A stretch of DNA of 64,000 nt from contig NZ_JAQNDO010000001.1 in the NCBI RefSeq assembly GCF_028369105.1, positions 4,804,501 through 4,868,500 of the forward strand. Reading direction: 5' to 3'. The stretch comes from Polyangium mundeleinium (GTDB lineage Bacteria > Myxococcota_A > Polyangia > Polyangiales > Polyangiaceae). The notes beneath the pieces were generated by a model that had not been told where the DNA came from, did no database searches, and worked only from the letters and a program-made list of their open reading frames with translations. Shown here piece by piece: positions 1-64,000 of this stretch. Each line of letters begins with the position of its first letter. Positions within the stretch are counted from its first letter, which is position 1. The position numbers were made by a program, and so were the translations under genes.

Positions 1-213
1 GTGCTCTCGGACGGCACGGAGGAGCTGCTCGATCCGCGCGTGCTCTCGGTGTCGAGCGAGGGCGTGGTGATCGCGCGGGTCAAGGCAGGCACGGAGGACG
101 CGCGTTTCTCGCGGCACGCGCAGGCCGGCCTCGCGCCGCTGCTCGTGTCGGCCGAGCCTCCGATCGTGCGCGTGGGCGACGTGTCCGCAGAGCTCGCGAC
201 GCGCGCTGCCTAG
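1..213 (+). CDS. C-terminal part of an uncharacterised protein (possibly DUF1285-like)
   Basis: The open frame begins at the first base of the window, so the true start is probably outside it. Only the last 70 residues are seen: an alternating beta-rich tail with ARFSRHAQAGL and a final VRVGDVSAEL segment. The layout loosely recalls the C-terminus of DUF1285 proteins, but this is a weak resemblance and no function is assigned. The stop codon shares the palindrome CTAG with the stop of the convergent tamB-like gene, so the two genes overlap by 4 bp. Confidence 0.5.
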   Translation: MLSDGTEELLDPRVLSVSSEGVVIARVKAGTEDARFSRHAQAGLAPLLVSAEPPIVRVGDVSAELATRAA

Positions 214-3200
214 TAGCGGTACTGCCAGAACAGATCGAGGCCTGAGCTCGGCTGCTGGTTGATTCCTCCGAAGCCGAACGATCCGCGCAGCGCCCAGTTG
301 CGCTTGAAGCGCCAGTCGAGGTTCAGCTCCGTGCGGTTCTCCGTGCCCTGCGTCGTGCCCGTGGGGCTCTGGATGCCTTCGAGGCGGCTCGACGCGGGCG
401 AACCTTCGTAGCTCGCCTGTGCGGTCACGGTGTCGCCGAGCTCGTAGATCACCGTTGTACGGAGCCTGCCGGCCTCGGTCGTCCCGACGCGCGTGGACAG
501 ACCTCGGAGCGGCGCGATCTGCGACAGGATCGCGTTGATCTGTGCCGAGGCGATCTCGCCGCCCACCACGCCCGCCGCCACGTCGGTTGCGCGCGGCGAC
601 GCCTGCGCCGTCGCCTGCGACTGCGTGTCCTTCGACTCGGGCGTGTCGCCGATGAGGATCATCGACAGGATCGCCTGCTGCGACATCGGCGGGCTCGATC
701 GGAAGCGGAGCTTCTGCTCGGTGATCGGCTTGAGATCCCCCACGTAGTCGACGAACACGCGCGTGCCGTCGGGCGCGTCCCAGCGCGCGGTCACGTTCAC
801 GTAGGGGTTGCCCGCTTCCTCCGGCCGCAGGCGCACGAGGCCTCGTTCGATCTCGAACTTCTTGCCCACGATCTCGAACGAGCCGCGGCTGATCTCGACG
901 TCGCCCGAGAGCTGCGTCTCGTCCGTGAGCGAGACGCGCGGCGGCGTGCTGCCGCCCGTGAGGTCGACATCCGCGCCCATCCCCTCGATCGTGATGTCGC
1001 CGAGCTCGAACGTGATCAGATACGCGAGCGCGTCCTTGGGGCGCTCTTCCTTCGGCGGGCCGAGCGCGTGCGAGACCACGACGTCGGGATTGGGATCGAG
1101 CGACTGCACGCCGCGCGTGCTCGACGCCGGCAGCGCGAGATGAAGATCGGGCACGCTCACGGTGAGCGACACCTCGCGCCCCTCCTTCTCCGCCGCGAGC
1201 ACGATCCTCCCGTGCGCGTGCCCGAGCGGCACGCCCTCGAACGTCACGGGCAGCTCCTCGTCGCGATCGATCGTGAGCTCGCCGTTCGCCTTCTGGAAGG
1301 CGAGGCCCTTCATCTGCACGATCGCAAAGCCCTCCACCGCGCCGCTGATGCCTTCGGCGCGGAGGTCGTCGAAGCGCAGCTCGCCCTTGTCCGTCGTGCG
1401 GATCGAGACGCGCGTGTTCTTGAACTCCTGGCCGATCTGCGGGACGTGGAAGACGCCGTTGCGCACCTCCATGTTCGCCTCGATGCGCCCGTCATCCTCG
1501 CCGAAGCGATGCAGGCCGACGCGCAGATCCCCGTCGAGCGAGCCGTCGAGCCGCGAGAGCGTCCCGGAGACGAGCGGCGTGAGGCTCGCGAGGCGGAACC
1601 GATTCGCCTTGAGGAGCAAGTCCGCGGGCCGCGTCGCGTCGATCCGCGGGACGATGCCTTGCCAGTCGACACCCGCGTACCCCGTGGCGTCGATGCGCCC
1701 GCCGCCACGACCTACGAGCTCGAGCTGCGCCACGCCGCGCGCGGGGTTGCCCGCGCCGCCGGGGTTTCCGATCGAGAGCTCCAGCGTGGTGCGATCGAAG
1801 GACGACTGGCTGCCGAGCTCCAGGCCCGACACCTCGATGCGCGCCGCGGCTTGGGGCTCGACGCCGCGCTGCTCGAAGCGGAGGACGCCGCTCACGCGGC
1901 CCGCGACGTCTCGATCTGCGAAGTACGGGATGAGCTCCAGGGGCAGATCACGAAGCGTCGCGCGCGCGTCGCCGCGCGGCGGGATGTCGCGGCCCGCGCG
2001 CACCGCGGCGAGGTCGACGTCGGCGTTCGCCTCGACCACGGCGAGCTCGCGCGCGTCCTTGCGCACGGCCGCGCGCAGGGTCGCCTTGCTCGCGTCGTAG
2101 GTCGCGGTCGCGTCCACGTCGACGGGGAACGCCCACGGGCTCGGGCCGAGCGTCCGCGCGTCGTGCGCGAGGCCGAACCCGCGCGCGTTCACGCGGATCG
2201 CCGGCCGCTCCAAGGTCCCGCTCGCCGACGCGGAGAGCGCGATCGCACCTCGGATCGGCGGGAGCGCGTCGCGCAGCACCGAGGGCAACGTCTGGAACGA
2301 GCGCACCGTTCGCCGCGGGATCGTGAGCTCGGCCGTCCCGCGCGACGCGAGCAGCGAGGCGCTCCGTTTCTTCGGATCGTCGACCAGCGTCGGGAGATCG
2401 AGATTCACGTGGGTCGCGAGCTCCACCATCGTCGCCGTGTCGAGCAGCGAAAGCGTCACATCCGTCGCGCCCGTCGCGCCGTTCAGCGATCCGGAGACCG
2501 CGACGTCCATCGCGCGCGACTCCCACGCGGGTTTGTCCTCGCCGAACCCCACGGGGCCCGCGACCACGAAGTCACGCGTGTGCACGTCGAGGTCGCGCAC
2601 CGAGACGAACCGCTGCCCCGCGGGCCGCTCGATCGTGAAGCCCGCGCCGAGGCGACCCGAGACCTCGCTGAGGACGAGCGCGACCGGCAGGCGCCGCGCG
2701 ATGCACCGCAGATCCCAGTCGGGCGCGTCCACGCGCGCCGAGCCCGTGAGCCGCGCCCACGTCGAAGGATCCAGGAGCGGCCCGCGCAAGTTCCCCTCGG
2801 CGCCGGAGATCCGCACCTCGGCGATCGAACCGTTGCACGCGTCCTCCGCGCCGGTCTTGTCGCGATCGACGAGGCGGAACGTGCCATCCATCGTCGCGCG
2901 CGCGTCCTCGAACGTCGCCACGAGCGAGCCGCTCGCGCCCGTGATCGGCAATCCCCCGGCGGAGAACGTCCCCTCCTCGACCTGCAGGTGCACATGGCCC
3001 TTGCGCCCGTCCCTCGTGCGCGTGAGCGCGACGTCCACGTCCGCGAGGCCTCGCAGGTTCCGATCGAGATCGAGCAGCCGACCGAGCCGACCGAGGTCCA
3101 CGCCTTCGCCCTTGAGCTTGCCCGTGAGCTCGCGCCCGTCCACCGCGAGGGTCCCTTCGAGGGCGCCCACGCCCGGCCCTTCGGCCGTGAGCCCCTCGAT

Positions 3201-5114
3201 CGCGAGCGCTCCGCCGCGCAGCGCGACGCGCTTTGCTTTGCCTTCGATCCGCTCGCCCTCGCGCGAGAGCCGCAGCGCTACCTCGCGCGCGCTCTTCTCT
3301 TTCGTCTCGATCCGTGCCGACGCTTCGAGCTCGCCCACGTCGCCGCCTTCGAGCCGCGCCTCTACCTTCGGCGCTGCGACGGGCCCGCTCACGCGCGCCG
3401 TCACCTTGTCCGCGCCGCGCCCGCCTGCGATGAGCCCTTCGCCTTCGAGCGCGGCCTCGACGTCGAGTTTTTCGAAGGGCCCGCGGATGCGCCCTTCCAC
3501 GCGGCCTCGTTCGAGCGACACGCCGCCCTTCGCGTGGAGATCGTGCACCGAGCCGAAGGCACGCGCGTCGATCTTCCCCGCGTTGATCGTCCCCTGCACC
3601 TGCACACGCGCGCTGCCCGTGGCCGGACCCGCGAGCCGCGGCGCCGATTCGAGCGACGCGACGAACGTCTCCGCCTCGAACCGCACGGCGCCACCTGGGC
3701 TCACGATGAACGATCCGGACGTGGGCGCGCCCTGCTCGTGCAACGTTACGCGGCCTTCGAGATCGCCATGATCGTAGACCAGGTGCACGTCGGCCGCCGG
3801 CACCGCCTGCTGCTGCACGACCGTCGGCTCGGTCCTCGCCTCGGCCACGAGCCGCACCGTGGGGTTCGTGTCGAGTTGAAGCCGCGCACTCATGTCCACG
3901 TTTGCCTCGGGCAAACCTTCCACGAACATGCGCGGATCGACGTCGTCCGCGGTCACGTCGAGCGCGAGCCGCGCCCCGTGCGCCACGTCGAGCTTGCCCC
4001 GCAGCGCGATCGAGCCCGGCGATCGCTGCGCGGGCGTCACCTCGAGCCGCCCCTCGACCTCGAACGTGGGCGCATCCCCTTCGAGCGTGACCTTCGCGGA
4101 GACTCGTTCGCGCAGGGGCAAATCCGGCACGAGCAGCCTGAGATCCGCGGGCTCGGCGCGCGGCAGCTCGACCGCCGCAGTGACGTGTGTGCCTTCGAGC
4201 GCCGCGCGCGCCTGCACCTCGATCGGCCCCGCGCGCCCCGCGAAGCTGCTCCACATCCGCATGACCTCGGCCGGGCTCTGCGTCTCGGGCGCCGCGCTCG
4301 TCGTCGTCGCCTCGGGCGGTATGTCCACGTGCAGGTGGTAATCGACCGTGCCCGCGAGCGGCACCTGCGCGAGCGCGCGCTCTCGGATGCCCGTGTGCTC
4401 CACGTCCACAGCGATCCCACGCGGGCTCACGTGCACCGACGCGAACAGGCGCGTGATATCGGCGTCGACCGCGCGCGGCGGCGCCACCTGCCCACGTACG
4501 TGCGCGTGGCCGATCTCGATGCGCTCGAGCGCCACCGCCGTCGGTCGCTCGGCCGCTCGGTCCACCTCGCCCGGTTTCTTCGGCTTCTTGGGCTTCTTCG
4601 GCGTCGGCCGCAGCAGGAACGCCGTCTCGAGCCCGAGGTGCTGATCGGGCCCGCGATCGAGCAGCACCTCGGCCTCCTCGATCCGGATGTGCGGGAAGGC
4701 GAGCGTACGCTCGCCCGTGCCGAAGAGCGACGCGCGGGCAAACCTTATGAGGTCGAACCGACCGTGGATCCCATTCGCCCGTATGATTTCCGTGCCGCGC
4801 GGATCGAGCGTGACGGCCGATCGGATCGACACCTCGTCGAGCGCGAGGTGATCGATCTCCGAGAGCACGATCTTGCCTTCGAAGAGCGATCCGAGCGCCT
4901 GGTTCGCGACGTCGCGCGCGAGGCGGCGGAACGGGCCGACGTCGAGGTGGAGGCCGACGGCGAGGGCGGCGGACCCGGTGAACACCGCGCAAAGCCCGAG
5001 CGTGGCTGCGCCCGTGGCGAGCGCGCGGCGCACCCGTCCCGGTCGCCGCGGTGGCGCGGCTTTCGGTGGGGAATCGCGATCGGCCGGCGCGCTCGGAGCC
5101 ACGGCGGTTAGCAT
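210..5114 (-). CDS. tamB: TamB-like translocation and assembly module protein
   Basis: A 1634-residue inner-membrane-anchored protein of the TamB/DUF490 family, which bridges the periplasm and takes part in outer-membrane protein assembly and/or lipid transport. The N-terminus has a Pro/Arg-rich cytoplasmic leader and one membrane anchor (about residues 29-54, ending ALAVGLHL). A very long beta-helical repeat region of AsmA/TamB type follows. The C-terminus is diagnostic: the conserved segment GLSTRVGTTEAGRLRTTVIY and a final amphipathic strand ending in an aromatic residue (FWQYRY), as in proteins recognised by BamA/TamA. No tamA is visible within the window. Its antisense frames are also open for over 1300 codons, a GC-skew artefact. 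The family is clear; its partner is inferred. Confidence 0.93.
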   Translation of the reverse strand: MLTAVAPSAPADRDSPPKAAPPRRPGRVRRALATGAATLGLCAVFTGSAALAVGLHLDVGPFRRLARDVANQALGSLFEGKIVLSEIDHLALDEVSIRSAVTLDPRGTEIIRANGIHGRFDLIRFARASLFGTGERTLAFPHIRIEEAEVLLDRGPDQHLGLETAFLLRPTPKKPKKPKKPGEVDRAAERPTAVALERIEIGHAHVRGQVAPPRAVDADITRLFASVHVSPRGIAVDVEHTGIRERALAQVPLAGTVDYHLHVDIPPEATTTSAAPETQSPAEVMRMWSSFAGRAGPIEVQARAALEGTHVTAAVELPRAEPADLRLLVPDLPLRERVSAKVTLEGDAPTFEVEGRLEVTPAQRSPGSIALRGKLDVAHGARLALDVTADDVDPRMFVEGLPEANVDMSARLQLDTNPTVRLVAEARTEPTVVQQQAVPAADVHLVYDHGDLEGRVTLHEQGAPTSGSFIVSPGGAVRFEAETFVASLESAPRLAGPATGSARVQVQGTINAGKIDARAFGSVHDLHAKGGVSLERGRVEGRIRGPFEKLDVEAALEGEGLIAGGRGADKVTARVSGPVAAPKVEARLEGGDVGELEASARIETKEKSAREVALRLSREGERIEGKAKRVALRGGALAIEGLTAEGPGVGALEGTLAVDGRELTGKLKGEGVDLGRLGRLLDLDRNLRGLADVDVALTRTRDGRKGHVHLQVEEGTFSAGGLPITGASGSLVATFEDARATMDGTFRLVDRDKTGAEDACNGSIAEVRISGAEGNLRGPLLDPSTWARLTGSARVDAPDWDLRCIARRLPVALVLSEVSGRLGAGFTIERPAGQRFVSVRDLDVHTRDFVVAGPVGFGEDKPAWESRAMDVAVSGSLNGATGATDVTLSLLDTATMVELATHVNLDLPTLVDDPKKRSASLLASRGTAELTIPRRTVRSFQTLPSVLRDALPPIRGAIALSASASGTLERPAIRVNARGFGLAHDARTLGPSPWAFPVDVDATATYDASKATLRAAVRKDARELAVVEANADVDLAAVRAGRDIPPRGDARATLRDLPLELIPYFADRDVAGRVSGVLRFEQRGVEPQAAARIEVSGLELGSQSSFDRTTLELSIGNPGGAGNPARGVAQLELVGRGGGRIDATGYAGVDWQGIVPRIDATRPADLLLKANRFRLASLTPLVSGTLSRLDGSLDGDLRVGLHRFGEDDGRIEANMEVRNGVFHVPQIGQEFKNTRVSIRTTDKGELRFDDLRAEGISGAVEGFAIVQMKGLAFQKANGELTIDRDEELPVTFEGVPLGHAHGRIVLAAEKEGREVSLTVSVPDLHLALPASSTRGVQSLDPNPDVVVSHALGPPKEERPKDALAYLITFELGDITIEGMGADVDLTGGSTPPRVSLTDETQLSGDVEISRGSFEIVGKKFEIERGLVRLRPEEAGNPYVNVTARWDAPDGTRVFVDYVGDLKPITEQKLRFRSSPPMSQQAILSMILIGDTPESKDTQSQATAQASPRATDVAAGVVGGEIASAQINAILSQIAPLRGLSTRVGTTEAGRLRTTVIYELGDTVTAQASYEGSPASSRLEGIQSPTGTTQGTENRTELNLDWRFKRNWALRGSFGFGGINQQPSSGLDLFWQYRY

Positions 5115-5216
5115 AACGAATCGCCGCGGGGATTCACGGTCCCCGGGCCCCGCAGTTTCATGCTTTCGCGGATGGGCGGAAGTTGCCGGAGAATCTCGAT
5201 CCGCCCGCGGCGGCGC

Positions 5217-6356
5217 TCATTGGCAGAGGCTCGGCAGCGCCTCGGCCTCGGCGAGCAGCTCCGTGTAACTCTCGATCCGGCGGCCGCCGTGCACCGTATC
5301 GTCGAACTCGATGAACACGCGCCGCTCGTCGGGCTGCACCATCGCGTTGAAATAAGCCGCGGCGTCGGTGTCCGTATTGCCGAAGGCGTAGGTGGGGATC
5401 ATCCCTTTTTGCGCGAGCATCGCGAGCTCGCCGGTCTTGTACGTGGATGCCTCGCTCCCGAGCGCGCCCGACTTCGTCAGCGTCGTGTGCACGATCCCGT
5501 GCGGAAAACCGTTTTGATCGAGGAACGCCCGCGTCCGCGCCCCCAGCCATTCGGGCCGGGCGGTCATGTAAAACGGGTGATAGCCCTTCGAAACGAGCAC
5601 GTCGAAGAGCTTCGCCGCGTCCTTTCGTACCTCCGGCAGCGCCCCCTGGGCGAGCGCGACGAACTCCTCCGTCTCGTAGGTCGTCAGCGTCCCGTCGATG
5701 TCGCTCACGAACACCGGCGTCCCTTTCGGAACGACCTCGAGGAAGAGGTCCGTCGTCGAGAGGTCGCCCTTGACAACGAGATGAACCCTGTGTCTCCCGA
5801 GCCCGAGGGCCTTCTCCTTCGGGATCTCGAAGTAGACGCGCCCTCCCGTGTCCTCCACGCCCTCGACCGTCGCGTGCTCGCCGTCCTCGGTCGTCGTCGC
5901 GGTCCCGAGCTGCTCCCACACGCCTGCGCAGTCGCGCTGCACGTAGACGTCGACGTACTCGCCCTTGATGTCGTCGTCGAAGGTCCCGTACGAGAACTTC
6001 GCCAGGATCCACTGCGGATCGCCGGGGTTCAGGAAGAGATCACGCCCGCGGTGGTTCGGGGCGCCGAACGGCGGGATCACCGCGTTCCAGTCGACGGCCT
6101 CTCCCGGCGGCGGGGCAGGCGCGTCGCAGGCCGGGATCGGCGCGCACCACGCCCCTGGCACGCCGCCCGATCCGCCGCCGCCCGTCGCGTCGCCGCCTGC
6201 ACCCCCGGAGCCGCCTGATCCGCCCGCGCCCCCGGAAGCGCCCGCGCCCGTCGTGGCGCCGCTGGTCACGACATCGACACCGCCGCCGGTGCCACATGCG
6301 GCCATGCCCACGATCCCCGCCAAAAAGAAAGCGACCGTTCCACGCATGCCCGCCAT
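5217..6356 (-). CDS. LNS2/HAD-type phosphatase-like lipoprotein
   Basis: A 379-residue predicted lipoprotein: signal peptide with lipobox GMAAC (Cys21), then a Gly/Ser/Ala-rich linker to about residue 66. Residues 215-375 resemble the LNS2 domain of lipins, a HAD-fold phosphatidate phosphatase. The catalytic DIDGT motif is at 219-223, followed by a motif II region with MTARPEW, a conserved Lys in YKTGELAML, and the acidic motif GNTDTD. The region before it (about 100-210) is an Ig-like beta domain. In eukaryotes LNS2 dephosphorylates phosphatidate; here an envelope-facing phosphatase is inferred, with substrate unknown. It could also be a binding-only relative. The next Met (position 4) is an alternative start. 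Confidence 0.8.
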   Translation of the reverse strand: MAGMRGTVAFFLAGIVGMAACGTGGGVDVVTSGATTGAGASGGAGGSGGSGGAGGDATGGGGSGGVPGAWCAPIPACDAPAPPPGEAVDWNAVIPPFGAPNHRGRDLFLNPGDPQWILAKFSYGTFDDDIKGEYVDVYVQRDCAGVWEQLGTATTTEDGEHATVEGVEDTGGRVYFEIPKEKALGLGRHRVHLVVKGDLSTTDLFLEVVPKGTPVFVSDIDGTLTTYETEEFVALAQGALPEVRKDAAKLFDVLVSKGYHPFYMTARPEWLGARTRAFLDQNGFPHGIVHTTLTKSGALGSEASTYKTGELAMLAQKGMIPTYAFGNTDTDAAAYFNAMVQPDERRVFIEFDDTVHGGRRIESYTELLAEAEALPSLCQ

Positions 6357-6478
6357 TGTGGACCCAATCGATCCGCAGAAAAAGCGCCTCGACGCGCTGC
6401 GTCCTTCGCCGCCGCGAACCTTCCGTTCGCGCCCCTTGCGCGGAAGAGCGCACCTCTGCGAAGGTTCTAACCCCTCGT

Positions 6479-7138
6479 ATGCCCAAGCCTGATCCCCGCG
6501 TCCTCGCCCGCACCGCTGGCAACTACCTGAAAGAGCACCCCGAGGAGATCGTCCGCGCCTTGCGCAGCGCCCTCGGTCTGCGCGCCTCCATCCCGATGGA
6601 TGCCCTGCGTTACCTCGCGCGCGAGTTCGTCCCGGACAACAAGAAAGCCCCGAAGGACATCGTCATCGAGGCCGCGCCGCCCGGCGTTCGGGTCGCCGCG
6701 ACCGTCGACGCGATGGGCACGCCGCTGCGCGCCTCGCTCATCCTTCACATCGAGGAGATCGCCATCTCTTTGACCGAGATGCGCATCGGGGTCCGCATCG
6801 AGGGCCTCACCCTCACCGTGCTCGGCGACTCGAGCTCGCCGCTCGCCGGCCTCCTGAAATCCGGCGCGCTCGATCTCTCGAAGCCCGGCAACCTCGTCGC
6901 CTTCATGCCGAAGCGTCCGCCCATGCTGATCGAGGCCAAGGACGATCGCCTCACGCTCGACCTCATGAAGGTGCCCAAGATCGCGGAAAACCCCAAGGTT
7001 CGTCGTTATCTTTCGATCGTCCTGCCCGTCGCCTCGGTCCGGGCGATCCGTACCAAGGACGATCACCTCGACGTGCACCTCAAGGCAAACCTCGGCGGAC
7101 TCTCGCAAGCGATCGCTGCGGCGCGGCAAACGGTTTGA
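6479..7138 (+). CDS. Conserved hypothetical cytosolic protein
   Basis: A 219-residue protein with no signal peptide or membrane span. The start chosen is the ATG at MPKPDPRVLARTAGNYLKEH, because the in-frame extension upstream is Arg/Pro-rich and noncoding in character and overlaps the opposite gene's promoter. An N-terminal helical segment (1-45) is followed by alternating beta-strands carrying an amphipathic pattern (about 60-210), reminiscent of lipid-binding or AsmA-like folds, but no family is recognised. The stop lies 15 bp before the downstream kinase gene, so the two probably share a transcript. Confidence 0.78.
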   Translation: MPKPDPRVLARTAGNYLKEHPEEIVRALRSALGLRASIPMDALRYLAREFVPDNKKAPKDIVIEAAPPGVRVAATVDAMGTPLRASLILHIEEIAISLTEMRIGVRIEGLTLTVLGDSSSPLAGLLKSGALDLSKPGNLVAFMPKRPPMLIEAKDDRLTLDLMKVPKIAENPKVRRYLSIVLPVASVRAIRTKDDHLDVHLKANLGGLSQAIAAARQTV

Positions 7139-7153
7139 TAGACTGACCCCCGA

Positions 7154-9460
7154 ATGCCGCCGCCTCCTGGGCAAGACCCGTCCGCGCTCTCCTTCCTGGT
7201 GCTCGCGGAGATCGCGGCCGGGGAGTCGGCGAAGGTCGATCTCTGCCGCGTGACCCACGGCCCCGCCGAGGGTCGCCTCGTCGCCGTCAAGCGTCTCCAC
7301 CCGCACCTCGCCAGTGATCCCGCGTTCGTCGCCCAGTTCCGCGACGAGATGTGGATGACCGGAGCGCTCCGGCACCCGAACGTGGTCGAGGTCGTGGGCT
7401 GGGGCAGCGACGATCAGGGGCTCTACCTCGCCGTCGAGCTCGTGCAGGGCGTCTCGCTCGCACGGCTCATGAAGACGATCTTCGACACGGGCGAGGCGTT
7501 CACCGAGCGGATGGTCGTCTTCCTCGCACGGCAGATCTGTCGTGGCCTCGGCACCGCGCACGCCCTGCGCGCGCCGAGCGGCGAGCCGCTGTACCTCGTC
7601 CACCGCGATCTCACGCCCGGCAACGTGCTCTGCTCGTTCCAGGGGGACGTGAAGATCACCGACTTCGGCCTCGCCAAGGCGAAGCAACGGCTCACGCGCA
7701 CGCTCACAGGCATGGTGAAGGGCCAGCTCGAGTACATCTCTCCCGAGCAGGCCACGGGCAACAACATCGACGCGCGCGCCGACATCTTCTCGCTCGGCGT
7801 CATGCTCTTCGAGCTCTTCGCGGCGCGCAGGCCCTGGGTCGCGCCGAACGACATGGAGCTCGCGCGTATGCTCATGACCGCGCCCCCGGCCGATCTCTTC
7901 AAGCTCCGGCCGCGGATCGATCGCGAGCTCGTCAGCATCGTGAGCAAGTGCCTCGAAAAGGATCCGAAGGCGCGCTTCCAGTCGGTCGCCGAGATCCTCG
8001 CGCGGCTCGACGAGTGGCTCAGCGCGCACGGGTACATGGAGGAGAACGAAGAGGCCCTCGGCCGCTTCGTCCGCCGGAACGCGATGCGCCAGATGGCCTG
8101 GTTCGAGCGCGTGATCGCCAGCCAGACGCCCGAGGTCAAAAAGGAAAAACCCCGCCCGCCCACGTTCACCGGCAACTCGGTCGTGGCCCCGCTCCCGAAA
8201 GATCCGCCGAAGCGGAGCGACTCACCCCCGCCCACCGAACGTCCGGGCACCAAACGAGCGGTCGAGGCCAAGGGCCCGCTGATCACGGACGCGAACGAGA
8301 TCACCGAGGACATGACCGCCGAGGCCAAGGTCACGCCGCGGCGGATCGGTACGCTGCGGAACGCGCCGCGGATCGCCTCGGAGCGCGGCACGGGCGAGGG
8401 CGAGGTCGACTGGGGCGAAGAGGTCCCGACGCTCGTCAAAGGCACGCCCGAGCAGCTCGCGCTGCTCCGCCAGCAGTTCAAAGGGGGCAAACCCTTCGAT
8501 CCGAAGCTCGTCGCCCCCGACGTCGCCGCCGCGCGTCCGGCGCCCCCGCCCGAGGCCTCCGACGAGAAACGTGTCCCGCAGCCGAGCTTCGCGACCGTCC
8601 TCGAAGGCAAACTCCCCGCCGGCCCAGGCCGCCGCGATGATCCCGCCGACAGCGAGGATCTCGACGATCCGACCGCGCCCATCGGCGACATGTTGCGCAA
8701 GGTGCGCGCCGCCACGGCCGCGCGCGCCATGCCTTCCACGCCGCCCGGTCAGATCGTCGCCCCGGATCCGTCCGTGCCCTTGCCGCCCGTCACGACCCGG
8801 AGTGCAGGCTCGGTGCCGCCGCCGCCTCCGGCCTTCGGGGATCCGAGCGGCGAGGATCGGCTGCGCAACGAGGCCGAGCGGCTCTCGATCGAGGCCATGC
8901 GTTTCGCCGAGGAGGCGAAGGCCGCGTACGCCCGCGCCGAGCGGAAGGCCGCGCTCGCCAAGGCCACGAGCGACGCGGCCGCGATCGCCGCGGAAGCGTT
9001 GCGGATCGGAAAAGCCCAAAGCATCACGGATGGCCTGCGCCGGCTCGAGGTCGCGCTCGCGATGGAGCGCTCGGCCCGCGCGACCGAGGGCGCCGCCGCG
9101 CAGACCGTGAGCGCGCCGCCCCCGGGCTTCGGGGCCATGGCGCCGCCGCGGATCCCGCCGCCGGCGCCGCTCCCGGCCCTCGCGCCGAAACCGTCCCCCT
9201 CGGTGCCTCCGATCGCGGCCCCTTCCATTCCCGCGCCACCGCCGATCCCCGCGGCGCCGCCCGTGCCGGGCCGTTCGGTGCCGCCGGGCGCGACGCGCCT
9301 GCCGGAGCGCCACGCCTTGCCCGCGCCCGAGCTCGACGCGGACGCGTTCACCACGCGGCTCCGGCCGCGCGTGCTCGGATTGCCGACGCCGGTGCTCATC
9401 GCGATCGGCGTCGGCGTGGTCGTCCTCGTGATCGTCGTGCTCGTGATCAGCTTCTCCTGA
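7154..9460 (+). CDS. Membrane-tethered Ser/Thr protein kinase
   Basis: A 768-residue Hanks-type kinase. The kinase domain spans about 15-295: Lys46 in VAVKRLH, catalytic loop HRDLTPGN with Asp152, DFG at 170-172, and SPEQA in the activation-segment end. The glycine-rich loop is degenerate (AAGESAKV in place of GxGxxG), although the rest of the active site is intact. Residues 300-740 are a long low-complexity Pro/Ala/Glu region with a helical Ala/Arg/Lys stretch near 560-640. The final 30 residues form a single hydrophobic tail anchor (VLIAIGVGVVVLVIVVLVIS), placing the kinase domain in the cytoplasm. This tail-anchored layout resembles myxobacterial Pkn proteins. Substrate unknown. Confidence 0.92.
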   Translation: MPPPPGQDPSALSFLVLAEIAAGESAKVDLCRVTHGPAEGRLVAVKRLHPHLASDPAFVAQFRDEMWMTGALRHPNVVEVVGWGSDDQGLYLAVELVQGVSLARLMKTIFDTGEAFTERMVVFLARQICRGLGTAHALRAPSGEPLYLVHRDLTPGNVLCSFQGDVKITDFGLAKAKQRLTRTLTGMVKGQLEYISPEQATGNNIDARADIFSLGVMLFELFAARRPWVAPNDMELARMLMTAPPADLFKLRPRIDRELVSIVSKCLEKDPKARFQSVAEILARLDEWLSAHGYMEENEEALGRFVRRNAMRQMAWFERVIASQTPEVKKEKPRPPTFTGNSVVAPLPKDPPKRSDSPPPTERPGTKRAVEAKGPLITDANEITEDMTAEAKVTPRRIGTLRNAPRIASERGTGEGEVDWGEEVPTLVKGTPEQLALLRQQFKGGKPFDPKLVAPDVAAARPAPPPEASDEKRVPQPSFATVLEGKLPAGPGRRDDPADSEDLDDPTAPIGDMLRKVRAATAARAMPSTPPGQIVAPDPSVPLPPVTTRSAGSVPPPPPAFGDPSGEDRLRNEAERLSIEAMRFAEEAKAAYARAERKAALAKATSDAAAIAAEALRIGKAQSITDGLRRLEVALAMERSARATEGAAAQTVSAPPPGFGAMAPPRIPPPAPLPALAPKPSPSVPPIAAPSIPAPPPIPAAPPVPGRSVPPGATRLPERHALPAPELDADAFTTRLRPRVLGLPTPVLIAIGVGVVVLVIVVLVISFS

Positions 9461-9524
9461 CGCGGCGTGGCGCGAGCCTTCCGCGCTTGATCTCGGAAGC
9501 GGCCTTTCGCTACCGTGATCCGCG

Positions 9525-11048
9525 ATGAGCAAAGACGAAGAATGGGTCATGATTGCTCTGGACCCGAAGATGTCTCGCCGCCAGGGGATGCCGCCGCAGC
9601 TCCCCATTCCCAAGAGCGAGTTCGAGGGTCTGGCCGACAAAGGCCTGTCCATCGACAACGCCCGCAAGTGGATCAAGTCGTTCCTCAACGACTCGCCCGC
9701 GGGCAAGGACGGCAACTGGCGCAAGAAGAACAGCCAACTCGTCTCGGCGCTGGAGGTCTTCCTCGACAAGGCGCCGCTGCTCGATCGCGCGCAGAAGGGT
9801 TTCGCCGAGAACGACTTCGAAAAGGCGCTCTCCGCGCTCAAGCGCATCGCCTCGATGGATCCGGACGATCACGCCGCGCGCCTGAACCTCGCCGCGGCGC
9901 AGACGGCCCTGCGTGATTACCCGGCCGCGCTGAAGACGTACCAGTCGCTCCGCAAGACCTTCGAAGGCGACGCGGATTATCACGTGGGCCTCGGCCAGGT
10001 CCACGCGACCCTGAGCAACAAGGACGCGGCGATCGACGAGTTCGTCCTCGCGCTCGAGGCGCAGCCCGACTGCCAGCCCGCGCTCGACGCGCTCGCCAAG
10101 CTCGGCGTCCTCGTGCCCGTCTACGAGAACCCGCGCGACGCCACCTCGCTCACGTACGTGCGCAGCGACAAGGTCGACGAGTACCTCCCCTCCGTGTGGG
10201 ACGCCGAGGCGCGCGACGCCGCGTATTACCTGGAGCAGCTCGCGTACCACGAGCGCGAGGCCCGCCCGATCGTGGTGCTCGCGATCGCCGAGCGCATCAT
10301 CAAGCTCGGCGACGCCGGCTCCGCCGAGCGTGGCGAGCTCGCGAAGATCGCGGCCCTGCGCGACCTCGGCCGGCGGGACGAGGCCCTCGCGGCGGCGAAG
10401 GCGTACGTCGAGAAGGCGCAGTCGGCGGGCGCGTACGTCGAGCTCGGGCGCTCGCTCGCGGCCGCGGGCAACGTCGACGAGGCGCGCGCGGCGCTCGACA
10501 AGGCGCTCGAGGCGGATCCGGGGGATCTCCTCGCGCTCCAGTATCGCTTCTGGCCCGCGGACGCGGCCACGAACATCCAGGGCGTCTCGAACGCGATTCC
10601 GGCGCTCACGGCGTTCGCCGAGGCGCACCCGAACGCGGTCGGCGCGTGGCGCTCGCTCGCGCGCGCGAAGATCGCCACGGGCGCGAAGGAGGAGGGCATC
10701 GACCTCCTCAAGAAGGCCGTCGCGCTCCGCCCCGAGGACGACGACCTCCGCGCCGAGCTCTGGACGCAGCTCGGCAACGAGAAGCGATACCAGGAGATCG
10801 TCGAGGACGCGGGCAAACTCGAAAACCTGGCCAAGCGCGACTGGAAGCTCCGCTGGAACGAGGCGGAGGCTTACCTCGGCCTCGAAAAGAAGATCGAGGC
10901 GCGCGGCGCGTTCTCGGCCATCAATTTCGACGACTCGCTGCACGTCGACATCCGCAAGCGCGCCAAGCGCGCGGTGAAATCGATCGACGAGGGCCTGACC
11001 CTCGGCGGCGTGATGTCCAATCCGGAGACGCCGCCCGCGGCGACCTGA
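9525..11048 (+). CDS. TPR-repeat protein
   Basis: A 507-residue soluble protein starting at ATG 9525 (MSKDEEWVMIALDP). Residues 95-270 and 330-470 contain tetratricopeptide-like helix pairs: the pattern of Ala8, Gly/Ala and Pro32-like positions is visible in the segments around FEKALSALKRIASMDPDDHA and VDEARAALDKALEADPGDL. No signal peptide or enzymatic motif is seen. It follows the tail-anchored kinase by 64 bp and could act as its scaffold or substrate; this is inference from position only. A strong intrinsic terminator follows. Confidence 0.85.
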   Translation: MSKDEEWVMIALDPKMSRRQGMPPQLPIPKSEFEGLADKGLSIDNARKWIKSFLNDSPAGKDGNWRKKNSQLVSALEVFLDKAPLLDRAQKGFAENDFEKALSALKRIASMDPDDHAARLNLAAAQTALRDYPAALKTYQSLRKTFEGDADYHVGLGQVHATLSNKDAAIDEFVLALEAQPDCQPALDALAKLGVLVPVYENPRDATSLTYVRSDKVDEYLPSVWDAEARDAAYYLEQLAYHEREARPIVVLAIAERIIKLGDAGSAERGELAKIAALRDLGRRDEALAAAKAYVEKAQSAGAYVELGRSLAAAGNVDEARAALDKALEADPGDLLALQYRFWPADAATNIQGVSNAIPALTAFAEAHPNAVGAWRSLARAKIATGAKEEGIDLLKKAVALRPEDDDLRAELWTQLGNEKRYQEIVEDAGKLENLAKRDWKLRWNEAEAYLGLEKKIEARGAFSAINFDDSLHVDIRKRAKRAVKSIDEGLTLGGVMSNPETPPAAT

Positions 11049-11066
11049 GCAGCGGCGCGAAGACGA

Positions 11067-11104
11067 AAAAGGCGCGAGCCCAGCAATGGGTCCGCGCCTT
11101 TTCC
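11067..11104. terminator. Bidirectional intrinsic terminator
   Basis: A near-perfect hairpin: outer stem AAAAGGCGCG with CGCGCCTTTT, inner stem GCCCA with TGGGT, and loop GCAA. Flanking A-run on one side and T-run on the other let it serve both the TPR gene (+) and the convergent membrane-protein gene (-). Confidence 0.9.
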
Positions 11105-11126
11105 TTTTGTGGTCTCTCGACGCGAA

Positions 11127-11603
11127 TCACTTGAGCGGCAGCGTCTCGTCGGTCGTCACCGTCCCGTAGAGCGCGCCCACGATGGCGCCGAACGCGAGGT
11201 GCGCGGCCACGAACGAGAGGATGCCGAGCCCGCCGTACCTCGACATGAAGAAACCCGGCGCGGCCACGACCTCCGGCACGAGCGGGTGCATCACGCCGAC
11301 CAGGCCCACGAAGATGCCCGCGAGCACGAGGTGCACGAGCGAGACCTTGAGGCCCGTCGCGGCGCCTGCGCTCCGCGTGATGGTCTCGAACACGGCGCCG
11401 TAGGCGATCCCGATGAGCCCCGACATCATGATGGTCACGAGGAACCCGACGAGCCACGACAGGCTGCTCGGCGCATTGCCGGGCAACGTGCCGAGGAGCT
11501 GCGCGACGTCCGCCGAGGCGCCGGCCGCGCGAGCAGCCGCGATGATCAGCGTCATGGCGGCGCCGCCGACGATCCCTGCGAAGAATGCTTTCCCGACCTT
11601 CAT
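11127..11603 (-). CDS. Small four-helix membrane protein
   Basis: A 158-residue protein with about four hydrophobic helices (near 5-25, 45-70, 85-110 and 125-150). The start at MKVGKAFFAGIVGG is chosen because a strong ribosome site (AAGGAGGG, 5 bp spacing) precedes it; the longer open frame upstream is an Arg/Pro-rich artefact. Gly- and Ala-rich helices with few charged residues suggest a compact integral membrane protein. It may belong to the DUF6789-type group, though I cannot confirm this. Function unknown. Confidence 0.8.
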   Translation of the reverse strand: MKVGKAFFAGIVGGAAMTLIIAAARAAGASADVAQLLGTLPGNAPSSLSWLVGFLVTIMMSGLIGIAYGAVFETITRSAGAATGLKVSLVHLVLAGIFVGLVGVMHPLVPEVVAAPGFFMSRYGGLGILSFVAAHLAFGAIVGALYGTVTTDETLPLK

Positions 11604-11728
11604 GACTGCCCTCCTTTTCCCGTTCGGGGGCGCGGCTCGGGCGAGCCGACGGGCGGCCGAACGGGCGTCCCCGAGCACACCCGGGCAAACCGGATGCCAG
11701 GCGGCCTCGGCCGCGGGTGGGAAGGCGA

Positions 11729-11748
11729 TTCCCGATATCAATCGGGAA
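11729..11748. promoter_or_regulatory. Palindromic operator candidate
   Basis: TTCCCGAT-ATCA-ATCGGGAA is a perfect 8-bp inverted repeat with a 4-bp spacer, 126 bp upstream of the start of the small membrane protein gene (minus strand). It has the geometry of a dimeric repressor site. No regulator gene adjoins it. Confidence 0.4.
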
Positions 11749-11882
11749 GAGCGGACGATTGCGAAGGAAAGGGCGGGGGAGGCGGGAGTCGCTGGGATGT
11801 GACGAGGACTATCCGTGCGTGGAGGACGCACGTGGGCAGGACGGGCGCACCACGCTTCGAGCGTGACGCGCGCGCGCCGGGG

Positions 11883-12635
11883 TCAATCGGCGAGGCAGGC
11901 GTCGTACTCGGTCGGGCAGAACGCTGCCATGCAACTGTCGCAGTCGGTGTCCGGCGAGACGCCGGAGCACAGCGTCGCCTGGCAATAGTCAACGCACGAC
12001 GCCCCACACCCGCATTCGAGGTAGGCCACATAGACGGAGGCCGATGTTTCGCAGAGGGGGCCCGCGTTGGGGCTCAGGGTGTAGTCGTAGCAGGTCTGGC
12101 AGGTCTCGGCGGGGCAATCGAGCGGATCGGATCCCTCCGCGCAAAGCCCGGATCCTTCCGGTTCGTCGCAGAAACCGTCACCGGCCGAGGGGCAGGTCGG
12201 GATGGCGCAATCCTTCGTATCGGACCCCGCCGCGCAGAGCCCGTCGCCCTTGGGCGCAGGCTCATTGCAAACACCGTTGTTCACGAGGTTGCAGGTCGGC
12301 GCGGGGCTCAGGCACGAATCGAGATCGCTCTCCTCGGCGTAACACACCGACTCGTCGTAATCGCCGTCGCTGCATGCGGCATCGCCCGTCAGACAGGTGA
12401 GGTACGTCGAGTATTCATCCTTGCAATCGGCGTCCGCTGCCTCGTCCTTCTGGTTGATCTTGTCGTCGAGGCACGACCCGAGCTCCACTTCCGTACACTT
12501 GTTGCAATCGCACCGCTGATTGCAGTATTTTTGCTCGGGGGTCGCGGGGTCATCCCCGCTGCTGCAGGCCGCGAACAGCGTCGCGGCCGCGAAAAAAAGC
12601 AGGGTCAATCCTTTGGCCATGCGCTCGTGGGTCAT
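11883..12635 (-). CDS. Cys-rich lipoprotein with tandem LNR-like repeats
   Basis: A 250-residue predicted lipoprotein (lipobox LFAAC) with more than 25 cysteines in the mature part, implying a disulphide-rich extracytoplasmic fold. Two tandem repeats are obvious around residues 120-180: NGVCNEP...GLCAAGSDTKDC and DGFCDEP...GLCAEGSDPLDC. Their Cys spacing and acidic Ca-binding-like residues resemble Lin-12/Notch repeats and similar Cys-rich modules common in myxobacterial surface proteins. Flanking segments (30-60, 190-250) have other CxxxC patterns. An alternative start is Met6. A surface or cell-contact role is inference. Confidence 0.82.
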   Translation of the reverse strand: MTHERMAKGLTLLFFAAATLFAACSSGDDPATPEQKYCNQRCDCNKCTEVELGSCLDDKINQKDEAADADCKDEYSTYLTCLTGDAACSDGDYDESVCYAEESDLDSCLSPAPTCNLVNNGVCNEPAPKGDGLCAAGSDTKDCAIPTCPSAGDGFCDEPEGSGLCAEGSDPLDCPAETCQTCYDYTLSPNAGPLCETSASVYVAYLECGCGASCVDYCQATLCSGVSPDTDCDSCMAAFCPTEYDACLAD

Positions 12636-12800
12636 TGGTGCTCCGGCGAATGGGTTGTGGGGCGCCGCGCGCCGGCGCCGCGAAAAGAAAGGTGCGGCCT
12701 ACGCGTGCTGGCGGAGACCTTTGTGAACGCTATCACGGCCCCCGCCGCGCGTCCAGGGCGGCCAGGGCCTTCCGCGTTCGTTCGGAGAATCGCGCGCGGC

Positions 12801-14219
12801 TCAACGCCGGGGCGCAGGCTCGGTCGGGGCTGCCTTCGGGCAGTCTCCCGTGATGAGCCGCGCGCTGCGCTCGTACGTCAGGTAGGAAAAGGCCCAATCG
12901 AAGAGCACGAGGAGCCGATTCCGGAACCCGATCAGGAAAAATACGTGAATCAGGAGCCACGCGAGCCACGCGACGAAGCCCGAGAGCTCGAGGCGCCCGA
13001 GATCCGCCACGGCCGCGTTGCGCCCGATCGTGGCGAGCGTACCCTTGTCGAGGTATCGAAACGGCCGCCGCTCCTCTCCTTGGATCGACCGCACGATGTT
13101 CTTCGCGGTATGGCGCGCCTCCTGGATCGCCGCAGGGGCGAGGCCCGGCACGGGCGAACCGTCCTGCTCCAGCGTGGCGAGGTCGCCGACCACGAAGATC
13201 TCCGGGTGCCCGGGCACCGACAGATCCGGCGAAACCTTCACCCGCCCGGCGCGATCGAGCGGCGCGCCGAGGGCCTGTCCGAGCGGCGAGGCTTTTACGC
13301 CCGCGGCCCAGAGCACCGTCTTCGCGGCGATACGCTCCTCGCCGATCTGCACCCCTTGTGCGTCGATGCCCGTCACCCTGGCGTTCGTGCGCACCTCCAC
13401 CCCGAGCCGCTGGAGCTGCCGTTCTGCGCGCGCCGAGAGCAGCGTCGAATAGGTCGGCAGCACGCGATCGATTCCTTCGACCAGCACGATTCGCGCGGCC
13501 GTCGGATCGATCATCCGGAAATCATTCGCCACGGTATGGTGCGCGACCTCGGCCAGCGTCCCGGCGAGCTCCACGCCCGTCGGCCCTCCGCCCACGATCA
13601 CGAACGTCAGCCACGCTGCGCGCTCCTCCTGCGAGGGCGCGCAGCACTCGGCCTTCTCGAATGCGAGCAGCACGCGGCGCCGGATCTCCAACGCGTCTTC
13701 GAGGCTCTTCAGCCCCGGGGCCATGGCCGCCCACTCCTCGTGCCCGAAATACGAGTGGCTCGCGCCGGTCGCGACGATGAGGTAATCGTATCCGAACGTC
13801 CCGGCCGACGAGGTCACCGTTCGTTCTTTGGGATCGATGCCCGTCACCTCGGCGAGGAGCACCCGCACGTTTCGTTGATCGCGCAGCACGCGCCGGATCG
13901 GCGCGGCGATCTCGGCCGGATTCAGGCCTGCAGTCGCGACCTGATAAAGAAGCGGCTGGAAGAGGTGGTGGTTCTTGCGGTCGAGCAGGGTGATACGGAC
14001 GGGCGCGTGGCGCAGGGCCTTGGCGGCGTAGAGTCCGCCGAAGCCGCCGCCCACGATGACCACGTGGGGCAGGTGCAGCGGCTCCTTGCGTGCTTTTGGG
14101 GTACGGCCCGGCTCTCCGAACGTGATGGGGCTCCCGCGCTCGTCCGCGCGGCGCTGTGCGATTCGTGCGTTGCGCGGCGTTTGCTTCGGCCCCCTCGCTC
14201 GCCTTGACGGACCCTTCAT
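12801..14219 (-). CDS. ndh: Type II NADH dehydrogenase (NDH-2)
   Basis: A 472-residue single-subunit FAD-dependent NADH:quinone oxidoreductase. A dinucleotide-binding fold at about 51-80 has VVIVGGGFGGLYAAKAL; a second one for NADH near 205-225 has FVIVGGGPTGVELAGTL. The FAD-binding C-terminal motif is IFVVGDLATLE, followed by the quinone-site region APAAIQEARHTAKNI. Hydrophobic segments near 405-445 match the membrane-associated C-terminal part. The enzyme feeds electrons into the quinone pool without proton pumping. The first 45 residues (basic, Arg-rich) are probably not part of the native protein; a start near residue 48 is possible. Confidence 0.9.
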   Translation of the reverse strand: MKGPSRRARGPKQTPRNARIAQRRADERGSPITFGEPGRTPKARKEPLHLPHVVIVGGGFGGLYAAKALRHAPVRITLLDRKNHHLFQPLLYQVATAGLNPAEIAAPIRRVLRDQRNVRVLLAEVTGIDPKERTVTSSAGTFGYDYLIVATGASHSYFGHEEWAAMAPGLKSLEDALEIRRRVLLAFEKAECCAPSQEERAAWLTFVIVGGGPTGVELAGTLAEVAHHTVANDFRMIDPTAARIVLVEGIDRVLPTYSTLLSARAERQLQRLGVEVRTNARVTGIDAQGVQIGEERIAAKTVLWAAGVKASPLGQALGAPLDRAGRVKVSPDLSVPGHPEIFVVGDLATLEQDGSPVPGLAPAAIQEARHTAKNIVRSIQGEERRPFRYLDKGTLATIGRNAAVADLGRLELSGFVAWLAWLLIHVFFLIGFRNRLLVLFDWAFSYLTYERSARLITGDCPKAAPTEPAPRR

Positions 14220-14291
14220 GCCCGGGGCGATGCAATCGTTGGTCCAGGCGAGGTGGTCGGGCGGCGCGGGCGGGCGTCCGGGCCCGAGATG

Positions 14292-14792
14292 TCAGGTGTG
14301 GGTCTTGACCCAGTCGTTCATGAAGACGGCGCTATCGTTCCAGCCGTCGCGAAGCTGCTTTTCGGCCGAGCTCTCGATGAGGCCTCCGATACCGAAGACC
14401 TTCGCCTCGATGACGAGCTCGGCGATGCGGCGGACCTTGTTGTCGCCGACGCGCTCGATACGCATCGTGCCCTCGTTGCGTAGCTTGTCGGCCATGTTGC
14501 CGGGGGTCATCTTCCACGACCAGAACTTGGTCGCCTTGTTGAACCGGCCTTCTTCCGTGTAGCTGAAGTTCGAGCCGAGCACCTTGGCCACGGGGCCGGG
14601 CACGTTCATCTTGGGCGTCCCGGCGACCTTGCGGATCGTTTCGGTGTCGCTGTCGCGCTGGTCGAGGATGCGGAAGTCGGGGAAGCTCAGGTGGCCCCTG
14701 TAGAGCTTCTCGTTGAATTCCTTGTCGAAGAAGACCTTCCAGAACGTCTCCTCGTTGCAGTTGATCTCGTTCGTGACGGTGAACTTGCCCAT
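14292..14792 (-). CDS. DUF2505/SRPBCC-like protein
   Basis: A 166-residue protein starting at MGKFTVTNEINCNEETFW. This start has an AGGAG site 5-7 bp upstream, unlike the longer frame. The sequence has the helix-grip arrangement of START/SRPBCC folds: N-terminal strand, ETFWKVFFDKEFNEKLY helix, long beta-sheet, and a long C-terminal helix ending VFMNDWVKTHT. It most resembles DUF2505 proteins, which are assumed to bind hydrophobic ligands. No membrane span or signal peptide. Confidence 0.78.
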   Translation of the reverse strand: MGKFTVTNEINCNEETFWKVFFDKEFNEKLYRGHLSFPDFRILDQRDSDTETIRKVAGTPKMNVPGPVAKVLGSNFSYTEEGRFNKATKFWSWKMTPGNMADKLRNEGTMRIERVGDNKVRRIAELVIEAKVFGIGGLIESSAEKQLRDGWNDSAVFMNDWVKTHT

Positions 14793-15314
14793 GACGTCTC
14801 CTGGTCTCTGCCCGGGGCCGATTTCTCGCGCCATCGGGGGCTTCGTGGGTCCCCGGGGCTCGGAAGGGCGGCGACTCTACCAGCGAGGGCCGTCGTTCCA
14901 TAGCCTCCCGATGACGGCACTTTGCTGGCCGTCCGGTGCGGCCTCCGCCCGTGGCATCCGCGATGCAGAGCGTCATGGGCCTCGGCGCGGGTGCGCATCT
15001 CGTTCTCGATGCGTGTCTGGGGCGGGGATCGAAAGAAAATGAGATAAGCGGGAACTTTTTTGTTGCAAAGTCGATCCGAGACGAGTATCTCTCGCCGGAG
15101 AGTTTCTACATGTTGATCCGCCCTACGACCGACCGAAACCACGAACGAGCCCAGCTGATGGCAGCAGGCGTCGCGTGCGTGGCGTTCGATTGGTTGCAGC
15201 GTGCGAGTCATCTGGCGCCAAAGTCCGGTAGAACCGAGTCGTTTCGCGGGTATACGCTTCGTGATTCGCGGCAACTCGGCAACCCGGAGGAAGGCACCTA
15301 GGCGGTAGAGCAAG

Positions 15315-15374
15315 CGTCATTCTGACGACTGCGAAGGCCGCCTCGGGAGATCCCAGGCGGCCTTCGGCGTTTTT
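15315..15374 (+). repeat. Structured terminator-like repeat, copy 1
   Basis: Two consecutive hairpins: CGTCA-ttc-TGACG, then GAAGGCCGCCT with AGGCGGCCTTC around a GGGAGATCCC loop, followed by TTTTT. The same order (CGTCA-type hairpin, then GGCCGCC-type hairpin and T-run) recurs at 16464 and 16918 within the tRNA array. Confidence 0.65.
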
Positions 15375-15375
15375 C

Positions 15376-15490
15376 AGGCTTGAGAAACGCCGCGAGGGCC
15401 CTGGAGCTAGGAAGAAGGCCGCAGGAATACTCCGGTATTCCGAGGACGACGACCGACGATCCAGGGCGAGCAGCAAGTTTATCGCGTGCC
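15376..15490. repeat. Palindromic mosaic repeat, copy 1
   Basis: About 115 nt sharing blocks with 17021-17138: GAGAAACGCCGCGAG, GAGCTAGG, the central palindrome GGAATACtccGGTATTCC, CGACCGACGAT and GCAGCAA. The ends pair only weakly here. Nested complementary blocks predict one long interrupted hairpin. See copy 2. Confidence 0.6.
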
Positions 15491-15831
15491 TGATTGGCCT
15501 CCTCCACGGCGTGCTTCTTTGGGGAGCGTCGTGGGGTGGTGGAAGGGGAGTGTTTTGTCCTCGAATGGGGCCTCGTCTTGGGGCTCTTTGCGGGGAGAGG
15601 TGTATCGAGCGGGGCTTTCTTTGGTCCTTCGCGTCTCGCGGAGCGGGGCGTGGGGCCTTCTTGGGCTTCGTTTGGAAGAACGATCGTGAGGGCGCGTGAT
15701 GCGCCCCGGGGCAGGCGTGTATCGATTGCATTCGCATCGAGGGCGCGCGCGTGCCGGGGCCGTGTTGTGTCCTCGACGAGGGATCGCATCGATTCGGATG
15801 CGATGAGGCCCGAGGTGTATTCGCAGCATGC

Positions 15832-15904
15832 GGATCCGTAGTCTCAATGGTAGAGCAGCCGCCTTTTAAGCGGAAGTGTGGAGGTTCGAGTCCTCCCGGA
15901 TCCA
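15832..15904 (+). tRNA. tRNA-Lys(TTT), irregular D-arm
   Basis: Acceptor GGATCCG/CGGATCC; anticodon loop CTTTTAA gives anticodon TTT; T-arm GGAGG TTCGAGT CCTCC; discriminator A, as expected for Lys. CCA is not encoded. An extra T sits in the D-stem (TAGTCTC instead of TAGCTC), which would leave a bulge. First tRNA of the array. Confidence 0.8.
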
Positions 15905-16101
15905 CCTCCTTATAGAGAGAAAAGCTGGGCGATCCATTTTGAAGCAAACGGGGTTGGAAAGAGACGAAAATGAAATCGACGAGCCGATCAAAACATTTCC
16001 TTGCCTCGAACGTCGAAATGGATGTATAACGAAACCGAGGGGACGGGGAAGGGCAGGGGAGAGCGCCTGCGCGTAAGCACGCGGGATGGGCTCTCTCGTG
16101 C

Positions 16102-16177
16102 GGATCCGTAGCTCAATGGGCAGAGCGTCCGCCTTTGAAGCGGAAGCGTGGAGGTTCGAGCCCTCCCGGATCCTCCA
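16102..16177 (+). tRNA. tRNA-Gln(TTG)
   Basis: Acceptor GGATCCG/CGGATCC, D-arm GCTC/GAGC, anticodon loop CTTTGAA (TTG), T-arm GGAGG TTCGAGC CCTCC, CCA encoded. The discriminator is T, unlike the usual G of Gln tRNAs. The body is nearly identical to the flanking Lys(TTT) and Gln(CTG) genes, so these three arose by local duplication with anticodon change. Confidence 0.85.
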
Positions 16178-16289
16178 TGCTGCGCAATGAGCGTGGCAGC
16201 GAGATGTGAAAATAAAATCGACGGATCGGTGAATGAAATGGTTGGCCGAACGTCGAAATGGATGTAGAGAGACGGGCGAGGGAATGGCG

Positions 16290-16460
16290 ATGGGCAAGCG
16301 TCTGTATCACGAGAGCACGAAGGGGAACGCTGGCGAGCTGCCGGACGCTGGCCTCTTCGGGGTCTCGGGGTTGCAGATCCTTTCGCGGGATCAGGCGGCG
16401 AGCGAATCGCGCTCGGCGGCGAATCATGGCCTCGAGCCTCTCGATGCGGGTGGATCCTAG
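16290..16460 (+). CDS. Array microprotein 1 (56 aa)
   Basis: Small frame beginning MGKRLYHESTKGNAGELPDA and ending GLEPLDAGGS, preceded by a GCGAGGG purine-rich site; an ATG two codons upstream (16284) is an alternative start. It is paralogous to the frame at 16756-16914: the conserved pattern is MGKxLYxExxKGNAGEL, SGL, AAxES, GLEPLDxGGS-stop, with length differences that are multiples of three. Conservation of frame and stop between diverged copies supports translation. Function unknown; the spacing between tRNA and terminator suggests co-transcription with tRNA-Gln. Confidence 0.5.
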   Translation: MGKRLYHESTKGNAGELPDAGLFGVSGLQILSRDQAASESRSAANHGLEPLDAGGS

Positions 16461-16463
16461 GAT

Positions 16464-16523
16464 CGTCACGACGTGACGTGTCCGAGGAGGCCGCCCGGGA
16501 AACCTGGCGGCCTTCTTCGTTTT
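16464..16523 (+). terminator. Structured terminator-like repeat, copy 2
   Basis: CGTCAC-GAC-GTGACG hairpin followed by AGGCCGCC...GGCGGCCTT hairpin and TTTT, starting 3 bp after the microprotein 1 stop codon. Same architecture as copies at 15315 and 16918. Confidence 0.65.
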
Positions 16524-16566
16524 CGCGCCTCGAGCGCGGCGGTGGAGACGCGGGGGACGTGGATTT

Positions 16567-16642
16567 GGATCCGTAGCTCAATGGGCAGAGCGTCCGCCTC
16601 TGAAGCGGAAGCGTGGAGGTTCGAGGCCTCCCGGATCCTCCA
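16567..16642 (+). tRNA. tRNA-Gln(CTG)
   Basis: As the preceding Gln gene but anticodon loop CTCTGAA (CTG). Acceptor GGATCCG/CGGATCC, discriminator T, CCA encoded. T-arm 3' half starts GCCTCC, leaving the T-loop slightly altered (TTCGAGG). Confidence 0.85.
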
Positions 16643-16755
16643 TCTGCCGAATGCAATGACGGCAGACGACGAAAATAAAATCGACGGGGTGGCGAATAAA
16701 ATGGTTGACCCGAACGTCGAAACGAAATAAAGATAAACGGGGCGAGGGAAGAGTG

Positions 16756-16914
16756 ATGGGCAAGCATCTGTATAACGAGGACGCGAAGGGGAACGCCGGC
16801 GAGCTGCTGGGCGAGAGCCTCTCGGGCCTCCTGCGGAGCCCTTCGCGAAATGATGCGGCGAACGAATCGAGCCCGGTGCGTGGTCTCGAGCCGCTCGATA
16901 CGGGTGGATCCTAA
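16756..16914 (+). CDS. Array microprotein 2 (52 aa)
   Basis: Paralogue of the 16290-16460 frame: starts MGKHLYNEDAKGNAGELLGE and ends RGLEPLDTGGS. A GCGAGGGAAG purine-rich site lies upstream. Two in-frame indels relative to copy 1 and mostly conservative changes suggest selection on the protein. No membrane span, signal or known motif is visible. It is followed 3 bp later by the third copy of the structured terminator. Confidence 0.5.
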   Translation: MGKHLYNEDAKGNAGELLGESLSGLLRSPSRNDAANESSPVRGLEPLDTGGS

Positions 16915-16917
16915 GAT

Positions 16918-16979
16918 CGTCACGACGTGACGTATCCGAGGAGGCCGCCCGGGAAACCCCTGGTGGTTTTCTTCGTTTT
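16918..16979 (+). terminator. Structured terminator-like repeat, copy 3
   Basis: CGTCACGACGTGACG hairpin and AGGCCGCC paired to GGTGGTTT through several G-T pairs, then T-rich end. Substitutions relative to copy 2 keep pairing as wobble, which supports an RNA-level structure. Confidence 0.55.
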
Positions 16980-17020
16980 GCGCATGTAGCGCGGCGGTGG
17001 GGTCCGGGGGAAATCATGAC

Positions 17021-17138
17021 GGGCTGTCGAGAAACGCCGCGAGCACCTCGAAGCTAGGGAGGGCGACGCAGGAATACTCCTGTATTCCAAGGAGCCCGAC
17101 CGACGATTCGAGGCGCGCAGCAACTTTCTCGACAGCCC
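17021..17138. repeat. Palindromic mosaic repeat, copy 2 (perfect terminal inverted repeats)
   Basis: A 118-nt element whose ends are exact complements: GGGCTGTCGAGAAA and TTTCTCGACAGCCC. Inside are paired CCTCGAA/TTCGAGG and a central GGAATACtccTGTATTCC palindrome. The right end lies 5 bp from tRNA-Tyr. It may be a nonautonomous mobile repeat (REP/MITE-like) or a structured RNA; no protein is encoded. Confidence 0.7.
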
Positions 17139-17143
17139 GACAC

Positions 17144-17222
17144 GTGGACGCTGGGCATGGGTGAGCCCAGGTGGCTGTAAACCATCCGCGTTTGCTTGGA
17201 GGTTCGAGTCCTCCCGTCCACA
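17144..17222 (+). tRNA. tRNA-Tyr(GTA)
   Basis: Acceptor GTGGACG/CGTCCAC, D-stem GGGC/GCCC, anticodon stem GGTGG/CCATC, loop CTGTAAA (GTA), variable region CGCGTTTGCTT, T-arm GGAGG TTCGAGT CCTCC, discriminator A as usual for Tyr. The variable arm is short for a bacterial Tyr tRNA. CCA not encoded. Confidence 0.82.
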
Positions 17223-17280
17223 CCGGCGCGTGAACCCACGCGCTCGAGGAGACGTGCGCCCGCGATGCGCCGTCTGCTTC

Positions 17281-17351
17281 GGATTCGTAGCTCAAGGGTA
17301 GAGCAGCCGCCTCTTAAGCGGCAGGCGAGGGTTCGATCCCCTCCGGATCCA
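17281..17351 (+). tRNA. tRNA-Lys(CTT)
   Basis: Acceptor GGATTCG/CGGATCC, D-arm GCTC/GAGC, anticodon loop CTCTTAA (CTT), T-arm GAGGG TTCGATC CCCTC, discriminator A. CCA not encoded. A short D-loop makes it 71 nt. Confidence 0.85.
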
Positions 17352-17446
17352 CGACGCATCCCTCCTCTTCGGAGGCGGGACTCGTTCTATGACAATCGAT
17401 TCCGATACACAATGCGATGCCGCAGGGGCTCGTCGCCCCTGCGCGT

Positions 17447-17520
17447 TTCAACGTAGCTCAAGCCGGTAGAGCACTCGCCTGTTAAGTGAGGTGATGGGGG
17501 TTCGAATCCCTCCGTTGGAG
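17447..17520 (+). tRNA. tRNA-Asn(GTT)
   Basis: Acceptor TTCAACG/CGTTGGA with one G-T pair, anticodon stem CTCGC/GTGAG, loop CTGTTAA (GTT), T-arm GGGGG TTCGAAT CCCTC, discriminator G as expected for Asn. CCA not encoded. Confidence 0.85.
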
Positions 17521-17528
17521 CCGTCTTT

Positions 17529-17601
17529 GCCCTTGTCGCTCGATGGTCGAGCGCCCTGCTTCGTATCCAGGGTCTCCCCGGCTCGATTCCGGGCGAGGGC
17601 T
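17529..17601 (+). tRNA. tRNA-Thr(CGT), enlarged anticodon loop
   Basis: Acceptor GCCCTTG/CGAGGGC, D-stem GCTC/GAGC, T-arm CCCGG CTCGATT CCGGG (first T-loop base C). Anticodon region CCTGC-TTCGTAT-CCAGG places CGT at 34-36, but 31-39 is a C-C mismatch, opening the loop to nine bases. The amino acid call depends on this alignment. Discriminator T. Confidence 0.65.
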
Positions 17602-17679
17602 CCGCTTCTGTTGGTGGGGGGTCGTCGTGCTCCTTGAAACGGGCACGACGGCCCCCCACCAATCCCCCTGTTTCACCAT

Positions 17680-17755
17680 GCCCCGTTCGTCTAGCGGTCA
17701 GGATACCGGCCTTTCAATCCGGTTGCCGGGGGTTCGACTCCCCCACGGGGCGCCA
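17680..17755 (+). tRNA. tRNA-Glu(TTC)
   Basis: Acceptor GCCCCGT/ACGGGGC, D-arm TCTAGCGGTCAGGA, loop CTTTCAA (TTC) flanked by a C-T mismatch at 31-39, T-arm CGGGG GTTCGAC.. pairing with CCCC, discriminator G, CCA encoded. Otherwise close to canonical bacterial Glu tRNA. Confidence 0.87.
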
Positions 17756-17760
17756 TTGCG

Positions 17761-17833
17761 TGGGCGTTACTCATCTGGCTGATGAGGGCAGGTTGTGACC
17801 CTGTGAAGGCGGGTTCGATTCCCGTACGCCCAA
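17761..17833 (+). tRNA. tRNA-His(GTG)
   Basis: Acceptor TGGGCGT/ACGCCCA, D-stem CTCAT/ATGAG, anticodon stem GCAGG/CCTGT, loop TTGTGAC (GTG), T-arm GCGGG TTCGATT CCCGT. The base before the gene is G, available as G-1, but position 73 is A rather than the C normally opposite G-1. Confidence 0.82.
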
Positions 17834-17845
17834 CCGAGGGACGGG

Positions 17846-17912
17846 TCGGATGATCTCGGTTATCCAACTCTAAATTGGTGCAATAGCACCGAGATCAAAA
17901 AGCTCATCCGTC
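17846..17912 (+). ncRNA. Structured leader RNA upstream of the TROVE gene (Y RNA candidate)
   Basis: Between tRNA-His and the TROVE start is a region with strong secondary structure: GATCTCGGT (17852-17860) pairs with ACCGAGATC (17888-17896), enclosing a CCAA-CTCTAAA-TTGG hairpin and a short TGC/GCA hairpin. An outer GGATGA/TCATCC pairing competes. Ro60-family genes are often next to Y RNA genes, so this is a candidate ligand or a regulatory leader. No conserved Ro-binding sequence was recognised, hence low confidence. Confidence 0.35.
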
Positions 17913-17970
17913 GCTCTTTCGTTTGCTTGCTTCTTTTTTCGCTCGCCCGCAGCGCGGGCCGGAGGTTCCC

Positions 17971-19632
17971 ATGGCCAACTACATCCAGCACTTCGCCGCG
18001 CTGTTCACCCGGCAAAAGGACAAGGCGCGGCCCGACCAGGTCGAAAACGACGCCGGTGGCTTCGTCTTCGAGCTCGACGACTGGGCCCGCCTCGACCGGT
18101 GGCTCGTCCTCGGCTGCGAGGGCGGCACCTACTACGCCACCGAGCGCGTGTTGACGCAGGACAATGCGCGCGTCCTCGGCCGTTGCCTCGACGCGGACGG
18201 CGAGCGGACGATTCGGCGGATCGTCGAGATCAGCCGCTCTGGCCGCGCGCCCAAGAACGAGCCCGCGATCTTCGCCTTGGCAATGGCCGCGGGGCACGCA
18301 CGTCCCGAGGTCCGCAAGTCCGCGCTTGTGGCCTTGCCGGAGGTTTGTCGCACCGGAACGGATCTCTTCCACTTCGCGCGAACGGTGGAGGGCTTCCGGC
18401 GCTGGGGCCGCGGCCTTCGGAGCGCGATCGGCGCGTGGTACCAGGGCAAGAGCGCGGATGAATTGGCCTACCAGGCCGTGAAGTACCGGCAGCGGGACGG
18501 CTGGAGCCACAAGGACCTTTTGCGGCTCTCGCATCCGACGCCCGTCACGGACGAGCACGGCGCGATGTACCGCTGGATCGTCGGCGGAATGGACGCCGTG
18601 AAGAACGAGGCTGCCAAGGGCGGCGCGCTCGACCCCGAGAAGCTGCCGGCCCTCGTGCGGGCCTTCGAGGAGGCCAAGGACGCGCCGCGCGAGCGGCTCG
18701 TCACGCTCGTGCGCGAGCATCGGCTCACGCACGAGATGGTGCCCACGGAGTGGAAGAACGACCCTGCCGTGTGGGAAGCGCTGCTCCCCCACATGCCGCA
18801 GACGGCGCTGCTCCGTAACCTCGGCAAGATGACCGCCGTAGGATTGCTCGCGCCCATGAGCGCGGCCGCGAGGCTCGTGGCCACGCGTCTCACGGACGTC
18901 GAGCGGCTCCGGCGGGCCCGGATTCACCCGGTGAGCGTTCTCTCCGCCTTGCGTATTTATGCGCAAGGCCGGGGCGAGCGTGCCCAGAAGCGCGAAAACG
19001 CGCTCACCTGGGAGCCGGTGCGCGAGATCGTGGACGCCTTGGACGAGGCGTTTTACCTCGCATTCCGGTCGATCGAGCCGACGGGGAAGAAGCACCTGCT
19101 CGCCCTCGATGTGTCGAGCTCGATGGATTCGGGCACGATCGCGGGGATCCCGGGTCTCACGCCCCGGGTCGCGAGCGCGGCCATGGCGATGGCGACGGCG
19201 CGTATCGAGCCGTCGTTCGGCACCCTGGCCTTTGCCTCCGCGGGCGGCGCATTTGGCCCTCGCGGCGCCTCGGGCGTCATGTCCTTGCCTCTGTCGCCGA
19301 AGCAACGCCTCGACGACGTGCTCGGCATGGTCGGTGGTTTGCCCTTCGGCGGCACGGACTGCGCGCTGCCGATGATATGGGCTCAAAAGAACAAGGTCGA
19401 GGTCGACACGTTCGTCGTCTACACGGACAGCGAGACCTGGGCGGGTGAGATTCATCCGTTCCAGGCGCTACGCGACTACCGTCAGGCGATGGGCCGTCCC
19501 GCAAAGCTCGTCGTGGTTGGCATGACCTGCACGGGCTTCACGATTGCCGATCCGCAGGACCCCGGCATGCTGGACGTCGTGGGCTTCGACGCGGCCGCAC
19601 CGCAGGTGATGGCCGATTTCTCGAGGGCCTGA
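17971..19632 (+). CDS. rsr: TROVE-domain protein (bacterial Ro60/Rsr orthologue)
   Basis: A 553-residue ring-type RNA-binding protein of the Ro60 family. The N-terminal two thirds form the TROVE HEAT-like ring (about 20-380, beginning IQHFAALFTRQKDKARPD). The C-terminal third is a von Willebrand A domain with an intact metal site: DVSSSMDSG (MIDAS DxSxS), a Thr in GGTDCALPM, and the acidic YTDSETW. Ro60 binds misfolded structured RNAs through its central hole and Y RNAs on its surface, and in bacteria cooperates with PNPase or other nucleases in rRNA and tRNA handling. Start chosen at ATG 17971 with GGAGG 5 bp upstream. It lies inside a tRNA array, flanked by tRNA-His and tRNA-Asp, and may share the array transcript. 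Confidence 0.93.
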   Translation: MANYIQHFAALFTRQKDKARPDQVENDAGGFVFELDDWARLDRWLVLGCEGGTYYATERVLTQDNARVLGRCLDADGERTIRRIVEISRSGRAPKNEPAIFALAMAAGHARPEVRKSALVALPEVCRTGTDLFHFARTVEGFRRWGRGLRSAIGAWYQGKSADELAYQAVKYRQRDGWSHKDLLRLSHPTPVTDEHGAMYRWIVGGMDAVKNEAAKGGALDPEKLPALVRAFEEAKDAPRERLVTLVREHRLTHEMVPTEWKNDPAVWEALLPHMPQTALLRNLGKMTAVGLLAPMSAAARLVATRLTDVERLRRARIHPVSVLSALRIYAQGRGERAQKRENALTWEPVREIVDALDEAFYLAFRSIEPTGKKHLLALDVSSSMDSGTIAGIPGLTPRVASAAMAMATARIEPSFGTLAFASAGGAFGPRGASGVMSLPLSPKQRLDDVLGMVGGLPFGGTDCALPMIWAQKNKVEVDTFVVYTDSETWAGEIHPFQALRDYRQAMGRPAKLVVVGMTCTGFTIADPQDPGMLDVVGFDAAAPQVMADFSRA

Positions 19633-19653
19633 ATTGCAGTCGAAGGACGAAGG

Positions 19654-19675
19654 GGCGCGTGCCTCCACACGCGCC
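19654..19675 (+). terminator. GC-rich hairpin after the TROVE gene
   Basis: GGCGCGTG-cctcca-CACGCGCC, 22 bp after the TROVE stop codon. No T-run follows, so it may be a processing or pausing hairpin rather than a true terminator. Confidence 0.4.
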
Positions 19676-19689
19676 TCCTCGCCCGGTTT

Positions 19690-19763
19690 GCTCCCGTATG
19701 CTCTCTGGTGAGGCAGCCTGATTGTCGATCAGGTGAGGGCGGGTTCGAATCCCCCCGGGGGCG
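19690..19763 (+). tRNA. tRNA-Asp(GTC), copy 1
   Basis: Acceptor GCTCCCG/CGGGGGC, D-stem TGC/GCA, anticodon stem CCTGA/TCAGG, loop TTGTCGA (GTC), discriminator G as expected for Asp. The T-stem has an internal C-C mismatch (GCGGG against CCCCC). CCA not encoded. Confidence 0.8.
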
Positions 19764-19764
19764 C

Positions 19765-19853
19765 TGGGACAATCGTCGTGTACACCCGTCATCACACCCT
19801 CGCCCGGGGACCGGGCCGAACGATGATGGTTATCGCAATTGTCCCACGTTTTT
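19765..19853 (+). ncRNA. Long hairpin RNA with T-run downstream of the TROVE gene (Y RNA candidate)
   Basis: The ends TGGGACAAT and ATTGTCCCA pair exactly. Inside, CCGTCATC pairs GATGATGG (one G-T), and TCG-CCCGG pairs CCGGG-CCGA around a GGA loop. The result is one 82-nt rod with internal loops, followed by CGTTTTT. A long terminal helix with internal loops plus a U-tail is the general plan of Y RNAs, which are encoded beside Ro60 genes. Sequence elements of known Y RNAs were not recognised, so identity is inference. Confidence 0.5.
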
Positions 19854-19977
19854 GCCGTCGTAGCTCAGTGGGTAGAGCGCCAAAATACCTTCTCCGACAC
19901 CTCGTCCGAGTCGGGCCGATAGGGGAAGGTTATCATTCTCCATGAGGTGGACACGGGTTCGAATCCCGTCGATGGCA
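19854..19977 (+). ncRNA. Oversized tRNA-like RNA with an extended anticodon-side arm
   Basis: The 5' end (GCCGTCG TA GCTC AGTGGGTA GAGC) and 3' end (ACGGG TTCGAAT CCCGT CGATGGC A) are good tRNA halves with a paired acceptor stem, D-arm and T-arm. Between them are about 75 nt where about 27 are expected, and no 5-bp stem with a 7-nt anticodon loop is found. Instead ATACCTTCTCC pairs GGGGAAGGTTAT, enclosing further hairpins. It may be a tRNA interrupted by an insertion, or a tRNA mimic such as the tRNA-like domain of bacterial Y RNAs. No amino acid is assigned. Confidence 0.7.
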
Positions 19978-19992
19978 CAACAGTTGCGGTTC

Positions 19993-20063
19993 GGGGTGAT
20001 GGTTCAACGGAAGAACACTGCCCTTGCACGGCAGGGATCGGGGTTCGAGTCCCCGTCATTCCA
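19993..20063 (+). tRNA. tRNA-Ala(TGC)
   Basis: Acceptor GGGGTGA/TCATTCC contains the G3-T70 pair that specifies alanine. D-stem GTTC/GAAC, anticodon stem CTGCC/GGCAG, loop CTTGCAC (TGC), T-arm CGGGG TTCGAGT CCCCG, discriminator A. CCA not encoded. Confidence 0.87.
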
Positions 20064-20082
20064 CTCGTTCGCAGGAGCCGCT

Positions 20083-20126
20083 CGGAAACACCATGGCCAT
20101 GAGCGGGAGGCCAGGCGGTGTTTCTG
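20083..20126 (+). other. Hairpin-forming spacer in the array
   Basis: GAAACACC pairs GGTGTTTC around an inner GGCC/GGCC stem in the 77-nt gap between two Ala tRNAs. It has no T-run. It may be an RNA processing signal or another small structured RNA. Confidence 0.35.
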
Positions 20127-20140
20127 GGCGTCTCCCCTCT

Positions 20141-20213
20141 GGGGTCGTAGCTCAGTGGGTAGAGCACCTGGCTGGCAGTCAGGGGGTCGCCGGTTCGAAT
20201 CCGGCCTTCTCCA
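20141..20213 (+). tRNA. tRNA-Ala(GGC), weak acceptor stem
   Basis: D-arm GCTC/GAGC, anticodon stem CCTGG/TCAGG, loop CTGGCAG (GGC), T-arm GCCGG TTCGAAT CCGGC. The acceptor GGGGTCG/CTTCTCC has mismatches at positions 5 and 6 but keeps the alanine-specifying G3-T70 pair. Discriminator A. Possibly a degraded gene. Confidence 0.72.
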
Positions 20214-20223
20214 CTCTCGTTTT

Positions 20224-20295
20224 GCCCTCGTATGCATCTGGTGAGGCAGCCCGATTGTCGATCGGGCGAGGGGAGTTCGATCCTCCTCGGGGGCG
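20224..20295 (+). tRNA. tRNA-Asp(GTC), copy 2
   Basis: Acceptor GCCCTCG/CGGGGGC, D-stem TGC/GCA, anticodon stem CCCGA/TCGGG, loop TTGTCGA (GTC), T-arm GGGAG TTCGATC CTCCT, discriminator G. A diverged second copy of the Asp gene at 19690. Confidence 0.83.
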
Positions 20296-20304
20296 CCTTT
20301 GAAT

Positions 20305-20378
20305 GGGGTGATGGTTCAACCTGGGTAGAACACTGCCCTCGCACGGCAGAGATCGGGGTTCGAATCCCCGTCATTCCA
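20305..20378 (+). tRNA. tRNA-Ala(CGC)
   Basis: Acceptor GGGGTGA/TCATTCC with G3-T70, D-stem GTTC/GAAC, anticodon stem CTGCC/GGCAG, loop CTCGCAC (CGC), T-arm CGGGG TTCGAAT CCCCG, discriminator A. Close duplicate of the Ala(TGC) gene. Confidence 0.87.
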
Positions 20379-20384
20379 CGAATT

Positions 20385-20455
20385 GCGGTGGTGGTTCAAC
20401 GGCAGAATTCGAGTGTGCCATACTCGAGATGGGAGTTCGACTCTCCCTCACCGCG
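20385..20455 (+). tRNA. tRNA-Gly(GCC)
   Basis: Acceptor GCGGTGG/TCACCGC, anticodon stem CGAGT/ACTCG, loop GTGCCAT (GCC), T-arm GGGAG TTCGACT CTCCC. Discriminator G rather than the usual U of Gly tRNAs. CCA not encoded. Confidence 0.83.
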
Positions 20456-20460
20456 CTCAT

Positions 20461-20534
20461 GCACCCGTATTGCTAGTGGGTCAGGCGGCCAGACTCTCAA
20501 TCTGGTGACGCGGGTTCGATTCCCGCCGGGTGCG
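20461..20534 (+). tRNA. tRNA-Glu(CTC)
   Basis: Perfect acceptor GCACCCG/CGGGTGC, anticodon stem CCAGA/TCTGG, loop CTCTCAA (CTC), T-arm GCGGG TTCGATT CCCGC, discriminator G as expected for Glu. Confidence 0.87.
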
Positions 20535-20580
20535 CAAATTCGCCGAGGGGGTGAGCTGCTGACTCGCCCTCTCTTTCTTC

Positions 20581-20647
20581 TCCCTGTCCTGGCGGCCAGG
20601 CGTCGGTTTACGAATCCGACTGGCGAGGTTCGACTCCTCGCAGGGAG
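20581..20647 (+). tRNA. tRNA-Arg(ACG), short D-arm
   Basis: Acceptor TCCCTGT/GCAGGGA, a reduced D-arm (CTGG-CGG-CCAG), anticodon region TCGGT-TTACGAA-TCCGA giving ACG with a T-T mismatch at 31-39, T-arm GCGAG G TTCGACT CCTCGC. Only 67 nt. Discriminator G. Confidence 0.72.
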
Positions 20648-20652
20648 ACCTT

Positions 20653-20726
20653 GCCCTCGTCCTGCCGGCATTGCAGGCGCGAGCCTCCGAAGCTCGACGT
20701 TCCAGGTTCGACTCCTGGCGAGGGTA
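20653..20726 (+). tRNA. tRNA-Arg(CCG)
   Basis: Acceptor GCCCTCG/CGAGGGT (G1-T72), D-stem CTGC/GCAG, anticodon stem CGAGC/GCTCG, loop CTCCGAA (CCG), T-arm CCAGG TTCGACT CCTGG, discriminator A. Confidence 0.83.
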
Positions 20727-20739
20727 TGTGCCAATTCAT

Positions 20740-20816
20740 CTGGGTGTGGCTCAACCTGGTAGAGCGCCGGCTCGGGGTGCCGGAGGCTGGGGGTTCGAAT
20801 CCCCCCACCCAGACCA
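20740..20816 (+). tRNA. tRNA-Pro(GGG) with C33
   Basis: Acceptor CTGGGTG/CACCCAG, anticodon stem CCGGC/GCCGG, loop TCGGGGT. In this register the anticodon is GGG and position 33 is C instead of the near-universal U. Discriminator A, CCA encoded. Forms a set with Pro(TGG) and Pro(CGG) nearby. Confidence 0.78.
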
Positions 20817-20817
20817 T

Positions 20818-20892
20818 GTCTACGTGGCGAAACTGGCAAACGCGGCGGTCTTAGAAACCGTTTTGATGGGGGTTCGAATCCCTCCGTGGACA
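20818..20892 (+). tRNA. tRNA-Leu(TAG) without a long variable arm
   Basis: Acceptor GTCTACG/CGTGGAC, Leu-type D-arm, loop CTTAGAA (TAG), T-arm GGGGG TTCGAAT CCCTC, discriminator A as in Leu. Only about six bases (TTTGAT) separate the anticodon stem from the T-stem, so the class II variable arm is missing; total 75 nt. Confidence 0.78.
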
Positions 20893-20897
20893 CTCAT

Positions 20898-20979
20898 GTC
20901 ATCGTGGCGGAATGGCATACGTAGCAGGCTGAGATCCTGTGCCCGAAAGGGCGTGTGGGTTCGACTCCCACCGATGACA
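20898..20979 (+). tRNA. tRNA-Leu(GAG)
   Basis: Acceptor GTCATCG/CGATGAC, loop CTGAGAT (GAG), a proper variable arm GCCC-GAAA-GGGC, T-arm GTGGG TTCGACT CCCAC, discriminator A. Confidence 0.87.
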
Positions 20980-20998
20980 CCGAAATGGCAGTACTTCT

Positions 20999-21072
20999 CT
21001 GGGTGTGGCTCAATCTGGTAGAGCGCCGGCTTTGGGAGCCGGAGACTGGGGGTTCGAATCCCTCCACCCAGA
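20999..21072 (+). tRNA. tRNA-Pro(TGG)
   Basis: Acceptor CTGGGTG/CACCCAG, anticodon stem CCGGC/GCCGG, loop TTTGGGA (TGG), T-arm GGGGG TTCGAAT CCCTC, discriminator A. CCA not encoded. Confidence 0.88.
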
Positions 21073-21087
21073 CTCGCGGCGAATCAT

Positions 21088-21165
21088 CTGGGTGTGGCTC
21101 AATCTGGCTAGAGCACCGGCGTCGGGAGCCGGGGATTGGGGGTTCGAATCCCTCCACCCAGACCA
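21088..21165 (+). tRNA. tRNA-Pro(CGG)
   Basis: Same body as Pro(TGG) with loop GTCGGGA (CGG) and one extra D-loop base. Discriminator A, CCA encoded. Confidence 0.87.
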
Positions 21166-21166
21166 T

Positions 21167-21253
21167 GTCCACGTGGCGAAACTGGCAAACGCAGCGGTCT
21201 CAGATACCGTGCCCGTGAGGGCGTTGAGGGTTCGAATCCCTCCGTGGACACCA
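21167..21253 (+). tRNA. tRNA-Leu(CAG)
   Basis: Acceptor GTCCACG/CGTGGAC, loop CTCAGAT (CAG), variable arm GCCC-GTGA-GGGC present, T-arm GAGGG TTCGAAT CCCTC, discriminator A, CCA encoded. Confidence 0.88.
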
Positions 21254-21263
21254 TCCTCCCGCT

Positions 21264-21336
21264 GCTCGGGTGACGAAATGGCAAACGTGGCCGGCTCAAA
21301 CCTGGTCGATTGGGGGTTCGAATCCCCCTCCGAGCA
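21264..21336 (+). tRNA. tRNA-Leu(CAA) without a long variable arm
   Basis: Acceptor GCTCGGG/TCCGAGC, anticodon stem GCCGG/CTGGT, loop CTCAAAC (CAA), then only CGATT before the T-stem GGGGG TTCGAAT CCCCC. Discriminator A. Like Leu(TAG), it lacks the class II arm. Confidence 0.76.
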
Positions 21337-21398
21337 CCGGATCATCGCAGTCGGAGAAAACAATGAAGAAGAAGAGACGGTAGACGGAGAGGTGGATC

Positions 21399-21914
21399 AT
21401 GACCGCGCAAACGTTGCTGCTCACGCCTTGGATGGTGCCACATCAGGTCATCTCCTGGCAGACCGCCGTGACCCTGAGCTTTCTGGGGAAGGTGGAGGTA
21501 CTCGAGACGTACGACGACGAGATTCGTTCGCCCACGATGACCATTCGCGCGCCGGCCGTCGTCCGGCTGAAGCGTCATGGGAATTCGCACAAGCGCGGCA
21601 TCAAGTTTTCCCGCACGAACGTGTTCGTGCGGGACGACTTCCGCTGCCAGTACTGCGGCGTCCAGAAGGACGCGGGCGATCTCACGTACGACCACGTCCT
21701 GCCGCGCGTGCAGGGTGGCCGGACGGTATGGGAGAACATCGTCGCGTCTTGCCAGAGCTGCAATGCGAAGAAGCGTGGTCGCACCCCGGAGCAGGCGGGC
21801 ATGAAGCTCTTGAAGAAGCCCGAGAAGCCCCGGTGGTTGCCCGCGGCCCCCGTCGTCCGGCTCGGCGCGCGCAGAATCCCCGAGATCTGGGTGCATTACT
21901 GCGCTGCGAGCTGA
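21399..21914 (+). CDS. HNH endonuclease
   Basis: A 171-residue protein with a complete HNH nuclease core at about 85-140: RDDFRCQYCG (first CxxC), DHVLPRVQGG with the catalytic His, an Asn in WENIVASC, and CQSCNAKKRG (second CxxC). The N-terminal 80 residues are beta-rich with an ETYDDEIRSPT segment. GGAGAGG lies just upstream of the ATG. HNH proteins of this kind are common in phages, group I introns and mobile elements, but also occur as free-standing chromosomal genes. Located in the array between tRNA-Leu(CAA) and the Ser tRNAs; it could help the array move. A strong terminator follows directly. Confidence 0.9.
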   Translation: MTAQTLLLTPWMVPHQVISWQTAVTLSFLGKVEVLETYDDEIRSPTMTIRAPAVVRLKRHGNSHKRGIKFSRTNVFVRDDFRCQYCGVQKDAGDLTYDHVLPRVQGGRTVWENIVASCQSCNAKKRGRTPEQAGMKLLKKPEKPRWLPAAPVVRLGARRIPEIWVHYCAAS

Positions 21915-21967
21915 GGTTCCCCCCCGCGCTTCGCGGCTGGGCGAAGCGCGCCCGCGGAACCTTTTTT
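21915..21967 (+). terminator. Strong intrinsic terminator after the HNH gene
   Basis: GGTTCC pairs GGAACC, with an inner GCGCTTCGC/GCGAAGCGC stem, followed by TTTTTT. It starts immediately after the HNH stop codon and would end transcription from the upstream part of the array. Confidence 0.9.
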
Positions 21968-21994
21968 GAACAATCCATTACCGAGGAGATACTT

Positions 21995-22234
21995 GTGACG
22001 CTCGATATGAATCAAATGGAGGGCGTTCGGATTCGTTTGCCCATGGAGTCTGCAGCCGTCGCTGCAGTCGTGCTCGTTGGTGTCCTGCTGCTCGCGATCG
22101 CCTCGCGGATCGTCGAGGCGAACGGGGCTTCATCGCCGGAAGGTGCGCGCTCGATGAGCGCGGCGTCGCCTTCCAACGCGCCCGACTCGGCGCGGTTGCT
22201 CGCGGATCGAGGACGCCCTGGGCGCCGGTTCTGA
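21995..22234 (+). CDS. Small single-span membrane protein
   Basis: A 79-residue frame starting at GTG 21995 with GAGGAG six bases upstream. Residues about 17-40 form one hydrophobic helix (AAVAAVVLVGVLLLAIASRI), followed by a short Ser/Ala/Arg-rich tail. No relatives recognised. It sits between the HNH terminator and tRNA-Ser(GGA). Confidence 0.55.
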   Translation: MTLDMNQMEGVRIRLPMESAAVAAVVLVGVLLLAIASRIVEANGASSPEGARSMSAASPSNAPDSARLLADRGRPGRRF

Positions 22235-22300
22235 GCATGACCGTCCAACGTACCCACGACCTTCACCCCCCGCGGCGCTGCGGCGCCGAGAGGGGGATTT

Positions 22301-22388
22301 GGAAGAAGATCTGATCAGGGATCAGGCCTGTTTGGAAAACAGTGCGCGCCCCGTCGAGGGGCGTGAGGTTCGAGTCCTCCTTCTTCCG
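22301..22388 (+). tRNA. tRNA-Ser(GGA)
   Basis: Acceptor GGAAGAA/TTCTTCC, long variable arm GCGCCCC-GTCGA-GGGGC, loop TTGGAAA (GGA), T-arm with TTCGAGT, discriminator G as required for Ser. The 27-43 pair is mismatched. Confidence 0.85.
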
Positions 22389-22392
22389 CCGT

Positions 22393-22478
22393 AGAGAGCA
22401 TTCCGGGTGTGGACCCGGCGCCGTTTTGAACACGGAGGGCAGCCTCGCTGCGGGGTTCGACTCCTCTGCTCTCTGCCA
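22393..22478 (+). tRNA. tRNA-Ser(TGA)
   Basis: Acceptor AGAGAGC/GCTCTCT, D-stem CCGGG/CCCGG, loop TTTGAAC (TGA), variable arm GCAG-CCTCG-CTGC, discriminator G, CCA encoded. Confidence 0.84.
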
Positions 22479-22482
22479 TGCT

Positions 22483-22565
22483 GGAAGACGAACTGATCAG
22501 GGATCAGACCTGTTTCGAAAACAGTGGGCACCCACGGGTGTGGGGTTCGAGTCCTCCGTCTTCCG
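22483..22565 (+). tRNA. tRNA-Ser(CGA)
   Basis: Acceptor GGAAGAC/GTCTTCC, loop TTCGAAA (CGA), variable arm CACCC-AC-GGGTG, discriminator G. Closely related to Ser(GGA), sharing CTGATCAGGGATCAG in the D-arm. Confidence 0.86.
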
Positions 22566-22577
22566 CCGTTTGTTTCT

Positions 22578-22661
22578 GGAAGCGAGAATCGGCCGTGGGG
22601 CCGAGCCCGTTTGCTACTCGGTGCGTGCCTCCGGCATGGTGTTCGACTCACCCCGCTTCCG
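22578..22661 (+). tRNA. tRNA-Ser(GCT)
   Basis: Acceptor GGAAGCG/CGCTTCC, anticodon region with GCT and a T-T mismatch at 31-39, variable arm GTGCC-TCC-GGCAT, T-arm GGTG TTCGACT CACC, discriminator G. Last tRNA of the array; it ends 6 bp before the stop of the convergent RNA polymerase-like gene. Confidence 0.82.
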
Positions 22662-22667
22662 CCGACG

Positions 22668-23672
22668 TCATTTCACGAGATGTTCGAGCCCCGAGAGCAC
22701 GAGCACCTTCATGCCTTCCTCCCCGAGCGGCTCCTGCGGGCGTTCGGACGCGAGGCTCCACAAGGCGGAGACGCGTGACCCCGTTCCGCCCCGCGCGGCG
22801 CGGAGGCTTGCGGCCTTCGTGATCCACCCGCCGCCACTTGGGTTTGTCCGGGCGATCTCCACGAGCGCGGGCGTGAGCGCCTCCAGGAACAGCGTGGTCG
22901 CGTCCATCATCGGTGTTCGCTTGCCCTCTTCGTCGTCCTCGTCCTCGTAGATGCAGGGCTTTTCGAGATCGGGGTTCGCGAGGAGCTGGTCGACCGCCTC
23001 GATCGCCATCCGACGCTCGTTCTCGACGATGACGGCCGGCGCGTCGAGCTCCTTCAATCGACGGAGCCGGTTTCTCCGGTTCACGATGCGCCGATACGCA
23101 TCATGGATTGCGCGGCCGAAGCTCGCGTCGCCCACGAGCGCCAGGGATTCCTCCACGCTCGCCGCGCGCAGGGGAGGGGCGATCAGGGGGATCGACCACC
23201 AGACGAGCTCGTTCGGGGACCAACCATTCACGCGCTGCCCTGCGGCCTCGGCCTCGCCGACGCGCGAAAGGAGCGTGGCCGGGTCCTTGTAGGAGAGCTC
23301 CAGGAGGTCATCCTCGGTCATTGCGAGGAGCGGTGCGAGGAGCAGCCGCGCGGGCCAGGGGACCACGGGATCGACCATCGCGACGTGCGCGTATCGCCGG
23401 AAATCGGGCGGGTTTCCGAAGAGCTTCGGACACAGGAGCCCGCCCACCTCGGGCTGCCTTGTGCGGAAGTTCAGCGTCTCCGGACGCTCGACGTCGCCGG
23501 CGGACCACGAGGGCGTACGCTCGGAGGCCCCGGTTTCGAGGGAGAGATCGAGCGTACGGCCGCCGAGCGTGATGCGCAGCCCGAGCACACGGCCGAGCGC
23601 GCGGAGGCGCTGGAAGATCAGCGAGGAGGGCAGGTCCATCGACACGGTCACCGTGGCGGGTTCGTCGCGCAT
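22668..23672 (-). CDS. Stand-alone RNA polymerase beta-prime clamp-like protein
   Basis: A 334-residue protein matching only the N-terminal part of RpoC. RPETLNFRT (63-71) and GLLCPKLFG (78-86) correspond to RpoC KPETINYRT and GLFCAKIFG. The zinc-binding domain (four Cys) that should follow is deleted, and the frame resumes at the equivalent of the LPSRIGLLLDM region. Residues 158-232 match the clamp helices: YRRIVNRRNRLRRLKELDAP then IVENERRMAIEAVDQLLAN, the main sigma-binding coiled coil of RpoC. It ends with an acidic linker and a short helical tail, with no catalytic NADFDGD motif. It cannot polymerise RNA; it may bind sigma factors or clamp ligands as a decoy. Convergent with the tRNA array. 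Confidence 0.85.
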   Translation of the reverse strand: MRDEPATVTVSMDLPSSLIFQRLRALGRVLGLRITLGGRTLDLSLETGASERTPSWSAGDVERPETLNFRTRQPEVGGLLCPKLFGNPPDFRRYAHVAMVDPVVPWPARLLLAPLLAMTEDDLLELSYKDPATLLSRVGEAEAAGQRVNGWSPNELVWWSIPLIAPPLRAASVEESLALVGDASFGRAIHDAYRRIVNRRNRLRRLKELDAPAVIVENERRMAIEAVDQLLANPDLEKPCIYEDEDDEEGKRTPMMDATTLFLEALTPALVEIARTNPSGGGWITKAASLRAARGGTGSRVSALWSLASERPQEPLGEEGMKVLVLSGLEHLVK

Positions 23673-23767
23673 GAAGCGGCATCGTTGCGTCCTTCGACAG
23701 CGCGCGTCAATGGCCGGCGTCGGCCCGAGGCTTCCGTTGGAGGCGCTCTCCGTGGTATGAGCGCTTC

Positions 23768-24835
23768 GTGCTACGCAGCCTTCTCAGCACTGCGGCCTCG
23801 CGCTTCGATACTGCCGTGGGCGGGGCCTTGCTCCTCCGGCGCGGCCGGCCCAAGAGCCCGCAGCCGGATCCCGAGGCGCTCGGCCACGCAGCGCGCATGG
23901 AAGCGCTCGCGCTCTTGCGGAGCATCTACGACTTGCCCGAGCATTACGAGCTTGGGTTTTTCCCGACACCCGCGCCGCTCACGCCCTCCATCACGCGGGT
24001 GCGGCCGATGGGCGGGCCCGAGCCGGGCACGGTGCTGGATCTGACGTGGCCGAGTCGGTTCGATCCGATCGCCGCCGACGTCCGCGAGAGATACCTTTCG
24101 CACGAGGCGAACGCCACCGCGGCGGCGCGGCTCTTTTTGCATGCGGGGCCTGCGCGGCCGGCGGCGATCCTGATTCACGGGTACCGTTGCGGCCAGTATC
24201 GCCTCGAAGAGCGGATCTGGCCCGTGCAATGGCTCTACGACCGTGGCCTCGACGTCGCGCTCTTCGTGTTGCCTTTCCACGCCGTGCGCTCGCACGAGTC
24301 TTCGCCGCGGTTTCCCGGCAGTGATCCGCGCGTCACGAACGAGGGCTTTCGCCAGACCGTGCTCGATTTGCGCGCGCTCCTTTCGTTCCTGCGGGATCGC
24401 GGGTCCGAGGCCGTCGGCGTCATGGGCATGAGCCTCGGCGGATATTCGACGAGCTTGCTCTCGACCGTCGACGATCGCGTCGCGTTTGCGGTCCCCATCA
24501 TCCCGCTCGCCTCGCTCGCCGACGTCGCGCGGGCCGCTGGGCGGTTCGTGGGCAGCCCCGAGGAGCAGCGCCGCCAGTACGAGGAGCTCGATGCCGTGCA
24601 CCGCGTCGTGAGCCCGTTCGCGCGGCCCTCGCGGATCCCTTCGGATCAGGTGCTCGTCCTCGCGGCGAGCGAGGACAAGATCACCCCCGTCGATCACGCG
24701 CGCCGCCTCGCCGATCATTTCAATGCGCCGCTCGAGACGTTCCACGGCGGCCATTTGCTCCAGTTTGGCCGGGCAGACGCCTTCCGCGCCGTGGGCCGGA
24801 TGCTCGGGCGCCTGGGGCTTTTTTCGCGACGCTAG
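23768..24835 (+). CDS. Alpha/beta hydrolase
   Basis: A 355-residue serine hydrolase fold protein. The nucleophile elbow is GMSLGG (Ser in about the middle), the oxyanion strand is AAILIHGYRCG, the acid is in ASEDKITPVDHA and the catalytic His in FHGGHLLQFG. The N-terminal 110 residues form an additional cap with ELGFFPTPAPLTPSITRV. It resembles ABHD18/DUF2048-type and dienelactone-like hydrolases. No signal peptide; cytosolic. Start is GTG 23768. Substrate unknown. Confidence 0.85.
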   Translation: MLRSLLSTAASRFDTAVGGALLLRRGRPKSPQPDPEALGHAARMEALALLRSIYDLPEHYELGFFPTPAPLTPSITRVRPMGGPEPGTVLDLTWPSRFDPIAADVRERYLSHEANATAAARLFLHAGPARPAAILIHGYRCGQYRLEERIWPVQWLYDRGLDVALFVLPFHAVRSHESSPRFPGSDPRVTNEGFRQTVLDLRALLSFLRDRGSEAVGVMGMSLGGYSTSLLSTVDDRVAFAVPIIPLASLADVARAAGRFVGSPEEQRRQYEELDAVHRVVSPFARPSRIPSDQVLVLAASEDKITPVDHARRLADHFNAPLETFHGGHLLQFGRADAFRAVGRMLGRLGLFSRR

Positions 24836-24849
24836 GCGGGCGAGCGGCG

Positions 24850-25518
24850 ATGAACGAAGCGCGCCGGCCCGTGGTCTTCGAGTGCGTCACCGTGCACGAG
24901 CGCAGGTTGCGGGTCGCGCGGCGCCTCGGCTGGGCGAGCTTCGTTTTGGCGCTCGGGCCGCCCATCGTCTCCCTGTTGCTCCAGACGTTGTACGACGTCC
25001 TCGGCATCGCGTGGCCCCTGGAACTCGCGCGCGCCATCGCGTTCGTGTGGGTCTACTTTCTCCTCGTCTGCCCCGCCCTGGTTCTCCTGAGCGCCCTCTT
25101 CGCGCGGCCCACGAGGGCCGGCTGGCGCGAGCTCACGAGGGCGGAGCTGGATTCGCGCGGGATTTCTTTTCGCAAGATGGGACACGAGCGCCGCATCGAG
25201 CGCAGCGAGATCACGGACGCCGTGGTCCATTGCGCCCCGAGCGAGGGCATCGAGGTGCACCTCGTGGGAGGCGATGTCCTCGCGATCCACCTGCCGGACG
25301 AGGAGATGGCGCGCGACGCCGTGGAGGCGCTCGGATTTTCCGCGGACGAGCGCCGCGTGACGATCCGGCTGGCCTCGCCGCAACGAATGGTCACGGCCGG
25401 GTGCGTGGGCTTGCCCGTGAGCTTTGGCCTGGGTGCCCTGTTTCTCGTCGCGCTCAAGAACGTCGGCATTTCGGCATGGAGCTCGGTTTTGGGCTCGCGA
25501 CGGGCACGGCAGTGCTGA
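24850..25518 (+). CDS. PH-like membrane protein, N-terminal half (frame break)
   Basis: A 222-residue frame with two membrane spans (about 26-48 and 58-82) followed by a PH-like beta domain (about 95-160) and another hydrophobic segment near 185-200. It runs out of frame near 25470-25518, where the sequence continues naturally in the next frame (25476-26120). The two frames together give the same module twice: membrane segments then PH-like strand pattern. I infer one gene of about 425 residues broken by a frameshift, or two overlapping genes. Confidence 0.65.
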   Translation: MNEARRPVVFECVTVHERRLRVARRLGWASFVLALGPPIVSLLLQTLYDVLGIAWPLELARAIAFVWVYFLLVCPALVLLSALFARPTRAGWRELTRAELDSRGISFRKMGHERRIERSEITDAVVHCAPSEGIEVHLVGGDVLAIHLPDEEMARDAVEALGFSADERRVTIRLASPQRMVTAGCVGLPVSFGLGALFLVALKNVGISAWSSVLGSRRARQC

Positions 25519-26120
25519 CCCTGCTCTCCGTGCGCGCGTGGAAGCCAACCGAAATCGTGGTGGGTACGGATGGCGTGCTCGTGCGGCACCCGTTCTCGAA
25601 GACATACCTTCCGTATGCGTCCCTCGGACACGTGGCGACAGAAGGGGATCGATTGCGGTTGTTCCCGAAAAACGAGGACGACGCGACGCTGCAAATGCAA
25701 GGGGAGCCCGCGCTCGTCGTCGCAGCGGCGAGCCGGATCGAGGAGGCGCGCGCGGCGGGAGCGGCGGGCGACTCGCCAGCGCGCGTGCGTGAGCTGCTCG
25801 ATCGCAAAGGCAGGACTCTCGCCGAATGGCGCAAGGCCCTCTTCGGGCTGCTTCAGGGCGGCGATTATCGAAACGCGACCGTCACGGACGAGGCGCTGCT
25901 CGCGGTGCTCGAAGATCCCGGCGAGGATCGCGGCCGCAGGATTGGGGCCGCGATGATCCTGCGGATTGCCGCGCCCGAGGCCGCGCCGCGGATCCGCATC
26001 GCCGCGGAGACGAGCGCCGACGAGGAACTCCGCGCCGCGCTTGAGAGCGCCGCCGAGGAGGAGCTCGACGACGCCACGCTCGAGCGGGCGCTCGGGCTCG
26101 GCGTCACGCGTGGCTCTTGA
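25476..26120 (+). CDS. PH-like membrane protein, C-terminal half (frame break)
   Basis: Starts at ATG 25476 (MELGFGLATGTAVLTLLSVR) and overlaps the preceding frame by 43 bp. Residues 1-22 are one membrane span, residues 25-75 a PH-like strand region (TEIVVGTDGVLVRHPF), and 90-214 a helical domain rich in Ala/Glu with LLDRKGRTLAEWRKALFGLL. If the frame were restored, it would be the C-terminal half of the preceding gene. No ribosome site obvious at this ATG. The 3' end overlaps the convergent aminotransferase by 17 bp. Confidence 0.6.
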   Translation: MELGFGLATGTAVLTLLSVRAWKPTEIVVGTDGVLVRHPFSKTYLPYASLGHVATEGDRLRLFPKNEDDATLQMQGEPALVVAAASRIEEARAAGAAGDSPARVRELLDRKGRTLAEWRKALFGLLQGGDYRNATVTDEALLAVLEDPGEDRGRRIGAAMILRIAAPEAAPRIRIAAETSADEELRAALESAAEEELDDATLERALGLGVTRGS

Positions 26121-27468
26121 TCATTTTTTCGAGCCGGCCGAGCGCGCGCGTCAGCGACTCCTCGCCCGGGCCAAACGAGAACCGCACGTGGTGCCGGAAT
26201 CGCGAGGCCCGGTGCGCCCTTCGTTTGCCCGGGTTCACGTCGAAGAACTCGCCCGGCACGACGATCACGCGGTGCTCGAGGGCGGCCCGGAAAAACGAAT
26301 GCCCGTCGTTGATGCCCGGCGGGAGATCCGCTACGGAGCCGAAGACGTAAAACGTCCCCTCGGGCGCCACGTCGACCTGGATTCCGAGCTTTCGGAGGCC
26401 CTCCAGCATGAGGTCGCGTTTTTTCGAGAACGTCCGCTGAATCGCCGCCGTCTCGGCTCGCACGTGTTCCATGTCGAGCAGGGGCACGGCCGCGCGCTGC
26501 ATCGGCTTCGAGCCGCCGCCGTCGAGGAAGCTGCCCGCGCTCGCCACCGCGTCGATCACCTCGCGCGGACCCACGGTCCAGGTCACGCGCCAGCCCGGGT
26601 AGCGCCAGTTCTTCGTCAATCCGTCGAAGATGACCACGGGATCCTGATCGACGTCCTCCACGTACCGCGCCGCGCTCTCCATCGGCGCGGGCCCGCCGAG
26701 GCCGTAGACGTAATGCGAGTAGAACTCGTCGAAAAGCATCGTGCAATCGAGGTTGCGCGCGGTGCCGACCCACGCGGCGAGCTCCTCGCCTCGGACGTGC
26801 TTGCCCGTCGGATTGCACGGGTTCGACGTGAGGATCGCGCCGAGGCCGCGGCCCTGGATCTCCCGCCGGAGGTCACCCACCGAGAAGGCATACCCGCGCT
26901 CGCTCTCCAGGAGAATCGGGATGGGCGAGAAGAGGCGGAAGACGTCGAGCAGCTCCTCGTATGCCGTGTAATCGGGGAGGAAATGGCCGAGGTTGATCTG
27001 GCCGAGCGCCGCGGCCGCGCGTGTGAGCGAGGCGCGCCCGCCGCCGGAGACGCTCACGTTCTCCGCGCTGTAGCGCGAGGGCATGCCCCGCCGGTAGGCG
27101 CGATTGTAGAAATCGGCGATGGCCTCGCGTAGCTCCCACAGGCCGGCGACGGGCGCGTATTCCTGATCGTCGCCGGTGATCGTCACGGCCTCGCAGCGCG
27201 GCGGCGCGCCCGGCAAGGCCCCGGTCTCGGGCTGGCCCTGGCCGAGGTTGCACCAGGCGTCCTCGCCCGTGTCCACGCCCGGGCGATAGCCGTGCTTCGT
27301 GGCCTCGCCCATCACGTAAATCACGCCCGTCCGTGGCACCTTGCGGAACGCGCCGAGGGATTTTTCTTCATTCGGCCCGCGCAGGATGGGCTCGCTGCGC
27401 ATCTTCGGCGCCGGAGGGGCCTCGATTTCAGAGGGCGGAGGCGTGTCGATCGTGTCGTTCGTGCTCAT
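26104..27468 (-). CDS. PLP-dependent class I/II aminotransferase
   Basis: A 454-residue fold-type I aminotransferase. Substrate/PLP motifs seen: EYAPVAGLWELREAIADFYN, NPCNPTGKHV, the PLP-pyridine Asp/Tyr region LFDEFYSHYVYG, the Schiff-base Lys in FDGLTKNWRYPGWR, and the C-terminal Arg in HVRFSFG. The N-terminal 40 residues are a Pro-rich extension. Class I members transfer amino groups between amino acids and 2-oxo acids; the amino-acid specificity is not determinable. Shares a likely transcript with the upstream polytopic membrane protein (13 bp gap). Confidence 0.88.
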   Translation of the reverse strand: MSTNDTIDTPPPSEIEAPPAPKMRSEPILRGPNEEKSLGAFRKVPRTGVIYVMGEATKHGYRPGVDTGEDAWCNLGQGQPETGALPGAPPRCEAVTITGDDQEYAPVAGLWELREAIADFYNRAYRRGMPSRYSAENVSVSGGGRASLTRAAAALGQINLGHFLPDYTAYEELLDVFRLFSPIPILLESERGYAFSVGDLRREIQGRGLGAILTSNPCNPTGKHVRGEELAAWVGTARNLDCTMLFDEFYSHYVYGLGGPAPMESAARYVEDVDQDPVVIFDGLTKNWRYPGWRVTWTVGPREVIDAVASAGSFLDGGGSKPMQRAAVPLLDMEHVRAETAAIQRTFSKKRDLMLEGLRKLGIQVDVAPEGTFYVFGSVADLPPGINDGHSFFRAALEHRVIVVPGEFFDVNPGKRRAHRASRFRHHVRFSFGPGEESLTRALGRLEKMIKSHA

Positions 27469-27481
27469 GGCGATGAATCCG

Positions 27482-29422
27482 TCAGGCCTTGGCAGGGGGC
27501 GTCGCGTCGGGCTCGTCTTGGAGGGGGACGATCTTCGGCTCCACCGTCTTCGGCATGAGCGCGAGGAAGAGGCCGAGGCAGAAGACGAGCGAGATCAGGG
27601 TGAGCGCCGTGTATTTGTCGTCGTTCCAGTAGGAGCTGATCCACACGAACTGGCTCAGCGCCGCGAGGCCGAAGAGCGGGGCCTCGAAATCCCTCCGCAC
27701 CTTCGTGAGCGGCGCCGAGAGGATCATGAACGAGTAGTAATAACAGGTGAGCTGGGACAAGAGGATCATCCAGACCTGCCCCAGGCATTGCGCGACCCAC
27801 AGGTTCTTGATCCGGCGCTGCACCCAGACGCTCAGCGCGAGGGTGAGGCCGATGATCAGGTACGCGACGATCTTGTACTTCTTGTACCGCTCGTTGCGCA
27901 TGTTCTTCCAGGTCTCGAAGGGGTCGGTGAGCTTGACGTCCTTCGTGAACTTCATGCGCCCGGAGGCCTTGCTCGCAGCCTCCTTGTAATGGAACACGTC
28001 GCTGATCTTCTGGACCGTGTCCGGGTTCATGAGGCCGCGGGCCTTGAGCCGCTCTGAGATCGGCGTGAGCGCCTCGCCGATCTGCGAGATCGCCTGCGCC
28101 TTCATGTCGTGCGCGACGAGCACGCGCAGGCCCATGTGGTTCGTGAGCGGGGTCTGGTCGTGGACCTCGAGCGTGTGCTTGTAGAAATCGTGGTACGAGC
28201 GCGGGCCGGACACCACAAGGCTGAGCGGAATGAGCACCGCCGCCGCGGCCGTGCCGCCGAGGAGCATTTGCACCTGCTCGCCCGTCATCTTGCGCTTCCG
28301 CACGATCGTCCAGCCCACCGTGACGAGCAGGCCGACCACGCAGAGGCCGGGGAAGATACGCAAGAGCCCGGCATAAACGAGCGCCGCGCCCGCGAGCTTC
28401 GGGTACTTCTTCCGGAGGAGGCTGACCGAGAGGACGAGGAAGAAGAGCCAGTCCTGCCGCAGGAACGCGCCGCCGGTCCAGTAGAACGGCGCCGACGACT
28501 GGCAGCCCCAGAAGATCGCCCCGACCGCGAAGACGCGCCATCCGAACGCCCACCACAGGGCGACGAACATGCCCAGCGTGTACACGATGTCGAGGGCCGA
28601 GAGGAACTGGCAATACCACACGCTGGCCGGCTGCAATTCGGCGAAGAACCGGCCCATGATGGTCCACACGGGCGGCGGGTTGTACCCGTGGTCCTTCTGC
28701 ATGTCCTCCCAGTAGCCCTTGCCCGAGACGGCCCGGAAGAACTTCACGTCTTCCTTGAACTTCTCCCAGCGCTCCTGCGGGAAATGGTTCTTGCACGTCT
28801 CGCCGGGGTTCTCGAGGAACTGCGCGGCCGGGACGAGGAGGTTGTCGCCGCCGAGGTTCCGGATCTTCTTGTCCGGGTGGCGCACCTCCTTCGTCATGTC
28901 GATGCGCTCGGCCCGGCCGTCCACGTGCTTGTAATTGACGACGCCGAGCTCGTCCTGCGCGATGAGCGAGCACTTGTAAAGGCCGTCGTACCCCATTTCC
29001 TTGAAGTACTTGGCCCCCATGTAATAGTGGAACTGGTCCCATCGATGGTAATACTGCGGGTATCCGAAGCGGAACCCGTTGAAGTAAGCCACGATGGCTG
29101 CGACGGCGAGCGTCACGCCGATGTACTTCTTCCAGCGCTCCGAGACCGGGCGCTTCATCGCCGCGCGGTGATGCTCGTAGAAGACGCAGCCCGCCGCCGT
29201 GATGGCGAGCGCCGCCTTCATGATGTCGACGGTGCGGGCGTGGTCGTCGGTGAGCTTCGTGATCCCGAACGTGGCGAGCGCGGTCGTGCCGATCACCGCC
29301 AGGTACCGGAACCAGACGCGCACGCGCTCGTCGACGGACCGGTCCACGAACCACAGAAGGAAGAAGTAGAGGGCACTGACGAGGACGAGCAGAAATATCT
29401 GCGGGATGCTGAGCTGCTTCAT
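27482..29422 (-). CDS. Polytopic membrane protein, possible GT-C/GT87-like transferase
   Basis: A 646-residue protein with about 10-12 hydrophobic helices, a large hydrophilic loop after the first helices (about 120-270) and a second before the last three helices (about 440-510). The combination of FYWTGGAFLRQDWLFFLVLS and LLRIFPGLCVVGLL recalls DUF2029/GT87 polyprenol-phosphate-dependent glycosyltransferases, which use an acidic residue in the first large loop. The loop has WDQFHYYMG with an Asp. Assignment is tentative. Start at ATG 29422 chosen over GTG 29452; neither has a good ribosome site. Confidence 0.7.
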   Translation of the reverse strand: MKQLSIPQIFLLVLVSALYFFLLWFVDRSVDERVRVWFRYLAVIGTTALATFGITKLTDDHARTVDIMKAALAITAAGCVFYEHHRAAMKRPVSERWKKYIGVTLAVAAIVAYFNGFRFGYPQYYHRWDQFHYYMGAKYFKEMGYDGLYKCSLIAQDELGVVNYKHVDGRAERIDMTKEVRHPDKKIRNLGGDNLLVPAAQFLENPGETCKNHFPQERWEKFKEDVKFFRAVSGKGYWEDMQKDHGYNPPPVWTIMGRFFAELQPASVWYCQFLSALDIVYTLGMFVALWWAFGWRVFAVGAIFWGCQSSAPFYWTGGAFLRQDWLFFLVLSVSLLRKKYPKLAGAALVYAGLLRIFPGLCVVGLLVTVGWTIVRKRKMTGEQVQMLLGGTAAAAVLIPLSLVVSGPRSYHDFYKHTLEVHDQTPLTNHMGLRVLVAHDMKAQAISQIGEALTPISERLKARGLMNPDTVQKISDVFHYKEAASKASGRMKFTKDVKLTDPFETWKNMRNERYKKYKIVAYLIIGLTLALSVWVQRRIKNLWVAQCLGQVWMILLSQLTCYYYSFMILSAPLTKVRRDFEAPLFGLAALSQFVWISSYWNDDKYTALTLISLVFCLGLFLALMPKTVEPKIVPLQDEPDATPPAKA

Positions 29423-29452
29423 TCGACGCTTCGTGCGAAAGGAGGGCCGCAC

Positions 29453-29779
29453 CCGCCGCCACGGACGGTCAAGACGCCGAGAGCGGGCCGGACGTTCGGC
29501 GACACCTTAGGCGGACCTTGACCGATTGCCTAGTGCGATGAGCCACGTCGTTTCACGCGGCGCGTCAGTCCCCCATGGTCGCCCGCCGCAAACGGCCTTT
29601 CGCAGCCTCGTTCGGGCACGGCCCCAGGGGAGGACCGGACGGGACCGGAGCGCTTCGGGGAACGTCCCCGAGGCGATACTGGAAGGGCTCGTCTTCCCGC
29701 CTCGGGCGGAGGCCCGAGAGACGCGGATCCGACGCGAAATCCCGCGCGCTTCGGCGTGCTGCTCGTGTATCGTCGAGCC
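29453..29779. other. Intergenic region, promoter side of the polytopic membrane protein
   Basis: About 330 bp without a supported gene between divergent genes. It is less GC-biased at its left end (TTGACCGATTGCCTAGTGCG), and a gene-like codon pattern begins near 29750. Nothing else recognised. Confidence 0.4.
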
Positions 29780-30355
29780 GTGGTCACGAAAGTGATTTCG
29801 CCATTCTTCGCGGTGGTGCCTGGGGGCAGCGGCAAGCCGTCGTCGCGCGGTGATCAGAGCCCGCCTTCGCGGGTCGAGCGATCGGGTCGCGGCGAACGCG
29901 AGGAAGGGGAGATGGGCTTCGTGCTGGAGTCCGGCGACGCCGCGGAGCCGCTGCCCTGCAGGCTCGTGCTCGGCTTTCGCGAGGCGCTCTCGGCCGCCGA
30001 GGATCCGGCCGTGGCCATGCCCGCGCGGCTCGTGATCGTGGAGCCCGACGGGAGGACCGACGACTGGCTCGCGCGCTGGTCCGAGGACGACGAGCAGGTG
30101 CGTCGCACCGTGACGATCTGTCGCACGCACGACGGCACGAAGGTGACGGCGGTCGTCACGCTCGCCTCGTACGGGCGCGGCACGGCGACGTCGCTCGCGG
30201 TCGAGTCGGTCACGCTCCCGCAGCGCCGCCGCATCGTGCGCAGCGGTGTGCATCCGAAGTCGTTCCTCGACGCGGTGCTGTCGCGCGTGCGGCAAGGTCA
30301 GAGCAGCGCGGGCGCCGCGAGCTTCGAGCCGACCGATCCGTCACCGTCCGCGTGA
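29780..30355 (+). CDS. Hypothetical protein with PilZ-like or roadblock-size beta domain
   Basis: A 191-residue frame if started at GTG 29780; ATG 29912 (MGFVLESGDAAEPLPCRLVL) has a better purine-rich site (GAGGAAGGGG) and gives 148 residues. The core (about 70-150) alternates strands and helices: ARLVIVEPDGRTDDW, VTICRTHDGTKVTAVVTLAS, VESVTLPQRRRIVRSG. No recognised family. The first 45 residues are low complexity. Followed by the candidate noncoding RNA region. Confidence 0.5.
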   Translation: MVTKVISPFFAVVPGGSGKPSSRGDQSPPSRVERSGRGEREEGEMGFVLESGDAAEPLPCRLVLGFREALSAAEDPAVAMPARLVIVEPDGRTDDWLARWSEDDEQVRRTVTICRTHDGTKVTAVVTLASYGRGTATSLAVESVTLPQRRRIVRSGVHPKSFLDAVLSRVRQGQSSAGAASFEPTDPSPSA

Positions 30356-30402
30356 AGCAACAAAGCAGCGCTCGATCGCCTGGTTTTCTCGCGATTCGCG
30401 GT

Positions 30403-30431
30403 TTGCACCGTGGACGCTGAGGTGATAGGGT
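30403..30431 (+). promoter_or_regulatory. Sigma-70-type promoter candidate
   Basis: TTGCAC (-35) and TAGGGT (-10, TAnnnT) separated by 17 bp, in an otherwise noncoding gap after the previous stop codon. Predicted start near 30438. Confidence 0.5.
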
Positions 30432-30437
30432 CGGAGC

Positions 30438-30872
30438 AGTATCGGAGGGATTCACGTCCGGGATTGGTCCTGCTGGGGAGCACCCTGGCGTCGGTACGAA
30501 ACCACATCGCCGCGCCCTTGGCACGACGATGCTTCGAACGAACACCCACGCCTGCCGAGCGCGCGAGCGCAGGCTCGGCAACGGGGTGCCGGCAAGCCGG
30601 AGGAGGGATGGTCACCATGCAGAATACCCGTGGCTCTAACCCGGAGGCTTCGGGCTACTGACCATCACGAGGTGCTCGTAGCGGCGTTCGCGTCGCTGGG
30701 CATCAGGTCCTCCGGCATGGAGGCGCCATAGGGCGCGCCTCTTCACCGGCGGGCCGGGTCAGAGTTGGCCTCCGCCTGGATCTCGACATCGACGGGAGTC
30801 GACGCGGAATCCAGGCCAGGGATGTGGGGCCTGAGCGGGCCAGAGGTGAGACCTCCGGCCCGCTCTTTTTTT
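30438..30872 (+). ncRNA. Candidate noncoding RNA of about 435 nt
   Basis: The region between a sigma-70-like promoter and a perfect intrinsic terminator has no plausible protein gene. It contains several stable stems: TGCCGAGC/GCTCGGCA (30553-30580), CCGG-CAAG-CCGG (30588-30600), and GAGGCGC/GCGCCTC near 30720-30745. A 17-codon frame (30608-30661, MVTMQNTRGSNPEASGY) with a GGAGG site may be a leader peptide. Known RNAs were considered: RNase P, tmRNA, 6S and SRP signatures were not found. An alternative is that the gap is merely a long 3' UTR. Confidence 0.45.
30833..30872 (+). terminator. Perfect intrinsic terminator
   Basis: GAGCGGGCC pairs GGCCCGCTC with an inner AGGT/ACCT stem and TTTTTTT tail, ending the transcript upstream of the lipoprotein gene. 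Confidence 0.92.
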
Positions 30873-30907
30873 GTGCTCGCGCAGCGGAGCGCGCCACGCT
30901 CACGGCG

Positions 30908-31456
30908 ATGTCCCCCTCCGCTGGAAACACCTTCCTCGTTGGCCTCGCCGGGGCGCTCTGCTTCGTGGGTTGCGGCGACGGCAAGGTCGATCCCCATCAC
31001 CCCGGGGAGTTGCTCGGCACGTACGAGGTCTCCGCCACGCGCGAGACGACGACGTGCGGGGAAAACGCGCTCGGCTCCCCAGCGACGTGGGAGTTCCAGG
31101 TCCGCCTCTCGCGTGGCGACGGCGATCTCTACTGGGACAGCGGCGCCGAGGTCACTCCTGGGACGCTCGGCTCCGACGGTCGACGTTTCTCCTTCACGAC
31201 GAGCCTCGTCGTCGACATGCGCGCAGGCGAGACGCCGAGCAACCTGCCGCCTTGCACGATCGTGCGCGGCGATCGCGCCGAAGGGCTGCTCGACGAGGAT
31301 GAGGGCGGCTTTACGGGCGAGCTCGCGTATTCGTTCACGCCGTCGCAAGGTTCGAACTGCACGGACCTCGTGACAGGCGCGCAGCCGACCTTCGCAGCGC
31401 TGCCGTGCGCGATGACGTACGTACTCTCGGCTGAGCGAACCGTCGCGCCGCCCTGA
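30908..31456 (+). CDS. Small lipoprotein
   Basis: A 182-residue predicted lipoprotein; ATG 30908 begins MSPSAGNTFLVGLAGALCFV and the lipobox is FVGC. The mature part is a beta-rich domain with two or three disulphide-able Cys pairs (TTTCGENAL, LPPCTIVRG, SNCTDLV, ALPCAMTY). No family recognised. Overlaps the next gene by 1 bp (TGATG), so it starts a three-gene operon with a membrane protein and an isoaspartyl peptidase. Confidence 0.8.
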   Translation: MSPSAGNTFLVGLAGALCFVGCGDGKVDPHHPGELLGTYEVSATRETTTCGENALGSPATWEFQVRLSRGDGDLYWDSGAEVTPGTLGSDGRRFSFTTSLVVDMRAGETPSNLPPCTIVRGDRAEGLLDEDEGGFTGELAYSFTPSQGSNCTDLVTGAQPTFAALPCAMTYVLSAERTVAPP

Positions 31457-32178
31457 TGCTCTCGGCCTACGACAGGAACCTCGCGCGCCGTGCGCTCAGC
31501 ATCGCCGCGCTCATCGGGTGTGTCGTGCTGCTCGTCGTCACGGCGACGGACGAGGGCGGAGGTTTTGCGCAACGTGCAGCGCTCTGCGCGGCGCTCGCGC
31601 CGGCGGCGGGCGGGATCGGCGCGCTCGCGGCGGCGAGGATCGCTCGTGCACGCGGAGAGACGCGCGCGCTCGAAGCGCTCGGCGCGGATCCTTTCCGTGT
31701 GATGCGCGGCGCTGTGCTCGGCGGGGCGATCGTCGCGGCGATCGGCCCGGCCCTCGTGCTCGCCGAGGTCGCCGATCTCGAACCGCTGTTCCCGAGGCCC
31801 GCGGCGCCGAGCGTCTGGATCGCCGAACCGGACGGGGGCATGCGTGATGCGATCCGCGGCACGAGGCTCGGGCCCGGCGGCGCGCTCGAGGTCGCCGCGC
31901 GCGCCTCGGAGGCCTCGGCAGGGGCGCCCGTCGGGGAGCGTCGCGCGGCCGTCGGGATCGCGCTCGTGCTCCTCGCGTTTGCCGCGCCGCTCGGGGCCAC
32001 GCGGGACGGGGGTTCGTCTGGCCGCGCCGCGTTCGCCGTGCTCCTCGTCGTCGCCATGATCGCCGCGTTCCAGTTCGTCGCGGCGGGCCGCGCGAGCGCG
32101 TTCGTCGTGTGCGTCCCGCCGCTCGTCCTGCTCGCGCATGCGCTCGTCTCGCGCTACCGTCCCGCCCCTCCCCGATGA
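31456..32178 (+). CDS. Small polytopic membrane protein (LptF/G-like)
   Basis: A 240-residue protein with about five or six hydrophobic helices. After the second helix, an ARIARARGETRALEALGADP stretch resembles the cytosolic coupling segment of LptF/LptG permeases, which extract lipopolysaccharide. The protein is shorter than true LptF/G (about 360) and lacks the periplasmic jelly-roll domain, so it is at most a reduced relative. Start overlaps the upstream stop and its own stop overlaps the next gene (ATGA). Confidence 0.6.
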   Translation: MLSAYDRNLARRALSIAALIGCVVLLVVTATDEGGGFAQRAALCAALAPAAGGIGALAAARIARARGETRALEALGADPFRVMRGAVLGGAIVAAIGPALVLAEVADLEPLFPRPAAPSVWIAEPDGGMRDAIRGTRLGPGGALEVAARASEASAGAPVGERRAAVGIALVLLAFAAPLGATRDGGSSGRAAFAVLLVVAMIAAFQFVAAGRASAFVVCVPPLVLLAHALVSRYRPAPPR

Positions 32179-33089
32179 GCGAACCGATCGTATCGCAGGG
32201 CGGATTCCTGGGCCGGTTCGGCGTCGTCGTGCACGGCGGCGCCGGCAACGTCAAACCCGAGCGTCGCGCGAAGCACGCGGAAGGTTGTCTCCGCGCCGCG
32301 CGCGCGGGCCTCGAGGTGCTGCGGCAGGGCGGCAGCGCGCTCGACGCTGTGGAGCGCGCCGCGCGCGCGCTCGAGGACGACACGCTCTTCAACGCGGGCA
32401 CGGGCGCGTGCCTCGACGAGGAGGGGCGCGTCGCGCACGACGCTTCGATCATGGAGGGGCACGGCCTCGCAGCCGGCGCGGTGTGCGACCTGCGCGGCTT
32501 TGCGAATCCGATCTCGATCGCGCGCGCCGCGCTCGATGATGGTCGCCATGTGCTTTACGCGTCCGAGGGGGCTGCGAGGTTCGCCCGCGCGCGTGGCTTC
32601 GTCCCGGTCGGGGACGAGGCGCTTGTCACGGAGGCAGCGCGCGAGGCGCTCGCAGCGGCGCGGGAAGGCGCGGCGCCGATGGGCTGGGCGGGCAACACGA
32701 TCGGCGCGGTGGCGCTCGACGGCCATAGGCTCCTCGCGGCGGCGACGAGCACGGGCGGCATGGTGAACAAGCGCGTGGGACGCGTGGGCGATTCGCCGAT
32801 CATCGGCGCGGGCACGTACGCCGACGACGAGGCCGGCGCGGTGTCCACGACGGGCCACGGCGAGGGCATGATCCGGCTCTGCATCGCGCGGACGGCCGTG
32901 GAGCACATGCGCGGGGGCGTGGCGGCGGAGGAGGCGGTCCGCCGGTCGATCGAGCATTTGCGTGCCCGGATCGGATCGACGGGCGGCGCGATCGCGATCG
33001 ATCCGCGCGGCAACTACGGCCTCTCGCGCTCGACGGCGTCGATGTCGTGGGCCGCGACGTGGGCCGAAGGCGAAGCGTCAGGCTTCTAG
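32175..33089 (+). CDS. iaaA: Isoaspartyl peptidase / L-asparaginase
   Basis: A 304-residue Ntn-hydrolase of the asparaginase-2 family. The N-terminal motif GVVVHGGAGN, the cleavage-site nucleophile Thr in GNTIGAVALDG, the substrate-binding ATSTGGM and the RVGDSPIIGAGTY segment are all present. Family members self-cleave before the Thr to form alpha and beta chains and remove isoaspartyl dipeptides or hydrolyse asparagine. Start at ATG 32175 overlaps the upstream stop by 4 bp. Confidence 0.92.
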   Translation: MSEPIVSQGGFLGRFGVVVHGGAGNVKPERRAKHAEGCLRAARAGLEVLRQGGSALDAVERAARALEDDTLFNAGTGACLDEEGRVAHDASIMEGHGLAAGAVCDLRGFANPISIARAALDDGRHVLYASEGAARFARARGFVPVGDEALVTEAAREALAAAREGAAPMGWAGNTIGAVALDGHRLLAAATSTGGMVNKRVGRVGDSPIIGAGTYADDEAGAVSTTGHGEGMIRLCIARTAVEHMRGGVAAEEAVRRSIEHLRARIGSTGGAIAIDPRGNYGLSRSTASMSWAATWAEGEASGF

Positions 33090-33155
33090 ATCCTGCGGTT
33101 CGGCGGGGCGATCGGCCGCGATGCACAACCGGCCCGCGCTCGTCAATTTTTTTGC

Positions 33156-33242
33156 AACGAAAGCCGACCCGTCCCTGCGCTTTCCCTGGATCCCGTGTGA
33201 ATCCGGATAGATCGGCGCGGGGATGGGGGCGGCTTTCGTTTT
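33156..33242 (+). terminator. Long structured terminator
   Basis: AACGAAAGCCG pairs CGGCTTTCGTT across about 60 nt that form inner stems (CCCGTCCC/GGGGATGGGG), followed by TTTTG. Lies in a 440-bp gap before hcp. It can end the asparaginase operon or be part of a structured RNA. The rest of the gap (33243-33528) is presumed promoter of hcp; no clear elements were recognised. Confidence 0.55.
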
Positions 33243-33528
33243 GTCGTCCTGGAAATATTACGCTCGCCGTGCACGCGCGTCGGACGGGGGCGGTGCGCGC
33301 AAAAATGAGGAGAGGGGGGATCGAAGAAATGCTTGACGGCCGGGCAGAAACTCCGAACATACGAACCCACCACACGGTGACCTTCTCGGTGCCCGTGAGG
33401 TCGCGGGTTCGGCAACGGTTGAATCCGGTGAACCATCTCGTTCCCGAGGGGTGAGATATCTGCCAGCGCGCAATGGGGCGTAGACTGAGTCCAGGTAGAT
33501 TGCCGACGAAGGAACAGGTTAGGTCAAC

Positions 33529-34032
33529 ATGGCTCTCAATGCGTATCTCCGTCTGAAGGGGCAGAAGCAGGGCGAGATCAAGGGCTCCGTGACCCAGAAG
33601 GGTCGCGAGAACAGCATCATGATCATCGCGGTCTCGCACGAGATCATGAGCCCCCGCGATCCGGCGAGCGGCCTGCCGACCGGCAAGCGCATGCACAAGC
33701 CCTTCATCGTGACGAAGGAGCTCGATAAGGCGTCGCCGCTGCTCTACAGCTCGCTCGTGAACAACGAGAACATCTCGGAGTGGGAGCTCAAGCACTACAC
33801 GCCGCAGGTGAAGGCGCAGCAGGGCGTGGGCACCGAGGTGAACCACTACACGGTGAAGCTGATCAACGCGAACATCGCGTCGATCAACTTCCGCATGCCG
33901 AACAACCGGAACCCCGATCTCATGAAGTACGCCGAGTACGAGGAGATCGCGTTCACGTACCAGAAGATCATCTGGACGTGGACCGAGGGCGGCATCACGG
34001 CCGAGGACGACTGGGAGACGCCCCTCTCCTGA
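33529..34032 (+). CDS. hcp: Hcp, type VI secretion tube protein (copy 1)
   Basis: A 167-residue Hcp-family protein. Hcp forms hexameric rings that stack into the inner tube of the type VI secretion system and is ejected with effectors. Diagnostic segments: SVTQKGRENSIMIIAVSHEI, SPRDPASGLPTGKRMHKPFI, EIAFTYQKIIWTW and EDDWE near the end. No other T6SS component lies in the window. A terminator and a second copy follow. Confidence 0.93.
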   Translation: MALNAYLRLKGQKQGEIKGSVTQKGRENSIMIIAVSHEIMSPRDPASGLPTGKRMHKPFIVTKELDKASPLLYSSLVNNENISEWELKHYTPQVKAQQGVGTEVNHYTVKLINANIASINFRMPNNRNPDLMKYAEYEEIAFTYQKIIWTWTEGGITAEDDWETPLS

Positions 34033-34059
34033 TGTTGGACTAACGTCCAGCGAAATCAG

Positions 34060-34087
34060 CCGGGCGGCCAACGTGCCGCCCGGTTTT
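34060..34087 (+). terminator. Intrinsic terminator between hcp copies
   Basis: CCGGGCGGC-caacgt-GCCGCCCGG followed by TTTTCG, 28 bp after the first hcp stop codon. Confidence 0.92.
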
Positions 34088-34155
34088 CGTTTGTCCGTAG
34101 GACGGGGGCAGAGTAAGCTCTTCCAGGATTGGTGCCGAGGCTTGATGGATCCCCG

Positions 34156-34641
34156 ATGGCCCTGAACGCGCATTTGAGAATCGTCGCGGAAAAACAGGGC
34201 GCGATCCTGGGCTCGGTCACGCAAAAAGGACGCGAAGGATCGATTCAGGTCATCGCGGCCATGCACGAGATCGTGAGCCCACGCGACCCGGCGAGCGGTC
34301 GCCCTACGGGCAAACGCGTGCACAAGCCGTTCGTCGTGACCAAGGTCCTCGATCGGTCCTCGCCGCTGCTCTACAGCGTTCTCTGCAACAACGAGAACAT
34401 CAAGAGCTTCGAGCTCCAGTTCTACACGCCGGACAAAACCGGCATCGAGAAGCAGCACTACACGGTGCGCCTCGAGAACGCGAACATCAGCTCGATCATC
34501 TTCCGGATGCCGAGCACGCGCAGCAAGATCGCGTCGCAGCTCCCCGAACGGGAAGAGATCTCGTTCACGTACCAGAAGATCGTCTGGACGTGGAACGAGG
34601 GCGGAATCTCAGCAGACGATGATTGGGAGACGCCGAGGTAA
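34156..34641 (+). CDS. hcp: Hcp, type VI secretion tube protein (copy 2)
   Basis: A 161-residue paralogue of the preceding Hcp, starting at MALNAHLRIVAEKQGAILGS; the longer frame upstream (nine residues) is not supported. The same core segments are present (SVTQKGREGSIQVIAAMHEI, SPRDPASGRPTGKRVHKPFV, EISFTYQKIVWTW). It differs most in the loop regions, so it may pair with a different effector. Separated from copy 1 by a strong terminator, implying separate expression. Confidence 0.92.
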   Translation: MALNAHLRIVAEKQGAILGSVTQKGREGSIQVIAAMHEIVSPRDPASGRPTGKRVHKPFVVTKVLDRSSPLLYSVLCNNENIKSFELQFYTPDKTGIEKQHYTVRLENANISSIIFRMPSTRSKIASQLPEREEISFTYQKIVWTWNEGGISADDDWETPR

Positions 34642-34647
34642 CGGCGT

Positions 34648-35412
34648 TTAGCCGACGGTGCTTCCGTGGCGGCCCGCGCCCTGGGTGAAGCGGGAGGCGC
34701 CTTCGAGGGATTCGCCGCTCAATGCATTGAGGCCGTGGCGAAGCTCGTTGCGTAATGCGTCGCCGAGGGGGAGGTCGAACTGCTCGTAGGCGCTCAGGCG
34801 GTCGCCGCGCATGCATAGCTGCGGGAACGCAGCGAGCTCGTGCGCAAGCTTCTCGGCAGCCTCTCGTGCATGGCCCTTGGGGACGACGCGATTCGCGAGG
34901 CCGATGCGCAAAGCCTCCTCGGCGTCGACGGGCCGGCCCGTGAGGATGAGATCGAGCGCGCGGCTGAGCCCGATGAGGCGCGGCAAGCGGACGGTGCCGC
35001 CGTCGATGAGCGGGACCCCGAAGCGACGGCAGAACACGCCGAGCACCGCGTCGTCCTCGACGATCCGGAGATCACACCAGAGCGCGAGCTCGAGCCCGCC
35101 GGCGACGGCATGCCCCGCGACGGACGCGATGACCGGCTTTTGCAAAAGCATGCGCGTTGGGCCCATGGGCCCGTCGCCCTCGGCGTCGACGCGGTTCGGC
35201 GCGCCCGCGGCGATCGCCTTGAGATCCGCGCCCGCGCAGAACGTGCCGTGATCGCCGTGCAGCACGCCGACGGACGCATGCGGATCGCTTTCGAAGGCGC
35301 AGAAGGCGTCGGCGAGCGCCTCGGCGGTGGCGCGATCGACGGCGTTGCGCCGCTCCGGCCGGTCGAGGAGGACGGTGGTGACGGGGCCCGATCGTTCGAC
35401 GCGCACGCTCAT
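34648..35412 (-). CDS. Enoyl-CoA hydratase/isomerase (crotonase family)
   Basis: A 254-residue crotonase-fold enzyme. The start at MSVRVERSGPVTTVLLDRPE is supported by homologous layout, not the longer frame. Oxyanion-hole motifs GTFCAGADLKAI and VAGHAVAGGLELALWCDLRI are seen, plus RFGVPLIDGGTVRLPRLIGL. The catalytic Glu positions of canonical hydratase are not both obvious, so isomerase or another crotonase activity is possible. Divergent from an acyl-CoA dehydrogenase gene with 73 bp between starts, suggesting a shared control region for fatty-acid or branched-chain catabolism. Confidence 0.88.
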   Translation of the reverse strand: MSVRVERSGPVTTVLLDRPERRNAVDRATAEALADAFCAFESDPHASVGVLHGDHGTFCAGADLKAIAAGAPNRVDAEGDGPMGPTRMLLQKPVIASVAGHAVAGGLELALWCDLRIVEDDAVLGVFCRRFGVPLIDGGTVRLPRLIGLSRALDLILTGRPVDAEEALRIGLANRVVPKGHAREAAEKLAHELAAFPQLCMRGDRLSAYEQFDLPLGDALRNELRHGLNALSGESLEGASRFTQGAGRHGSTVG

Positions 35413-35485
35413 GGGGCATGGTATGAAGCGTGCGGGGCGCGCCGCAAGGCCGCGGGCGATACGCGAGGCGAACGGAGAGGCGAGC

Positions 35486-36679
35486 ATGAATTTCGAATTG
35501 GACCCGGGAATCGCCGAGCTTCGGCAGAAGGTGCGGGCGTTCGTCGAGGAGCGCGTCGTCCCGAGCGAAGCGAAGATCGTGGCCGAGGATCGCGAGGGCA
35601 AACGCGAGACCTTGTCGCGGCTGCAAGCGGAGGCGAAGGCCGAAGGCCTATGGGTGCCGCATTTGCCGCCGGCGTACGGCGGGCGCGGGCTCGGCATCAT
35701 GGGCATGTGCGTGCTCTTCCGCGAGATGGGCCGCTCGCCCGTGGGCGCAAAGGTGTTCAACTGCGACGCGCCGAACCAGGGCAACATGGATCTGCTGCTC
35801 GGCGTGGGCACCGAGGCGATGAAGGAGCGTTATCTGCGCCCGCTCGCGGACGGCTTGATCACGAGCGCGTTTTGCATGACCGAACCCGCGCCCGGCGCTG
35901 GCGCGGATCCCTCGAATCTGCGCACCCGCGCCGAGCGCGACGGGAGCGGCTGGGTGATCACGGGGCGCAAGTGGTATTCGACGGGCGGCCGGGACGCCTC
36001 GTTCCTCATCCTGATGGCGCGGACGAGCGACGATCCGAAGGGCGGGGCGACGATGTTCCTCGTGGATCGGAATGCCCCGGGCGTGGAGTACGTGCGTGAC
36101 ATCCCGACGATGTCCGAGCCGTTGCTCGATCACCGCGAGGGCGAGCTCGCGTTCCACGGCGTGCGCGTGAGCGACGACGCGGTGCTCAAGGGCGTCGGCG
36201 ACGGTTTTCGGCTCGCGCAGCAAAGGCTTGTGCCGGCGCGCCTGACCCATTGCATGCGCTGGCTCGGACTTGCCGATCGCACGCTCTCGATGTGCAAGCA
36301 GTACCTCGTGACGCGCGAGAGCTTCGGCAAGAAGCTCGCGCAGCATCAGCTCATCCAGCAGAAGATCGCGCACCACGCGCTCGGGATCCACGCGGGCAAC
36401 CTGATGACCTACCATTGCGCGTCGATGCTGGAGAAGGGGCTCGACAAGGAGTCGCGGCCGTACTCGTCGATGGCGAAGCTCCACGTGGCGCGGCTGCTCT
36501 GCGACGTGCTCGACGACGCGATCCAGATGCACGGCGGCCTCGGGTACAGCGAAGACGTGCCGTTTTCGGCCTGGTACCGCTATGCGCGGAGCGCGCGGAT
36601 CGCGGACGGACCGGACGAGGTGCACGAGGTCGTGATCGCCCGCGATTTCTTCACGCGGGGGCTCGATCTCCTCGTGTAG
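35486..36679 (+). CDS. Acyl-CoA dehydrogenase
   Basis: A 397-residue flavoprotein that oxidises acyl-CoA to enoyl-CoA, passing electrons to ETF. Start at ATG 35486 (MNFELDPGIAELRQKVRAFV) with GGAGAGG upstream. Key segments: FCMTEPAPGAGADPSNLRTR (FAD/acyl site), GRKWYSTGG, FGKKLAQHQLIQQKIA and the C-terminal DAIQMHGGLGYSED. The catalytic base is not assigned. The neighbouring crotonase supports a beta-oxidation-type step. Confidence 0.92.
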   Translation: MNFELDPGIAELRQKVRAFVEERVVPSEAKIVAEDREGKRETLSRLQAEAKAEGLWVPHLPPAYGGRGLGIMGMCVLFREMGRSPVGAKVFNCDAPNQGNMDLLLGVGTEAMKERYLRPLADGLITSAFCMTEPAPGAGADPSNLRTRAERDGSGWVITGRKWYSTGGRDASFLILMARTSDDPKGGATMFLVDRNAPGVEYVRDIPTMSEPLLDHREGELAFHGVRVSDDAVLKGVGDGFRLAQQRLVPARLTHCMRWLGLADRTLSMCKQYLVTRESFGKKLAQHQLIQQKIAHHALGIHAGNLMTYHCASMLEKGLDKESRPYSSMAKLHVARLLCDVLDDAIQMHGGLGYSEDVPFSAWYRYARSARIADGPDEVHEVVIARDFFTRGLDLLV

Positions 36680-36686
36680 GCAAGGC

Positions 36687-37016
36687 ATGACCGGCAAGAA
36701 AAAGCCTCTCTCTGCCCGCGCGCAGCGCCGGGAAGCCGAGCGCGCCGCGGTCAAGCTCGTGCGGGATCGCGAGCGCCTCGCCTCGCTCGAACCGGGCGGC
36801 TCGCCCGAGCGGCCCATCGCGATCACGAGCGCCTCCGAGGTCGAGGTCGCGGCGCGCGGGATGCCTTGCGTGCATTGCAGCGGCGAGGTGCGCGTCGACG
36901 AGCACCTCGCGGAGACGGTCGGGACGTCGCGCCTTCGCATCGCGCGTGTCGTCTGCCCGGCTTGTGGCGTGCGGCGGTCGATTTACTTCCGCCTCGGCGC
37001 GGGATTGCCCAATTGA
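36687..37016 (+). CDS. Small zinc-ribbon protein
   Basis: A 109-residue protein with a basic N-terminus (MTGKKKPLSARAQRREAERA) and a C-terminal zinc ribbon formed by CVHC and CPAC, separated by about 35 residues (about 61-100). The 8-bp gap after the dehydrogenase suggests one transcript. Nucleic-acid binding or a regulatory role is possible, but nothing identifies a function. Confidence 0.7.
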   Translation: MTGKKKPLSARAQRREAERAAVKLVRDRERLASLEPGGSPERPIAITSASEVEVAARGMPCVHCSGEVRVDEHLAETVGTSRLRIARVVCPACGVRRSIYFRLGAGLPN

Positions 37017-37060
37017 CGACGCTCGGCCTGGCCTACACTCGACACCTTGGAGGTGGGCTC

Positions 37061-38263
37061 ATGAAAAGCCGATCATTCTCATCGATCTTGCTGGGTCTCG
37101 CGCCGTTCGTCCTCGCTGCGTGCGGGGGAGGGGACGCGAGCCCGGGGAGCCCGGACGTCGGGCCGAGCGCGGCTTGTGTCGCGCTCGGTTGCGCGACCGA
37201 TCAAAAGATCTGCGTCGAGGACGGGGCCGGCGCGCGTTGCGAGGGGTGCCCGAGCGGCCAGCATGCTGCGTCCTCGGGGACGTGCGAAAAACTCTCCGGG
37301 ACGCCGCTCGCACATACCTTCGGCGAGTTCACCGTGGAGGCGGGCCAGGAGATCAAAGGGCTCTGCCAGAGCGTCACGCTCAACAACGCGACCGAAATTT
37401 GGGTCAACGCCGTTGAGCTCCAGCAGAACGAGTCCTCGCACCATTCCAACTGGACGTTCGTCCCTTCGGACAAGTTCGACGGCCCCGACGGCGTCTGGAA
37501 ATGCTCGGAGCGGGATTACGATCAGGTCTCGGCCGCGCTCGTGGGCGGCGTCATCTACGCGCAATCGACGCAGACCGAGCGCGAGGTGCAGAAATTCCCG
37601 GACGGCGTGGCGGTCCGCATCCCGCCGTATTCACGCATCATCGGCGACGTTCACCTGCTCAACACCTCCCAGGCGCCCATCACGGGCACGCTGAGCCTCA
37701 CGCTCTACGGCGTGCCGAAGGAGGAGGTGAAGCACAAGCTCACCCCGTTCCACCTCGACTACCACGGCCTCGCCATCCCGCCGCACTCGAAATCGCGTTT
37801 CTACGGGGAGTGCGCGCTGGAGGGCCCGTTTGCAGCCTCGGGCAATACGTTCGATCAGAACGTGTATTACATCCTGCCGCACACCCACGAGATGGCGAAG
37901 CGGTTTTTCCTGGAGATCCTCGGCGGTCCGCGCGACGGCGAGACCATTCTCGAGCTCTCGGCCTACAACGGGGAGGCGCACGGCCGCGTCTACGAGAAGC
38001 CGATCGACATGACGGGCGCGGAGGGCTACCGCTTCGGCTGCGAGTACGACAATCCCCGCGACGAGACCGTGACCTGGGGGTTTGGTGATCAGGAGATGTG
38101 CGAGCTGCTCGGGTTCGCCGAGGGGAACGTGGCCTTCGAGTCCGTCATCTCGTCGGCGCAGGAGGTCGGCGCGGACGGCGATCTCCGGCTCTTCTCGGCC
38201 CCGTGCGTGACGTACGCGTTCCCGTGGGACCACGACAAACCGGGCGGCCCGCCGCCGCCCTGA
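37061..38263 (+). CDS. PHM-like copper monooxygenase lipoprotein
   Basis: A 400-residue predicted lipoprotein (lipobox VLAAC; GGAGG ribosome site). The mature domain resembles the copper type II ascorbate-dependent monooxygenase fold. The two-copper ligand set can be followed in order: a His-His pair in ESSHHSNW and a third His in GDVHLLN (first site), then HTH in LPHTHEMAK and Met in DQEMCELL (second site). Peptidylglycine hydroxylases and dopamine beta-hydroxylase use this arrangement to hydroxylate C-H bonds. Substrate unknown. Disulphides are likely from the paired Cys residues. Confidence 0.75.
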   Translation: MKSRSFSSILLGLAPFVLAACGGGDASPGSPDVGPSAACVALGCATDQKICVEDGAGARCEGCPSGQHAASSGTCEKLSGTPLAHTFGEFTVEAGQEIKGLCQSVTLNNATEIWVNAVELQQNESSHHSNWTFVPSDKFDGPDGVWKCSERDYDQVSAALVGGVIYAQSTQTEREVQKFPDGVAVRIPPYSRIIGDVHLLNTSQAPITGTLSLTLYGVPKEEVKHKLTPFHLDYHGLAIPPHSKSRFYGECALEGPFAASGNTFDQNVYYILPHTHEMAKRFFLEILGGPRDGETILELSAYNGEAHGRVYEKPIDMTGAEGYRFGCEYDNPRDETVTWGFGDQEMCELLGFAEGNVAFESVISSAQEVGADGDLRLFSAPCVTYAFPWDHDKPGGPPPP

Positions 38264-38264
38264 G

Positions 38265-38846
38265 TCACTTCGCCGATTGCAGCATCGTCCGGAACGCGTC
38301 GCGCGCGGCCTGCACGGTGTCGCTCGGGCCGGACATCTTGAAGAACCAGGTGCCTCGATCCGGGGTCTTCACGGCCGCACCGACGAGCCGGAAGTTCTCC
38401 TTCACCATCTGCATCGCTGCGCGCTTCTTCGGGCCCACCGGCGGGCCGAGCGCGATCTTGTAGGTCCCCGTCACCTCGACCGTCTCGACCTTGAGCGCGC
38501 CCACGTCGAAGCTCTCCCGCTTGGCCTGCGCCCCTACATCCCCGTCGAACTGGCCGAACCACTCCTTGAAGCGCTTCTCCGGGTCGCCCGCGGCGCCCGT
38601 GCCGTAGAAGAAGACCTCGATGTCGGCCTCCTCCTTGTCGTCGCCGGCCTTCGTCGTCTTATAAGCGGCCTTCTTCGGCCCGCTCTTGGGCGGATCTTGC
38701 ACCGTCCAGGCCGCGGGCGTGGCCCACTCGAGTGGGGCGATGGAGGTCGTCTGCGGCCCCGTTGCCGGGGGCGGGTCGGGCTCGGCGGGGCTCTTGGAGC
38801 AGGCGGCGAGCGAGAGGACGAGGAGGGTGGCGTACCGGGAAACCAT
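38265..38846 (-). CDS. Small lipoprotein
   Basis: A 193-residue predicted lipoprotein: MVSRYATLLVLSLAACSKSP with lipobox LAAC, then a Pro-rich linker and a beta-rich domain (about 45-190: APLEWATPAAWTVQDPPKSG, IEVFFYGTGAAGDPEKRFK, YKIALGPPVGPKKRAAMQMV). The layout resembles lipoproteins whose C-terminal domain scores a gain in ligand or metal binding, but no family is certain. Start at 38846 because upstream residues are low complexity. Convergent with the copper-protein gene, ends 1 bp apart. Confidence 0.75.
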   Translation of the reverse strand: MVSRYATLLVLSLAACSKSPAEPDPPPATGPQTTSIAPLEWATPAAWTVQDPPKSGPKKAAYKTTKAGDDKEEADIEVFFYGTGAAGDPEKRFKEWFGQFDGDVGAQAKRESFDVGALKVETVEVTGTYKIALGPPVGPKKRAAMQMVKENFRLVGAAVKTPDRGTWFFKMSGPSDTVQAARDAFRTMLQSAK

Positions 38847-38963
38847 GATAGACGTCGAAGGGGCCCCTGGCCCATGGCTACACCATCCCGGGGAGATGCG
38901 CACGTCCTGTAAGTCCTCGGGGGGGGTCATCCGTAGGTAAGTCCGGCGGATCGGAGACGCGTG

Positions 38964-40223
38964 ATGGAGCAGCTCGGTGATTACCTCGTCCGGCGCCTGG
39001 TCGGCGAGGGGGGGATGGGCAAGGTCTACGAGGGCGAGGAGCGCCTGTCGAAGCGGCGCGTGGCCCTCAAGGTCCTGCACCCCGAGCTCGCGAGGAGTGA
39101 GACGGGGCGCAAGCTCTTCGTGAACGAGATGCAAATCCTCGCGCACCTGGAGCACCCGAACGTGGTGCGGAGCCTGGCCAGCATCGAGGCGAACGGCCAG
39201 CTCGCGATGGTGCTCGAGTTCCTCGACGGCCGCACGCTGCGCACGGCGCTCGGCGAGGACGGGCGGCTGCCCTGGACCGAGGCGATCCGCATCGTCGCGG
39301 CCGTGGCCTCGGCGCTCTCCGCCGCGCACGGGCAGGAGCCGCCGATCATCCACCGCGATCTGAAGCCGGAGAACATCATGATCCTGACCGACGGCACGGT
39401 GAAGGTCATGGACTTCGGCATCGCCAAGATGCTGCAGGCGATGAACCAGACGAACACGCAGAGCGTGGGCACGTTGCAGTACATGAGCCCCGAGCAGATC
39501 GACGCGCGCACCATCGATCATCGCGCCGACCTCTACGCGCTCGGGCTCGTGTTCTACGAGCTGCTCGCGGGGAAACCGCCGTTCTCGTCGGCCTCGCCGC
39601 GGCAGCTCTTGAACCTCCAGTGTACGGCCGAGCCGCCGCCGCTCGAAGCGGACGTGCGGAGCGGCCTGCCGAAGGGCGTCGAGCAGCTCCTCTTCCAGCT
39701 CCTCGAAAAAGCGCCGGAGGACAGGCCTTATTTCGCGCAAGACGTGGTCGACAGGCTCGAACCGTTCCAGGTCGCGGCGCCCGCGCCCGCGCGCACGAGC
39801 CCCGGCCGCATGAGCGCCCACGGCGCGACCACGCCGCACCAGAAGTCCCCCACGCCCCGCACGATCCCCGAGGCGCCCGACACGAACGACGAGGGCAAAC
39901 CCGCGACGCGATCGAGTGATCCGCGATCGGATCGGTCCGGCGACGAGGCCAAGGCCCCGCGGCGCGAGAACGCGGGCGCGGGCGCGGGCGCGCGCAAGGA
40001 CACGATCGCGCTCGTCGATCAGGTGGATCAAGGGCGCGAGGTGCCGATGAAGGTCGCGGTTGGGATCATCGTGGGGCTCTCGCTGCTCGCGGGGCTCGGC
40101 GCGTACCTCGTGCGATCGACGCAAGCCGCGGAGGATCCGGCCTCCACGGGGGCGCCCACGGCGACGGCCACGGCGACGACGACGACGAAGAACACGGCGA
40201 CGGGGAAGGTTCGGGGGCGATGA
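38964..40223 (+). CDS. Ser/Thr protein kinase, first gene of a redox operon
   Basis: A 419-residue Hanks-type kinase with an intact active site: GEGGMGKVYEG (ATP loop), VALKVLHP with Lys36, IIHRDLKPENIMIL (catalytic loop), VMDFGIAKM (DFG) and YMSPEQ. A Pro/Ser/Arg-rich linker (about 275-355) leads to one C-terminal membrane span near 360-385 (VAVGIIVGLSLLAGLGAYLV) and a Thr/Ala-rich extracytoplasmic tail. ATG 38964 has GGAG upstream; a GTG one codon earlier is possible. The stop overlaps the next gene (ATGA), indicating translational coupling with the pseudokinase-cytochrome protein, a likely partner or substrate. Confidence 0.93.
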   Translation: MEQLGDYLVRRLVGEGGMGKVYEGEERLSKRRVALKVLHPELARSETGRKLFVNEMQILAHLEHPNVVRSLASIEANGQLAMVLEFLDGRTLRTALGEDGRLPWTEAIRIVAAVASALSAAHGQEPPIIHRDLKPENIMILTDGTVKVMDFGIAKMLQAMNQTNTQSVGTLQYMSPEQIDARTIDHRADLYALGLVFYELLAGKPPFSSASPRQLLNLQCTAEPPPLEADVRSGLPKGVEQLLFQLLEKAPEDRPYFAQDVVDRLEPFQVAAPAPARTSPGRMSAHGATTPHQKSPTPRTIPEAPDTNDEGKPATRSSDPRSDRSGDEAKAPRRENAGAGAGARKDTIALVDQVDQGREVPMKVAVGIIVGLSLLAGLGAYLVRSTQAAEDPASTGAPTATATATTTTKNTATGKVRGR

Positions 40224-43200
40224 TGAAACGCGCGCGCCCCGAGGCGAGCGGGATCGCGGCCGGCGCGCCGTTGCCGCCGCTCGGGCGCGCGTCGCGTTTC
40301 GCCTGCGAGGGCGGGCGCGAGCTCTTCCGGCTGCCCAGCTCGGACGAGGCCGCGGCGCGGAGGCTGCTCGGGTTTGGAGAGGCTTCCATCGGGGGCTTCA
40401 CGCTCGGCGGCGTGGACGACGAGGGCGTGTGGGTCGTGCGCCGGAAGCTCGGGACGAGCCTCGCGGAGCTCGTGCGCGAGCGGAAGGGGCCGTGGCCGTG
40501 GCGTGAGGCGCTCGGCATCACGCTCGCGGTCGCCGAGGGGCTCGCCGCGTGCGAGAAGGCGAGCCTTTTTCCAGGGCCGCTTTCGCTCGAAGGCGTGCAC
40601 GTGGACGACGAGGGAGCCGTGGTGGTCGCGGCGCCGCGGCTCGTGGGCGCGATCCTGGGCGCGCAGGAGGGCGGCGGATCCCGCGGCGGAACGGCGGAGA
40701 TCTCGCCGCGCTGGACGCCGCCCGAGCAGGCCGCGGGGGCCGTGTGGGACAGCGCCGCGAATCGGTACGTGCTCGGCCTCTTGCTGTACCGGCTGCTCGC
40801 GGGGGAACACCCGTTCGCCGGCGCGGGCCTGCGTCACGCGCTCGACGAGGCCGCGCAGCGCGAGGCGCCGCCGTTCGTGGACGCCGTGGCGCGCGCGCTC
40901 CCGACCGGCCTGCAGAGCCTTTGCTTGCGGCTCCTCGATCCCGATCCGGCGCGGCGCCCCGATCGCGCGGTGACCCTCACGCAGGAGCTCGGACGTTTTC
41001 TTCGCGGCGAGAGCGCCGAAGCCGCGGCTCCGCGTCCCGCGCGCGACCGCAAGCCCGCCGAGACCCGCGCGCGGAAGGCGGACGAACCCACGGGTGTTCC
41101 CGCCGAACGACCGGCTCCGACGCAACGTGCTGCCACCGCGGGAAAACCGATTCCTGCGAAGAACGCCTGGATCTCCGCGGGTTTGCCCATCGGCGCGGGC
41201 CTGCTCGTCGCGGCGCTCGCGTTCTCGCGCCTCGCGCCTGCGCCTGCAGAGGCGCCCAAGCAGGAGATCGCGCCTCTCACGCCGATCTCCACCGTCGGCA
41301 CCACGAGCGAGGCCTGCGCCTCGTGCCACCCGCGCCAGGCTGCGGAGTGGCGCCGCTCGGTGATGGCGCACTCGGTGAAGAGCCCGCTTTTCAACGGCCT
41401 GGAGAGCCTCATCGAGGAGCAGGTCGGCCGCGACGAGGATTGCCCGAACGGCGCCGGCATCCTTCGTCGCGTCAATGCCTCGACCGCCTGCCGCAATCGC
41501 CAGAGTGGTGTGGCCGTGACCGGCTCGGGCGGCGAGCACTGGTGCGTCAATTGCCACAGCCCCGCCGAGAAGATCGAGCGCCCCTTGCCGGCCTGGGACG
41601 GCCGCGTCGGCGGTGATCCTGCAACCCGCAAGCCCGTGCGGGACCTGCTCGGCGCGCAGGGCATCGAGGGCATTTCCTGCGTCTTCTGTCACACCGTGCA
41701 CGGCCCCGTGGGCGGGCGCGGCGGCGGACGCAGCGGCTATGAGGGAAACCCCACCTGGACCTCGTTCGTCACGGGCGCGGTTTTTCCGGCCAGACCCGAG
41801 GACAACCGCGGCCTGTTCGGGATCGCGAATAGCGGCTACGAGCTGCGGAACGAGGAGCTTTTCCTCGAAAATTCGCGCGCGCCGCGCCCCATCGCCTCTG
41901 CCTCGGCCGGATCGCCCGACAACGTCGATCCGCTTGTCCACCGCCGCCCGAGCGAGAGCGCGAACGCCTACCTCCGCACGAGCGAGTTTTGCGGGAGCTG
42001 CCACGACGTGCGCCTCTTCGGCAGCGACGTCCTCGGCGTGCAGAAGGGCGAGCATTTCAAGCGCCTGCGCAACGCCTACTCCGAGTGGGCCGCCTGGGCC
42101 CGCGACGAGGAGCGGCGCGGGAAAACGCCCGCGACGTGCCAGGACTGCCACATGAGCACGTACCCCGGCGTCTGCGAGCCGGGATCACCCGCGAGCGGCG
42201 AGGCCGAGCCCGAATGCCCGCCCGGCTCCCATTTCGTCGCGCGCGCGCCCGGCGTGTTCCCCACGGGGCGCTCGGCCGACAACTCGCCCAAGGCGACGAA
42301 CGTAAGCACGCATTACTTCTCCGGCGTCGATCTCCCGCTCTCCGACGAGTTCCCCAATTCGCTCGTCGACGAAACCACGATCGACGCCCACGGCATCCCG
42401 CTCGGCGCGCGCCGCCGTCGCGACCTCCTCCTGCGTCACACCTTCCGCTTCGAGATCGACGGCGCCCGTCGGGGCGGTGCGGGGATCGAGATCCCGATCG
42501 TCGTGGAGAACGTGGGCGCCGGGCATCGCGTCCCGGCCGGCTTCAGCCAGGAGCGCGAGTTCTGGGTGCACCTCGTCGTGCGGGATCGCGACGGCAGCGT
42601 GGTCTACGAGGTCGGCCGCGTGGGCCGGCCCGACGAGGATCTCCACGACAAGACCTTCGTCCGCGTGAACACGAACCCCTCGTCGCTCGACGAACGCGGC
42701 CGCCCGATCGGCCTCTTCGGCGCTGACGTGCGCGACGGCGTCGATGTCCCGCGCTGGTCTCCTCCGCCCGAGCGCGGCGGCACCTCGTTCCGCGGCAAGG
42801 GCCTCGTCAACTTCCAGAACGGCTTTTTGCGCTGTGTCCGCTGCATCGGCGTGATCGGCCCCGACGGGCGTTGCGAGCCCGGTCCGGGGCAAGGGTTTTT
42901 CCGGGCCGATCGCTTCGATGACGGTGACTACGACATCGACACGGGCGAGTGCCGTTCGAACCTCTCGCTCGATCACGCGCTCTTCGAGACGTATTTCCCC
43001 GTCGGCGCGCTCGACGCGTCGAGGGGCCAGGTGCGCGGGCCCGACGCCATCGTCGACACGCGATCGCTGCCGCCGAACGTGCCGATCCGATTCACGTACG
43101 ACCTCGACGCCGGCGCGCGCCGCGGCCCCTTCCGCGTCGAGGCGCGCCTGCTCTTCCGCGCCTTCCCGCCCTTCTTGATCCGGGCCTTCGCCGCGTACGA

Positions 43201-43312
43201 GCGCGAGCAGTCGCGGCGCGGCCTGCGCCCGAACGGGCCGAACGTGACCGAGGACATGCTGCGTCGGCTGGAGATCGTCGAGCTCGCGCGCGCCGACGTG
43301 GAGGTGCCGTGA
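40220..43312 (+). CDS. Pseudokinase fused to a pentaheme cytochrome c
   Basis: A 1030-residue fusion. Residues about 20-262 follow the kinase fold, including a C-lobe resembling a kinase (TPPEQAAGAVWDSAANRYVL, LYRLLAGEHPFAG), but the catalytic HRD and DFG motifs are replaced (FPGPLSLEGVHV). This is therefore a pseudokinase. After a Pro-rich linker, one membrane span (about 317-337) leads to an extracytoplasmic region with five c-type haem motifs, all CxxCH: CASCH, CVNCH, CVFCH, CGSCH and CQDCH. A beta-sandwich-like domain follows (about 700-1030). Predicted topology: pseudokinase inside, haems outside. Related multihaem proteins resemble cytochrome c554 and similar families. Neighbours are overlapping on both sides. 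Confidence 0.85.
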   Translation: MMKRARPEASGIAAGAPLPPLGRASRFACEGGRELFRLPSSDEAAARRLLGFGEASIGGFTLGGVDDEGVWVVRRKLGTSLAELVRERKGPWPWREALGITLAVAEGLAACEKASLFPGPLSLEGVHVDDEGAVVVAAPRLVGAILGAQEGGGSRGGTAEISPRWTPPEQAAGAVWDSAANRYVLGLLLYRLLAGEHPFAGAGLRHALDEAAQREAPPFVDAVARALPTGLQSLCLRLLDPDPARRPDRAVTLTQELGRFLRGESAEAAAPRPARDRKPAETRARKADEPTGVPAERPAPTQRAATAGKPIPAKNAWISAGLPIGAGLLVAALAFSRLAPAPAEAPKQEIAPLTPISTVGTTSEACASCHPRQAAEWRRSVMAHSVKSPLFNGLESLIEEQVGRDEDCPNGAGILRRVNASTACRNRQSGVAVTGSGGEHWCVNCHSPAEKIERPLPAWDGRVGGDPATRKPVRDLLGAQGIEGISCVFCHTVHGPVGGRGGGRSGYEGNPTWTSFVTGAVFPARPEDNRGLFGIANSGYELRNEELFLENSRAPRPIASASAGSPDNVDPLVHRRPSESANAYLRTSEFCGSCHDVRLFGSDVLGVQKGEHFKRLRNAYSEWAAWARDEERRGKTPATCQDCHMSTYPGVCEPGSPASGEAEPECPPGSHFVARAPGVFPTGRSADNSPKATNVSTHYFSGVDLPLSDEFPNSLVDETTIDAHGIPLGARRRRDLLLRHTFRFEIDGARRGGAGIEIPIVVENVGAGHRVPAGFSQEREFWVHLVVRDRDGSVVYEVGRVGRPDEDLHDKTFVRVNTNPSSLDERGRPIGLFGADVRDGVDVPRWSPPPERGGTSFRGKGLVNFQNGFLRCVRCIGVIGPDGRCEPGPGQGFFRADRFDDGDYDIDTGECRSNLSLDHALFETYFPVGALDASRGQVRGPDAIVDTRSLPPNVPIRFTYDLDAGARRGPFRVEARLLFRAFPPFLIRAFAAYEREQSRRGLRPNGPNVTEDMLRRLEIVELARADVEVP

Positions 43313-45669
43313 CCTCGGGTTCGCCCGCGACCTCGGGAGAGCGCGCGGCGTGGCCGGCAGCGGTGTGGGAAGCGCCGGTGTTTCGTGGCCTCGACGCGCG
43401 CGCGCGCCGCGAGATCGAGGACGCAGGGCGCATGCTCTTGGTGGCCGAGGGCGAGGTCGTCTACCGCGCGGGGGCGGCGGCGCCTGCGTTTTACGTGGTC
43501 GCCGAGGGAATGGTCGCGCTCTCGGCCGTGCGTCGCGGCGAGGATCACGAGAGCGAGCTGCGCGCGGCGGGCAAGGGCGCGTCGTTCGGCGAGGAGGCGA
43601 CGGCGTTCGGGGCGCGCAGCGCGACGGCCACGGCGCGCGCATCGTCGCGGCTTTGCGAGGTGCCGGCGCACGTCTTCCAGCGCGCGGCGGCGCGCAGCGG
43701 CAAGGCCGAGGTCGCCGAGCGGCTCGAGCGTATCCTGCGCCGCGCTGCCACGCGCGACTTGCTCCACACGATGGCCTTCGCCCGCGCCCTCGATCCCGAG
43801 GATGTCGACGTCTTGCTCGACGCGGCCCGTTACCAGCGCTTCGAGCGCGGGCAGCCCGTCTACCGCGAAGGCGATCCCTCGACGGACCTCCTCCTCGTCG
43901 CGGACGGGATGATCCAGATCCAGACCGACGACGGCGAGCGCCTGCGCGTCCGCGCCTACCTCGGCCGCGGCGATTTTTTCGGTGATGCGGAGATCGAAGC
44001 CGGCACGTCGCGCCTCTCCAGCGCCGTCGCGAGCGGCCCGTCGCTGCTCATCGCCATCGACGCGCGCACGTTCCGCGGCATCACGGCGCGTCATCCGGAT
44101 CTCTTCGGCGCGCTCCGGCGCATCGCGCTCGATCAGCAGACGTCACAGCGCGCCGTGATCGGCCGCGCCGCGGAGAACGCCACGCAGCACGCGTTTCGTG
44201 ATCTGTACCGGCTCAAGGTCGCTCGATCGCTGCTCGTCATCGACCTCGAAACCTGCGTGCGTTGCGGGCATTGCGCGTGGGGATGCGCGGAGATGCACGG
44301 AGAAGCGCGGATCGTGCGGCGCGGCGACAAGATGGTGGCGCGGGTCGAGGCGCGATCCGAGGCGCCGCGCAGCTTGCTCCTGCCGAACTCGTGCCAGCAC
44401 TGCGCGAACCCGAGCTGCATGATCGACTGCCCCACGGGCGCGATCGGCCGCGAGCCCGACGGCGAGGTCTTCATCCGCGAGGCGCTCTGCACGGGCTGCG
44501 GCGCGTGCGCCAAGGCCTGCCCCTGGGACAACATCCAGATGGCCGCCCGCCCGGCCGAGACGCCGCGCCCCGCGGGCGGCGCTTACCCCGACGTCGCCGT
44601 GAAATGCGACCTCTGCCGCGGCTACGAGGGCCCTGCCTGCGTGCAGGTTTGTCCGACCGGATCGATCTTCCGCATGAACCCGAGCGAGGAGCTCGCCGAC
44701 GTGCGCGACATGGGGTTCGGGGCGGAGGGCGCCGCAGGGCGACCCGGAGCCCCGAGCGTCAACCCGCTGCTCGGCGGATCCGCGGCCCGCGCCGAGGTGC
44801 AGAAGCAAGGCGCGAGCGCGGCCGGCCTCGTCGCGGGCGGCGCGATCGCGGGCGCGGCCGTCGGCGTGGTCGGCATGATCATGCACGCGCGCGGGCTCTT
44901 TCGTGCGGATGCGGGCCTCGGCGGCGCCGCGGGCATCCTCGCGGCCGTGGGGTTCGTCCTGCTCGTCCTGTACGCCGTGCCGAAGCGCCTCGTGCGCCTG
45001 TGGATGCGCAAGCGCGCGGGCGACGAAGCTGCCGAGCCGCGCACGCCCGTCGCATCGCGCGTTCGTCCGCAGCTCGCGATTCACCTCGCGCTTGGCCTCG
45101 TCACGACGGGCCTCGTCTTCGCGCACGCGCCGATGCACCCGATTGCCCCGTCCACGGCGGGCGGCGCGCTCCGGCTCGTCTTCCTCGCGAGCGCGCTCGT
45201 GGGCGGCCTCTCGGCGCTCGCGTATGCCTGGATCCCGCGCCGCATGGCCCGCATCGAGCGCTCGGCCGCGCTGCCCGAGGACTTCGCCGCCGCGCGCAGG
45301 GATCTCGTCGACCGGCTCTATCGCGAGGTCAGCGGCAAGAGTGATCTCGTGAAGAAGATCTTCGACAAGATCCTCGTGCCGTTCGCGATGAGCTCCGCGG
45401 GGCCGCTCCTCTTGCTCGCGTCGGGTCGGACGCTGCGGCAGGAGGAAGAGGTCTTGCGGGCCCGGATCGAGCGGGTCCTCGAAGGGCGCGGAAAGGAGCG
45501 GCTCGCGGGGCTCGACGGGCTCGTGCGGATCGTCGTGGAGCTCCGCGCGCTGCCTGCGCAGAGGCTCCTCCTTCGGCTGCTCCGCGTGGGGCTGCCGCTC
45601 CACATCCTGACGTTCGGCATGGCGATGGCGCTGCTCGTGGTGCACGTGGCGGCCGTGATGAAGCGGTGA
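43309..45669 (+). CDS. Double cNMP-binding / four-cluster ferredoxin / cytochrome b-like protein
   Basis: A 786-residue protein starting at a GTG overlapping the previous stop (GTGA). Two consecutive CRP-type cyclic-nucleotide or effector domains (about 20-140 and 155-280: AAPAFYVVAEGMVALSAV, STDLLLVADGMIQIQTDDGE). Then an Fe-S region like the HybA/DmsB family (about 300-460): CVRCGHCAWGC, CQHCANPSCMIDCP, CTGCGACAKACPWD and CDLC...CVQVCP. Then about five membrane helices. Two helices have His pairs separated by 14 residues (IHLALGLVTTGLVFAH and LHILTFGMAMALLVVH), the spacing of bis-His haem b in cytochrome b. It could relay electrons across or along the membrane under effector control. Confidence 0.88.
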   Translation: MTSGSPATSGERAAWPAAVWEAPVFRGLDARARREIEDAGRMLLVAEGEVVYRAGAAAPAFYVVAEGMVALSAVRRGEDHESELRAAGKGASFGEEATAFGARSATATARASSRLCEVPAHVFQRAAARSGKAEVAERLERILRRAATRDLLHTMAFARALDPEDVDVLLDAARYQRFERGQPVYREGDPSTDLLLVADGMIQIQTDDGERLRVRAYLGRGDFFGDAEIEAGTSRLSSAVASGPSLLIAIDARTFRGITARHPDLFGALRRIALDQQTSQRAVIGRAAENATQHAFRDLYRLKVARSLLVIDLETCVRCGHCAWGCAEMHGEARIVRRGDKMVARVEARSEAPRSLLLPNSCQHCANPSCMIDCPTGAIGREPDGEVFIREALCTGCGACAKACPWDNIQMAARPAETPRPAGGAYPDVAVKCDLCRGYEGPACVQVCPTGSIFRMNPSEELADVRDMGFGAEGAAGRPGAPSVNPLLGGSAARAEVQKQGASAAGLVAGGAIAGAAVGVVGMIMHARGLFRADAGLGGAAGILAAVGFVLLVLYAVPKRLVRLWMRKRAGDEAAEPRTPVASRVRPQLAIHLALGLVTTGLVFAHAPMHPIAPSTAGGALRLVFLASALVGGLSALAYAWIPRRMARIERSAALPEDFAAARRDLVDRLYREVSGKSDLVKKIFDKILVPFAMSSAGPLLLLASGRTLRQEEEVLRARIERVLEGRGKERLAGLDGLVRIVVELRALPAQRLLLRLLRVGLPLHILTFGMAMALLVVHVAAVMKR

Positions 45670-45686
45670 GGGGAGGCGATCCTTCG

Positions 45687-47942
45687 ATGGCCGATCGTGA
45701 TCGTCGGGACGAACCATCCGCGGGCAAACCTCCTGCCGCGTTGCCCACGCTCTACGCGTCGCCCCTCGGGGACGCCCGTGATCGTGCCGCCGTCCCGCGC
45801 GAGCTCGCCCGCGGCCGCGCCGCCAAGCGGGCTGAAAAGACCTCCGACGTCACCCGCTTCCGCGGCGTCCTCACCGCCACGATCGTCGCCGCCGCCGCCG
45901 CGGGCCTCTCGGCCTTCCTCGTTCCGCCCCCCGGCGGCCACGCCTCGCCCGGCCCGCTCTCGCGCCCGCATGCGCGCGCCGAGAGCGTCACCTGCGCGAG
46001 CTGCCACGGCACCGCCGCGGCCGAAAAACGCCCCGACGAAGCCTGCGCCACGTGCCACGGCGCCCACGCGCCGCGCCGCCGCCCGCACGAGCGCCTCTTC
46101 AAATCCGGCGCCATGCGCTGCTCGACCTGCCATCCCATCCACCAGGCCGATCAGGGCGTCGCCTTCGTCCCCGGCGAGCCTCCCATCCGCTTCGCCCCCG
46201 GCGTCGAGCGTGTCCTCGACGACGCGCCGCCCGCGCACATCCAAGCCACGGTCCCCATCGTCACCGCCGCGAGCTGCAAGGGCTGCCACGACCCGCGCTC
46301 CCCGCGTGATCCCATCTCCCGCTGCTTCGCTCCCGGCACGGAAAAGCTCGGCCCCGACAAACCGTCCCTCTGCTTCGACGAACATCAAACGGCATTGCCG
46401 CCGGACACGCCCGAACGCCCTGGTTCGCAGGCTCGCGGTCGTGTTTGCGCCGCGCAGCACGGCGAGGATCGCCCCGTCGCCTGGGACGCCGCGCGTGACG
46501 TCGCCCTCGCCGTCCCCAAGCTCGATCGCCCTGCGACGAGCGCTCTCTCGTGGCTCTGGCTCGGCACCGGCACGCTCGCGTTTGCCCTCACGCTCGGCCT
46601 CGTCCGCGGCTCGGGCGCCCTCCGCGCGCGCCGCCGCAAGGCCCAGGACAAACCCCAGGCCGCCGAGGCGCTTCTCAAGCCCCAAACCCGCGTCCGCCTC
46701 CCGCAGATCGACACCCAGACCTGCCTCGGCTGTTATGCCTGCGTCGACGCTTGCCCGTACGACGTGCTCGAGGTCCAGAAGTACGTCGCCGTCGTCGTGC
46801 GCCCCGAGGCCTGCTGTGGCCTCACGCTTTGCGAGCAACGTTGCCCGAACGGCTCGCTCCGCATCAACGACGGCGACACCATCGGCGATCGCCCGCGCAT
46901 CGACGACGCCCTCCAGAGCCAGGACACCCCCGGCCTTTTCCTCGCCGGCGACGTGACGGGCCTGCCGCTCATCAAGAACGCGATCCTGCAGGGCGCCCAC
47001 GCCGTCGAGAAGATCGCCGCGGGCCTCGCAGCGGAAGGGGCCTGGACGGGCGGAGGCGAGCGCCCGAAGGACCTCGTCATCGTGGGCGCGGGCCCCGCGG
47101 GCATCAGCGCGGCCCTCCGCGCGAAGGAGCTCGGCCTCTCGTTCGAGGTCATCGAACAAGGCTCGGTCGCGCAGAGCATCCGCAGCTTCCCCCGCGGCAA
47201 GCTTGTCTTTGATCAGCCGCTCGACCTGCCCCTCACGGGCAAGCTCTGGCTGAAGGAATCCACCAAGGAAGAGCTCCTCTCGCACTGGATGCGCATCATC
47301 CGCAAGGAAGAGCTCCCGATCCGGCAGGACACGCGCATGACGGCCGTGACGCGCGAGGAAAGCGGCAAGCTCTTCCGCGTCGGCACCGAGCCGCGTGAAG
47401 GGGGGCCGCCACGGGACATCCTCGCCCGCCGCGTCCTCTTGGCCATCGGCCAGCGCGGCACGCCCCGCAGGCTCCCCATCGAGCTCTCACCCGAGGTCGA
47501 GGCCCGCGTGCATTACCACCTCGCCGACGCCCGAAGTTTTGAAGGCAAACGGGTCCTCGTCGTTGGCCTCGGCGACGTCGCCATGGAGATCGCCGTCGCG
47601 CTCGCCCGGCAGCCCGGCACCACCGTCACCGTCATCCACCGCGGCCCGACCTTCACGCGTGGCAAGTCGCGCAACATCGACGAGGTCAAGCGCATGCACG
47701 CCGCCGGCCGCCTGAGCCTGCGCTTCGAGACCGAGATCGCCGCCCTCGCCCCGGACGCCGCCACCCTCCGCGCCCGCGGCCGTGACGAGCGCGTCCCTTC
47801 CGACGCCGTCTTTGTCCTCATCGGATCCATCCCCCCCTGGGACACCCTGAAGGCCTGCGGGGTCCGGGTGGCCGCAGAAGCGCACATCGGACCAGATCGT
47901 TCTCCCTCGATCTTCGTCCAAGGACCCACTGGCGCACCGTAA
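45687..47942 (+). CDS. Multihaem / ferredoxin / flavin reductase fusion
   Basis: A 751-residue fusion. N-terminal membrane span (about 50-70), then an extracytoplasmic region with four CxxCH haem motifs (CASCH, CATCH, CSTCH, CKGCH). A second span (about 275-297: WLWLGTGTLAFALTLGLV) returns to the cytoplasm, followed by a two-cluster ferredoxin (CLGCYACVDACP, CCGLTLCEQRCP). The C-terminal half is a thioredoxin reductase-like flavoprotein (VIVGAGPAGISAALRAKELG; second nucleotide fold VLVVGLGDVAMEIAVALA). So haems are outside and Fe-S/FAD/NAD(P) inside: a single-polypeptide transmembrane electron conduit. ATG 45687 follows a GGGGAGG site; GTG 45666 overlaps the upstream stop and is an alternative. 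Confidence 0.87.
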   Translation: MADRDRRDEPSAGKPPAALPTLYASPLGDARDRAAVPRELARGRAAKRAEKTSDVTRFRGVLTATIVAAAAAGLSAFLVPPPGGHASPGPLSRPHARAESVTCASCHGTAAAEKRPDEACATCHGAHAPRRRPHERLFKSGAMRCSTCHPIHQADQGVAFVPGEPPIRFAPGVERVLDDAPPAHIQATVPIVTAASCKGCHDPRSPRDPISRCFAPGTEKLGPDKPSLCFDEHQTALPPDTPERPGSQARGRVCAAQHGEDRPVAWDAARDVALAVPKLDRPATSALSWLWLGTGTLAFALTLGLVRGSGALRARRRKAQDKPQAAEALLKPQTRVRLPQIDTQTCLGCYACVDACPYDVLEVQKYVAVVVRPEACCGLTLCEQRCPNGSLRINDGDTIGDRPRIDDALQSQDTPGLFLAGDVTGLPLIKNAILQGAHAVEKIAAGLAAEGAWTGGGERPKDLVIVGAGPAGISAALRAKELGLSFEVIEQGSVAQSIRSFPRGKLVFDQPLDLPLTGKLWLKESTKEELLSHWMRIIRKEELPIRQDTRMTAVTREESGKLFRVGTEPREGGPPRDILARRVLLAIGQRGTPRRLPIELSPEVEARVHYHLADARSFEGKRVLVVGLGDVAMEIAVALARQPGTTVTVIHRGPTFTRGKSRNIDEVKRMHAAGRLSLRFETEIAALAPDAATLRARGRDERVPSDAVFVLIGSIPPWDTLKACGVRVAAEAHIGPDRSPSIFVQGPTGAP

Positions 47943-48000
47943 GCTCGTGCTCGCGAGCACCGTTGTTGCAGGCGCCGATGCTCGATACCCGGAGAGAGCC

Positions 48001-49554
48001 ATGAAATCGTCCCGCGTCGCCGTCCTCGCCTTCGCAGGCATGCTGCTCACGAGCTTTTCCGTCTACTCGTTCACCCCTCCCGGCGGCCTGCCGTCCTCGC
48101 CCGAGCCCACCATCGGCGCCGAGATGACCGAAGAAAATTCCACGACCGAGAAGGCGATCGACGCGACGAACCAGGTCGAGCTCGCCCACTTCACCGCGGG
48201 CTCGACCGTGATGATCGACGGGCGCATGGGTCACCCGAAGGTCCTCAAGAATGCCCGCGGCGATACGTTTCTCATGCTCGAAGCCCGTGCGAACGCGGGC
48301 GAGCGCGCGCAGGCCGCGCCCCAGGTGAACCTCTCCATCGTCATCGACCGCTCCGGCTCGATGAAAGGCACGCGCCTCCGCAACGCCATCAACGCCGCGA
48401 TCGGCGCCGTCGAGCGCCTCCACGACGGTGACATGGTCTCGGTCGTCACGTTCGACACGCGCACCGAGGTCGTCGTCCCCGCCGTCGTCATCGGCCCCTC
48501 GACCCGCGGCTCGGTCGTCTCGTCGATCTCCGGCATCACGCTCGGCGGCGACACCTGCATCTCCTGCGGCATCGAGACCGCCATGGCCGAGATGAACCGG
48601 TCGAGCGACGGCCGCATCAGCCGCATGATCGTCCTCAGCGACGGCGACGCGAACCACGGCTTGAAGGACGTCCCCGGCTTCCGTAGCCTCGCGCAGCGCG
48701 CCCGCGACCGCGCCATCGGCATCTCCACGGTCGGCGTCGACGTCGATTACAACGAAAAAATCCTGTCCGCGATCGCCGTCGAATCGAACGGCCGGCATTA
48801 TTTCGTCGAGAACGACGCCGCGCTCGCCCGTGTCTTCGAGGGCGAGGCCGAGGCGCTCACGCAGGCCGTCGCGAGCGGCGCCGAGGTCGACATCGATCTC
48901 GCCCCCGGCGTGGAGCTCGATCGTGTCTTCGATCGCTCCTTCCGGCGCAGCGGCAATCGCGTCACCGTCCCGCTCGGCACCTTCAGCGGCGGCGACGTGA
49001 AGACCGTGCTCGTCAAGCTGCGCCTCCCCGCGAATTCGAATGGCGAGCTCGCCGTCGCGACCGTCGACATGCGCTACAAGGATCTCGTCAAGAACGAGGA
49101 CGGCCGTTGCAGCGGCAAGCTCGGCGTCGAGGTCGTCGACACGGACGCGAGTGATCTCGACGCCGTCGTCGCCGGCCGCGTGAACCGCAGCGAGACCGCC
49201 TCCGCGCTCGAAGAGGCGAACCGCCTGTTCGAGCAAGGCAAGGTCGTCGAGGCCCGCCGTCGCATCGAGAGCCGCGAACAATCCCTGCGCGACTCGGCCG
49301 CGAAGGCCAAGACCGCCGCCCCCGCCGCCCGCGCCGCCGACGTCGCCTCGGACTTCGACCGGCAGCTCGCCGTCGTGCAGCAAGCGCAATCCGGCTTCGC
49401 TGCGGCCCCGGTCGCCGCCGCCACCGCCGAGCCCGTCGCGGGCCCGTTCGCTACGCCTCCCCCCGCGGCGGCGCCGATCGCTACCACCGAGTCGCGCCAG
49501 GGCCGCAAGGCCGTCCGCTCCAACCAGGAAGCGGCGACCAACATGGGCTTCTGA
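48001..49554 (+). CDS. Secreted von Willebrand A domain protein
   Basis: A 517-residue exported protein. A signal peptide or N-terminal anchor (residues 1-23) precedes a VWA domain (about 105-280) with intact MIDAS residues: DRSGSM, Thr in GGDTCISCG, and DGDAN. A second beta domain follows (about 285-380), then an Ala/Glu-rich helical stretch (about 390-450). This layout matches bacterial VWA proteins related to inter-alpha-trypsin inhibitor chains/YfbK. It begins 58 bp after the flavoprotein gene and could be co-transcribed with the redox operon. Confidence 0.87.
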   Translation: MKSSRVAVLAFAGMLLTSFSVYSFTPPGGLPSSPEPTIGAEMTEENSTTEKAIDATNQVELAHFTAGSTVMIDGRMGHPKVLKNARGDTFLMLEARANAGERAQAAPQVNLSIVIDRSGSMKGTRLRNAINAAIGAVERLHDGDMVSVVTFDTRTEVVVPAVVIGPSTRGSVVSSISGITLGGDTCISCGIETAMAEMNRSSDGRISRMIVLSDGDANHGLKDVPGFRSLAQRARDRAIGISTVGVDVDYNEKILSAIAVESNGRHYFVENDAALARVFEGEAEALTQAVASGAEVDIDLAPGVELDRVFDRSFRRSGNRVTVPLGTFSGGDVKTVLVKLRLPANSNGELAVATVDMRYKDLVKNEDGRCSGKLGVEVVDTDASDLDAVVAGRVNRSETASALEEANRLFEQGKVVEARRRIESREQSLRDSAAKAKTAAPAARAADVASDFDRQLAVVQQAQSGFAAAPVAAATAEPVAGPFATPPPAAAPIATTESRQGRKAVRSNQEAATNMGF

Positions 49555-49560
49555 ACGGCT

Positions 49561-50328
49561 TCAGCCGTCCGCGCCCGTCTCCGCCCTCGTCGCCGCCAGC
49601 TCGAACTCGTTCGTCTCGCCCGGCTGCCGCGACGAGGGTCGCAGCCGCCCCGCCAGGTCCTCGAGACCCGCCAGCGCGAACGACGACGACAGGACCGCCG
49701 CCCCGCGGCTGAACGCGCGATCGTTTGCCTCCATCGCCACCCGCTTTTGCCGCAGCGTCGCCTCGGCCTCGCGCGCCTCGCGCGCCACCGCCGCGAGCGC
49801 TTTGTCCAGCGGCGGCAGCTCCAGCTCCAGCTCCTCCGCGAACGCCTCCCGATCGAGCGAGAGCCCTCGCCGCCGCGGCGCCGGCAGCCGCACCGACTCG
49901 TCGCGCAGCGCGTCCAGCACCGAACGCCCGATCGTCGCGAGCACCGAGGGATCCGTCGGCACCGCTTCCAGCAGGTGCAGCCGCGGCAGCCCCGCCATCC
50001 CGCACGTCGTCTCCACCGCCGCGCGCAGATCCACCAGGATCCGCCGCACCTTCTCGACCGCCTCGTCCCGCGCCTTGCGGGGCGCCGCGTCGTCGGCGAG
50101 CTCCCGCTCGTGGGCCGCGTCGGCGCGCACGAGCGCCTCGTTCTCCGTCGCGATGAGCCTGCCGACGAGGCGCAGGAGGAGCGCCACGTCCGGCATCTCC
50201 TCGTCGGGCCGGAGGTGCGGCGAGAGCAGCTCGGCGATACGTCCCGCCACCTCGTTTGCGTGCGTGTGTGCTGCCGCGGTCACGGAGCGCGCGGACTTCT
50301 GCCGATCGGTGACGGCCTTGGATGCCAT
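49561..50328 (-). CDS. Hypothetical helical protein
   Basis: A 255-residue protein rich in Ala, Arg and Glu with long predicted helices and likely coiled coil (about 40-110 and 170-230: LPPLDKALAAVAREAREAEA). No signal peptide, membrane span or motif. Start at MASKAVTDRQKSARSV chosen because GAGGAGG lies upstream; 11 residues longer is possible. Convergent with the VWA gene. Function unknown. Confidence 0.65.
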   Translation of the reverse strand: MASKAVTDRQKSARSVTAAAHTHANEVAGRIAELLSPHLRPDEEMPDVALLLRLVGRLIATENEALVRADAAHERELADDAAPRKARDEAVEKVRRILVDLRAAVETTCGMAGLPRLHLLEAVPTDPSVLATIGRSVLDALRDESVRLPAPRRRGLSLDREAFAEELELELPPLDKALAAVAREAREAEATLRQKRVAMEANDRAFSRGAAVLSSSFALAGLEDLAGRLRPSSRQPGETNEFELAATRAETGADG

Positions 50329-50435
50329 GCGGGGAAAGGACCTCCTCGACCGCGGCATCATGGCCCCCGGAGGCGCCTCGTGGCAACGTTCGGCTTGACG
50401 CCCTTCGGCGTTTGGTGCTTTGCACGGGTCCTGCC

Positions 50436-51698
50436 GTGCCCACGAGAGCCCCGTCTTCCCCCGGGCGTCGCCGCCGCCGCGCGTCGTCCCCAGCGTCCTC
50501 CGAGGCCGGCGTGTTGTCCCCGTCGTCGCCTCCGGCGCCGTCGCCCAAAAAGCCTCGCGCGCCCCGCGCGCCCCGCACTCGCCTCTCGCCCCGCGGTCGC
50601 GCGGCCCTCTTCGCGATCGCGGGCGCGGCCGGCACGGTGGGCCTCGCGCTCCTCGCCCTCGTCCTCGGCTACGGCCACCTACACGCCCCGGACGCGGGCA
50701 CGACGGTCGAGCTCGACTGGCCGTCTGGCCTCGACAGCGACCAAGCCGCGGCTCTGCTCGCCCGGCATGACCTCGTCCGCAGCGAGGGCGCGATGGCCAT
50801 GTTCCTGCGCACGACGGGCGGCACGAGCGCGTTCGTCCCCGGCCCGCACATCCTCCCGCAGGGCCTCGATCCCTGGGATCTGCGTCACCTCCTCGAACGC
50901 TCGCCGAAGCGCCCCACCACGCGCGTCACCATCCCCGAGGGGTTTCACCGGTTCGACATCGCGACGCGCCTGGACAAACTCCGCGTCGCGGGCAAAAACG
51001 CCTTCCTCCGCGCGAGCGCCGACCCGCTCCTGCTCGACGAGCTCGGCATCGAGCGCAAGGGCGCCCTCGGGATCGAGAGCGCCGAGGGATATCTCTTTCC
51101 GGCGACGTACGATTTCTCGCTCGACTCCGATCCCCGCGAGATCGTCCGTCGCCTCGTCACGGAGGCCGATCGCCGCTGGGCCGCGCTCGCGACACAACAC
51201 GCCGCGGGCTTCGCGTCGCTCCGCAATACGCTCGGGTATGGCCGGCGCGAGATCTTGATCCTCGCCTCGATCGTCGAGAAGGAGGCGGTCCAGGCTGACG
51301 AGCGCCCGCTCATCGCGAGCGTCTTTTTGAACCGCCTGCTCGATCCCACGTTCAAGCCGAAACGCCTGCAATCCGATCCCACAGCGTCGTATGCTTGTTT
51401 TTCCGAGCCCGACGTCGTCCCGGCCTGCGCCGGGTTTACAGGCAAGATCACCCCGGCCATCAACCGGGACTCGAAAAATCGATACAGCACGTACGTGAAC
51501 GACGGATTGCCGCCCGGTCCCATCGCGAACCCCGGCGCTCCGTCCATCGAGGCCGTGCTCGCGCCCGCGGCGACGAAATACCTCTATTTCGTGGCCAAGG
51601 GAGGCGGCCGGCACACCTTCAGCGAGGCGCTCGACCAGCACAACGAGGCCGTCCGCAAGCTACGCGCGACCTCGCCGAGCGCCGAGAGACCCGAATGA
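50436..51698 (+). CDS. mltG: Endolytic murein transglycosylase MltG
   Basis: A 420-residue YceG-family enzyme that cuts nascent glycan strands in the periplasm, helping to end chain growth. A cytoplasmic Pro/Arg/Ser-rich stretch (1-60) precedes one membrane anchor (about 65-85: AGAAGTVGLALLALVLGYG). The LysM-like region and catalytic domain follow: ILASIVEKEAVQADERPLIA with the catalytic Glu, LQSDPTASYA and INRDSKNRYSTYVNDGLPPG, PGAPSIEAVLAPA. Start is GTG 50436. Stop overlaps the next gene (ATGA). Confidence 0.93.
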   Translation: MPTRAPSSPGRRRRRASSPASSEAGVLSPSSPPAPSPKKPRAPRAPRTRLSPRGRAALFAIAGAAGTVGLALLALVLGYGHLHAPDAGTTVELDWPSGLDSDQAAALLARHDLVRSEGAMAMFLRTTGGTSAFVPGPHILPQGLDPWDLRHLLERSPKRPTTRVTIPEGFHRFDIATRLDKLRVAGKNAFLRASADPLLLDELGIERKGALGIESAEGYLFPATYDFSLDSDPREIVRRLVTEADRRWAALATQHAAGFASLRNTLGYGRREILILASIVEKEAVQADERPLIASVFLNRLLDPTFKPKRLQSDPTASYACFSEPDVVPACAGFTGKITPAINRDSKNRYSTYVNDGLPPGPIANPGAPSIEAVLAPAATKYLYFVAKGGGRHTFSEALDQHNEAVRKLRATSPSAERPE

Positions 51699-52339
51699 AC
51701 CCCCCCGATCGAAAGCGCCAAACGTTCGTCTCGAAAAACACCCTGCGGCTCGCCTGTCTCGTGGCCGCGCCGATGCTCGTGGCCTGCTCGGGCGCCACCG
51801 CCCCCGACGGCTCGGCGCCCGCCTCGACGACCATGACGGCCGCTGCGCCCGCGTCCGCCTCCGCCGTCGCGCCCGCGCCTGCCTCCGCTGCCGCGCCCGC
51901 CTCCGCTGCCGCGCCCGAGCCCGAGCCCGCCGCGTCTGCGTCCGCGGCCGCTTCTGCCTCCGCGGCCGCCCCGGAAGCGCCGCCGCCCGAGGCTGCGCCG
52001 CTCCCGGCCGTCAAGGTCAAGAACATCGGAATGCACATCGGCGGCGGGCCGAACGACGACGCCACGAAGGCGCCGTTCAACCGCTCGGTCGAGCCCCATT
52101 TCGACGAACTCCGCCGCTGCTTCGCCAAGGTCGAGGATCAAAAGAAGGGCGGGGATTTCGGCGTCGACCTCCTCGTCGACGGCAAGGGCGGCAAGGCCCA
52201 GGTCTCGCACCCCCGCACCGCGCTCAAAGGGGAGGGGTTCGTGCCGTGTGTCGTCGGCGTTTTCGAAGCCATCGAATTTCTACGGCCGAAGGGCGGTAAA
52301 AAAACGATGGTCAGTTACTCGATTCGCTTCACGCCCTGA
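51695..52339 (+). CDS. AgmX/PglI C-terminal-domain lipoprotein
   Basis: A 214-residue predicted lipoprotein (lipobox MLVACSG). A long Ala/Pro/Ser low-complexity linker (about 35-95) is followed by a C-terminal domain (110-214) with FNRSVEPHFDELRRCFAKVE, FGVDLLVDGKGGKAQVSHPR and VSYSIRFTP. This is the domain found at the end of AgmX- and TonB-like gliding proteins. Translationally coupled to mltG. Confidence 0.78.
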   Translation: MNPPDRKRQTFVSKNTLRLACLVAAPMLVACSGATAPDGSAPASTTMTAAAPASASAVAPAPASAAAPASAAAPEPEPAASASAAASASAAAPEAPPPEAAPLPAVKVKNIGMHIGGGPNDDATKAPFNRSVEPHFDELRRCFAKVEDQKKGGDFGVDLLVDGKGGKAQVSHPRTALKGEGFVPCVVGVFEAIEFLRPKGGKKTMVSYSIRFTP

Positions 52340-52425
52340 CGGCGCGGCCGCGCCTACCTTGTCGCGCCTCGCCTTCGCGGCATACTGCCCGCTTCGATCC
52401 ACCCTTCTTCTGCGAGGTCCTCGAC

Positions 52426-53748
52426 ATGCGCTTGCTTTCTCGATTGGCGGTTCTCCGTTCGGCCCTCCTCTTCTCGGGCCTCGTCTCGTTGGCCGCTCTC
52501 GGCCCGCTCGCCTGCGCGGCGAGCAACGACACACCCGGCACTGGAGGCGAGGGGGGCGACGGCGCCCAGGGCGGGTCGGGCGGGTCGGGCGGCACGATGG
52601 TCGGGCCGGGCGGAGCCGGCGGAGCGGGCGGCGCGGGCGGGATGATGGCCGGATCCGGGGGCACGGGCGGGTCGGGCGGCAGCGGTGGCGGCGGCAGCGG
52701 GGGAATGGGCGGCGGGCAAAATGGGACCGCGACCAAAATCGTGAGCGTGTTCGGCGGCGGCAGCGCCGTCCTCGCGGCCGAATCGGATCTCGAATCGGGA
52801 GCGATGAAGTCGACGCCCTGGCAGGACCAGACCCAGGACGTGATCGGCCTCGCCTCCGACGGCACCGGCACCGGCATCTGCGTGCTCCGATCGAGCGCGT
52901 CGGGCGAGCTCCGCGTGGCCTTGTATTCGGCCGGGGCGTGGTCGCCCGGGCTCGGACAACCCGTGCCGGCGCTGGAGGCGGGCCTCGCGAGCCAGGGCGG
53001 GCCGCAGATCGCGGGGACTGCGGGCGTGGCGCACCTCGTCTACAAGGGCACGGACGGTTCTTATTATTATGGCCGTCGCCAGAACGATTCCTGGGTGAGC
53101 AAAAAGGAGCCGATCACCGCGAACGGCCAGCCCTCGTCCGGCCCGAACCCGCCGGCCGTGGCGGCGCTCGGCAATGCGCCCGTGATCGCGTTCGTCGGCG
53201 CAGATGGGACGTTTTACGATCAATCGAGGAGCGGCGGCGCGTGGTCGGCCGCCACGCCGCACGCGATTGCCGGCAAGGCCGCGAGCGCGACGCCGGGCAT
53301 CGTCGCGCTCGCGTCCGGCCCGGAGCTCGTCGCGGTCTTCGCGAACGAGGCGGGCAGCCTGCACTGGCTCTCGCGCAAGGGCGCCGTGTGGACGAGCCCC
53401 CAGTCCATCGAGGGCGCCTCCTCGCTCGATCAGCCGATCCTCGCGCCTCTGCCCGGCGGCGGCGCGTTGCTCGCGTATCGAGGCACGGATCAGCGCCTCT
53501 ACACGGCGCGGCTCTCGACCGGCGACGCGCCCACCTGGTCGACCCCGGCGCAGGGCGCGGGCGGCAAGAACCCGGTCCTCCTCGCGCCGCCGGCCCTCAC
53601 GCGCGGCGGCAAGGGCGCCGAGGCTGAAATGATTTACGCGGACAACCTGAACACCGTGTATTCGACGCGCCTCGTCGGGGGCGCGTGGCTCACCCCCACA
53701 TTCGCGGGCAGCGCCTCGGGCCGGCTCGCGATCGCCACCCTGCCTTGA
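52426..53748 (+). CDS. Lipoprotein with beta-propeller lectin-like domain
   Basis: A 440-residue predicted lipoprotein: signal peptide with lipobox PLACA at about residue 30, Gly-rich linker to residue 100, then repeating strand units (about 45-50 residues each) of the kind SGELRVALYSAGAWSPGLGQ, DGSYYYGRRQNDSWVSKKEP, DGTFYDQSRSGGAWSAATPH, AGSLHWLSRKGAVWTSPQSI, DQRLYTARLSTGDAPTWSTP and NLNTVYSTRLVGGAWLTPTF. These form a six- or seven-bladed propeller, like PLL fucose-binding lectins. Carbohydrate binding is inferred. Confidence 0.8.
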   Translation: MRLLSRLAVLRSALLFSGLVSLAALGPLACAASNDTPGTGGEGGDGAQGGSGGSGGTMVGPGGAGGAGGAGGMMAGSGGTGGSGGSGGGGSGGMGGGQNGTATKIVSVFGGGSAVLAAESDLESGAMKSTPWQDQTQDVIGLASDGTGTGICVLRSSASGELRVALYSAGAWSPGLGQPVPALEAGLASQGGPQIAGTAGVAHLVYKGTDGSYYYGRRQNDSWVSKKEPITANGQPSSGPNPPAVAALGNAPVIAFVGADGTFYDQSRSGGAWSAATPHAIAGKAASATPGIVALASGPELVAVFANEAGSLHWLSRKGAVWTSPQSIEGASSLDQPILAPLPGGGALLAYRGTDQRLYTARLSTGDAPTWSTPAQGAGGKNPVLLAPPALTRGGKGAEAEMIYADNLNTVYSTRLVGGAWLTPTFAGSASGRLAIATLP

Positions 53749-53774
53749 CCCGGGCGTGCTAGCGTGCCGGCCCC

Positions 53775-54605
53775 ATGGCCCACGCGCTCGACGACCTGCA
53801 AAAGGCCCGCACCGGCGGGTGCCTCCTCCTCCGCGACAACACCTGGAGCGATTGCGCCATCGACGGCATGCGCGGCGATTTTCGCCGCCTCACGGCGCAG
53901 GGCACCCGCGGCTTCTGCAACGTGAATGCGGGGCGCCACCACGTCGTCACGACCCACGATGACGAGCCCATCGTCCTCGATCTCGTCCTCTACCCCGGCG
54001 AAACGCTCGTCCGCAGGCTCGACGTCGACGAGCGCGAGTTCGTCCTCGACGATCCCGAGACCGAAAAGAAATACCTCGCGCTCGCCTCGGGCGGGAATCG
54101 CGGGGCCATGGCGAGCGCGCTCGTCGATTACGAAAAGGCGATCATCGCCGCGCGGGGCCGCGCGTCCGAGCTTTTGCCCGACGAGCTGGCGCGGCGCGTC
54201 GGCGGCGTCTTCGTCACGGCCGCGGAGCAGGCGGCCCTTGGGGTCGATCAGGGCGTGCTCATGGAGCAGACCTACAAGGCCGGCCTCGAGCTCATCGGCC
54301 ACATCATGCTCTTTTCGCACATCCAGAAGCTCGTCGGCCTCTTCTCCATGTCGGCGTCGAAGCACGCCATGGAGGGCCATTACGAGCTCGCCGCGCGGAT
54401 CACGCTCCTCGGCCTCTCCATTCTCCCGGGCGAGCCCTGGCTCCTCGACCTCTTGGCGAACCTTTATTCGGACGGAGGCGCGCCGGTCTCGGCCCTCCCG
54501 TTCAGCGAGGAGGCGCTCCGGCGCGCGCACGTGCTGCCGGAGAAGCTCGCCCAGCAGCTCCGGGCGAGCCATGCGGAGATATCGGCCGCGGCACGGGGAA
54601 GTTGA
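53775..54605 (+). CDS. Hypothetical protein with C-terminal helical repeat
   Basis: A 276-residue soluble protein. Residues 1-95 are beta-rich (ending DEREFVLDDPETEKKYLALA); residues 105-265 are helical and include a TPR-like pair (HYELAARITLLGLSILPGEP and VSALPFSEEALRRAHVLPEK). No family recognised. Neighbouring genes (MglA paralogue, HEAT-like protein) are in the same orientation. Function unknown. Confidence 0.7.
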   Translation: MAHALDDLQKARTGGCLLLRDNTWSDCAIDGMRGDFRRLTAQGTRGFCNVNAGRHHVVTTHDDEPIVLDLVLYPGETLVRRLDVDEREFVLDDPETEKKYLALASGGNRGAMASALVDYEKAIIAARGRASELLPDELARRVGGVFVTAAEQAALGVDQGVLMEQTYKAGLELIGHIMLFSHIQKLVGLFSMSASKHAMEGHYELAARITLLGLSILPGEPWLLDLLANLYSDGGAPVSALPFSEEALRRAHVLPEKLAQQLRASHAEISAAARGS

Positions 54606-54804
54606 CGGGCGAGCTTGACAGGGCGGCGCGCGGTTCGTAGATTACGAGGTACCGGTCCGGAAGAAGGAACCGCCGTTCCACCGACCGACGAGTCACGGCG
54701 GGTCGCCCTCGGGCGACGACGAACAACCCCAGCGCTGCACGTGACTCGCATTGCGGAGCGACGGCTCCGAAATGGCGATTTCCGCGCGGCATAGGGGGTC
54801 CCGC

Positions 54805-55953
54805 GTGAAACGAACGGAAATCGATGCCCTGGTGCGCGCGCACCGGGGGCGGGCTCGTCCCGTGGCTTTTTTGCACGTCCTTCGCCAGTCGCGACTCGAC
54901 GAGGACGATCAATCCTTCTTGCGCGAGAACGTCTCCGAGCTCGGCGTCCCCGATTTGCTCGCCTGGCGCGCCCGCTGCGAGCCGGGCTTCACCGGCGCGG
55001 TTCTTCGCGCGCTCGCCCGGATTGCGCTCGAGGAGCCGTCGCAATTCGAACACGAGGTCCTCGACGCGCCCCGATTCTCCCTCCACGACGAGGAGTGGAT
55101 CGAGCTCGCCGACCTCACGCGCGGCAAGGTCCCGCCGCGTATCTTCGATCGAATCGCCGCCCGCCGCGTCCGCATCGAGGCGCCCCAAGAAAAGGAGAGC
55201 GCGGCGCTCCCGAGCGACGATTTCGACCTCGCCGGCTTCCTGGAGTCGAGCCTCGACGAAATCGCGCCCACGGGGCCCGGCCTCGCGACGCCGATCGACG
55301 CCTCGCTCGCGCCGGAGGCCATCGTCGAGCGCGCGCGCAATGCGTGGAGCGCGGAGGAGCGCGTCCTGCTGCTCGAATGGGCCGCCGCGCACGGCGTGCC
55401 CCGAAAGCCGCTCGTGGAGATCGCCGTCGCCGCGGTGCGCGCGGGCGAGATCGATCCGCGGCTCCGGGCCTTCCTCGCCGCGCAGGTCGGCACGCGCGCA
55501 GCCTGGGACGCGCACGGGCAGGACGTCGTGCTCGCGCTCCTCGATCGGAGCGCGTATTCGTCCCTTTCGGAGATTTGCGCGCTCGTGTGGAGTGCGGCCC
55601 GCGGCGCGCCCGCGGTGCGTGGCGTCCCCGGACGCGACGAGCCGCAGGGCTTGCTCTCCGCGATGAGCGCGGCCTTCGCCGCGGCGCTCGTCCACATTGC
55701 CCGTGAATCCCTGGTCGCGTCCCTGCCTGCGCGCGCGATGGCCGCCCTCTCGGCGCTCGCTTGCCTCACCCCGCCGCCGCGCCTCTCGCGGACCATTTTC
55801 GACCTCCTCCGTGCGCCCGGCGTCGCGGGCGAGGTCCTCGCGCTCGTCGAGCTGAACGTGCGGCTCGTCAAGCATTCGAGCGCCCGGGATGCCTCGTTCG
55901 AGAGCATCGTGGCCGCCATTCATTGCCTCGCCGACGCGGGGCCCGAGGCCTGA
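54805..55953 (+). CDS. Hypothetical HEAT-like helical protein upstream of mglA paralogue
   Basis: A 382-residue Ala/Arg/Leu-rich helical protein. Helix pairs resembling HEAT or ARM repeats are seen through most of it (for example LARIALEEPSQFEHEV, VLLLEWAAAHGVPRKPLVEI, AAVRAGEIDPRLRAFLAAQV). The start is uncertain: GTG 54805 (VKRTEIDALVRAHRGR) is used; ATG 54772 is an alternative. Ends 12 bp before the MglA-like gene, so the two probably act together as GTPase and partner. Confidence 0.6.
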   Translation: MKRTEIDALVRAHRGRARPVAFLHVLRQSRLDEDDQSFLRENVSELGVPDLLAWRARCEPGFTGAVLRALARIALEEPSQFEHEVLDAPRFSLHDEEWIELADLTRGKVPPRIFDRIAARRVRIEAPQEKESAALPSDDFDLAGFLESSLDEIAPTGPGLATPIDASLAPEAIVERARNAWSAEERVLLLEWAAAHGVPRKPLVEIAVAAVRAGEIDPRLRAFLAAQVGTRAAWDAHGQDVVLALLDRSAYSSLSEICALVWSAARGAPAVRGVPGRDEPQGLLSAMSAAFAAALVHIARESLVASLPARAMAALSALACLTPPPRLSRTIFDLLRAPGVAGEVLALVELNVRLVKHSSARDASFESIVAAIHCLADAGPEA

Positions 55954-55965
55954 GGAGGTGGCGAC

Positions 55966-56559
55966 ATGGCATTCGTCAACGTCCCCTCGCGGGAGATATT
56001 TCTCAAGATCGTGTACTACGGCGCGGGTTTGTGCGGAAAAACCGCAAACGTCGAGCACGTCCACGCGCGCGCCCCCCAGGCGGCGCGGGGCAACCTCGTC
56101 TCCCTGAAGACCGAGAGCGAACGGACGCTCTTCTTCGATTTCATGCCCCTCGAAGTTGGGCAGATCCGCGGGTATCGCGTCCGGCTGCACCTCTACACGG
56201 TGCCGGGGCAGGTCTTTTACAAGGCGAGCCGCAAGCTCATCTTGAAGGGCGTCGACGGGCTCGTCTTCGTCGTCGATTCGCAATCCGCGCGGCTCGAAGC
56301 CAACCTCGAGGCCCTGGAGGATCTCGGCGACAACCTCGCGGAGCTCGGCGAGTCGCTCCGCGAGATCCCGTGCGTCGTGCAGTACAACAAGCGTGATCTG
56401 CCCGAGATCGAGCCCGTCCCGCGCCTCCGGGCCTTGCTCAACCCGATGGGCGCGCCGGAGGTGGAGAGCGCTGCGAAGAGCGGCGTGGGCGTGATGGAGA
56501 CGCTGCAGGCGGTGTCGCGCGGCGTGCTCCAGCGGATGGGCGGCCGGAAGGTGGCCTGA
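55966..56559 (+). CDS. MglA-family small GTPase
   Basis: A 197-residue Ras-superfamily GTPase of the MglA group (known for polarity and gliding motility control in Myxococcus). P-loop YYGAGLCGKTANVEHVH; switch region with SERTLFFDFMPLEVGQIRGY; G3 YTVPGQVFYKASRKLIL; G4 NKRDLPEI; G5-like ESAAKSGVGVME. The GAGGAGG site is 9 bp upstream. It is a paralogue, not necessarily MglA itself: no mglB is adjacent. The stop nearly abuts the convergent membrane protein gene. Confidence 0.9.
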   Translation: MAFVNVPSREIFLKIVYYGAGLCGKTANVEHVHARAPQAARGNLVSLKTESERTLFFDFMPLEVGQIRGYRVRLHLYTVPGQVFYKASRKLILKGVDGLVFVVDSQSARLEANLEALEDLGDNLAELGESLREIPCVVQYNKRDLPEIEPVPRLRALLNPMGAPEVESAAKSGVGVMETLQAVSRGVLQRMGGRKVA

Positions 56560-57639
56560 TCAGGCGGCCGGTCGCTCGGCCCGCGTGAGCGCCGTCCGGA
56601 TCGCCCAGGTGGCGAGCACCGCATTCACCAGGAAAAACCCGAGGAAGAGCCACCGGCCTGAGACCTGGGCGGCGCGCGCGTGCTCCGCATAAAGCGCCGC
56701 GAAATCGACGGCCGTGATGCGCAGGACCTCGCGCACGACCGTCGTCCCGAGGATTACGAAAAACAGCCCCGCCGAGGCGATCCCCAGCCACTTCCCTCGG
56801 TTCGCCTCGGCGCGATGCAGCCCGACGAACCCCACGCATTCCACGACGACGCCGACCACCGCCGCGACAAACCACGGCAAGGCCATGGGCCCGACCGCGT
56901 GCGCCCTCGCGGCGGGCCCCACGAGCATCGCATATCCCGCAGCGCAAGCCCCCGCGACGACGAGCCCGCCGAGCCCGATCCGCGCGATACGCTGGAACGT
57001 TGCCTTGTCCACGGGAACGCCGGCGCGCTCCCGCCGATGGAGCTGCCAGCCGAGCAGCGCCGCGAGCGTCGGCAATGCGCCGAGCGTCCAGAGGAGCATG
57101 CGCGGCAGGATCTCGCGGTTCTCGTAGATCATCGACTTCGACGCGTACATCGGCGCCCACGCGTTCTCGCTCCGCGCGAGCAGGTAATTTTCGGTCCACG
57201 AGAGCGCGGTGAACAGGAAACTCGCGAGCGCGCCCGTCGTCACGAGCACCCGGAGCCGCGGCCGCGCCTTCACGAACGCCGTCTTCTGCGCGTAGAGCAG
57301 GTAAAACCCGACGATGAGCGCTGGCAGGATGAGCATCCAGCGGTGGAAGAGCAAAAGGTTCGCCGTGTAAAACGCCTTTTTGTAGAGGATCTGGATGAAG
57401 AGGAGCGGCGCGATCCCGGCCGTGATCGCCGCCGAGAGCGCGAACGGGAGCCAGTCGCGGAGCAGGTCCGCGAGCACGTCGCTCGTGCCTGTTTTGCCGC
57501 GGATCTGCCGGACGAGGAGGACGCCCGTCCCTGCGAGCACGTAGTTCATGAACACCACGTGCGAGACGAGCGTGAGCACGTACGTCGCGAGGTAAAACGC
57601 GGTCGGCCCGGGAAAACCGAAGGGGAAGGGGGCGTCCAT
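56560..57639 (-). CDS. Cytochrome bd-superfamily-like second membrane subunit
   Basis: A 359-residue polytopic protein with about nine helices, starting 2 bp after the end of the gene for a CydA-like protein and therefore probably its partner. The first helix has a His in TLVSHVVFMNYVLAGTGVLL, which aligns with the corresponding helix of the partner (IFHVFLAQFAIGGG). The two subunits therefore may be distant paralogues, rather than the usual CydA/CydB. GAGGT precedes the ATG. Likely part of a membrane quinol- or cytochrome-oxidising complex. Confidence 0.65.
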   Translation of the reverse strand: MDAPFPFGFPGPTAFYLATYVLTLVSHVVFMNYVLAGTGVLLVRQIRGKTGTSDVLADLLRDWLPFALSAAITAGIAPLLFIQILYKKAFYTANLLLFHRWMLILPALIVGFYLLYAQKTAFVKARPRLRVLVTTGALASFLFTALSWTENYLLARSENAWAPMYASKSMIYENREILPRMLLWTLGALPTLAALLGWQLHRRERAGVPVDKATFQRIARIGLGGLVVAGACAAGYAMLVGPAARAHAVGPMALPWFVAAVVGVVVECVGFVGLHRAEANRGKWLGIASAGLFFVILGTTVVREVLRITAVDFAALYAEHARAAQVSGRWLFLGFFLVNAVLATWAIRTALTRAERPAA

Positions 57640-57641
57640 GG

Positions 57642-59120
57642 TTACCTCTTTTTCTCCGCGGCGGTCGTGTATCCCGGCGCCGTACCCGCCTCGTCGAGCC
57701 AGCGCTTGATTTGCGCGAGCGTGGCCGGGTCGTTCGTGACCTCGAAGTCCTTGGGCCGCGAAGCCGATTCCCACTCGATGAACCGGACGAGCGCTTCGAG
57801 CTCCTCCGGCGTGCCGGCGAACGGCGGCATGAACGGTTTCGTGTGCTGGAGCTTCGCCACGTTGAGCCGCGTCTGCTCCGCCGTCCACGTGCCTGCGAGG
57901 TGCACGATCCCATTCACGCCGCCCACCGTGTGGCAAACGCTGCACTGAAACCGGTAGACCTTCGCGCCGAGGCGCACCTGATCGTTCGGGTAATCGGCCG
58001 CGTCCCGCAGCGGGTAGGGATCGCCGGTGACCGAGCCCTTCTCCCGCATCGTCACGATTTCCGCGGGCGTCATGGCGTTCGAGTAGAGCGTCTCGCGCAC
58101 GGTGAAGGGCTTGCGCGCGCCCTCGCGGACAAACTCACCGCCCGCGGTCGCCGCGAACCCGAGCACGAGGAGCAAGGACGCGGTCGCGCTGTTGATGTAG
58201 AGGCGGCGCAGGAGCAGGCCGAAGATCGCGTACAGCCCGACGAGCAGCGAGGCGCCCGCGCCAAGGCCGAAGAACATGCTCATCGCGGGGCTGCCGCCGA
58301 GCACCCAGCTCCGGCTGTCCTTCGGCATCGCGAAGAGGTACCAGGCGCCGAGCAGCGGCATGAGCGCCATCGGCGCGAGGAGCTGCGCCGCCCGATGCAA
58401 GAGCTCCTTTTGCTCGTCCCGTTCGAGCGAGGGCGAGGCGCTGATGACGAGCGCCGCGACGAGGGCGGCGATGGCCATGGCCGCAAACGTGCGGAAGAAG
58501 AGCGAGGGCCAGAACGTGGGATTGAAGAACCCGGCCCAAAGATCGCCGCTTTCGAGCCAGGCGCCCGGCGTGAGCTGCCACGAGAGAATGCCGTTGATCC
58601 AGAACAAGCTGAACCAGGCCGCCGTCGTGTAGAGCCCGAGCAAGAAGAGGCGCGAGCGCCCGTCGAGGCGATCGCCATAACGGTAGAAGCAATATCCCGC
58701 GATGACTTCGAGCGAGAAAAACGTCCACTCCGTGGCCCACACCCAGTGGAACGTGTCGACCATGAGCCCGATCGTGCGCGGGCTCGTCTGGATCGAGGTG
58801 AACCACATGCCGACGCCGGTCAGGGCGCCGACGACGAAGCTCACGAGCACGAGCAGCTTGAAGTAGCCGCTCGTGAAACGCCGAGCGAGCGGGGGTTTGG
58901 GGGCAGAGCTCGGCTCGTCCGAGCGGAGCCCCCTGCTCCCAACGGTGAGTTTGCCCTTGCCCGAGAGCCACTCGAAATACGTCATCAGCACGCCGCCGCC
59001 GATCGCGAACTGCGCGAGGAAGACGTGGAAGATGCCGAGTCCCCCGATGACCAGGCCCTTCATGAGCGGGCCGAAATCGTTCGTGGGATAGTAGGGGACG
59101 CCGAGCGATGAGGTATCCAC
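57642..59120 (-). CDS. Cytochrome bd-like quinol oxidase subunit I with C-terminal cytochrome c domain
   Basis: A protein of about 490 residues with about nine membrane helices and a C-terminal haem c domain. The CydA-like features are a His near the N-terminus (GIFHVFLAQFAIGGGVLMTY), GMWFTSIQTSPRTIGLMVDT, HWVWATEWTFFSLEVIAGYC and WINGILSWQLTPGAWLESG. The tail (about 400-490) has CSVCH with a distal Met in KPFMPPFAG. Such haem c fusions occur in divergent bd-superfamily oxidoreductases. The start is uncertain; GTG 59120 (VDTSSLGVPYYPTND) is used because residues upstream look noncoding. Confidence 0.75.
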   Translation of the reverse strand: MDTSSLGVPYYPTNDFGPLMKGLVIGGLGIFHVFLAQFAIGGGVLMTYFEWLSGKGKLTVGSRGLRSDEPSSAPKPPLARRFTSGYFKLLVLVSFVVGALTGVGMWFTSIQTSPRTIGLMVDTFHWVWATEWTFFSLEVIAGYCFYRYGDRLDGRSRLFLLGLYTTAAWFSLFWINGILSWQLTPGAWLESGDLWAGFFNPTFWPSLFFRTFAAMAIAALVAALVISASPSLERDEQKELLHRAAQLLAPMALMPLLGAWYLFAMPKDSRSWVLGGSPAMSMFFGLGAGASLLVGLYAIFGLLLRRLYINSATASLLLVLGFAATAGGEFVREGARKPFTVRETLYSNAMTPAEIVTMREKGSVTGDPYPLRDAADYPNDQVRLGAKVYRFQCSVCHTVGGVNGIVHLAGTWTAEQTRLNVAKLQHTKPFMPPFAGTPEELEALVRFIEWESASRPKDFEVTNDPATLAQIKRWLDEAGTAPGYTTAAEKKR

Positions 59121-59281
59121 GGTGACGAGGACGATGTAAGGGGTGCCCTGCGCCCTTTTCAACGGCAAAGTTGCCGCATCCCGGCACATTCGCCGCGGCA
59201 GGTTGCCACGGGGAGCGGCGGGCGCGCGTTGGATCGTCCGAGCATCTCCGTTCGTCCCGAGACCTGCTATCGTGCGCGCCC

Positions 59282-60394
59282 GTGCCCGCCCGGTGGTTCG
59301 TCCTGGTCGTCGCCCTCGCTGCACTCCCGAGCTGCAAGGCGAGCTCGAACGACGAGCAAACGCCCGCGCCGCCGCGCCCGAGCGCGTCCGTCGTGTCGTC
59401 TTCGGCGCCGATGCCGGAGGGCGGGGTCGGGCCGGCGAGCGCGACGCGAGAGGACGCGGGCGCGGCGCCGGATGCGGCGCTCGTCGACGACAAGCCGCTC
59501 CACCACACGACGCAGGAAGAGCTGCTCGCGCTGATCTCGATCACGCCGGGGAAGAAGTGGCGCAAGCGTGAGCCGGGCGAGTTCTTGCGGCGGTACGTCG
59601 GACCCGACGGGCCGGGACAAACGAACCAGGGCAACCCCGCGCTCGCGCGGCACGTGATTTCCCGGGCGCAATGCCTCGAAGGGCTGCGCGGCGTGACGCT
59701 GCAGACGGAGGCGCAACGGGAGGCGTGCGGCGGGCACGAGAACATGGTGCCGATCTACGCGGGCGGCGACGCGGAGAAGGCGAAAGCGTGCATCGACGTT
59801 TTCGAGTACCCGAACCGCCCCTGCGAGCTGCCCATGGTGTGGGTGCCGCCGGCCCACGCGGCGGCGCTCTGCGAGATGCAAGGAAAACGGCTTTGCACGC
59901 AGGACGAGTGGGTCCTCGCCTGCCGCGGTGATCCCGGGGGAGGGGAGTCGAGCACGTACGCGTACGGGAGCGAGCTCGACCTCGACATTTGCAACACCAA
60001 CAAACCCGCGGCCAAGTGGTCGGACAAACCCTGCGATCCCCGGACGATCGACACGACCTGGGCGACGTGCGCGACGAACACCGAGCCGTCGGGCTCGTAC
60101 CCGCGGTGCCGCTCGCGGTTCGGCGTCTTCGATCAACACGGCAACGTGGCCGAGGCGATGACGCGCTTCGATCCCGAGGAGGACAAGGTGGTCTCGCAGC
60201 TCAAAGGCAGCGCGTTCTTTTACGTCGACGTGGCGCGGAGGCTCGACGAGCCGCCGCGGCGCGAGGTGTACTCGGACCACTGCGCGCACGACCCCCGCTG
60301 GCACGTGCAGCCGATCCGGAAGGCGTTCCACGTGAACTACCACCTCGGCTTTCGTTGCTGTTACGCGCGCGGCGGGCGCTCACCGGCGCGATAG
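59282..60394 (+). CDS. Formylglycine-generating-enzyme-like lipoprotein
   Basis: A 370-residue predicted lipoprotein (GTG start; lipobox LPSC) with an FGE-sulfatase/SUMF1-type domain (about 165-365): ACIDVFEYPNRPCELPMVWV, AALCEMQGKRLCTQDEWVLA, GVFDQHGNVAEAMTRF, LKGSAFFY and the end NYHLGFRCCYA. FGE proteins convert a Cys in sulfatases to formylglycine; many bacterial members are instead sensors, lectins or kinase-associated proteins. The characteristic Cys pair of true FGE is not clearly identified. Convergent, 15-bp overlap with the sigma factor gene. Confidence 0.82.
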   Translation: MPARWFVLVVALAALPSCKASSNDEQTPAPPRPSASVVSSSAPMPEGGVGPASATREDAGAAPDAALVDDKPLHHTTQEELLALISITPGKKWRKREPGEFLRRYVGPDGPGQTNQGNPALARHVISRAQCLEGLRGVTLQTEAQREACGGHENMVPIYAGGDAEKAKACIDVFEYPNRPCELPMVWVPPAHAAALCEMQGKRLCTQDEWVLACRGDPGGGESSTYAYGSELDLDICNTNKPAAKWSDKPCDPRTIDTTWATCATNTEPSGSYPRCRSRFGVFDQHGNVAEAMTRFDPEEDKVVSQLKGSAFFYVDVARRLDEPPRREVYSDHCAHDPRWHVQPIRKAFHVNYHLGFRCCYARGGRSPAR

Positions 60395-60910
60395 TCGTTC
60401 GAGGCGGGCGCGCGCCACGCGCCCGAGCGTGGTGATCCGGCGGAAGGCCGCATTGCGGGTGATCCCGAAGCGCACCGAGAGCTCGTCGAGCGTCGCGCTC
60501 TCCAGGAAATACGCGACGAACAGAGCGCGGTCCTCATCCGTCATCGAATCCAGGGCCGCGTGGACGAGGCGCGCGGCGTGCGTCTGCTCGTCGACGGAGG
60601 ACCCGGGCGCGGGGGCCAGGTCGAGCCCGCGGTGGCCGAGCTTTTCAACCCGATGGCGGCGGAGGCGGAGGAAGTTCTGGCTGAGCTGCCAGGTGATCCC
60701 TTCGAGCCAGGCGCGCTTGCGCCCCTCCGAGGCGTCCTCGACCTCGTGCCAGCGCGAAAGGGCGACGAAGAAGGCATGCTGGACGAGATCCTTCGCGTCC
60801 TCCGGCAGGACGCCCATGCGGCGGAGGCGCCGGCGAAGGGAGATGACGGCGTGCGCGTAGAGCCAAGCTTGCTCCTGCGCGAACGGATTGCGGGGAGGAA
60901 GGGGGGCCAC
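60380..60910 (-). CDS. ECF-type RNA polymerase sigma factor
   Basis: A 176-residue protein with region 2 (about 10-80: DAKDLVQHAFFVALSRWHEV and the helix WLEGITWQLSQNFLRLRR) and region 4 (about 115-170: DEDRALFVAYFLESATLDEL, RFGITRNAAFRRITTLGR), which is the ECF layout. No anti-sigma factor is adjacent. The target promoters are unknown. Confidence 0.85.
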   Translation of the reverse strand: MAPLPPRNPFAQEQAWLYAHAVISLRRRLRRMGVLPEDAKDLVQHAFFVALSRWHEVEDASEGRKRAWLEGITWQLSQNFLRLRRHRVEKLGHRGLDLAPAPGSSVDEQTHAARLVHAALDSMTDEDRALFVAYFLESATLDELSVRFGITRNAAFRRITTLGRVARARLERLSRR

Positions 60911-61018
60911 ATACAGGAATTTGTCGACCCATGCGACGTTCTTAAAATAAATGCGTTTTTTGCACGGGCCGAATTCGCAATATGGATTGCCGAAATTGTC
61001 CCGGAAATCGTGGCCCGC
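60911..61018. promoter_or_regulatory. AT-rich spacer upstream of the sigma factor
   Basis: A markedly AT-rich block (TTCTTAAAATAAATGCGTTTTTT, about 60940-60962) lies between the sigma factor start and the STAND protein end. It could contain the sigma factor promoter and a terminator T-run for the STAND gene. No other feature seen. Confidence 0.4.
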
Positions 61019-64000
61019 TCAATCCGTGCCTTCGAGCTCCAGGAACGACACGTGCCCCGCGCGATCCCCCGCCACGATGGACCGCGCCCCCGGCCCCGCC
61101 GCCAGGGCCTCCACCGGCTCGCGCACCACGAGCCGCGCCACGGAACCCCCGGTCGCGAGATCCCATACCCGGATCGTTCGGTCCTCTGACGCGCTCACGA
61201 GGTGCCGCGCATCCCCGAGCCACGCGAGGGCCCCCACGGGCGCCCGATGCCCGGCGAGCACGCGGACCACACGCCCCGCGCCCAGATCCCATACCCGGAT
61301 CGTGTGATCCTCCGACGCGCTCACCAAAAAGCCGCCGTCGGCCGACATCCCCACCGCCCGCACCGCCGCCTCGTGCCCCACGAGCTCGCTGACCTGCGCC
61401 GCCGAGCCCACGTCCCACAACACGACCTGCCCATCGGCGCCGCCCGCCGCGAGCCGATTGCCCACGAGCGCCCCGCAGAGGGGCTCCTCGCGGCCCGTCC
61501 CATAAGTCCGCACCCGCTGCCCCTCCGTGAGATCCCACGCGGCGAGCGCACCCTCCTGGCTCTTCGTGATCACCCGCGTGCCCCGCTCGTCTACGAGCAA
61601 CGGCGCGCACAGCGGGACGCCCTCGCGCCCGAGCGACATCGTGCCCGGCCCGCGCCCCGGCAGGTACGAGATCACCCACGCGAGCTGCCCCGTCGCGACG
61701 TCCCACACCCGGAGCGAGCCGTCGACCGACGCCGAGATCACGCGCTTTCCATCCGGCGTGACGGCCACGCCGTGCACCCACAAGGCATGCCCTTCGAGCA
61801 CGGCATGCAGCGCGCCTTGCCGCGCGTCCCAGATGCGCAGCGTGTCGTCGAACGAGGCCGACACCACGAACGAACCGTCCGGCGTCGCCGCGAGCGCGCT
61901 CACCCGCGCGTGATGCCCTCCGGGGACCCCGGGCGCCACGTTCGTCCCGAGATCCCACACGCGCACCGTACGGTCTTCCCCGCCGGACACGACGGTCCGC
62001 CCGTCCGGCGTCAGCGCCACGGCTTGCACGCCCTCCGCATGGCCGTGCAGGACCCCGAGCGGGATCCGCGCGTCGAGATCCCACATGCGCACCGTGTGAT
62101 CCCACGATCCCGAGGCCAAAAAGCGCCCGTCCGGGGTCATGGCCACGCTCGTCACGCCGTCGGTGTGGCCCGCGAGGAGCTCGGGCGGGCTGCCTTCGAG
62201 GGGCGCCCAGCAAAGCACGGCGTCCTCGTGCGAGGCCGCCACGAGGACCCGCCCCTCCGCCTTCATCGCCACGGCCGAGCGTGGGGAGCCGGGCGCGTCG
62301 GGCGCATTTTCGACGCGCCCCGCATCAACGTCCCATAGCCACAACGCCTCGTCGTCCTCGCCCGCGGACACGCAAGACCGACCGTCCGCCGTAATCGCCA
62401 CGCCATGCACGCCGCCCACGTGTCCGTGCAGCGTCCGGACGAGTTCGCCGGTCGAGAGGCTCCACACGCACACGGTCCCGTCCTCGGAGGCCGACACCAC
62501 CGTGCCCGCGTCCTCCGCGAGCGCGACCGCATGCACCACGCCCGTATGCCCGCGCAGGTGTCGCGTTACCCGCGCCGTCGCCAGATCCCACACGAAGAGC
62601 GAGCCATCCGCCGCCCCCGACGCTGCCGTGCGCCCATCCGCCGAGACCACGACCCCGCGCACGGCCGACACGTGCCCCGTCAGCACGAAGAGCGCCTGCC
62701 CGGCTTCGAGATCCCACACGCGCACCGTCCGATCGTCGGAGGCCGAGAGCGCGAGCCGCCCGTCCCGCGTGATTGCGACGGCATTCACCTTCGCCGCGTG
62801 CCCTTCGAGCACACGCGCGGAAACCTCCCCGCGGCGGCTCGTCCTCGACCGCACCCGGATCCACGGCGAATGCCGCGCCGCCAAGGCCCCGTCGAGCGCC
62901 TCGGTGAAATTCGCCCCTTCGAACGCCTCGGCCCGCGCCCGGAGCTGCTGCAAGAAAAACGCAGGCTCGCGCGACGCATCCCAGCCGACGAGCGCGTTCG
63001 CCTCGAGCTCCAGCGCGCCGCGCATCGACGCGACCCCCCGGGCCCCCGCCGCCCAGGCCGACGAGGCCCGCACGTCTGCAAGCACAGCCGCGATGCCTCG
63101 CTCGGCGACGTCGCGCTCGATGCTCCCGACGTCGCCGAGCGCGCGTTCGAGGTGCGCCGCTGCCTGGACACGGAGTTCGTCCCGAAATACGGGATCGAGC
63201 GCGCCCTCCACGAACGCCCGGACGTCCGGCCAGAGCCTCGCCTGACCGGCTTTGTCCACGTCCACGAGGTTCGTCGCCGCGAGCGCCCGGACCGCCGCCT
63301 GGATCGGCTCTCCCGCCCGTCGCCCTTCCAGCCAGGCGAGCCGCGTCGCCGGCACGAGCGCCTCTCCCTTGCCCATCGAGAGCAGCGCGAGGAGCCGCCG
63401 CGCCTCGCCTTCGGGCACGTCGTCCCACCCGAGCTTCAGCACGGCCGCGCGCGCCGCCGCGACCTCCGCGCCCGCGAGCCGTCGCGCGAGGTCTCCGGCC
63501 GAGCGACCGGGCCGCCGCGCGAGCCAGCCCGCCGCGATCGACACCAGGAGCGGATTCCGCGCGAGCGCCCCGCACACCCGCCGCGCAGCCTCCATCTCCT
63601 CCGCGTCGGGCATCTCCAGCCCGGAGAGCAGGAGCTCGACCCGCGCCTCCTCCGCGAGCGGGCCGAGATCGAACGTGGGGAGCACGAGGTTCCCCGGCGG
63701 CGCGCGCATCGTGAACAGGAGCCTGCACGCGAGCTCCGCCGGGACGAACCCGAGCACGCGCGCCGAGAGCGCGCTCGGAGCCGGGACGCCGTCGATCACG
63801 AGCAACGCATCTGGCCGGAGACGCAGATGCTTGGCGAACGCCTGGACGAGCTGCCTTCTCCGATCGGAGAGCGGCCCCTCGGCCCGGAGCCCGATCGCCG
63901 TGGCGAGCGCCGCGAATCCCTCGTCGCACCCCGAAGGCGCGTCGACCCAATACACGCCCCCTGGATACGCGTGCTGGTATCGATTCGTATAAGCGAACGC
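61019..64000 (-). CDS. STAND NTPase (NB-ARC-like) with 14 WD40 repeats, 5'-truncated
   Basis: The frame remains open to the end of the window, so the N-terminus is missing. The visible start (QHAYPGGVYWVDAPSGCDEG) matches the NB-ARC segment after the P-loop. A Walker B-like LLVIDGVPAP and a helical arm (about 50-360) follow. Then come 14 WD40 blades, each with GH near the start and a WD-type dipeptide at the end (for example TRDGRLALSASDDRTVRVWD and SADGGFLVSASEDHTIRVWD), giving two seven-bladed propellers. STAND proteins are signalling switches, and some mediate phage defence by oligomerising. Upstream context is unknown. Confidence 0.88.
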   Translation of the reverse strand, partial: AFAYTNRYQHAYPGGVYWVDAPSGCDEGFAALATAIGLRAEGPLSDRRRQLVQAFAKHLRLRPDALLVIDGVPAPSALSARVLGFVPAELACRLLFTMRAPPGNLVLPTFDLGPLAEEARVELLLSGLEMPDAEEMEAARRVCGALARNPLLVSIAAGWLARRPGRSAGDLARRLAGAEVAAARAAVLKLGWDDVPEGEARRLLALLSMGKGEALVPATRLAWLEGRRAGEPIQAAVRALAATNLVDVDKAGQARLWPDVRAFVEGALDPVFRDELRVQAAAHLERALGDVGSIERDVAERGIAAVLADVRASSAWAAGARGVASMRGALELEANALVGWDASREPAFFLQQLRARAEAFEGANFTEALDGALAARHSPWIRVRSRTSRRGEVSARVLEGHAAKVNAVAITRDGRLALSASDDRTVRVWDLEAGQALFVLTGHVSAVRGVVVSADGRTAASGAADGSLFVWDLATARVTRHLRGHTGVVHAVALAEDAGTVVSASEDGTVCVWSLSTGELVRTLHGHVGGVHGVAITADGRSCVSAGEDDEALWLWDVDAGRVENAPDAPGSPRSAVAMKAEGRVLVAASHEDAVLCWAPLEGSPPELLAGHTDGVTSVAMTPDGRFLASGSWDHTVRMWDLDARIPLGVLHGHAEGVQAVALTPDGRTVVSGGEDRTVRVWDLGTNVAPGVPGGHHARVSALAATPDGSFVVSASFDDTLRIWDARQGALHAVLEGHALWVHGVAVTPDGKRVISASVDGSLRVWDVATGQLAWVISYLPGRGPGTMSLGREGVPLCAPLLVDERGTRVITKSQEGALAAWDLTEGQRVRTYGTGREEPLCGALVGNRLAAGGADGQVVLWDVGSAAQVSELVGHEAAVRAVGMSADGGFLVSASEDHTIRVWDLGAGRVVRVLAGHRAPVGALAWLGDARHLVSASEDRTIRVWDLATGGSVARLVVREPVEALAAGPGARSIVAGDRAGHVSFLELEGTD

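Follow-up and report, generated by a model that had tools for sequence, protein, structure and literature searches.

What is a gene for the RNA-binding protein Ro60 doing inside a dense array of tRNA genes, and what is the oversized tRNA-like RNA that lies beside it? We analyzed a window of 64 kb from the soil bacterium Polyangium mundeleinium (the whole stretch of DNA examined), in which ARAGORN identified 26 tRNA genes, all on the + strand between 15832 and 22567, and no tRNA gene outside this range. Rfam models added three, giving 29 genes on one strand in about 6.8 kb. The preliminary description had counted 29 tRNA genes plus one tRNA-like RNA on a single strand, and both calls agree with ours, the tRNA-like RNA being 19854-19977. 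The calls are as follows (by ARAGORN unless stated).

15832-15906, +, tRNA-Lys (TTT)
16102-16177, +, tRNA-Gln (TTG)
16567-16642, +, tRNA-Gln (CTG)
17144-17224, +, tRNA-Tyr (GTA)
17281-17352, +, tRNA-Lys (CTT)
17447-17522, +, tRNA-Asn (GTT)
17529-17601, +, tRNA, probably Thr (CGT); RF00005 35.6 bits, ARAGORN Thr-CGT in the relatives L037, L038, L039 and L045
17680-17755, +, tRNA-Glu (TTC)
17761-17835, +, tRNA-His (GTG)
19690-19764, +, tRNA-Asp (GTC)
19993-20064, +, tRNA-Ala (TGC)
20141-20214, +, tRNA-Ala (GGC)
20224-20297, +, tRNA-Asp (GTC)
20305-20379, +, tRNA-Ala (CGC)
20385-20456, +, tRNA-Gly (GCC)
20461-20535, +, tRNA-Glu (CTC)
20578-20650, +, tRNA-Arg (ACG)
20652-20727, +, tRNA-Arg (CCG)
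20740-20816, +, tRNA-Pro (GGG)
20818-20893, +, tRNA-Leu (TAG)
20898-20981, +, tRNA-Leu (GAG)
20999-21073, +, tRNA-Pro (TGG)
21088-21165, +, tRNA-Pro (CGG)
21167-21253, +, tRNA-Leu (CAG)
21264-21338, +, tRNA-Leu (CAA)
22301-22390, +, tRNA-Ser (GGA)
22392-22475, +, tRNA-Ser-like, anticodon TGA by eye; tRNA-Sec model 41.0 bits, below gathering score
22483-22567, +, tRNA-Ser (CGA)
22578-22660, +, tRNA-Ser-like, anticodon GCT by eye; tRNA-Sec model 29.8 bits, below gathering score; fold z -1.93 (22578-22664)

Chance is no explanation for these genes, several of which score low (35-46 bits). Among the 46 tRNAs encoded elsewhere in the genome, 25 of the 26 array anticodons were found again, at identities of 51-77%. 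The array is thus a divergent, redundant set, as the preliminary description had proposed in speaking of alternative tRNAs, and the opposite possibility, that it holds the only copies of most tRNA genes, is ruled out. With its density and its redundancy with the core set it qualifies as a tRNA array unit (at least two genes per kb). Two protein genes lie within it, and for both the domain profiles agree with the original assignment.

17971-19632, +, Ro60/Rsr with TROVE and vWA domains (domain profiles, structure matches)
21399-21914, +, HNH endonuclease-like protein (HNH_5, E 2.4e-14; co-conserved with arrays)

The Ro60 protein combines a TROVE domain (PF05731, E 1.3e-46) with a C-terminal vWA domain (vWA_Ro60, PF25045, E 2.6e-62), and among solved structures Deinococcus Rsr (E 1.2e-122) comes closest, together with animal Ro60 (E about 1e-120; 2nvo, 1yvp). 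At least four tRNAs were present within 5 kb at 30 of 47 TROVE loci of relatives, so that the linkage, which the preliminary description had marked for checking, extends beyond this genome and the objection that TROVE is unlinked in relatives fails. A homologue of the HNH gene accompanied 25 of the 30 array loci, compared with one of the 17 other TROVE loci.

The most informative element of the locus proved to be the tRNA-like RNA.

19854-19977, +, tRNA body with a Y-type module inside the anticodon arm (type II; R1 77.0 bits, R2 107 bits, family covariation)

This RNA of 124 nt matches RF00005 from end to end (49.8 bits) despite about 50 inserted nucleotides. RF00005 was the sole Rfam family to match it; RF02553, the YrlA family, did not, and its weak matches in the window (27 bits) run across two neighbouring tRNAs. 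ARAGORN missed the gene, genes of this kind pass for ordinary tRNAs in Rfam scoring, and the Y-type module had been overlooked in the preliminary description. The R2 score was the top score of the genome search, while ordinary tRNAs score too (up to about 51 bits with R1 and 63.5 with R2). Taken by itself, the fold is unexceptional (z -1.48). The inner arm reads TCA-TTCTCCA-TGA and has C at position 37. A group I intron was considered as the insert and rejected, the insert being about 50 nt with a conserved two-helix fold. The module presumably resembles the site by which animal Y RNAs bind Ro60, a likeness drawn partly from the Y1 sequence. The comparison with animal Y RNA also made use of a portion of PMC4726728.

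Covariation supports the assignment of the fold. In 37 sequences, with alignments A5 and A6 fitted to the structure, 96.8% of cells were paired, two-sided changes numbered 200 (49.9 in shuffles), and the covariation score was 0.561, compared with 0.177 for shuffled and at most 0.132 for slid versions. Compensating variation occurs in both Y helices, A and B, and in the anticodon stem, in keeping with a two-helix Y stem with internal loop; the acceptor, D and T helices are 99-100% paired, as in the tRNA-like domain of YrlA. GGUUA does not vary in the first 20 sequences, where the internal-loop CG is also almost constant, and a string search for GG-UUAY failed in seven of the 49 listed RNAs.

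These 49 type II RNAs were listed near TROVE genes of the same phylum and of two cyanobacterial plasmids, the spread outside the phylum concerning plasmids and phages only; Picosynechococcus sp. PCC 7002 has three of them beside its TROVE gene. Some listed RNAs score no higher than tRNAs with R2 and were included on length, position and fold (L138:5753-5875, 43.5 bits; L144:4753-4875, 42.9 bits). Permuted, spanning or ambiguous forms over 100 nt were kept outside the 49 (three in L113; L116 11493-11632; L125 7726-7874; L127 1793-1951; one each in L135, L139 and L143; two in L141), as were L068:6739-6843 and, at 23-24 bits, L068:6664-6782 and L072:7508-7618. An R2 search of the 13.25-Mb genome, in which 150 of 9008 first-look candidates were scored, returned at least three type II RNAs of over 100 nt, each of them no more than about 6 kb from one or other of the two TROVE genes present. 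A TROVE-blind R2 scan of 60 genomes of the family, with 59 first-look candidates scored per genome, gave at least 25 hits at E <= 1e-15 in 13 genomes. Since both searches scored part of the candidates, further copies may have been missed. Of the 25 hits, 22 had a TROVE gene at most 7 kb away on their contig; 17 were already in the model, and five of the eight outside it were near TROVE. The three not beside TROVE were located about 160 kb off (G036), at a contig start (G399, in whose genome no TROVE was found) and on contig C5 of G001, which has its second TROVE on C6. The occurrence of type II RNAs is not tied strictly to that of tRNA arrays: a type II RNA was listed at 17 of 30 array loci and at 11 of 17 TROVE loci without an array, and at L070, L073, L079, L081, L115 and L124 there are fewer than four tRNAs and no type II RNA on the list.

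To what extent the anticodon arm survives around the module differs between copies. An uninterrupted 5-bp arm was found in four of the 49. A full arm split between positions 28 and 29 (5 bp, 7-nt loop, U33, purine 37) was found in 17, compared with 0.2 in shuffles; this geometry was devised post hoc from the output of the uninterrupted-arm test, and the shuffles keep letters but not relatedness, there being close relatives among the 49. The anticodons differ among RNAs with retained arms, and 23 RNAs, including all five of the Sorangium genus, failed the inner-arm test. YrlA (RF02553) resembles type II in combining a Ro60-type stem with CGA internal loop and a tRNA D arm, T arm and acceptor part, and in its location near Ro60 genes. 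In its Rfam consensus the Y stem is followed by T arm, hairpin, D arm and again Y stem; compared with the type II order, the same parts are therefore circularly permuted. YrlA ends in the Ro60 stem (according to a portion of PMC8394870), whereas the ends of type II form the tRNA acceptor and the Y stem is closed. In line with this, 19854-19977 neither ends in a Ro60-binding stem nor scores with the Rfam YrlA model. Unlike YrlA, some type II copies retain an anticodon arm.

The window contains two further Y-RNA-type candidates, both absent from the preliminary description.

17836-17916, +, type I Y RNA candidate, just 5' of Ro60 (descriptor score 42; fold)
19765-19846, +, Y-type module closed by a plain stem, without tRNA body (z -2.69 for 19762-19852; descriptor type II score 37)

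The former consists of helix A, a CGGA-type internal loop, helix B and GG-UUAUC, its ends lying in helix A, and the descriptor detected equivalents at Polyangium, Sorangium, Byssovorax and G036 loci. At full length its fold contains helix A and the basal part of helix B (-31.6 kcal/mol); the shorter cuts 17836-17906 and 17842-17912 fold otherwise. The latter was also detected by descriptor in all five Polyangium relatives. Near the 47 TROVE genes the module descriptor matched 66 times on the Ro60 strand and twice on the opposite one, shuffles giving 10.5 per strand, with false positives among the matches, some in coding sequence (e.g. both in L036). The word GGTTATC was discarded as evidence: its three matches in the window all fall in the array, yet 30 of 100 shuffles reach three, and thus the word proves nothing alone.

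From the sequence comparisons we read the locus as a Ro60 RNP cassette set in a reserve tRNA array, in which a YrlA-like but unpermuted Ro60 adaptor would be made within tRNA transcripts, and we assign this reading a probability of about 65%. The locus encodes Ro60 together with three candidate RNAs carrying a module of the Ro60-binding (Y RNA) type. RNA 19854-19977 would be transcribed within a tRNA polycistron and, by virtue of its acceptor, D and T arms, could be trimmed out by ordinary tRNA enzymes. In the resulting stable RNA the inserted stem would hold Ro60, and the tRNA body would be offered to partners. The divergent tRNAs may form a spare set that Ro60 and the Y RNAs help to keep or survey upon RNA damage.

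Other explanations were weighed against this one. The tRNA body might act as bait for tRNA-cutting nucleases, with Ro60 as shield or damage reporter and the array supplying replacement tRNAs. Such a function, which we regard as rather unlikely, would suit the retention of anticodon arms with differing anticodons in about a third of the RNAs, and a portion of PMC12803027 raises the possibility that the tRNA arrays of mycobacteria serve as an antidefence system. However, about half of the RNAs offer no anticodon arm to cut, and a PADLOC scan of three proteins left Ro60 without a match and related the HNH protein weakly to HNH domains of several systems. We consider it improbable that the Y module serves as an intron in a functional tRNA gene, so that its excision from the anticodon stem and the joining of the halves (e.g. 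by RtcB) would release mature tRNA and Y RNA together. The 17 arms split between 28 and 29 would agree with splicing, RtcB and Ro60 share common operons elsewhere (a portion of PMC7790460; Xanthomonas and Rhizobium plasmids), and the genome has RtcB genes, one of which lies some 10 kb from the pair of type II RNAs at the second TROVE locus. This is opposed by the 23 RNAs that fail the inner-arm test and by the C at position 37 of the window copy; moreover, rtcB is not found beside rsr as in the RNA repair operon rtcR-rsr-Y RNA-rtcBA, all RtcB matches of the genome lying outside the window.

That the array is an ordinary one in decay, the 124-nt RNA a broken, functionless tRNA and Ro60 a chance neighbour, is hardly credible. 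The low scores of several array tRNAs and their divergence from the core ones would be expected of decay, but the covariation, the TROVE linkage across the phylum and cyanobacterial plasmids, and the genome search contradict it. A tentative evolutionary reading is that type II genes are interrupted bacterial tRNA genes with a Y RNA insert at 28/29 of the anticodon stem. The anticodon loop would then persist as the recognition site of a tRNA-acting enzyme, whether as nuclease bait or for splicing, and its loss, followed by circular permutation in tandem tRNA arrays, might have led to YrlA.

TROVE genes within tRNA clusters have already been published for archaea, where Morgado and Vicente (2019; PMC6333295, portion examined) reported one in 20 of 29 tRNA gene clusters. 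These clusters resemble the present locus in having a TROVE gene among tRNAs and differ in their archaeal hosts; tRNA pseudogenes and introns are reported, and no Y RNA is described in that portion. The tRNA array units described in mycobacteria and their phages (PMC5966550, PMC12803027) share redundant tRNAs and an embedded HNH gene, and the main texts of both papers lack the word TROVE. Similarly, the Anabaena trn operon is an extra tRNA operon, with 26 genes, plasmid-borne and repressed by TrcR (PMC10272220, in part), and the main text lacks the word Ro60. What appears new is a tRNA with a Y-type module inside its anticodon arm; the bacterial Y RNA literature was covered in part, and an earlier description is possible. 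The tRNA likeness of bacterial Y RNAs is left without explanation in the literature consulted, and an unpermuted tRNA-Y RNA in tRNA arrays beside Ro60 offers itself directly as a candidate for the form from which YrlA arose. The family offers a testable system, including the cyanobacterial strain Picosynechococcus sp. PCC 7002, and tRNA arrays gain a recurrent RNA-binding partner in Ro60.

On the suggestion that the tRNA set is mobile, the observations are mixed. Five of five Polyangium relatives share the flanking genes to the left and right, but none of nine flanking proteins had a match in the compared stretches of six loci (Sorangium and its genus, Byssovorax, G036). No integrase was seen among eight flanking proteins scanned, three of which have no Pfam family. 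The GC content is 63.4% in the array and 69% in the flanks. Actinophages do carry Ro genes inside or beside tRNA arrays: Gordonia phage Boopy and Streptomyces phages Yaboi and Emma1919 have a Ro-like gene in this setting, phage-borne unlike here. Emma1919 has an annotated HNH gene at its Ro-tRNA locus, and the HNH protein of the window had no match at E 1e-8 in the loci of the three phages. Two other actinophage loci, which were scanned for RNAs (L135, L136), show the permuted YrlA form.

Two additional elements were noted 5' of and within the array.

15245-15372, +, leader with terminator hairpin, 5' of the array; probable attenuator (conservation in relatives)
17611-17662, +, long stable hairpin between tRNAs (z-score -8.1; 25-nt arms, 88% complementary)

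The leader matched no Rfam family above gathering score and was absent from the short contig L041; only its 39-nt terminator part is present in G036. It is 77-80% identical in four Sorangium-genus loci and Byssovorax and 95-99% identical in all five Polyangium relatives, and it probably acts as an attenuator.

ARAGORN placed 26 tRNA genes in the 64-kb window, all on the + strand from 15832 to 22567 and no further one, and the Rfam models added three more. These make up the 29 genes of the preliminary description, whose Ro60/TROVE and HNH genes also lay within the array; its thirtieth, tRNA-like RNA proved to be an RNA that we call a tRNA-Y chimera.

Features of the array (window coordinates)
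15832-22567, + strand, 26 tRNA genes (ARAGORN)
17529-17601, extra tRNA (Rfam tRNA model)
17836-17916, candidate type I Y RNA just before Ro60 (descriptor and fold)
17971-19632, Ro60 gene with TROVE and vWA domains, among the array tRNA genes
19854-19977, tRNA-Y chimera, the "tRNA-like" thirtieth RNA
21399-21914, HNH_5 gene, among the array tRNA genes
22392-22475, extra tRNA (Rfam tRNA-Sec model, below gathering score)
22578-22660, extra tRNA (Rfam tRNA-Sec model, below gathering score)

The Ro60 protein matched both Deinococcus Rsr and the Ro60 of animals (E about 1e-120). Its identity to the proteins from four named Polyangium strains was 96-97%, which places the source in Polyangium or very close to it and, by that name, in the phylum Myxococcota. 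Within the array, about 460 nt that include a tRNA-Gln gene are duplicated in tandem (16102-16557 and 16567-17011, 81% identical). Between tRNA genes lies a very stable hairpin (17611-17662, z -8.1), possibly a terminator or processing site, and similar hairpins were visible in three other loci (L037, L038 and L045). Adjoining the array, a minus-strand ORF (22668-23672) matched part of RNA polymerase Rpb1 domain 1 with 45.5 bits.

The tRNA model gave 71 matches in the 13.25-Mb genome, and ARAGORN found 46 tRNA genes with 42 anticodons outside the array on the genome stretches examined. The anticodons of 25 of the 26 array tRNAs recur among these 46 genes, Ala-TGC being the sole one without a match in the examined stretches; the array genes are thus not the only copies, as expected for the alternative tRNA set that had been proposed. 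Identity to core tRNAs with the same anticodon was 51-77%, which together with the repeated anticodons marks the array tRNAs as divergent and redundant.

Linkage of TROVE and tRNA genes in relatives, set beforehand as a test, was borne out. The 47 TROVE loci compared comprised the window, the other locus of its genome, named relatives and further genomes, with some contigs short and the relatives not independent. In 30 of them (array loci) four or more tRNAs lay within 5 kb, 35 at the most, and 33 carried at least one. Linked tRNAs are encoded on the same strand as Ro60, except for a single tRNA-Sec seen in locus L116, more than 5 kb away. Of 377 genomes sampled from the phylum, 28 contained TROVE (E <= 1e-10). 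When 56 loci were tested for a homologue of the HNH gene, 26 had one: 25 array loci out of 30, and locus L118. None of the nine phage or plasmid loci among the 56 did. TROVE in or beside tRNA arrays was found on actinophages too. The occurrence of TROVE within tRNA clusters is already known as such from archaea, where a section of Morgado and Vicente counts it in 20 of 29 tRNA gene clusters (PMC6333295); a passage of a jumbo-phage review notes TROVE proteins alongside RNA repair (PMC7824862).

The genes flanking the array were conserved in all five Polyangium relatives, and nine flanking proteins gave no match in the stretches examined of the Sorangium genus (four loci), Byssovorax and genome G036. 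The window, the five Polyangium relatives, the four Sorangium-genus loci and Byssovorax share a leader that contains a terminator hairpin and precedes the first tRNA by 0.3-0.6 kb; it was thus kept in the latter two groups despite neighbours different from those of the window. G036 retained the terminator part only, and the leader was absent from locus L041, where the contig is cut short. Judged from this shared leader amid different flanks and from the constancy within Polyangium, the cassette appears to be transferred whole from one lineage to another and to remain in place afterwards. For the mobility proposed earlier the evidence is mixed: no flanking protein is shared with the stretches examined of the Sorangium genus, Byssovorax and G036, but the flanks are the same in the five Polyangium relatives.

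Near the TROVE genes we observed a recurring motif in which a CGA-type internal loop separates two helices; the second helix ends in GG and is followed by UUAY, with a CUU-type sequence opposite. We take the region by which animal Y RNAs bind Ro60 to have this layout. For the animal Y RNA a review (PMC4726728) describes a helix of seven pairs in which one C is bulged out and three nucleotides bulge on the opposite side. Across the 47 loci a descriptor of this Y module matched 66 times on the strand of Ro60 and twice on the other; dinucleotide shuffles gave 10.5 matches per strand, so that roughly one sixth of the matches may be due to chance. The module takes two forms, open-ended (type I) or closed at the outer end (type II). 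Folded whole, the type I candidate of the window formed its outer helix and the basal part of the second one; shorter cuts folded otherwise.

The type II module usually resides inside a tRNA, where it interrupts the anticodon arm and leaves the acceptor, D arm and T arm intact. A covariance model of four Sorangium-type RNAs retrieved another 16 such RNAs (>=55 bits), most of which had already been picked by script. In a 20-sequence alignment 96.6% of cells were paired, with 74 two-sided changes versus 18.6 in shuffles; with 37 sequences the values were 96.8% and 200 versus 49.9, and the covariation score was 0.561 versus 0.177 in shuffles and at most 0.132 in slid controls, these alignments being fitted to the structure, which favours it. 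Of the 49 chimeras listed, 26 showed a 3-bp stem, 7-nt loop and U33 on the 3' side of the module (3.0 in shuffles of the same letters), and 17 added 27-28 pairing with 42-43 and a purine at 37 (0.2 in shuffles), with an arm geometry chosen after inspection. These 17 thus have a complete anticodon arm split between positions 28 and 29, for instance Asn-GUU in PCC 7002, Lys-UUU, Phe-GAA, Tyr-GUA and Glu-UUC. By the same test such an arm was absent in 23 chimeras, and the five from the Sorangium genus all belong to these. The chimera of the window is intermediate, with both outer pairs and U33 but C37.

The 49 chimeras, which include close relatives (six Polyangium, two similar plasmids), were spread over 30 loci, of which 28 belong to the 47 TROVE loci and two are plasmids of Picosynechococcus PCC 7002 (pAQ7) and PCC 73109, each with three chimeras directly upstream of TROVE. 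All lie within about 6 kb of TROVE because the search was confined to its surroundings. Seventeen array loci out of 30 contained a chimera, as did 11 of the remaining 17 TROVE loci; chimeras are thus associated with Ro60 more than with the array. Scoring 150 of 9008 candidates of the window's genome with R2, a covariance model of type II RNAs, gave three RNAs longer than 100 nt; the window chimera was the best match among those scored (107 bits), and the other two lay near the second TROVE gene. At that second locus (G000:C1:50144-57249 and 67169-68299, in the window's own genome) both chimeras are about 6 kb upstream of TROVE, the 20 kb stretch holding them has no ordinary tRNA, and an RtcB gene lies about 10 kb beyond. 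A family scan of 60 genomes regardless of TROVE (59 candidates scored per genome, stricter filters, E <= 1e-15) yielded at least 25 matches in 13 genomes, 22 of the 25 within 7 kb of TROVE on the same contig. The exceptions were G036:C1:7743091, about 160 kb from TROVE; a match at the start of a contig in genome G399, with no TROVE found; and one on contig C5 of genome G001, whose second TROVE is on C6. Seventeen of the 25 had served to build the model; of the other eight, five were beside TROVE and three were these exceptions.

The chimera has the same parts as YrlA, in which their order is circularly permuted. The Rfam consensus of YrlA runs from a Y stem with CgaA loop through a short helix and the T arm GCGGGuUCGAgaCCCGC to a hairpin (13 positions not shown), taken here as the acceptor, and on through the D arm GUAGCUCAauuuGGUAGAGC, a short helix and CUUG to the Y stem. 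We detected this permuted form in two actinophage loci and one Nonomuraea locus (RF02553, 36-51 bits, below gathering). In YrlA, as PMC8394870 reports, Rsr is held by the stem, and PNPase binds to the tRNA-like domain, which is also a substrate of tRNA-modifying enzymes. If the chimera behaves alike, tRNA enzymes would release it from the tRNA polycistron, its insert would hold Ro60 and it would present the tRNA body. We favour, with a probability of about two in three, an unpermuted, YrlA-like Ro60 partner made inside the tRNA transcripts of a Ro60-bearing spare array; this figure allows for the large share of family-scan matches that had served to build the model. Among the papers listed in the literature searches, a scope outside which the main bacterial Y RNA papers lie, none described a Y RNA set inside a tRNA or an unpermuted YrlA form, which suggests, without proving, that tRNA-Y chimeras are a new form of the already known bacterial Y RNAs. 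Hughes et al. raise, in a passage of PMC7790460, the possibility that an uncut tRNA-like domain competes with an anticodon nuclease, a role for which chimeras keeping the anticodon loop would be even better suited.

Other mixtures of tRNA and Y elements were seen. The array of G036 contains several and gave nine descriptor matches; in one of them, in locus L068 (about 5575-5435, - strand), the loop of a type I stem holds a tRNA-shaped sequence with anticodon CAT, read by eye. Near TROVE in three class-level relatives (locus L112, about 6254-6398, - strand; locus L119, about 10115-10290, + strand; G393:C343:17813-17838) we noted the 26-nt TAACTATAACGGNCCTAAGGTAGCGA, presumably part of 23S rRNA, although Rfam gave no LSU match in L112 and L119 at E 0.01. 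The descriptor puts it, in L112 and L119, in the loop of a Y-type stem, and this stretch may be a Y RNA carrying an rRNA mimic.
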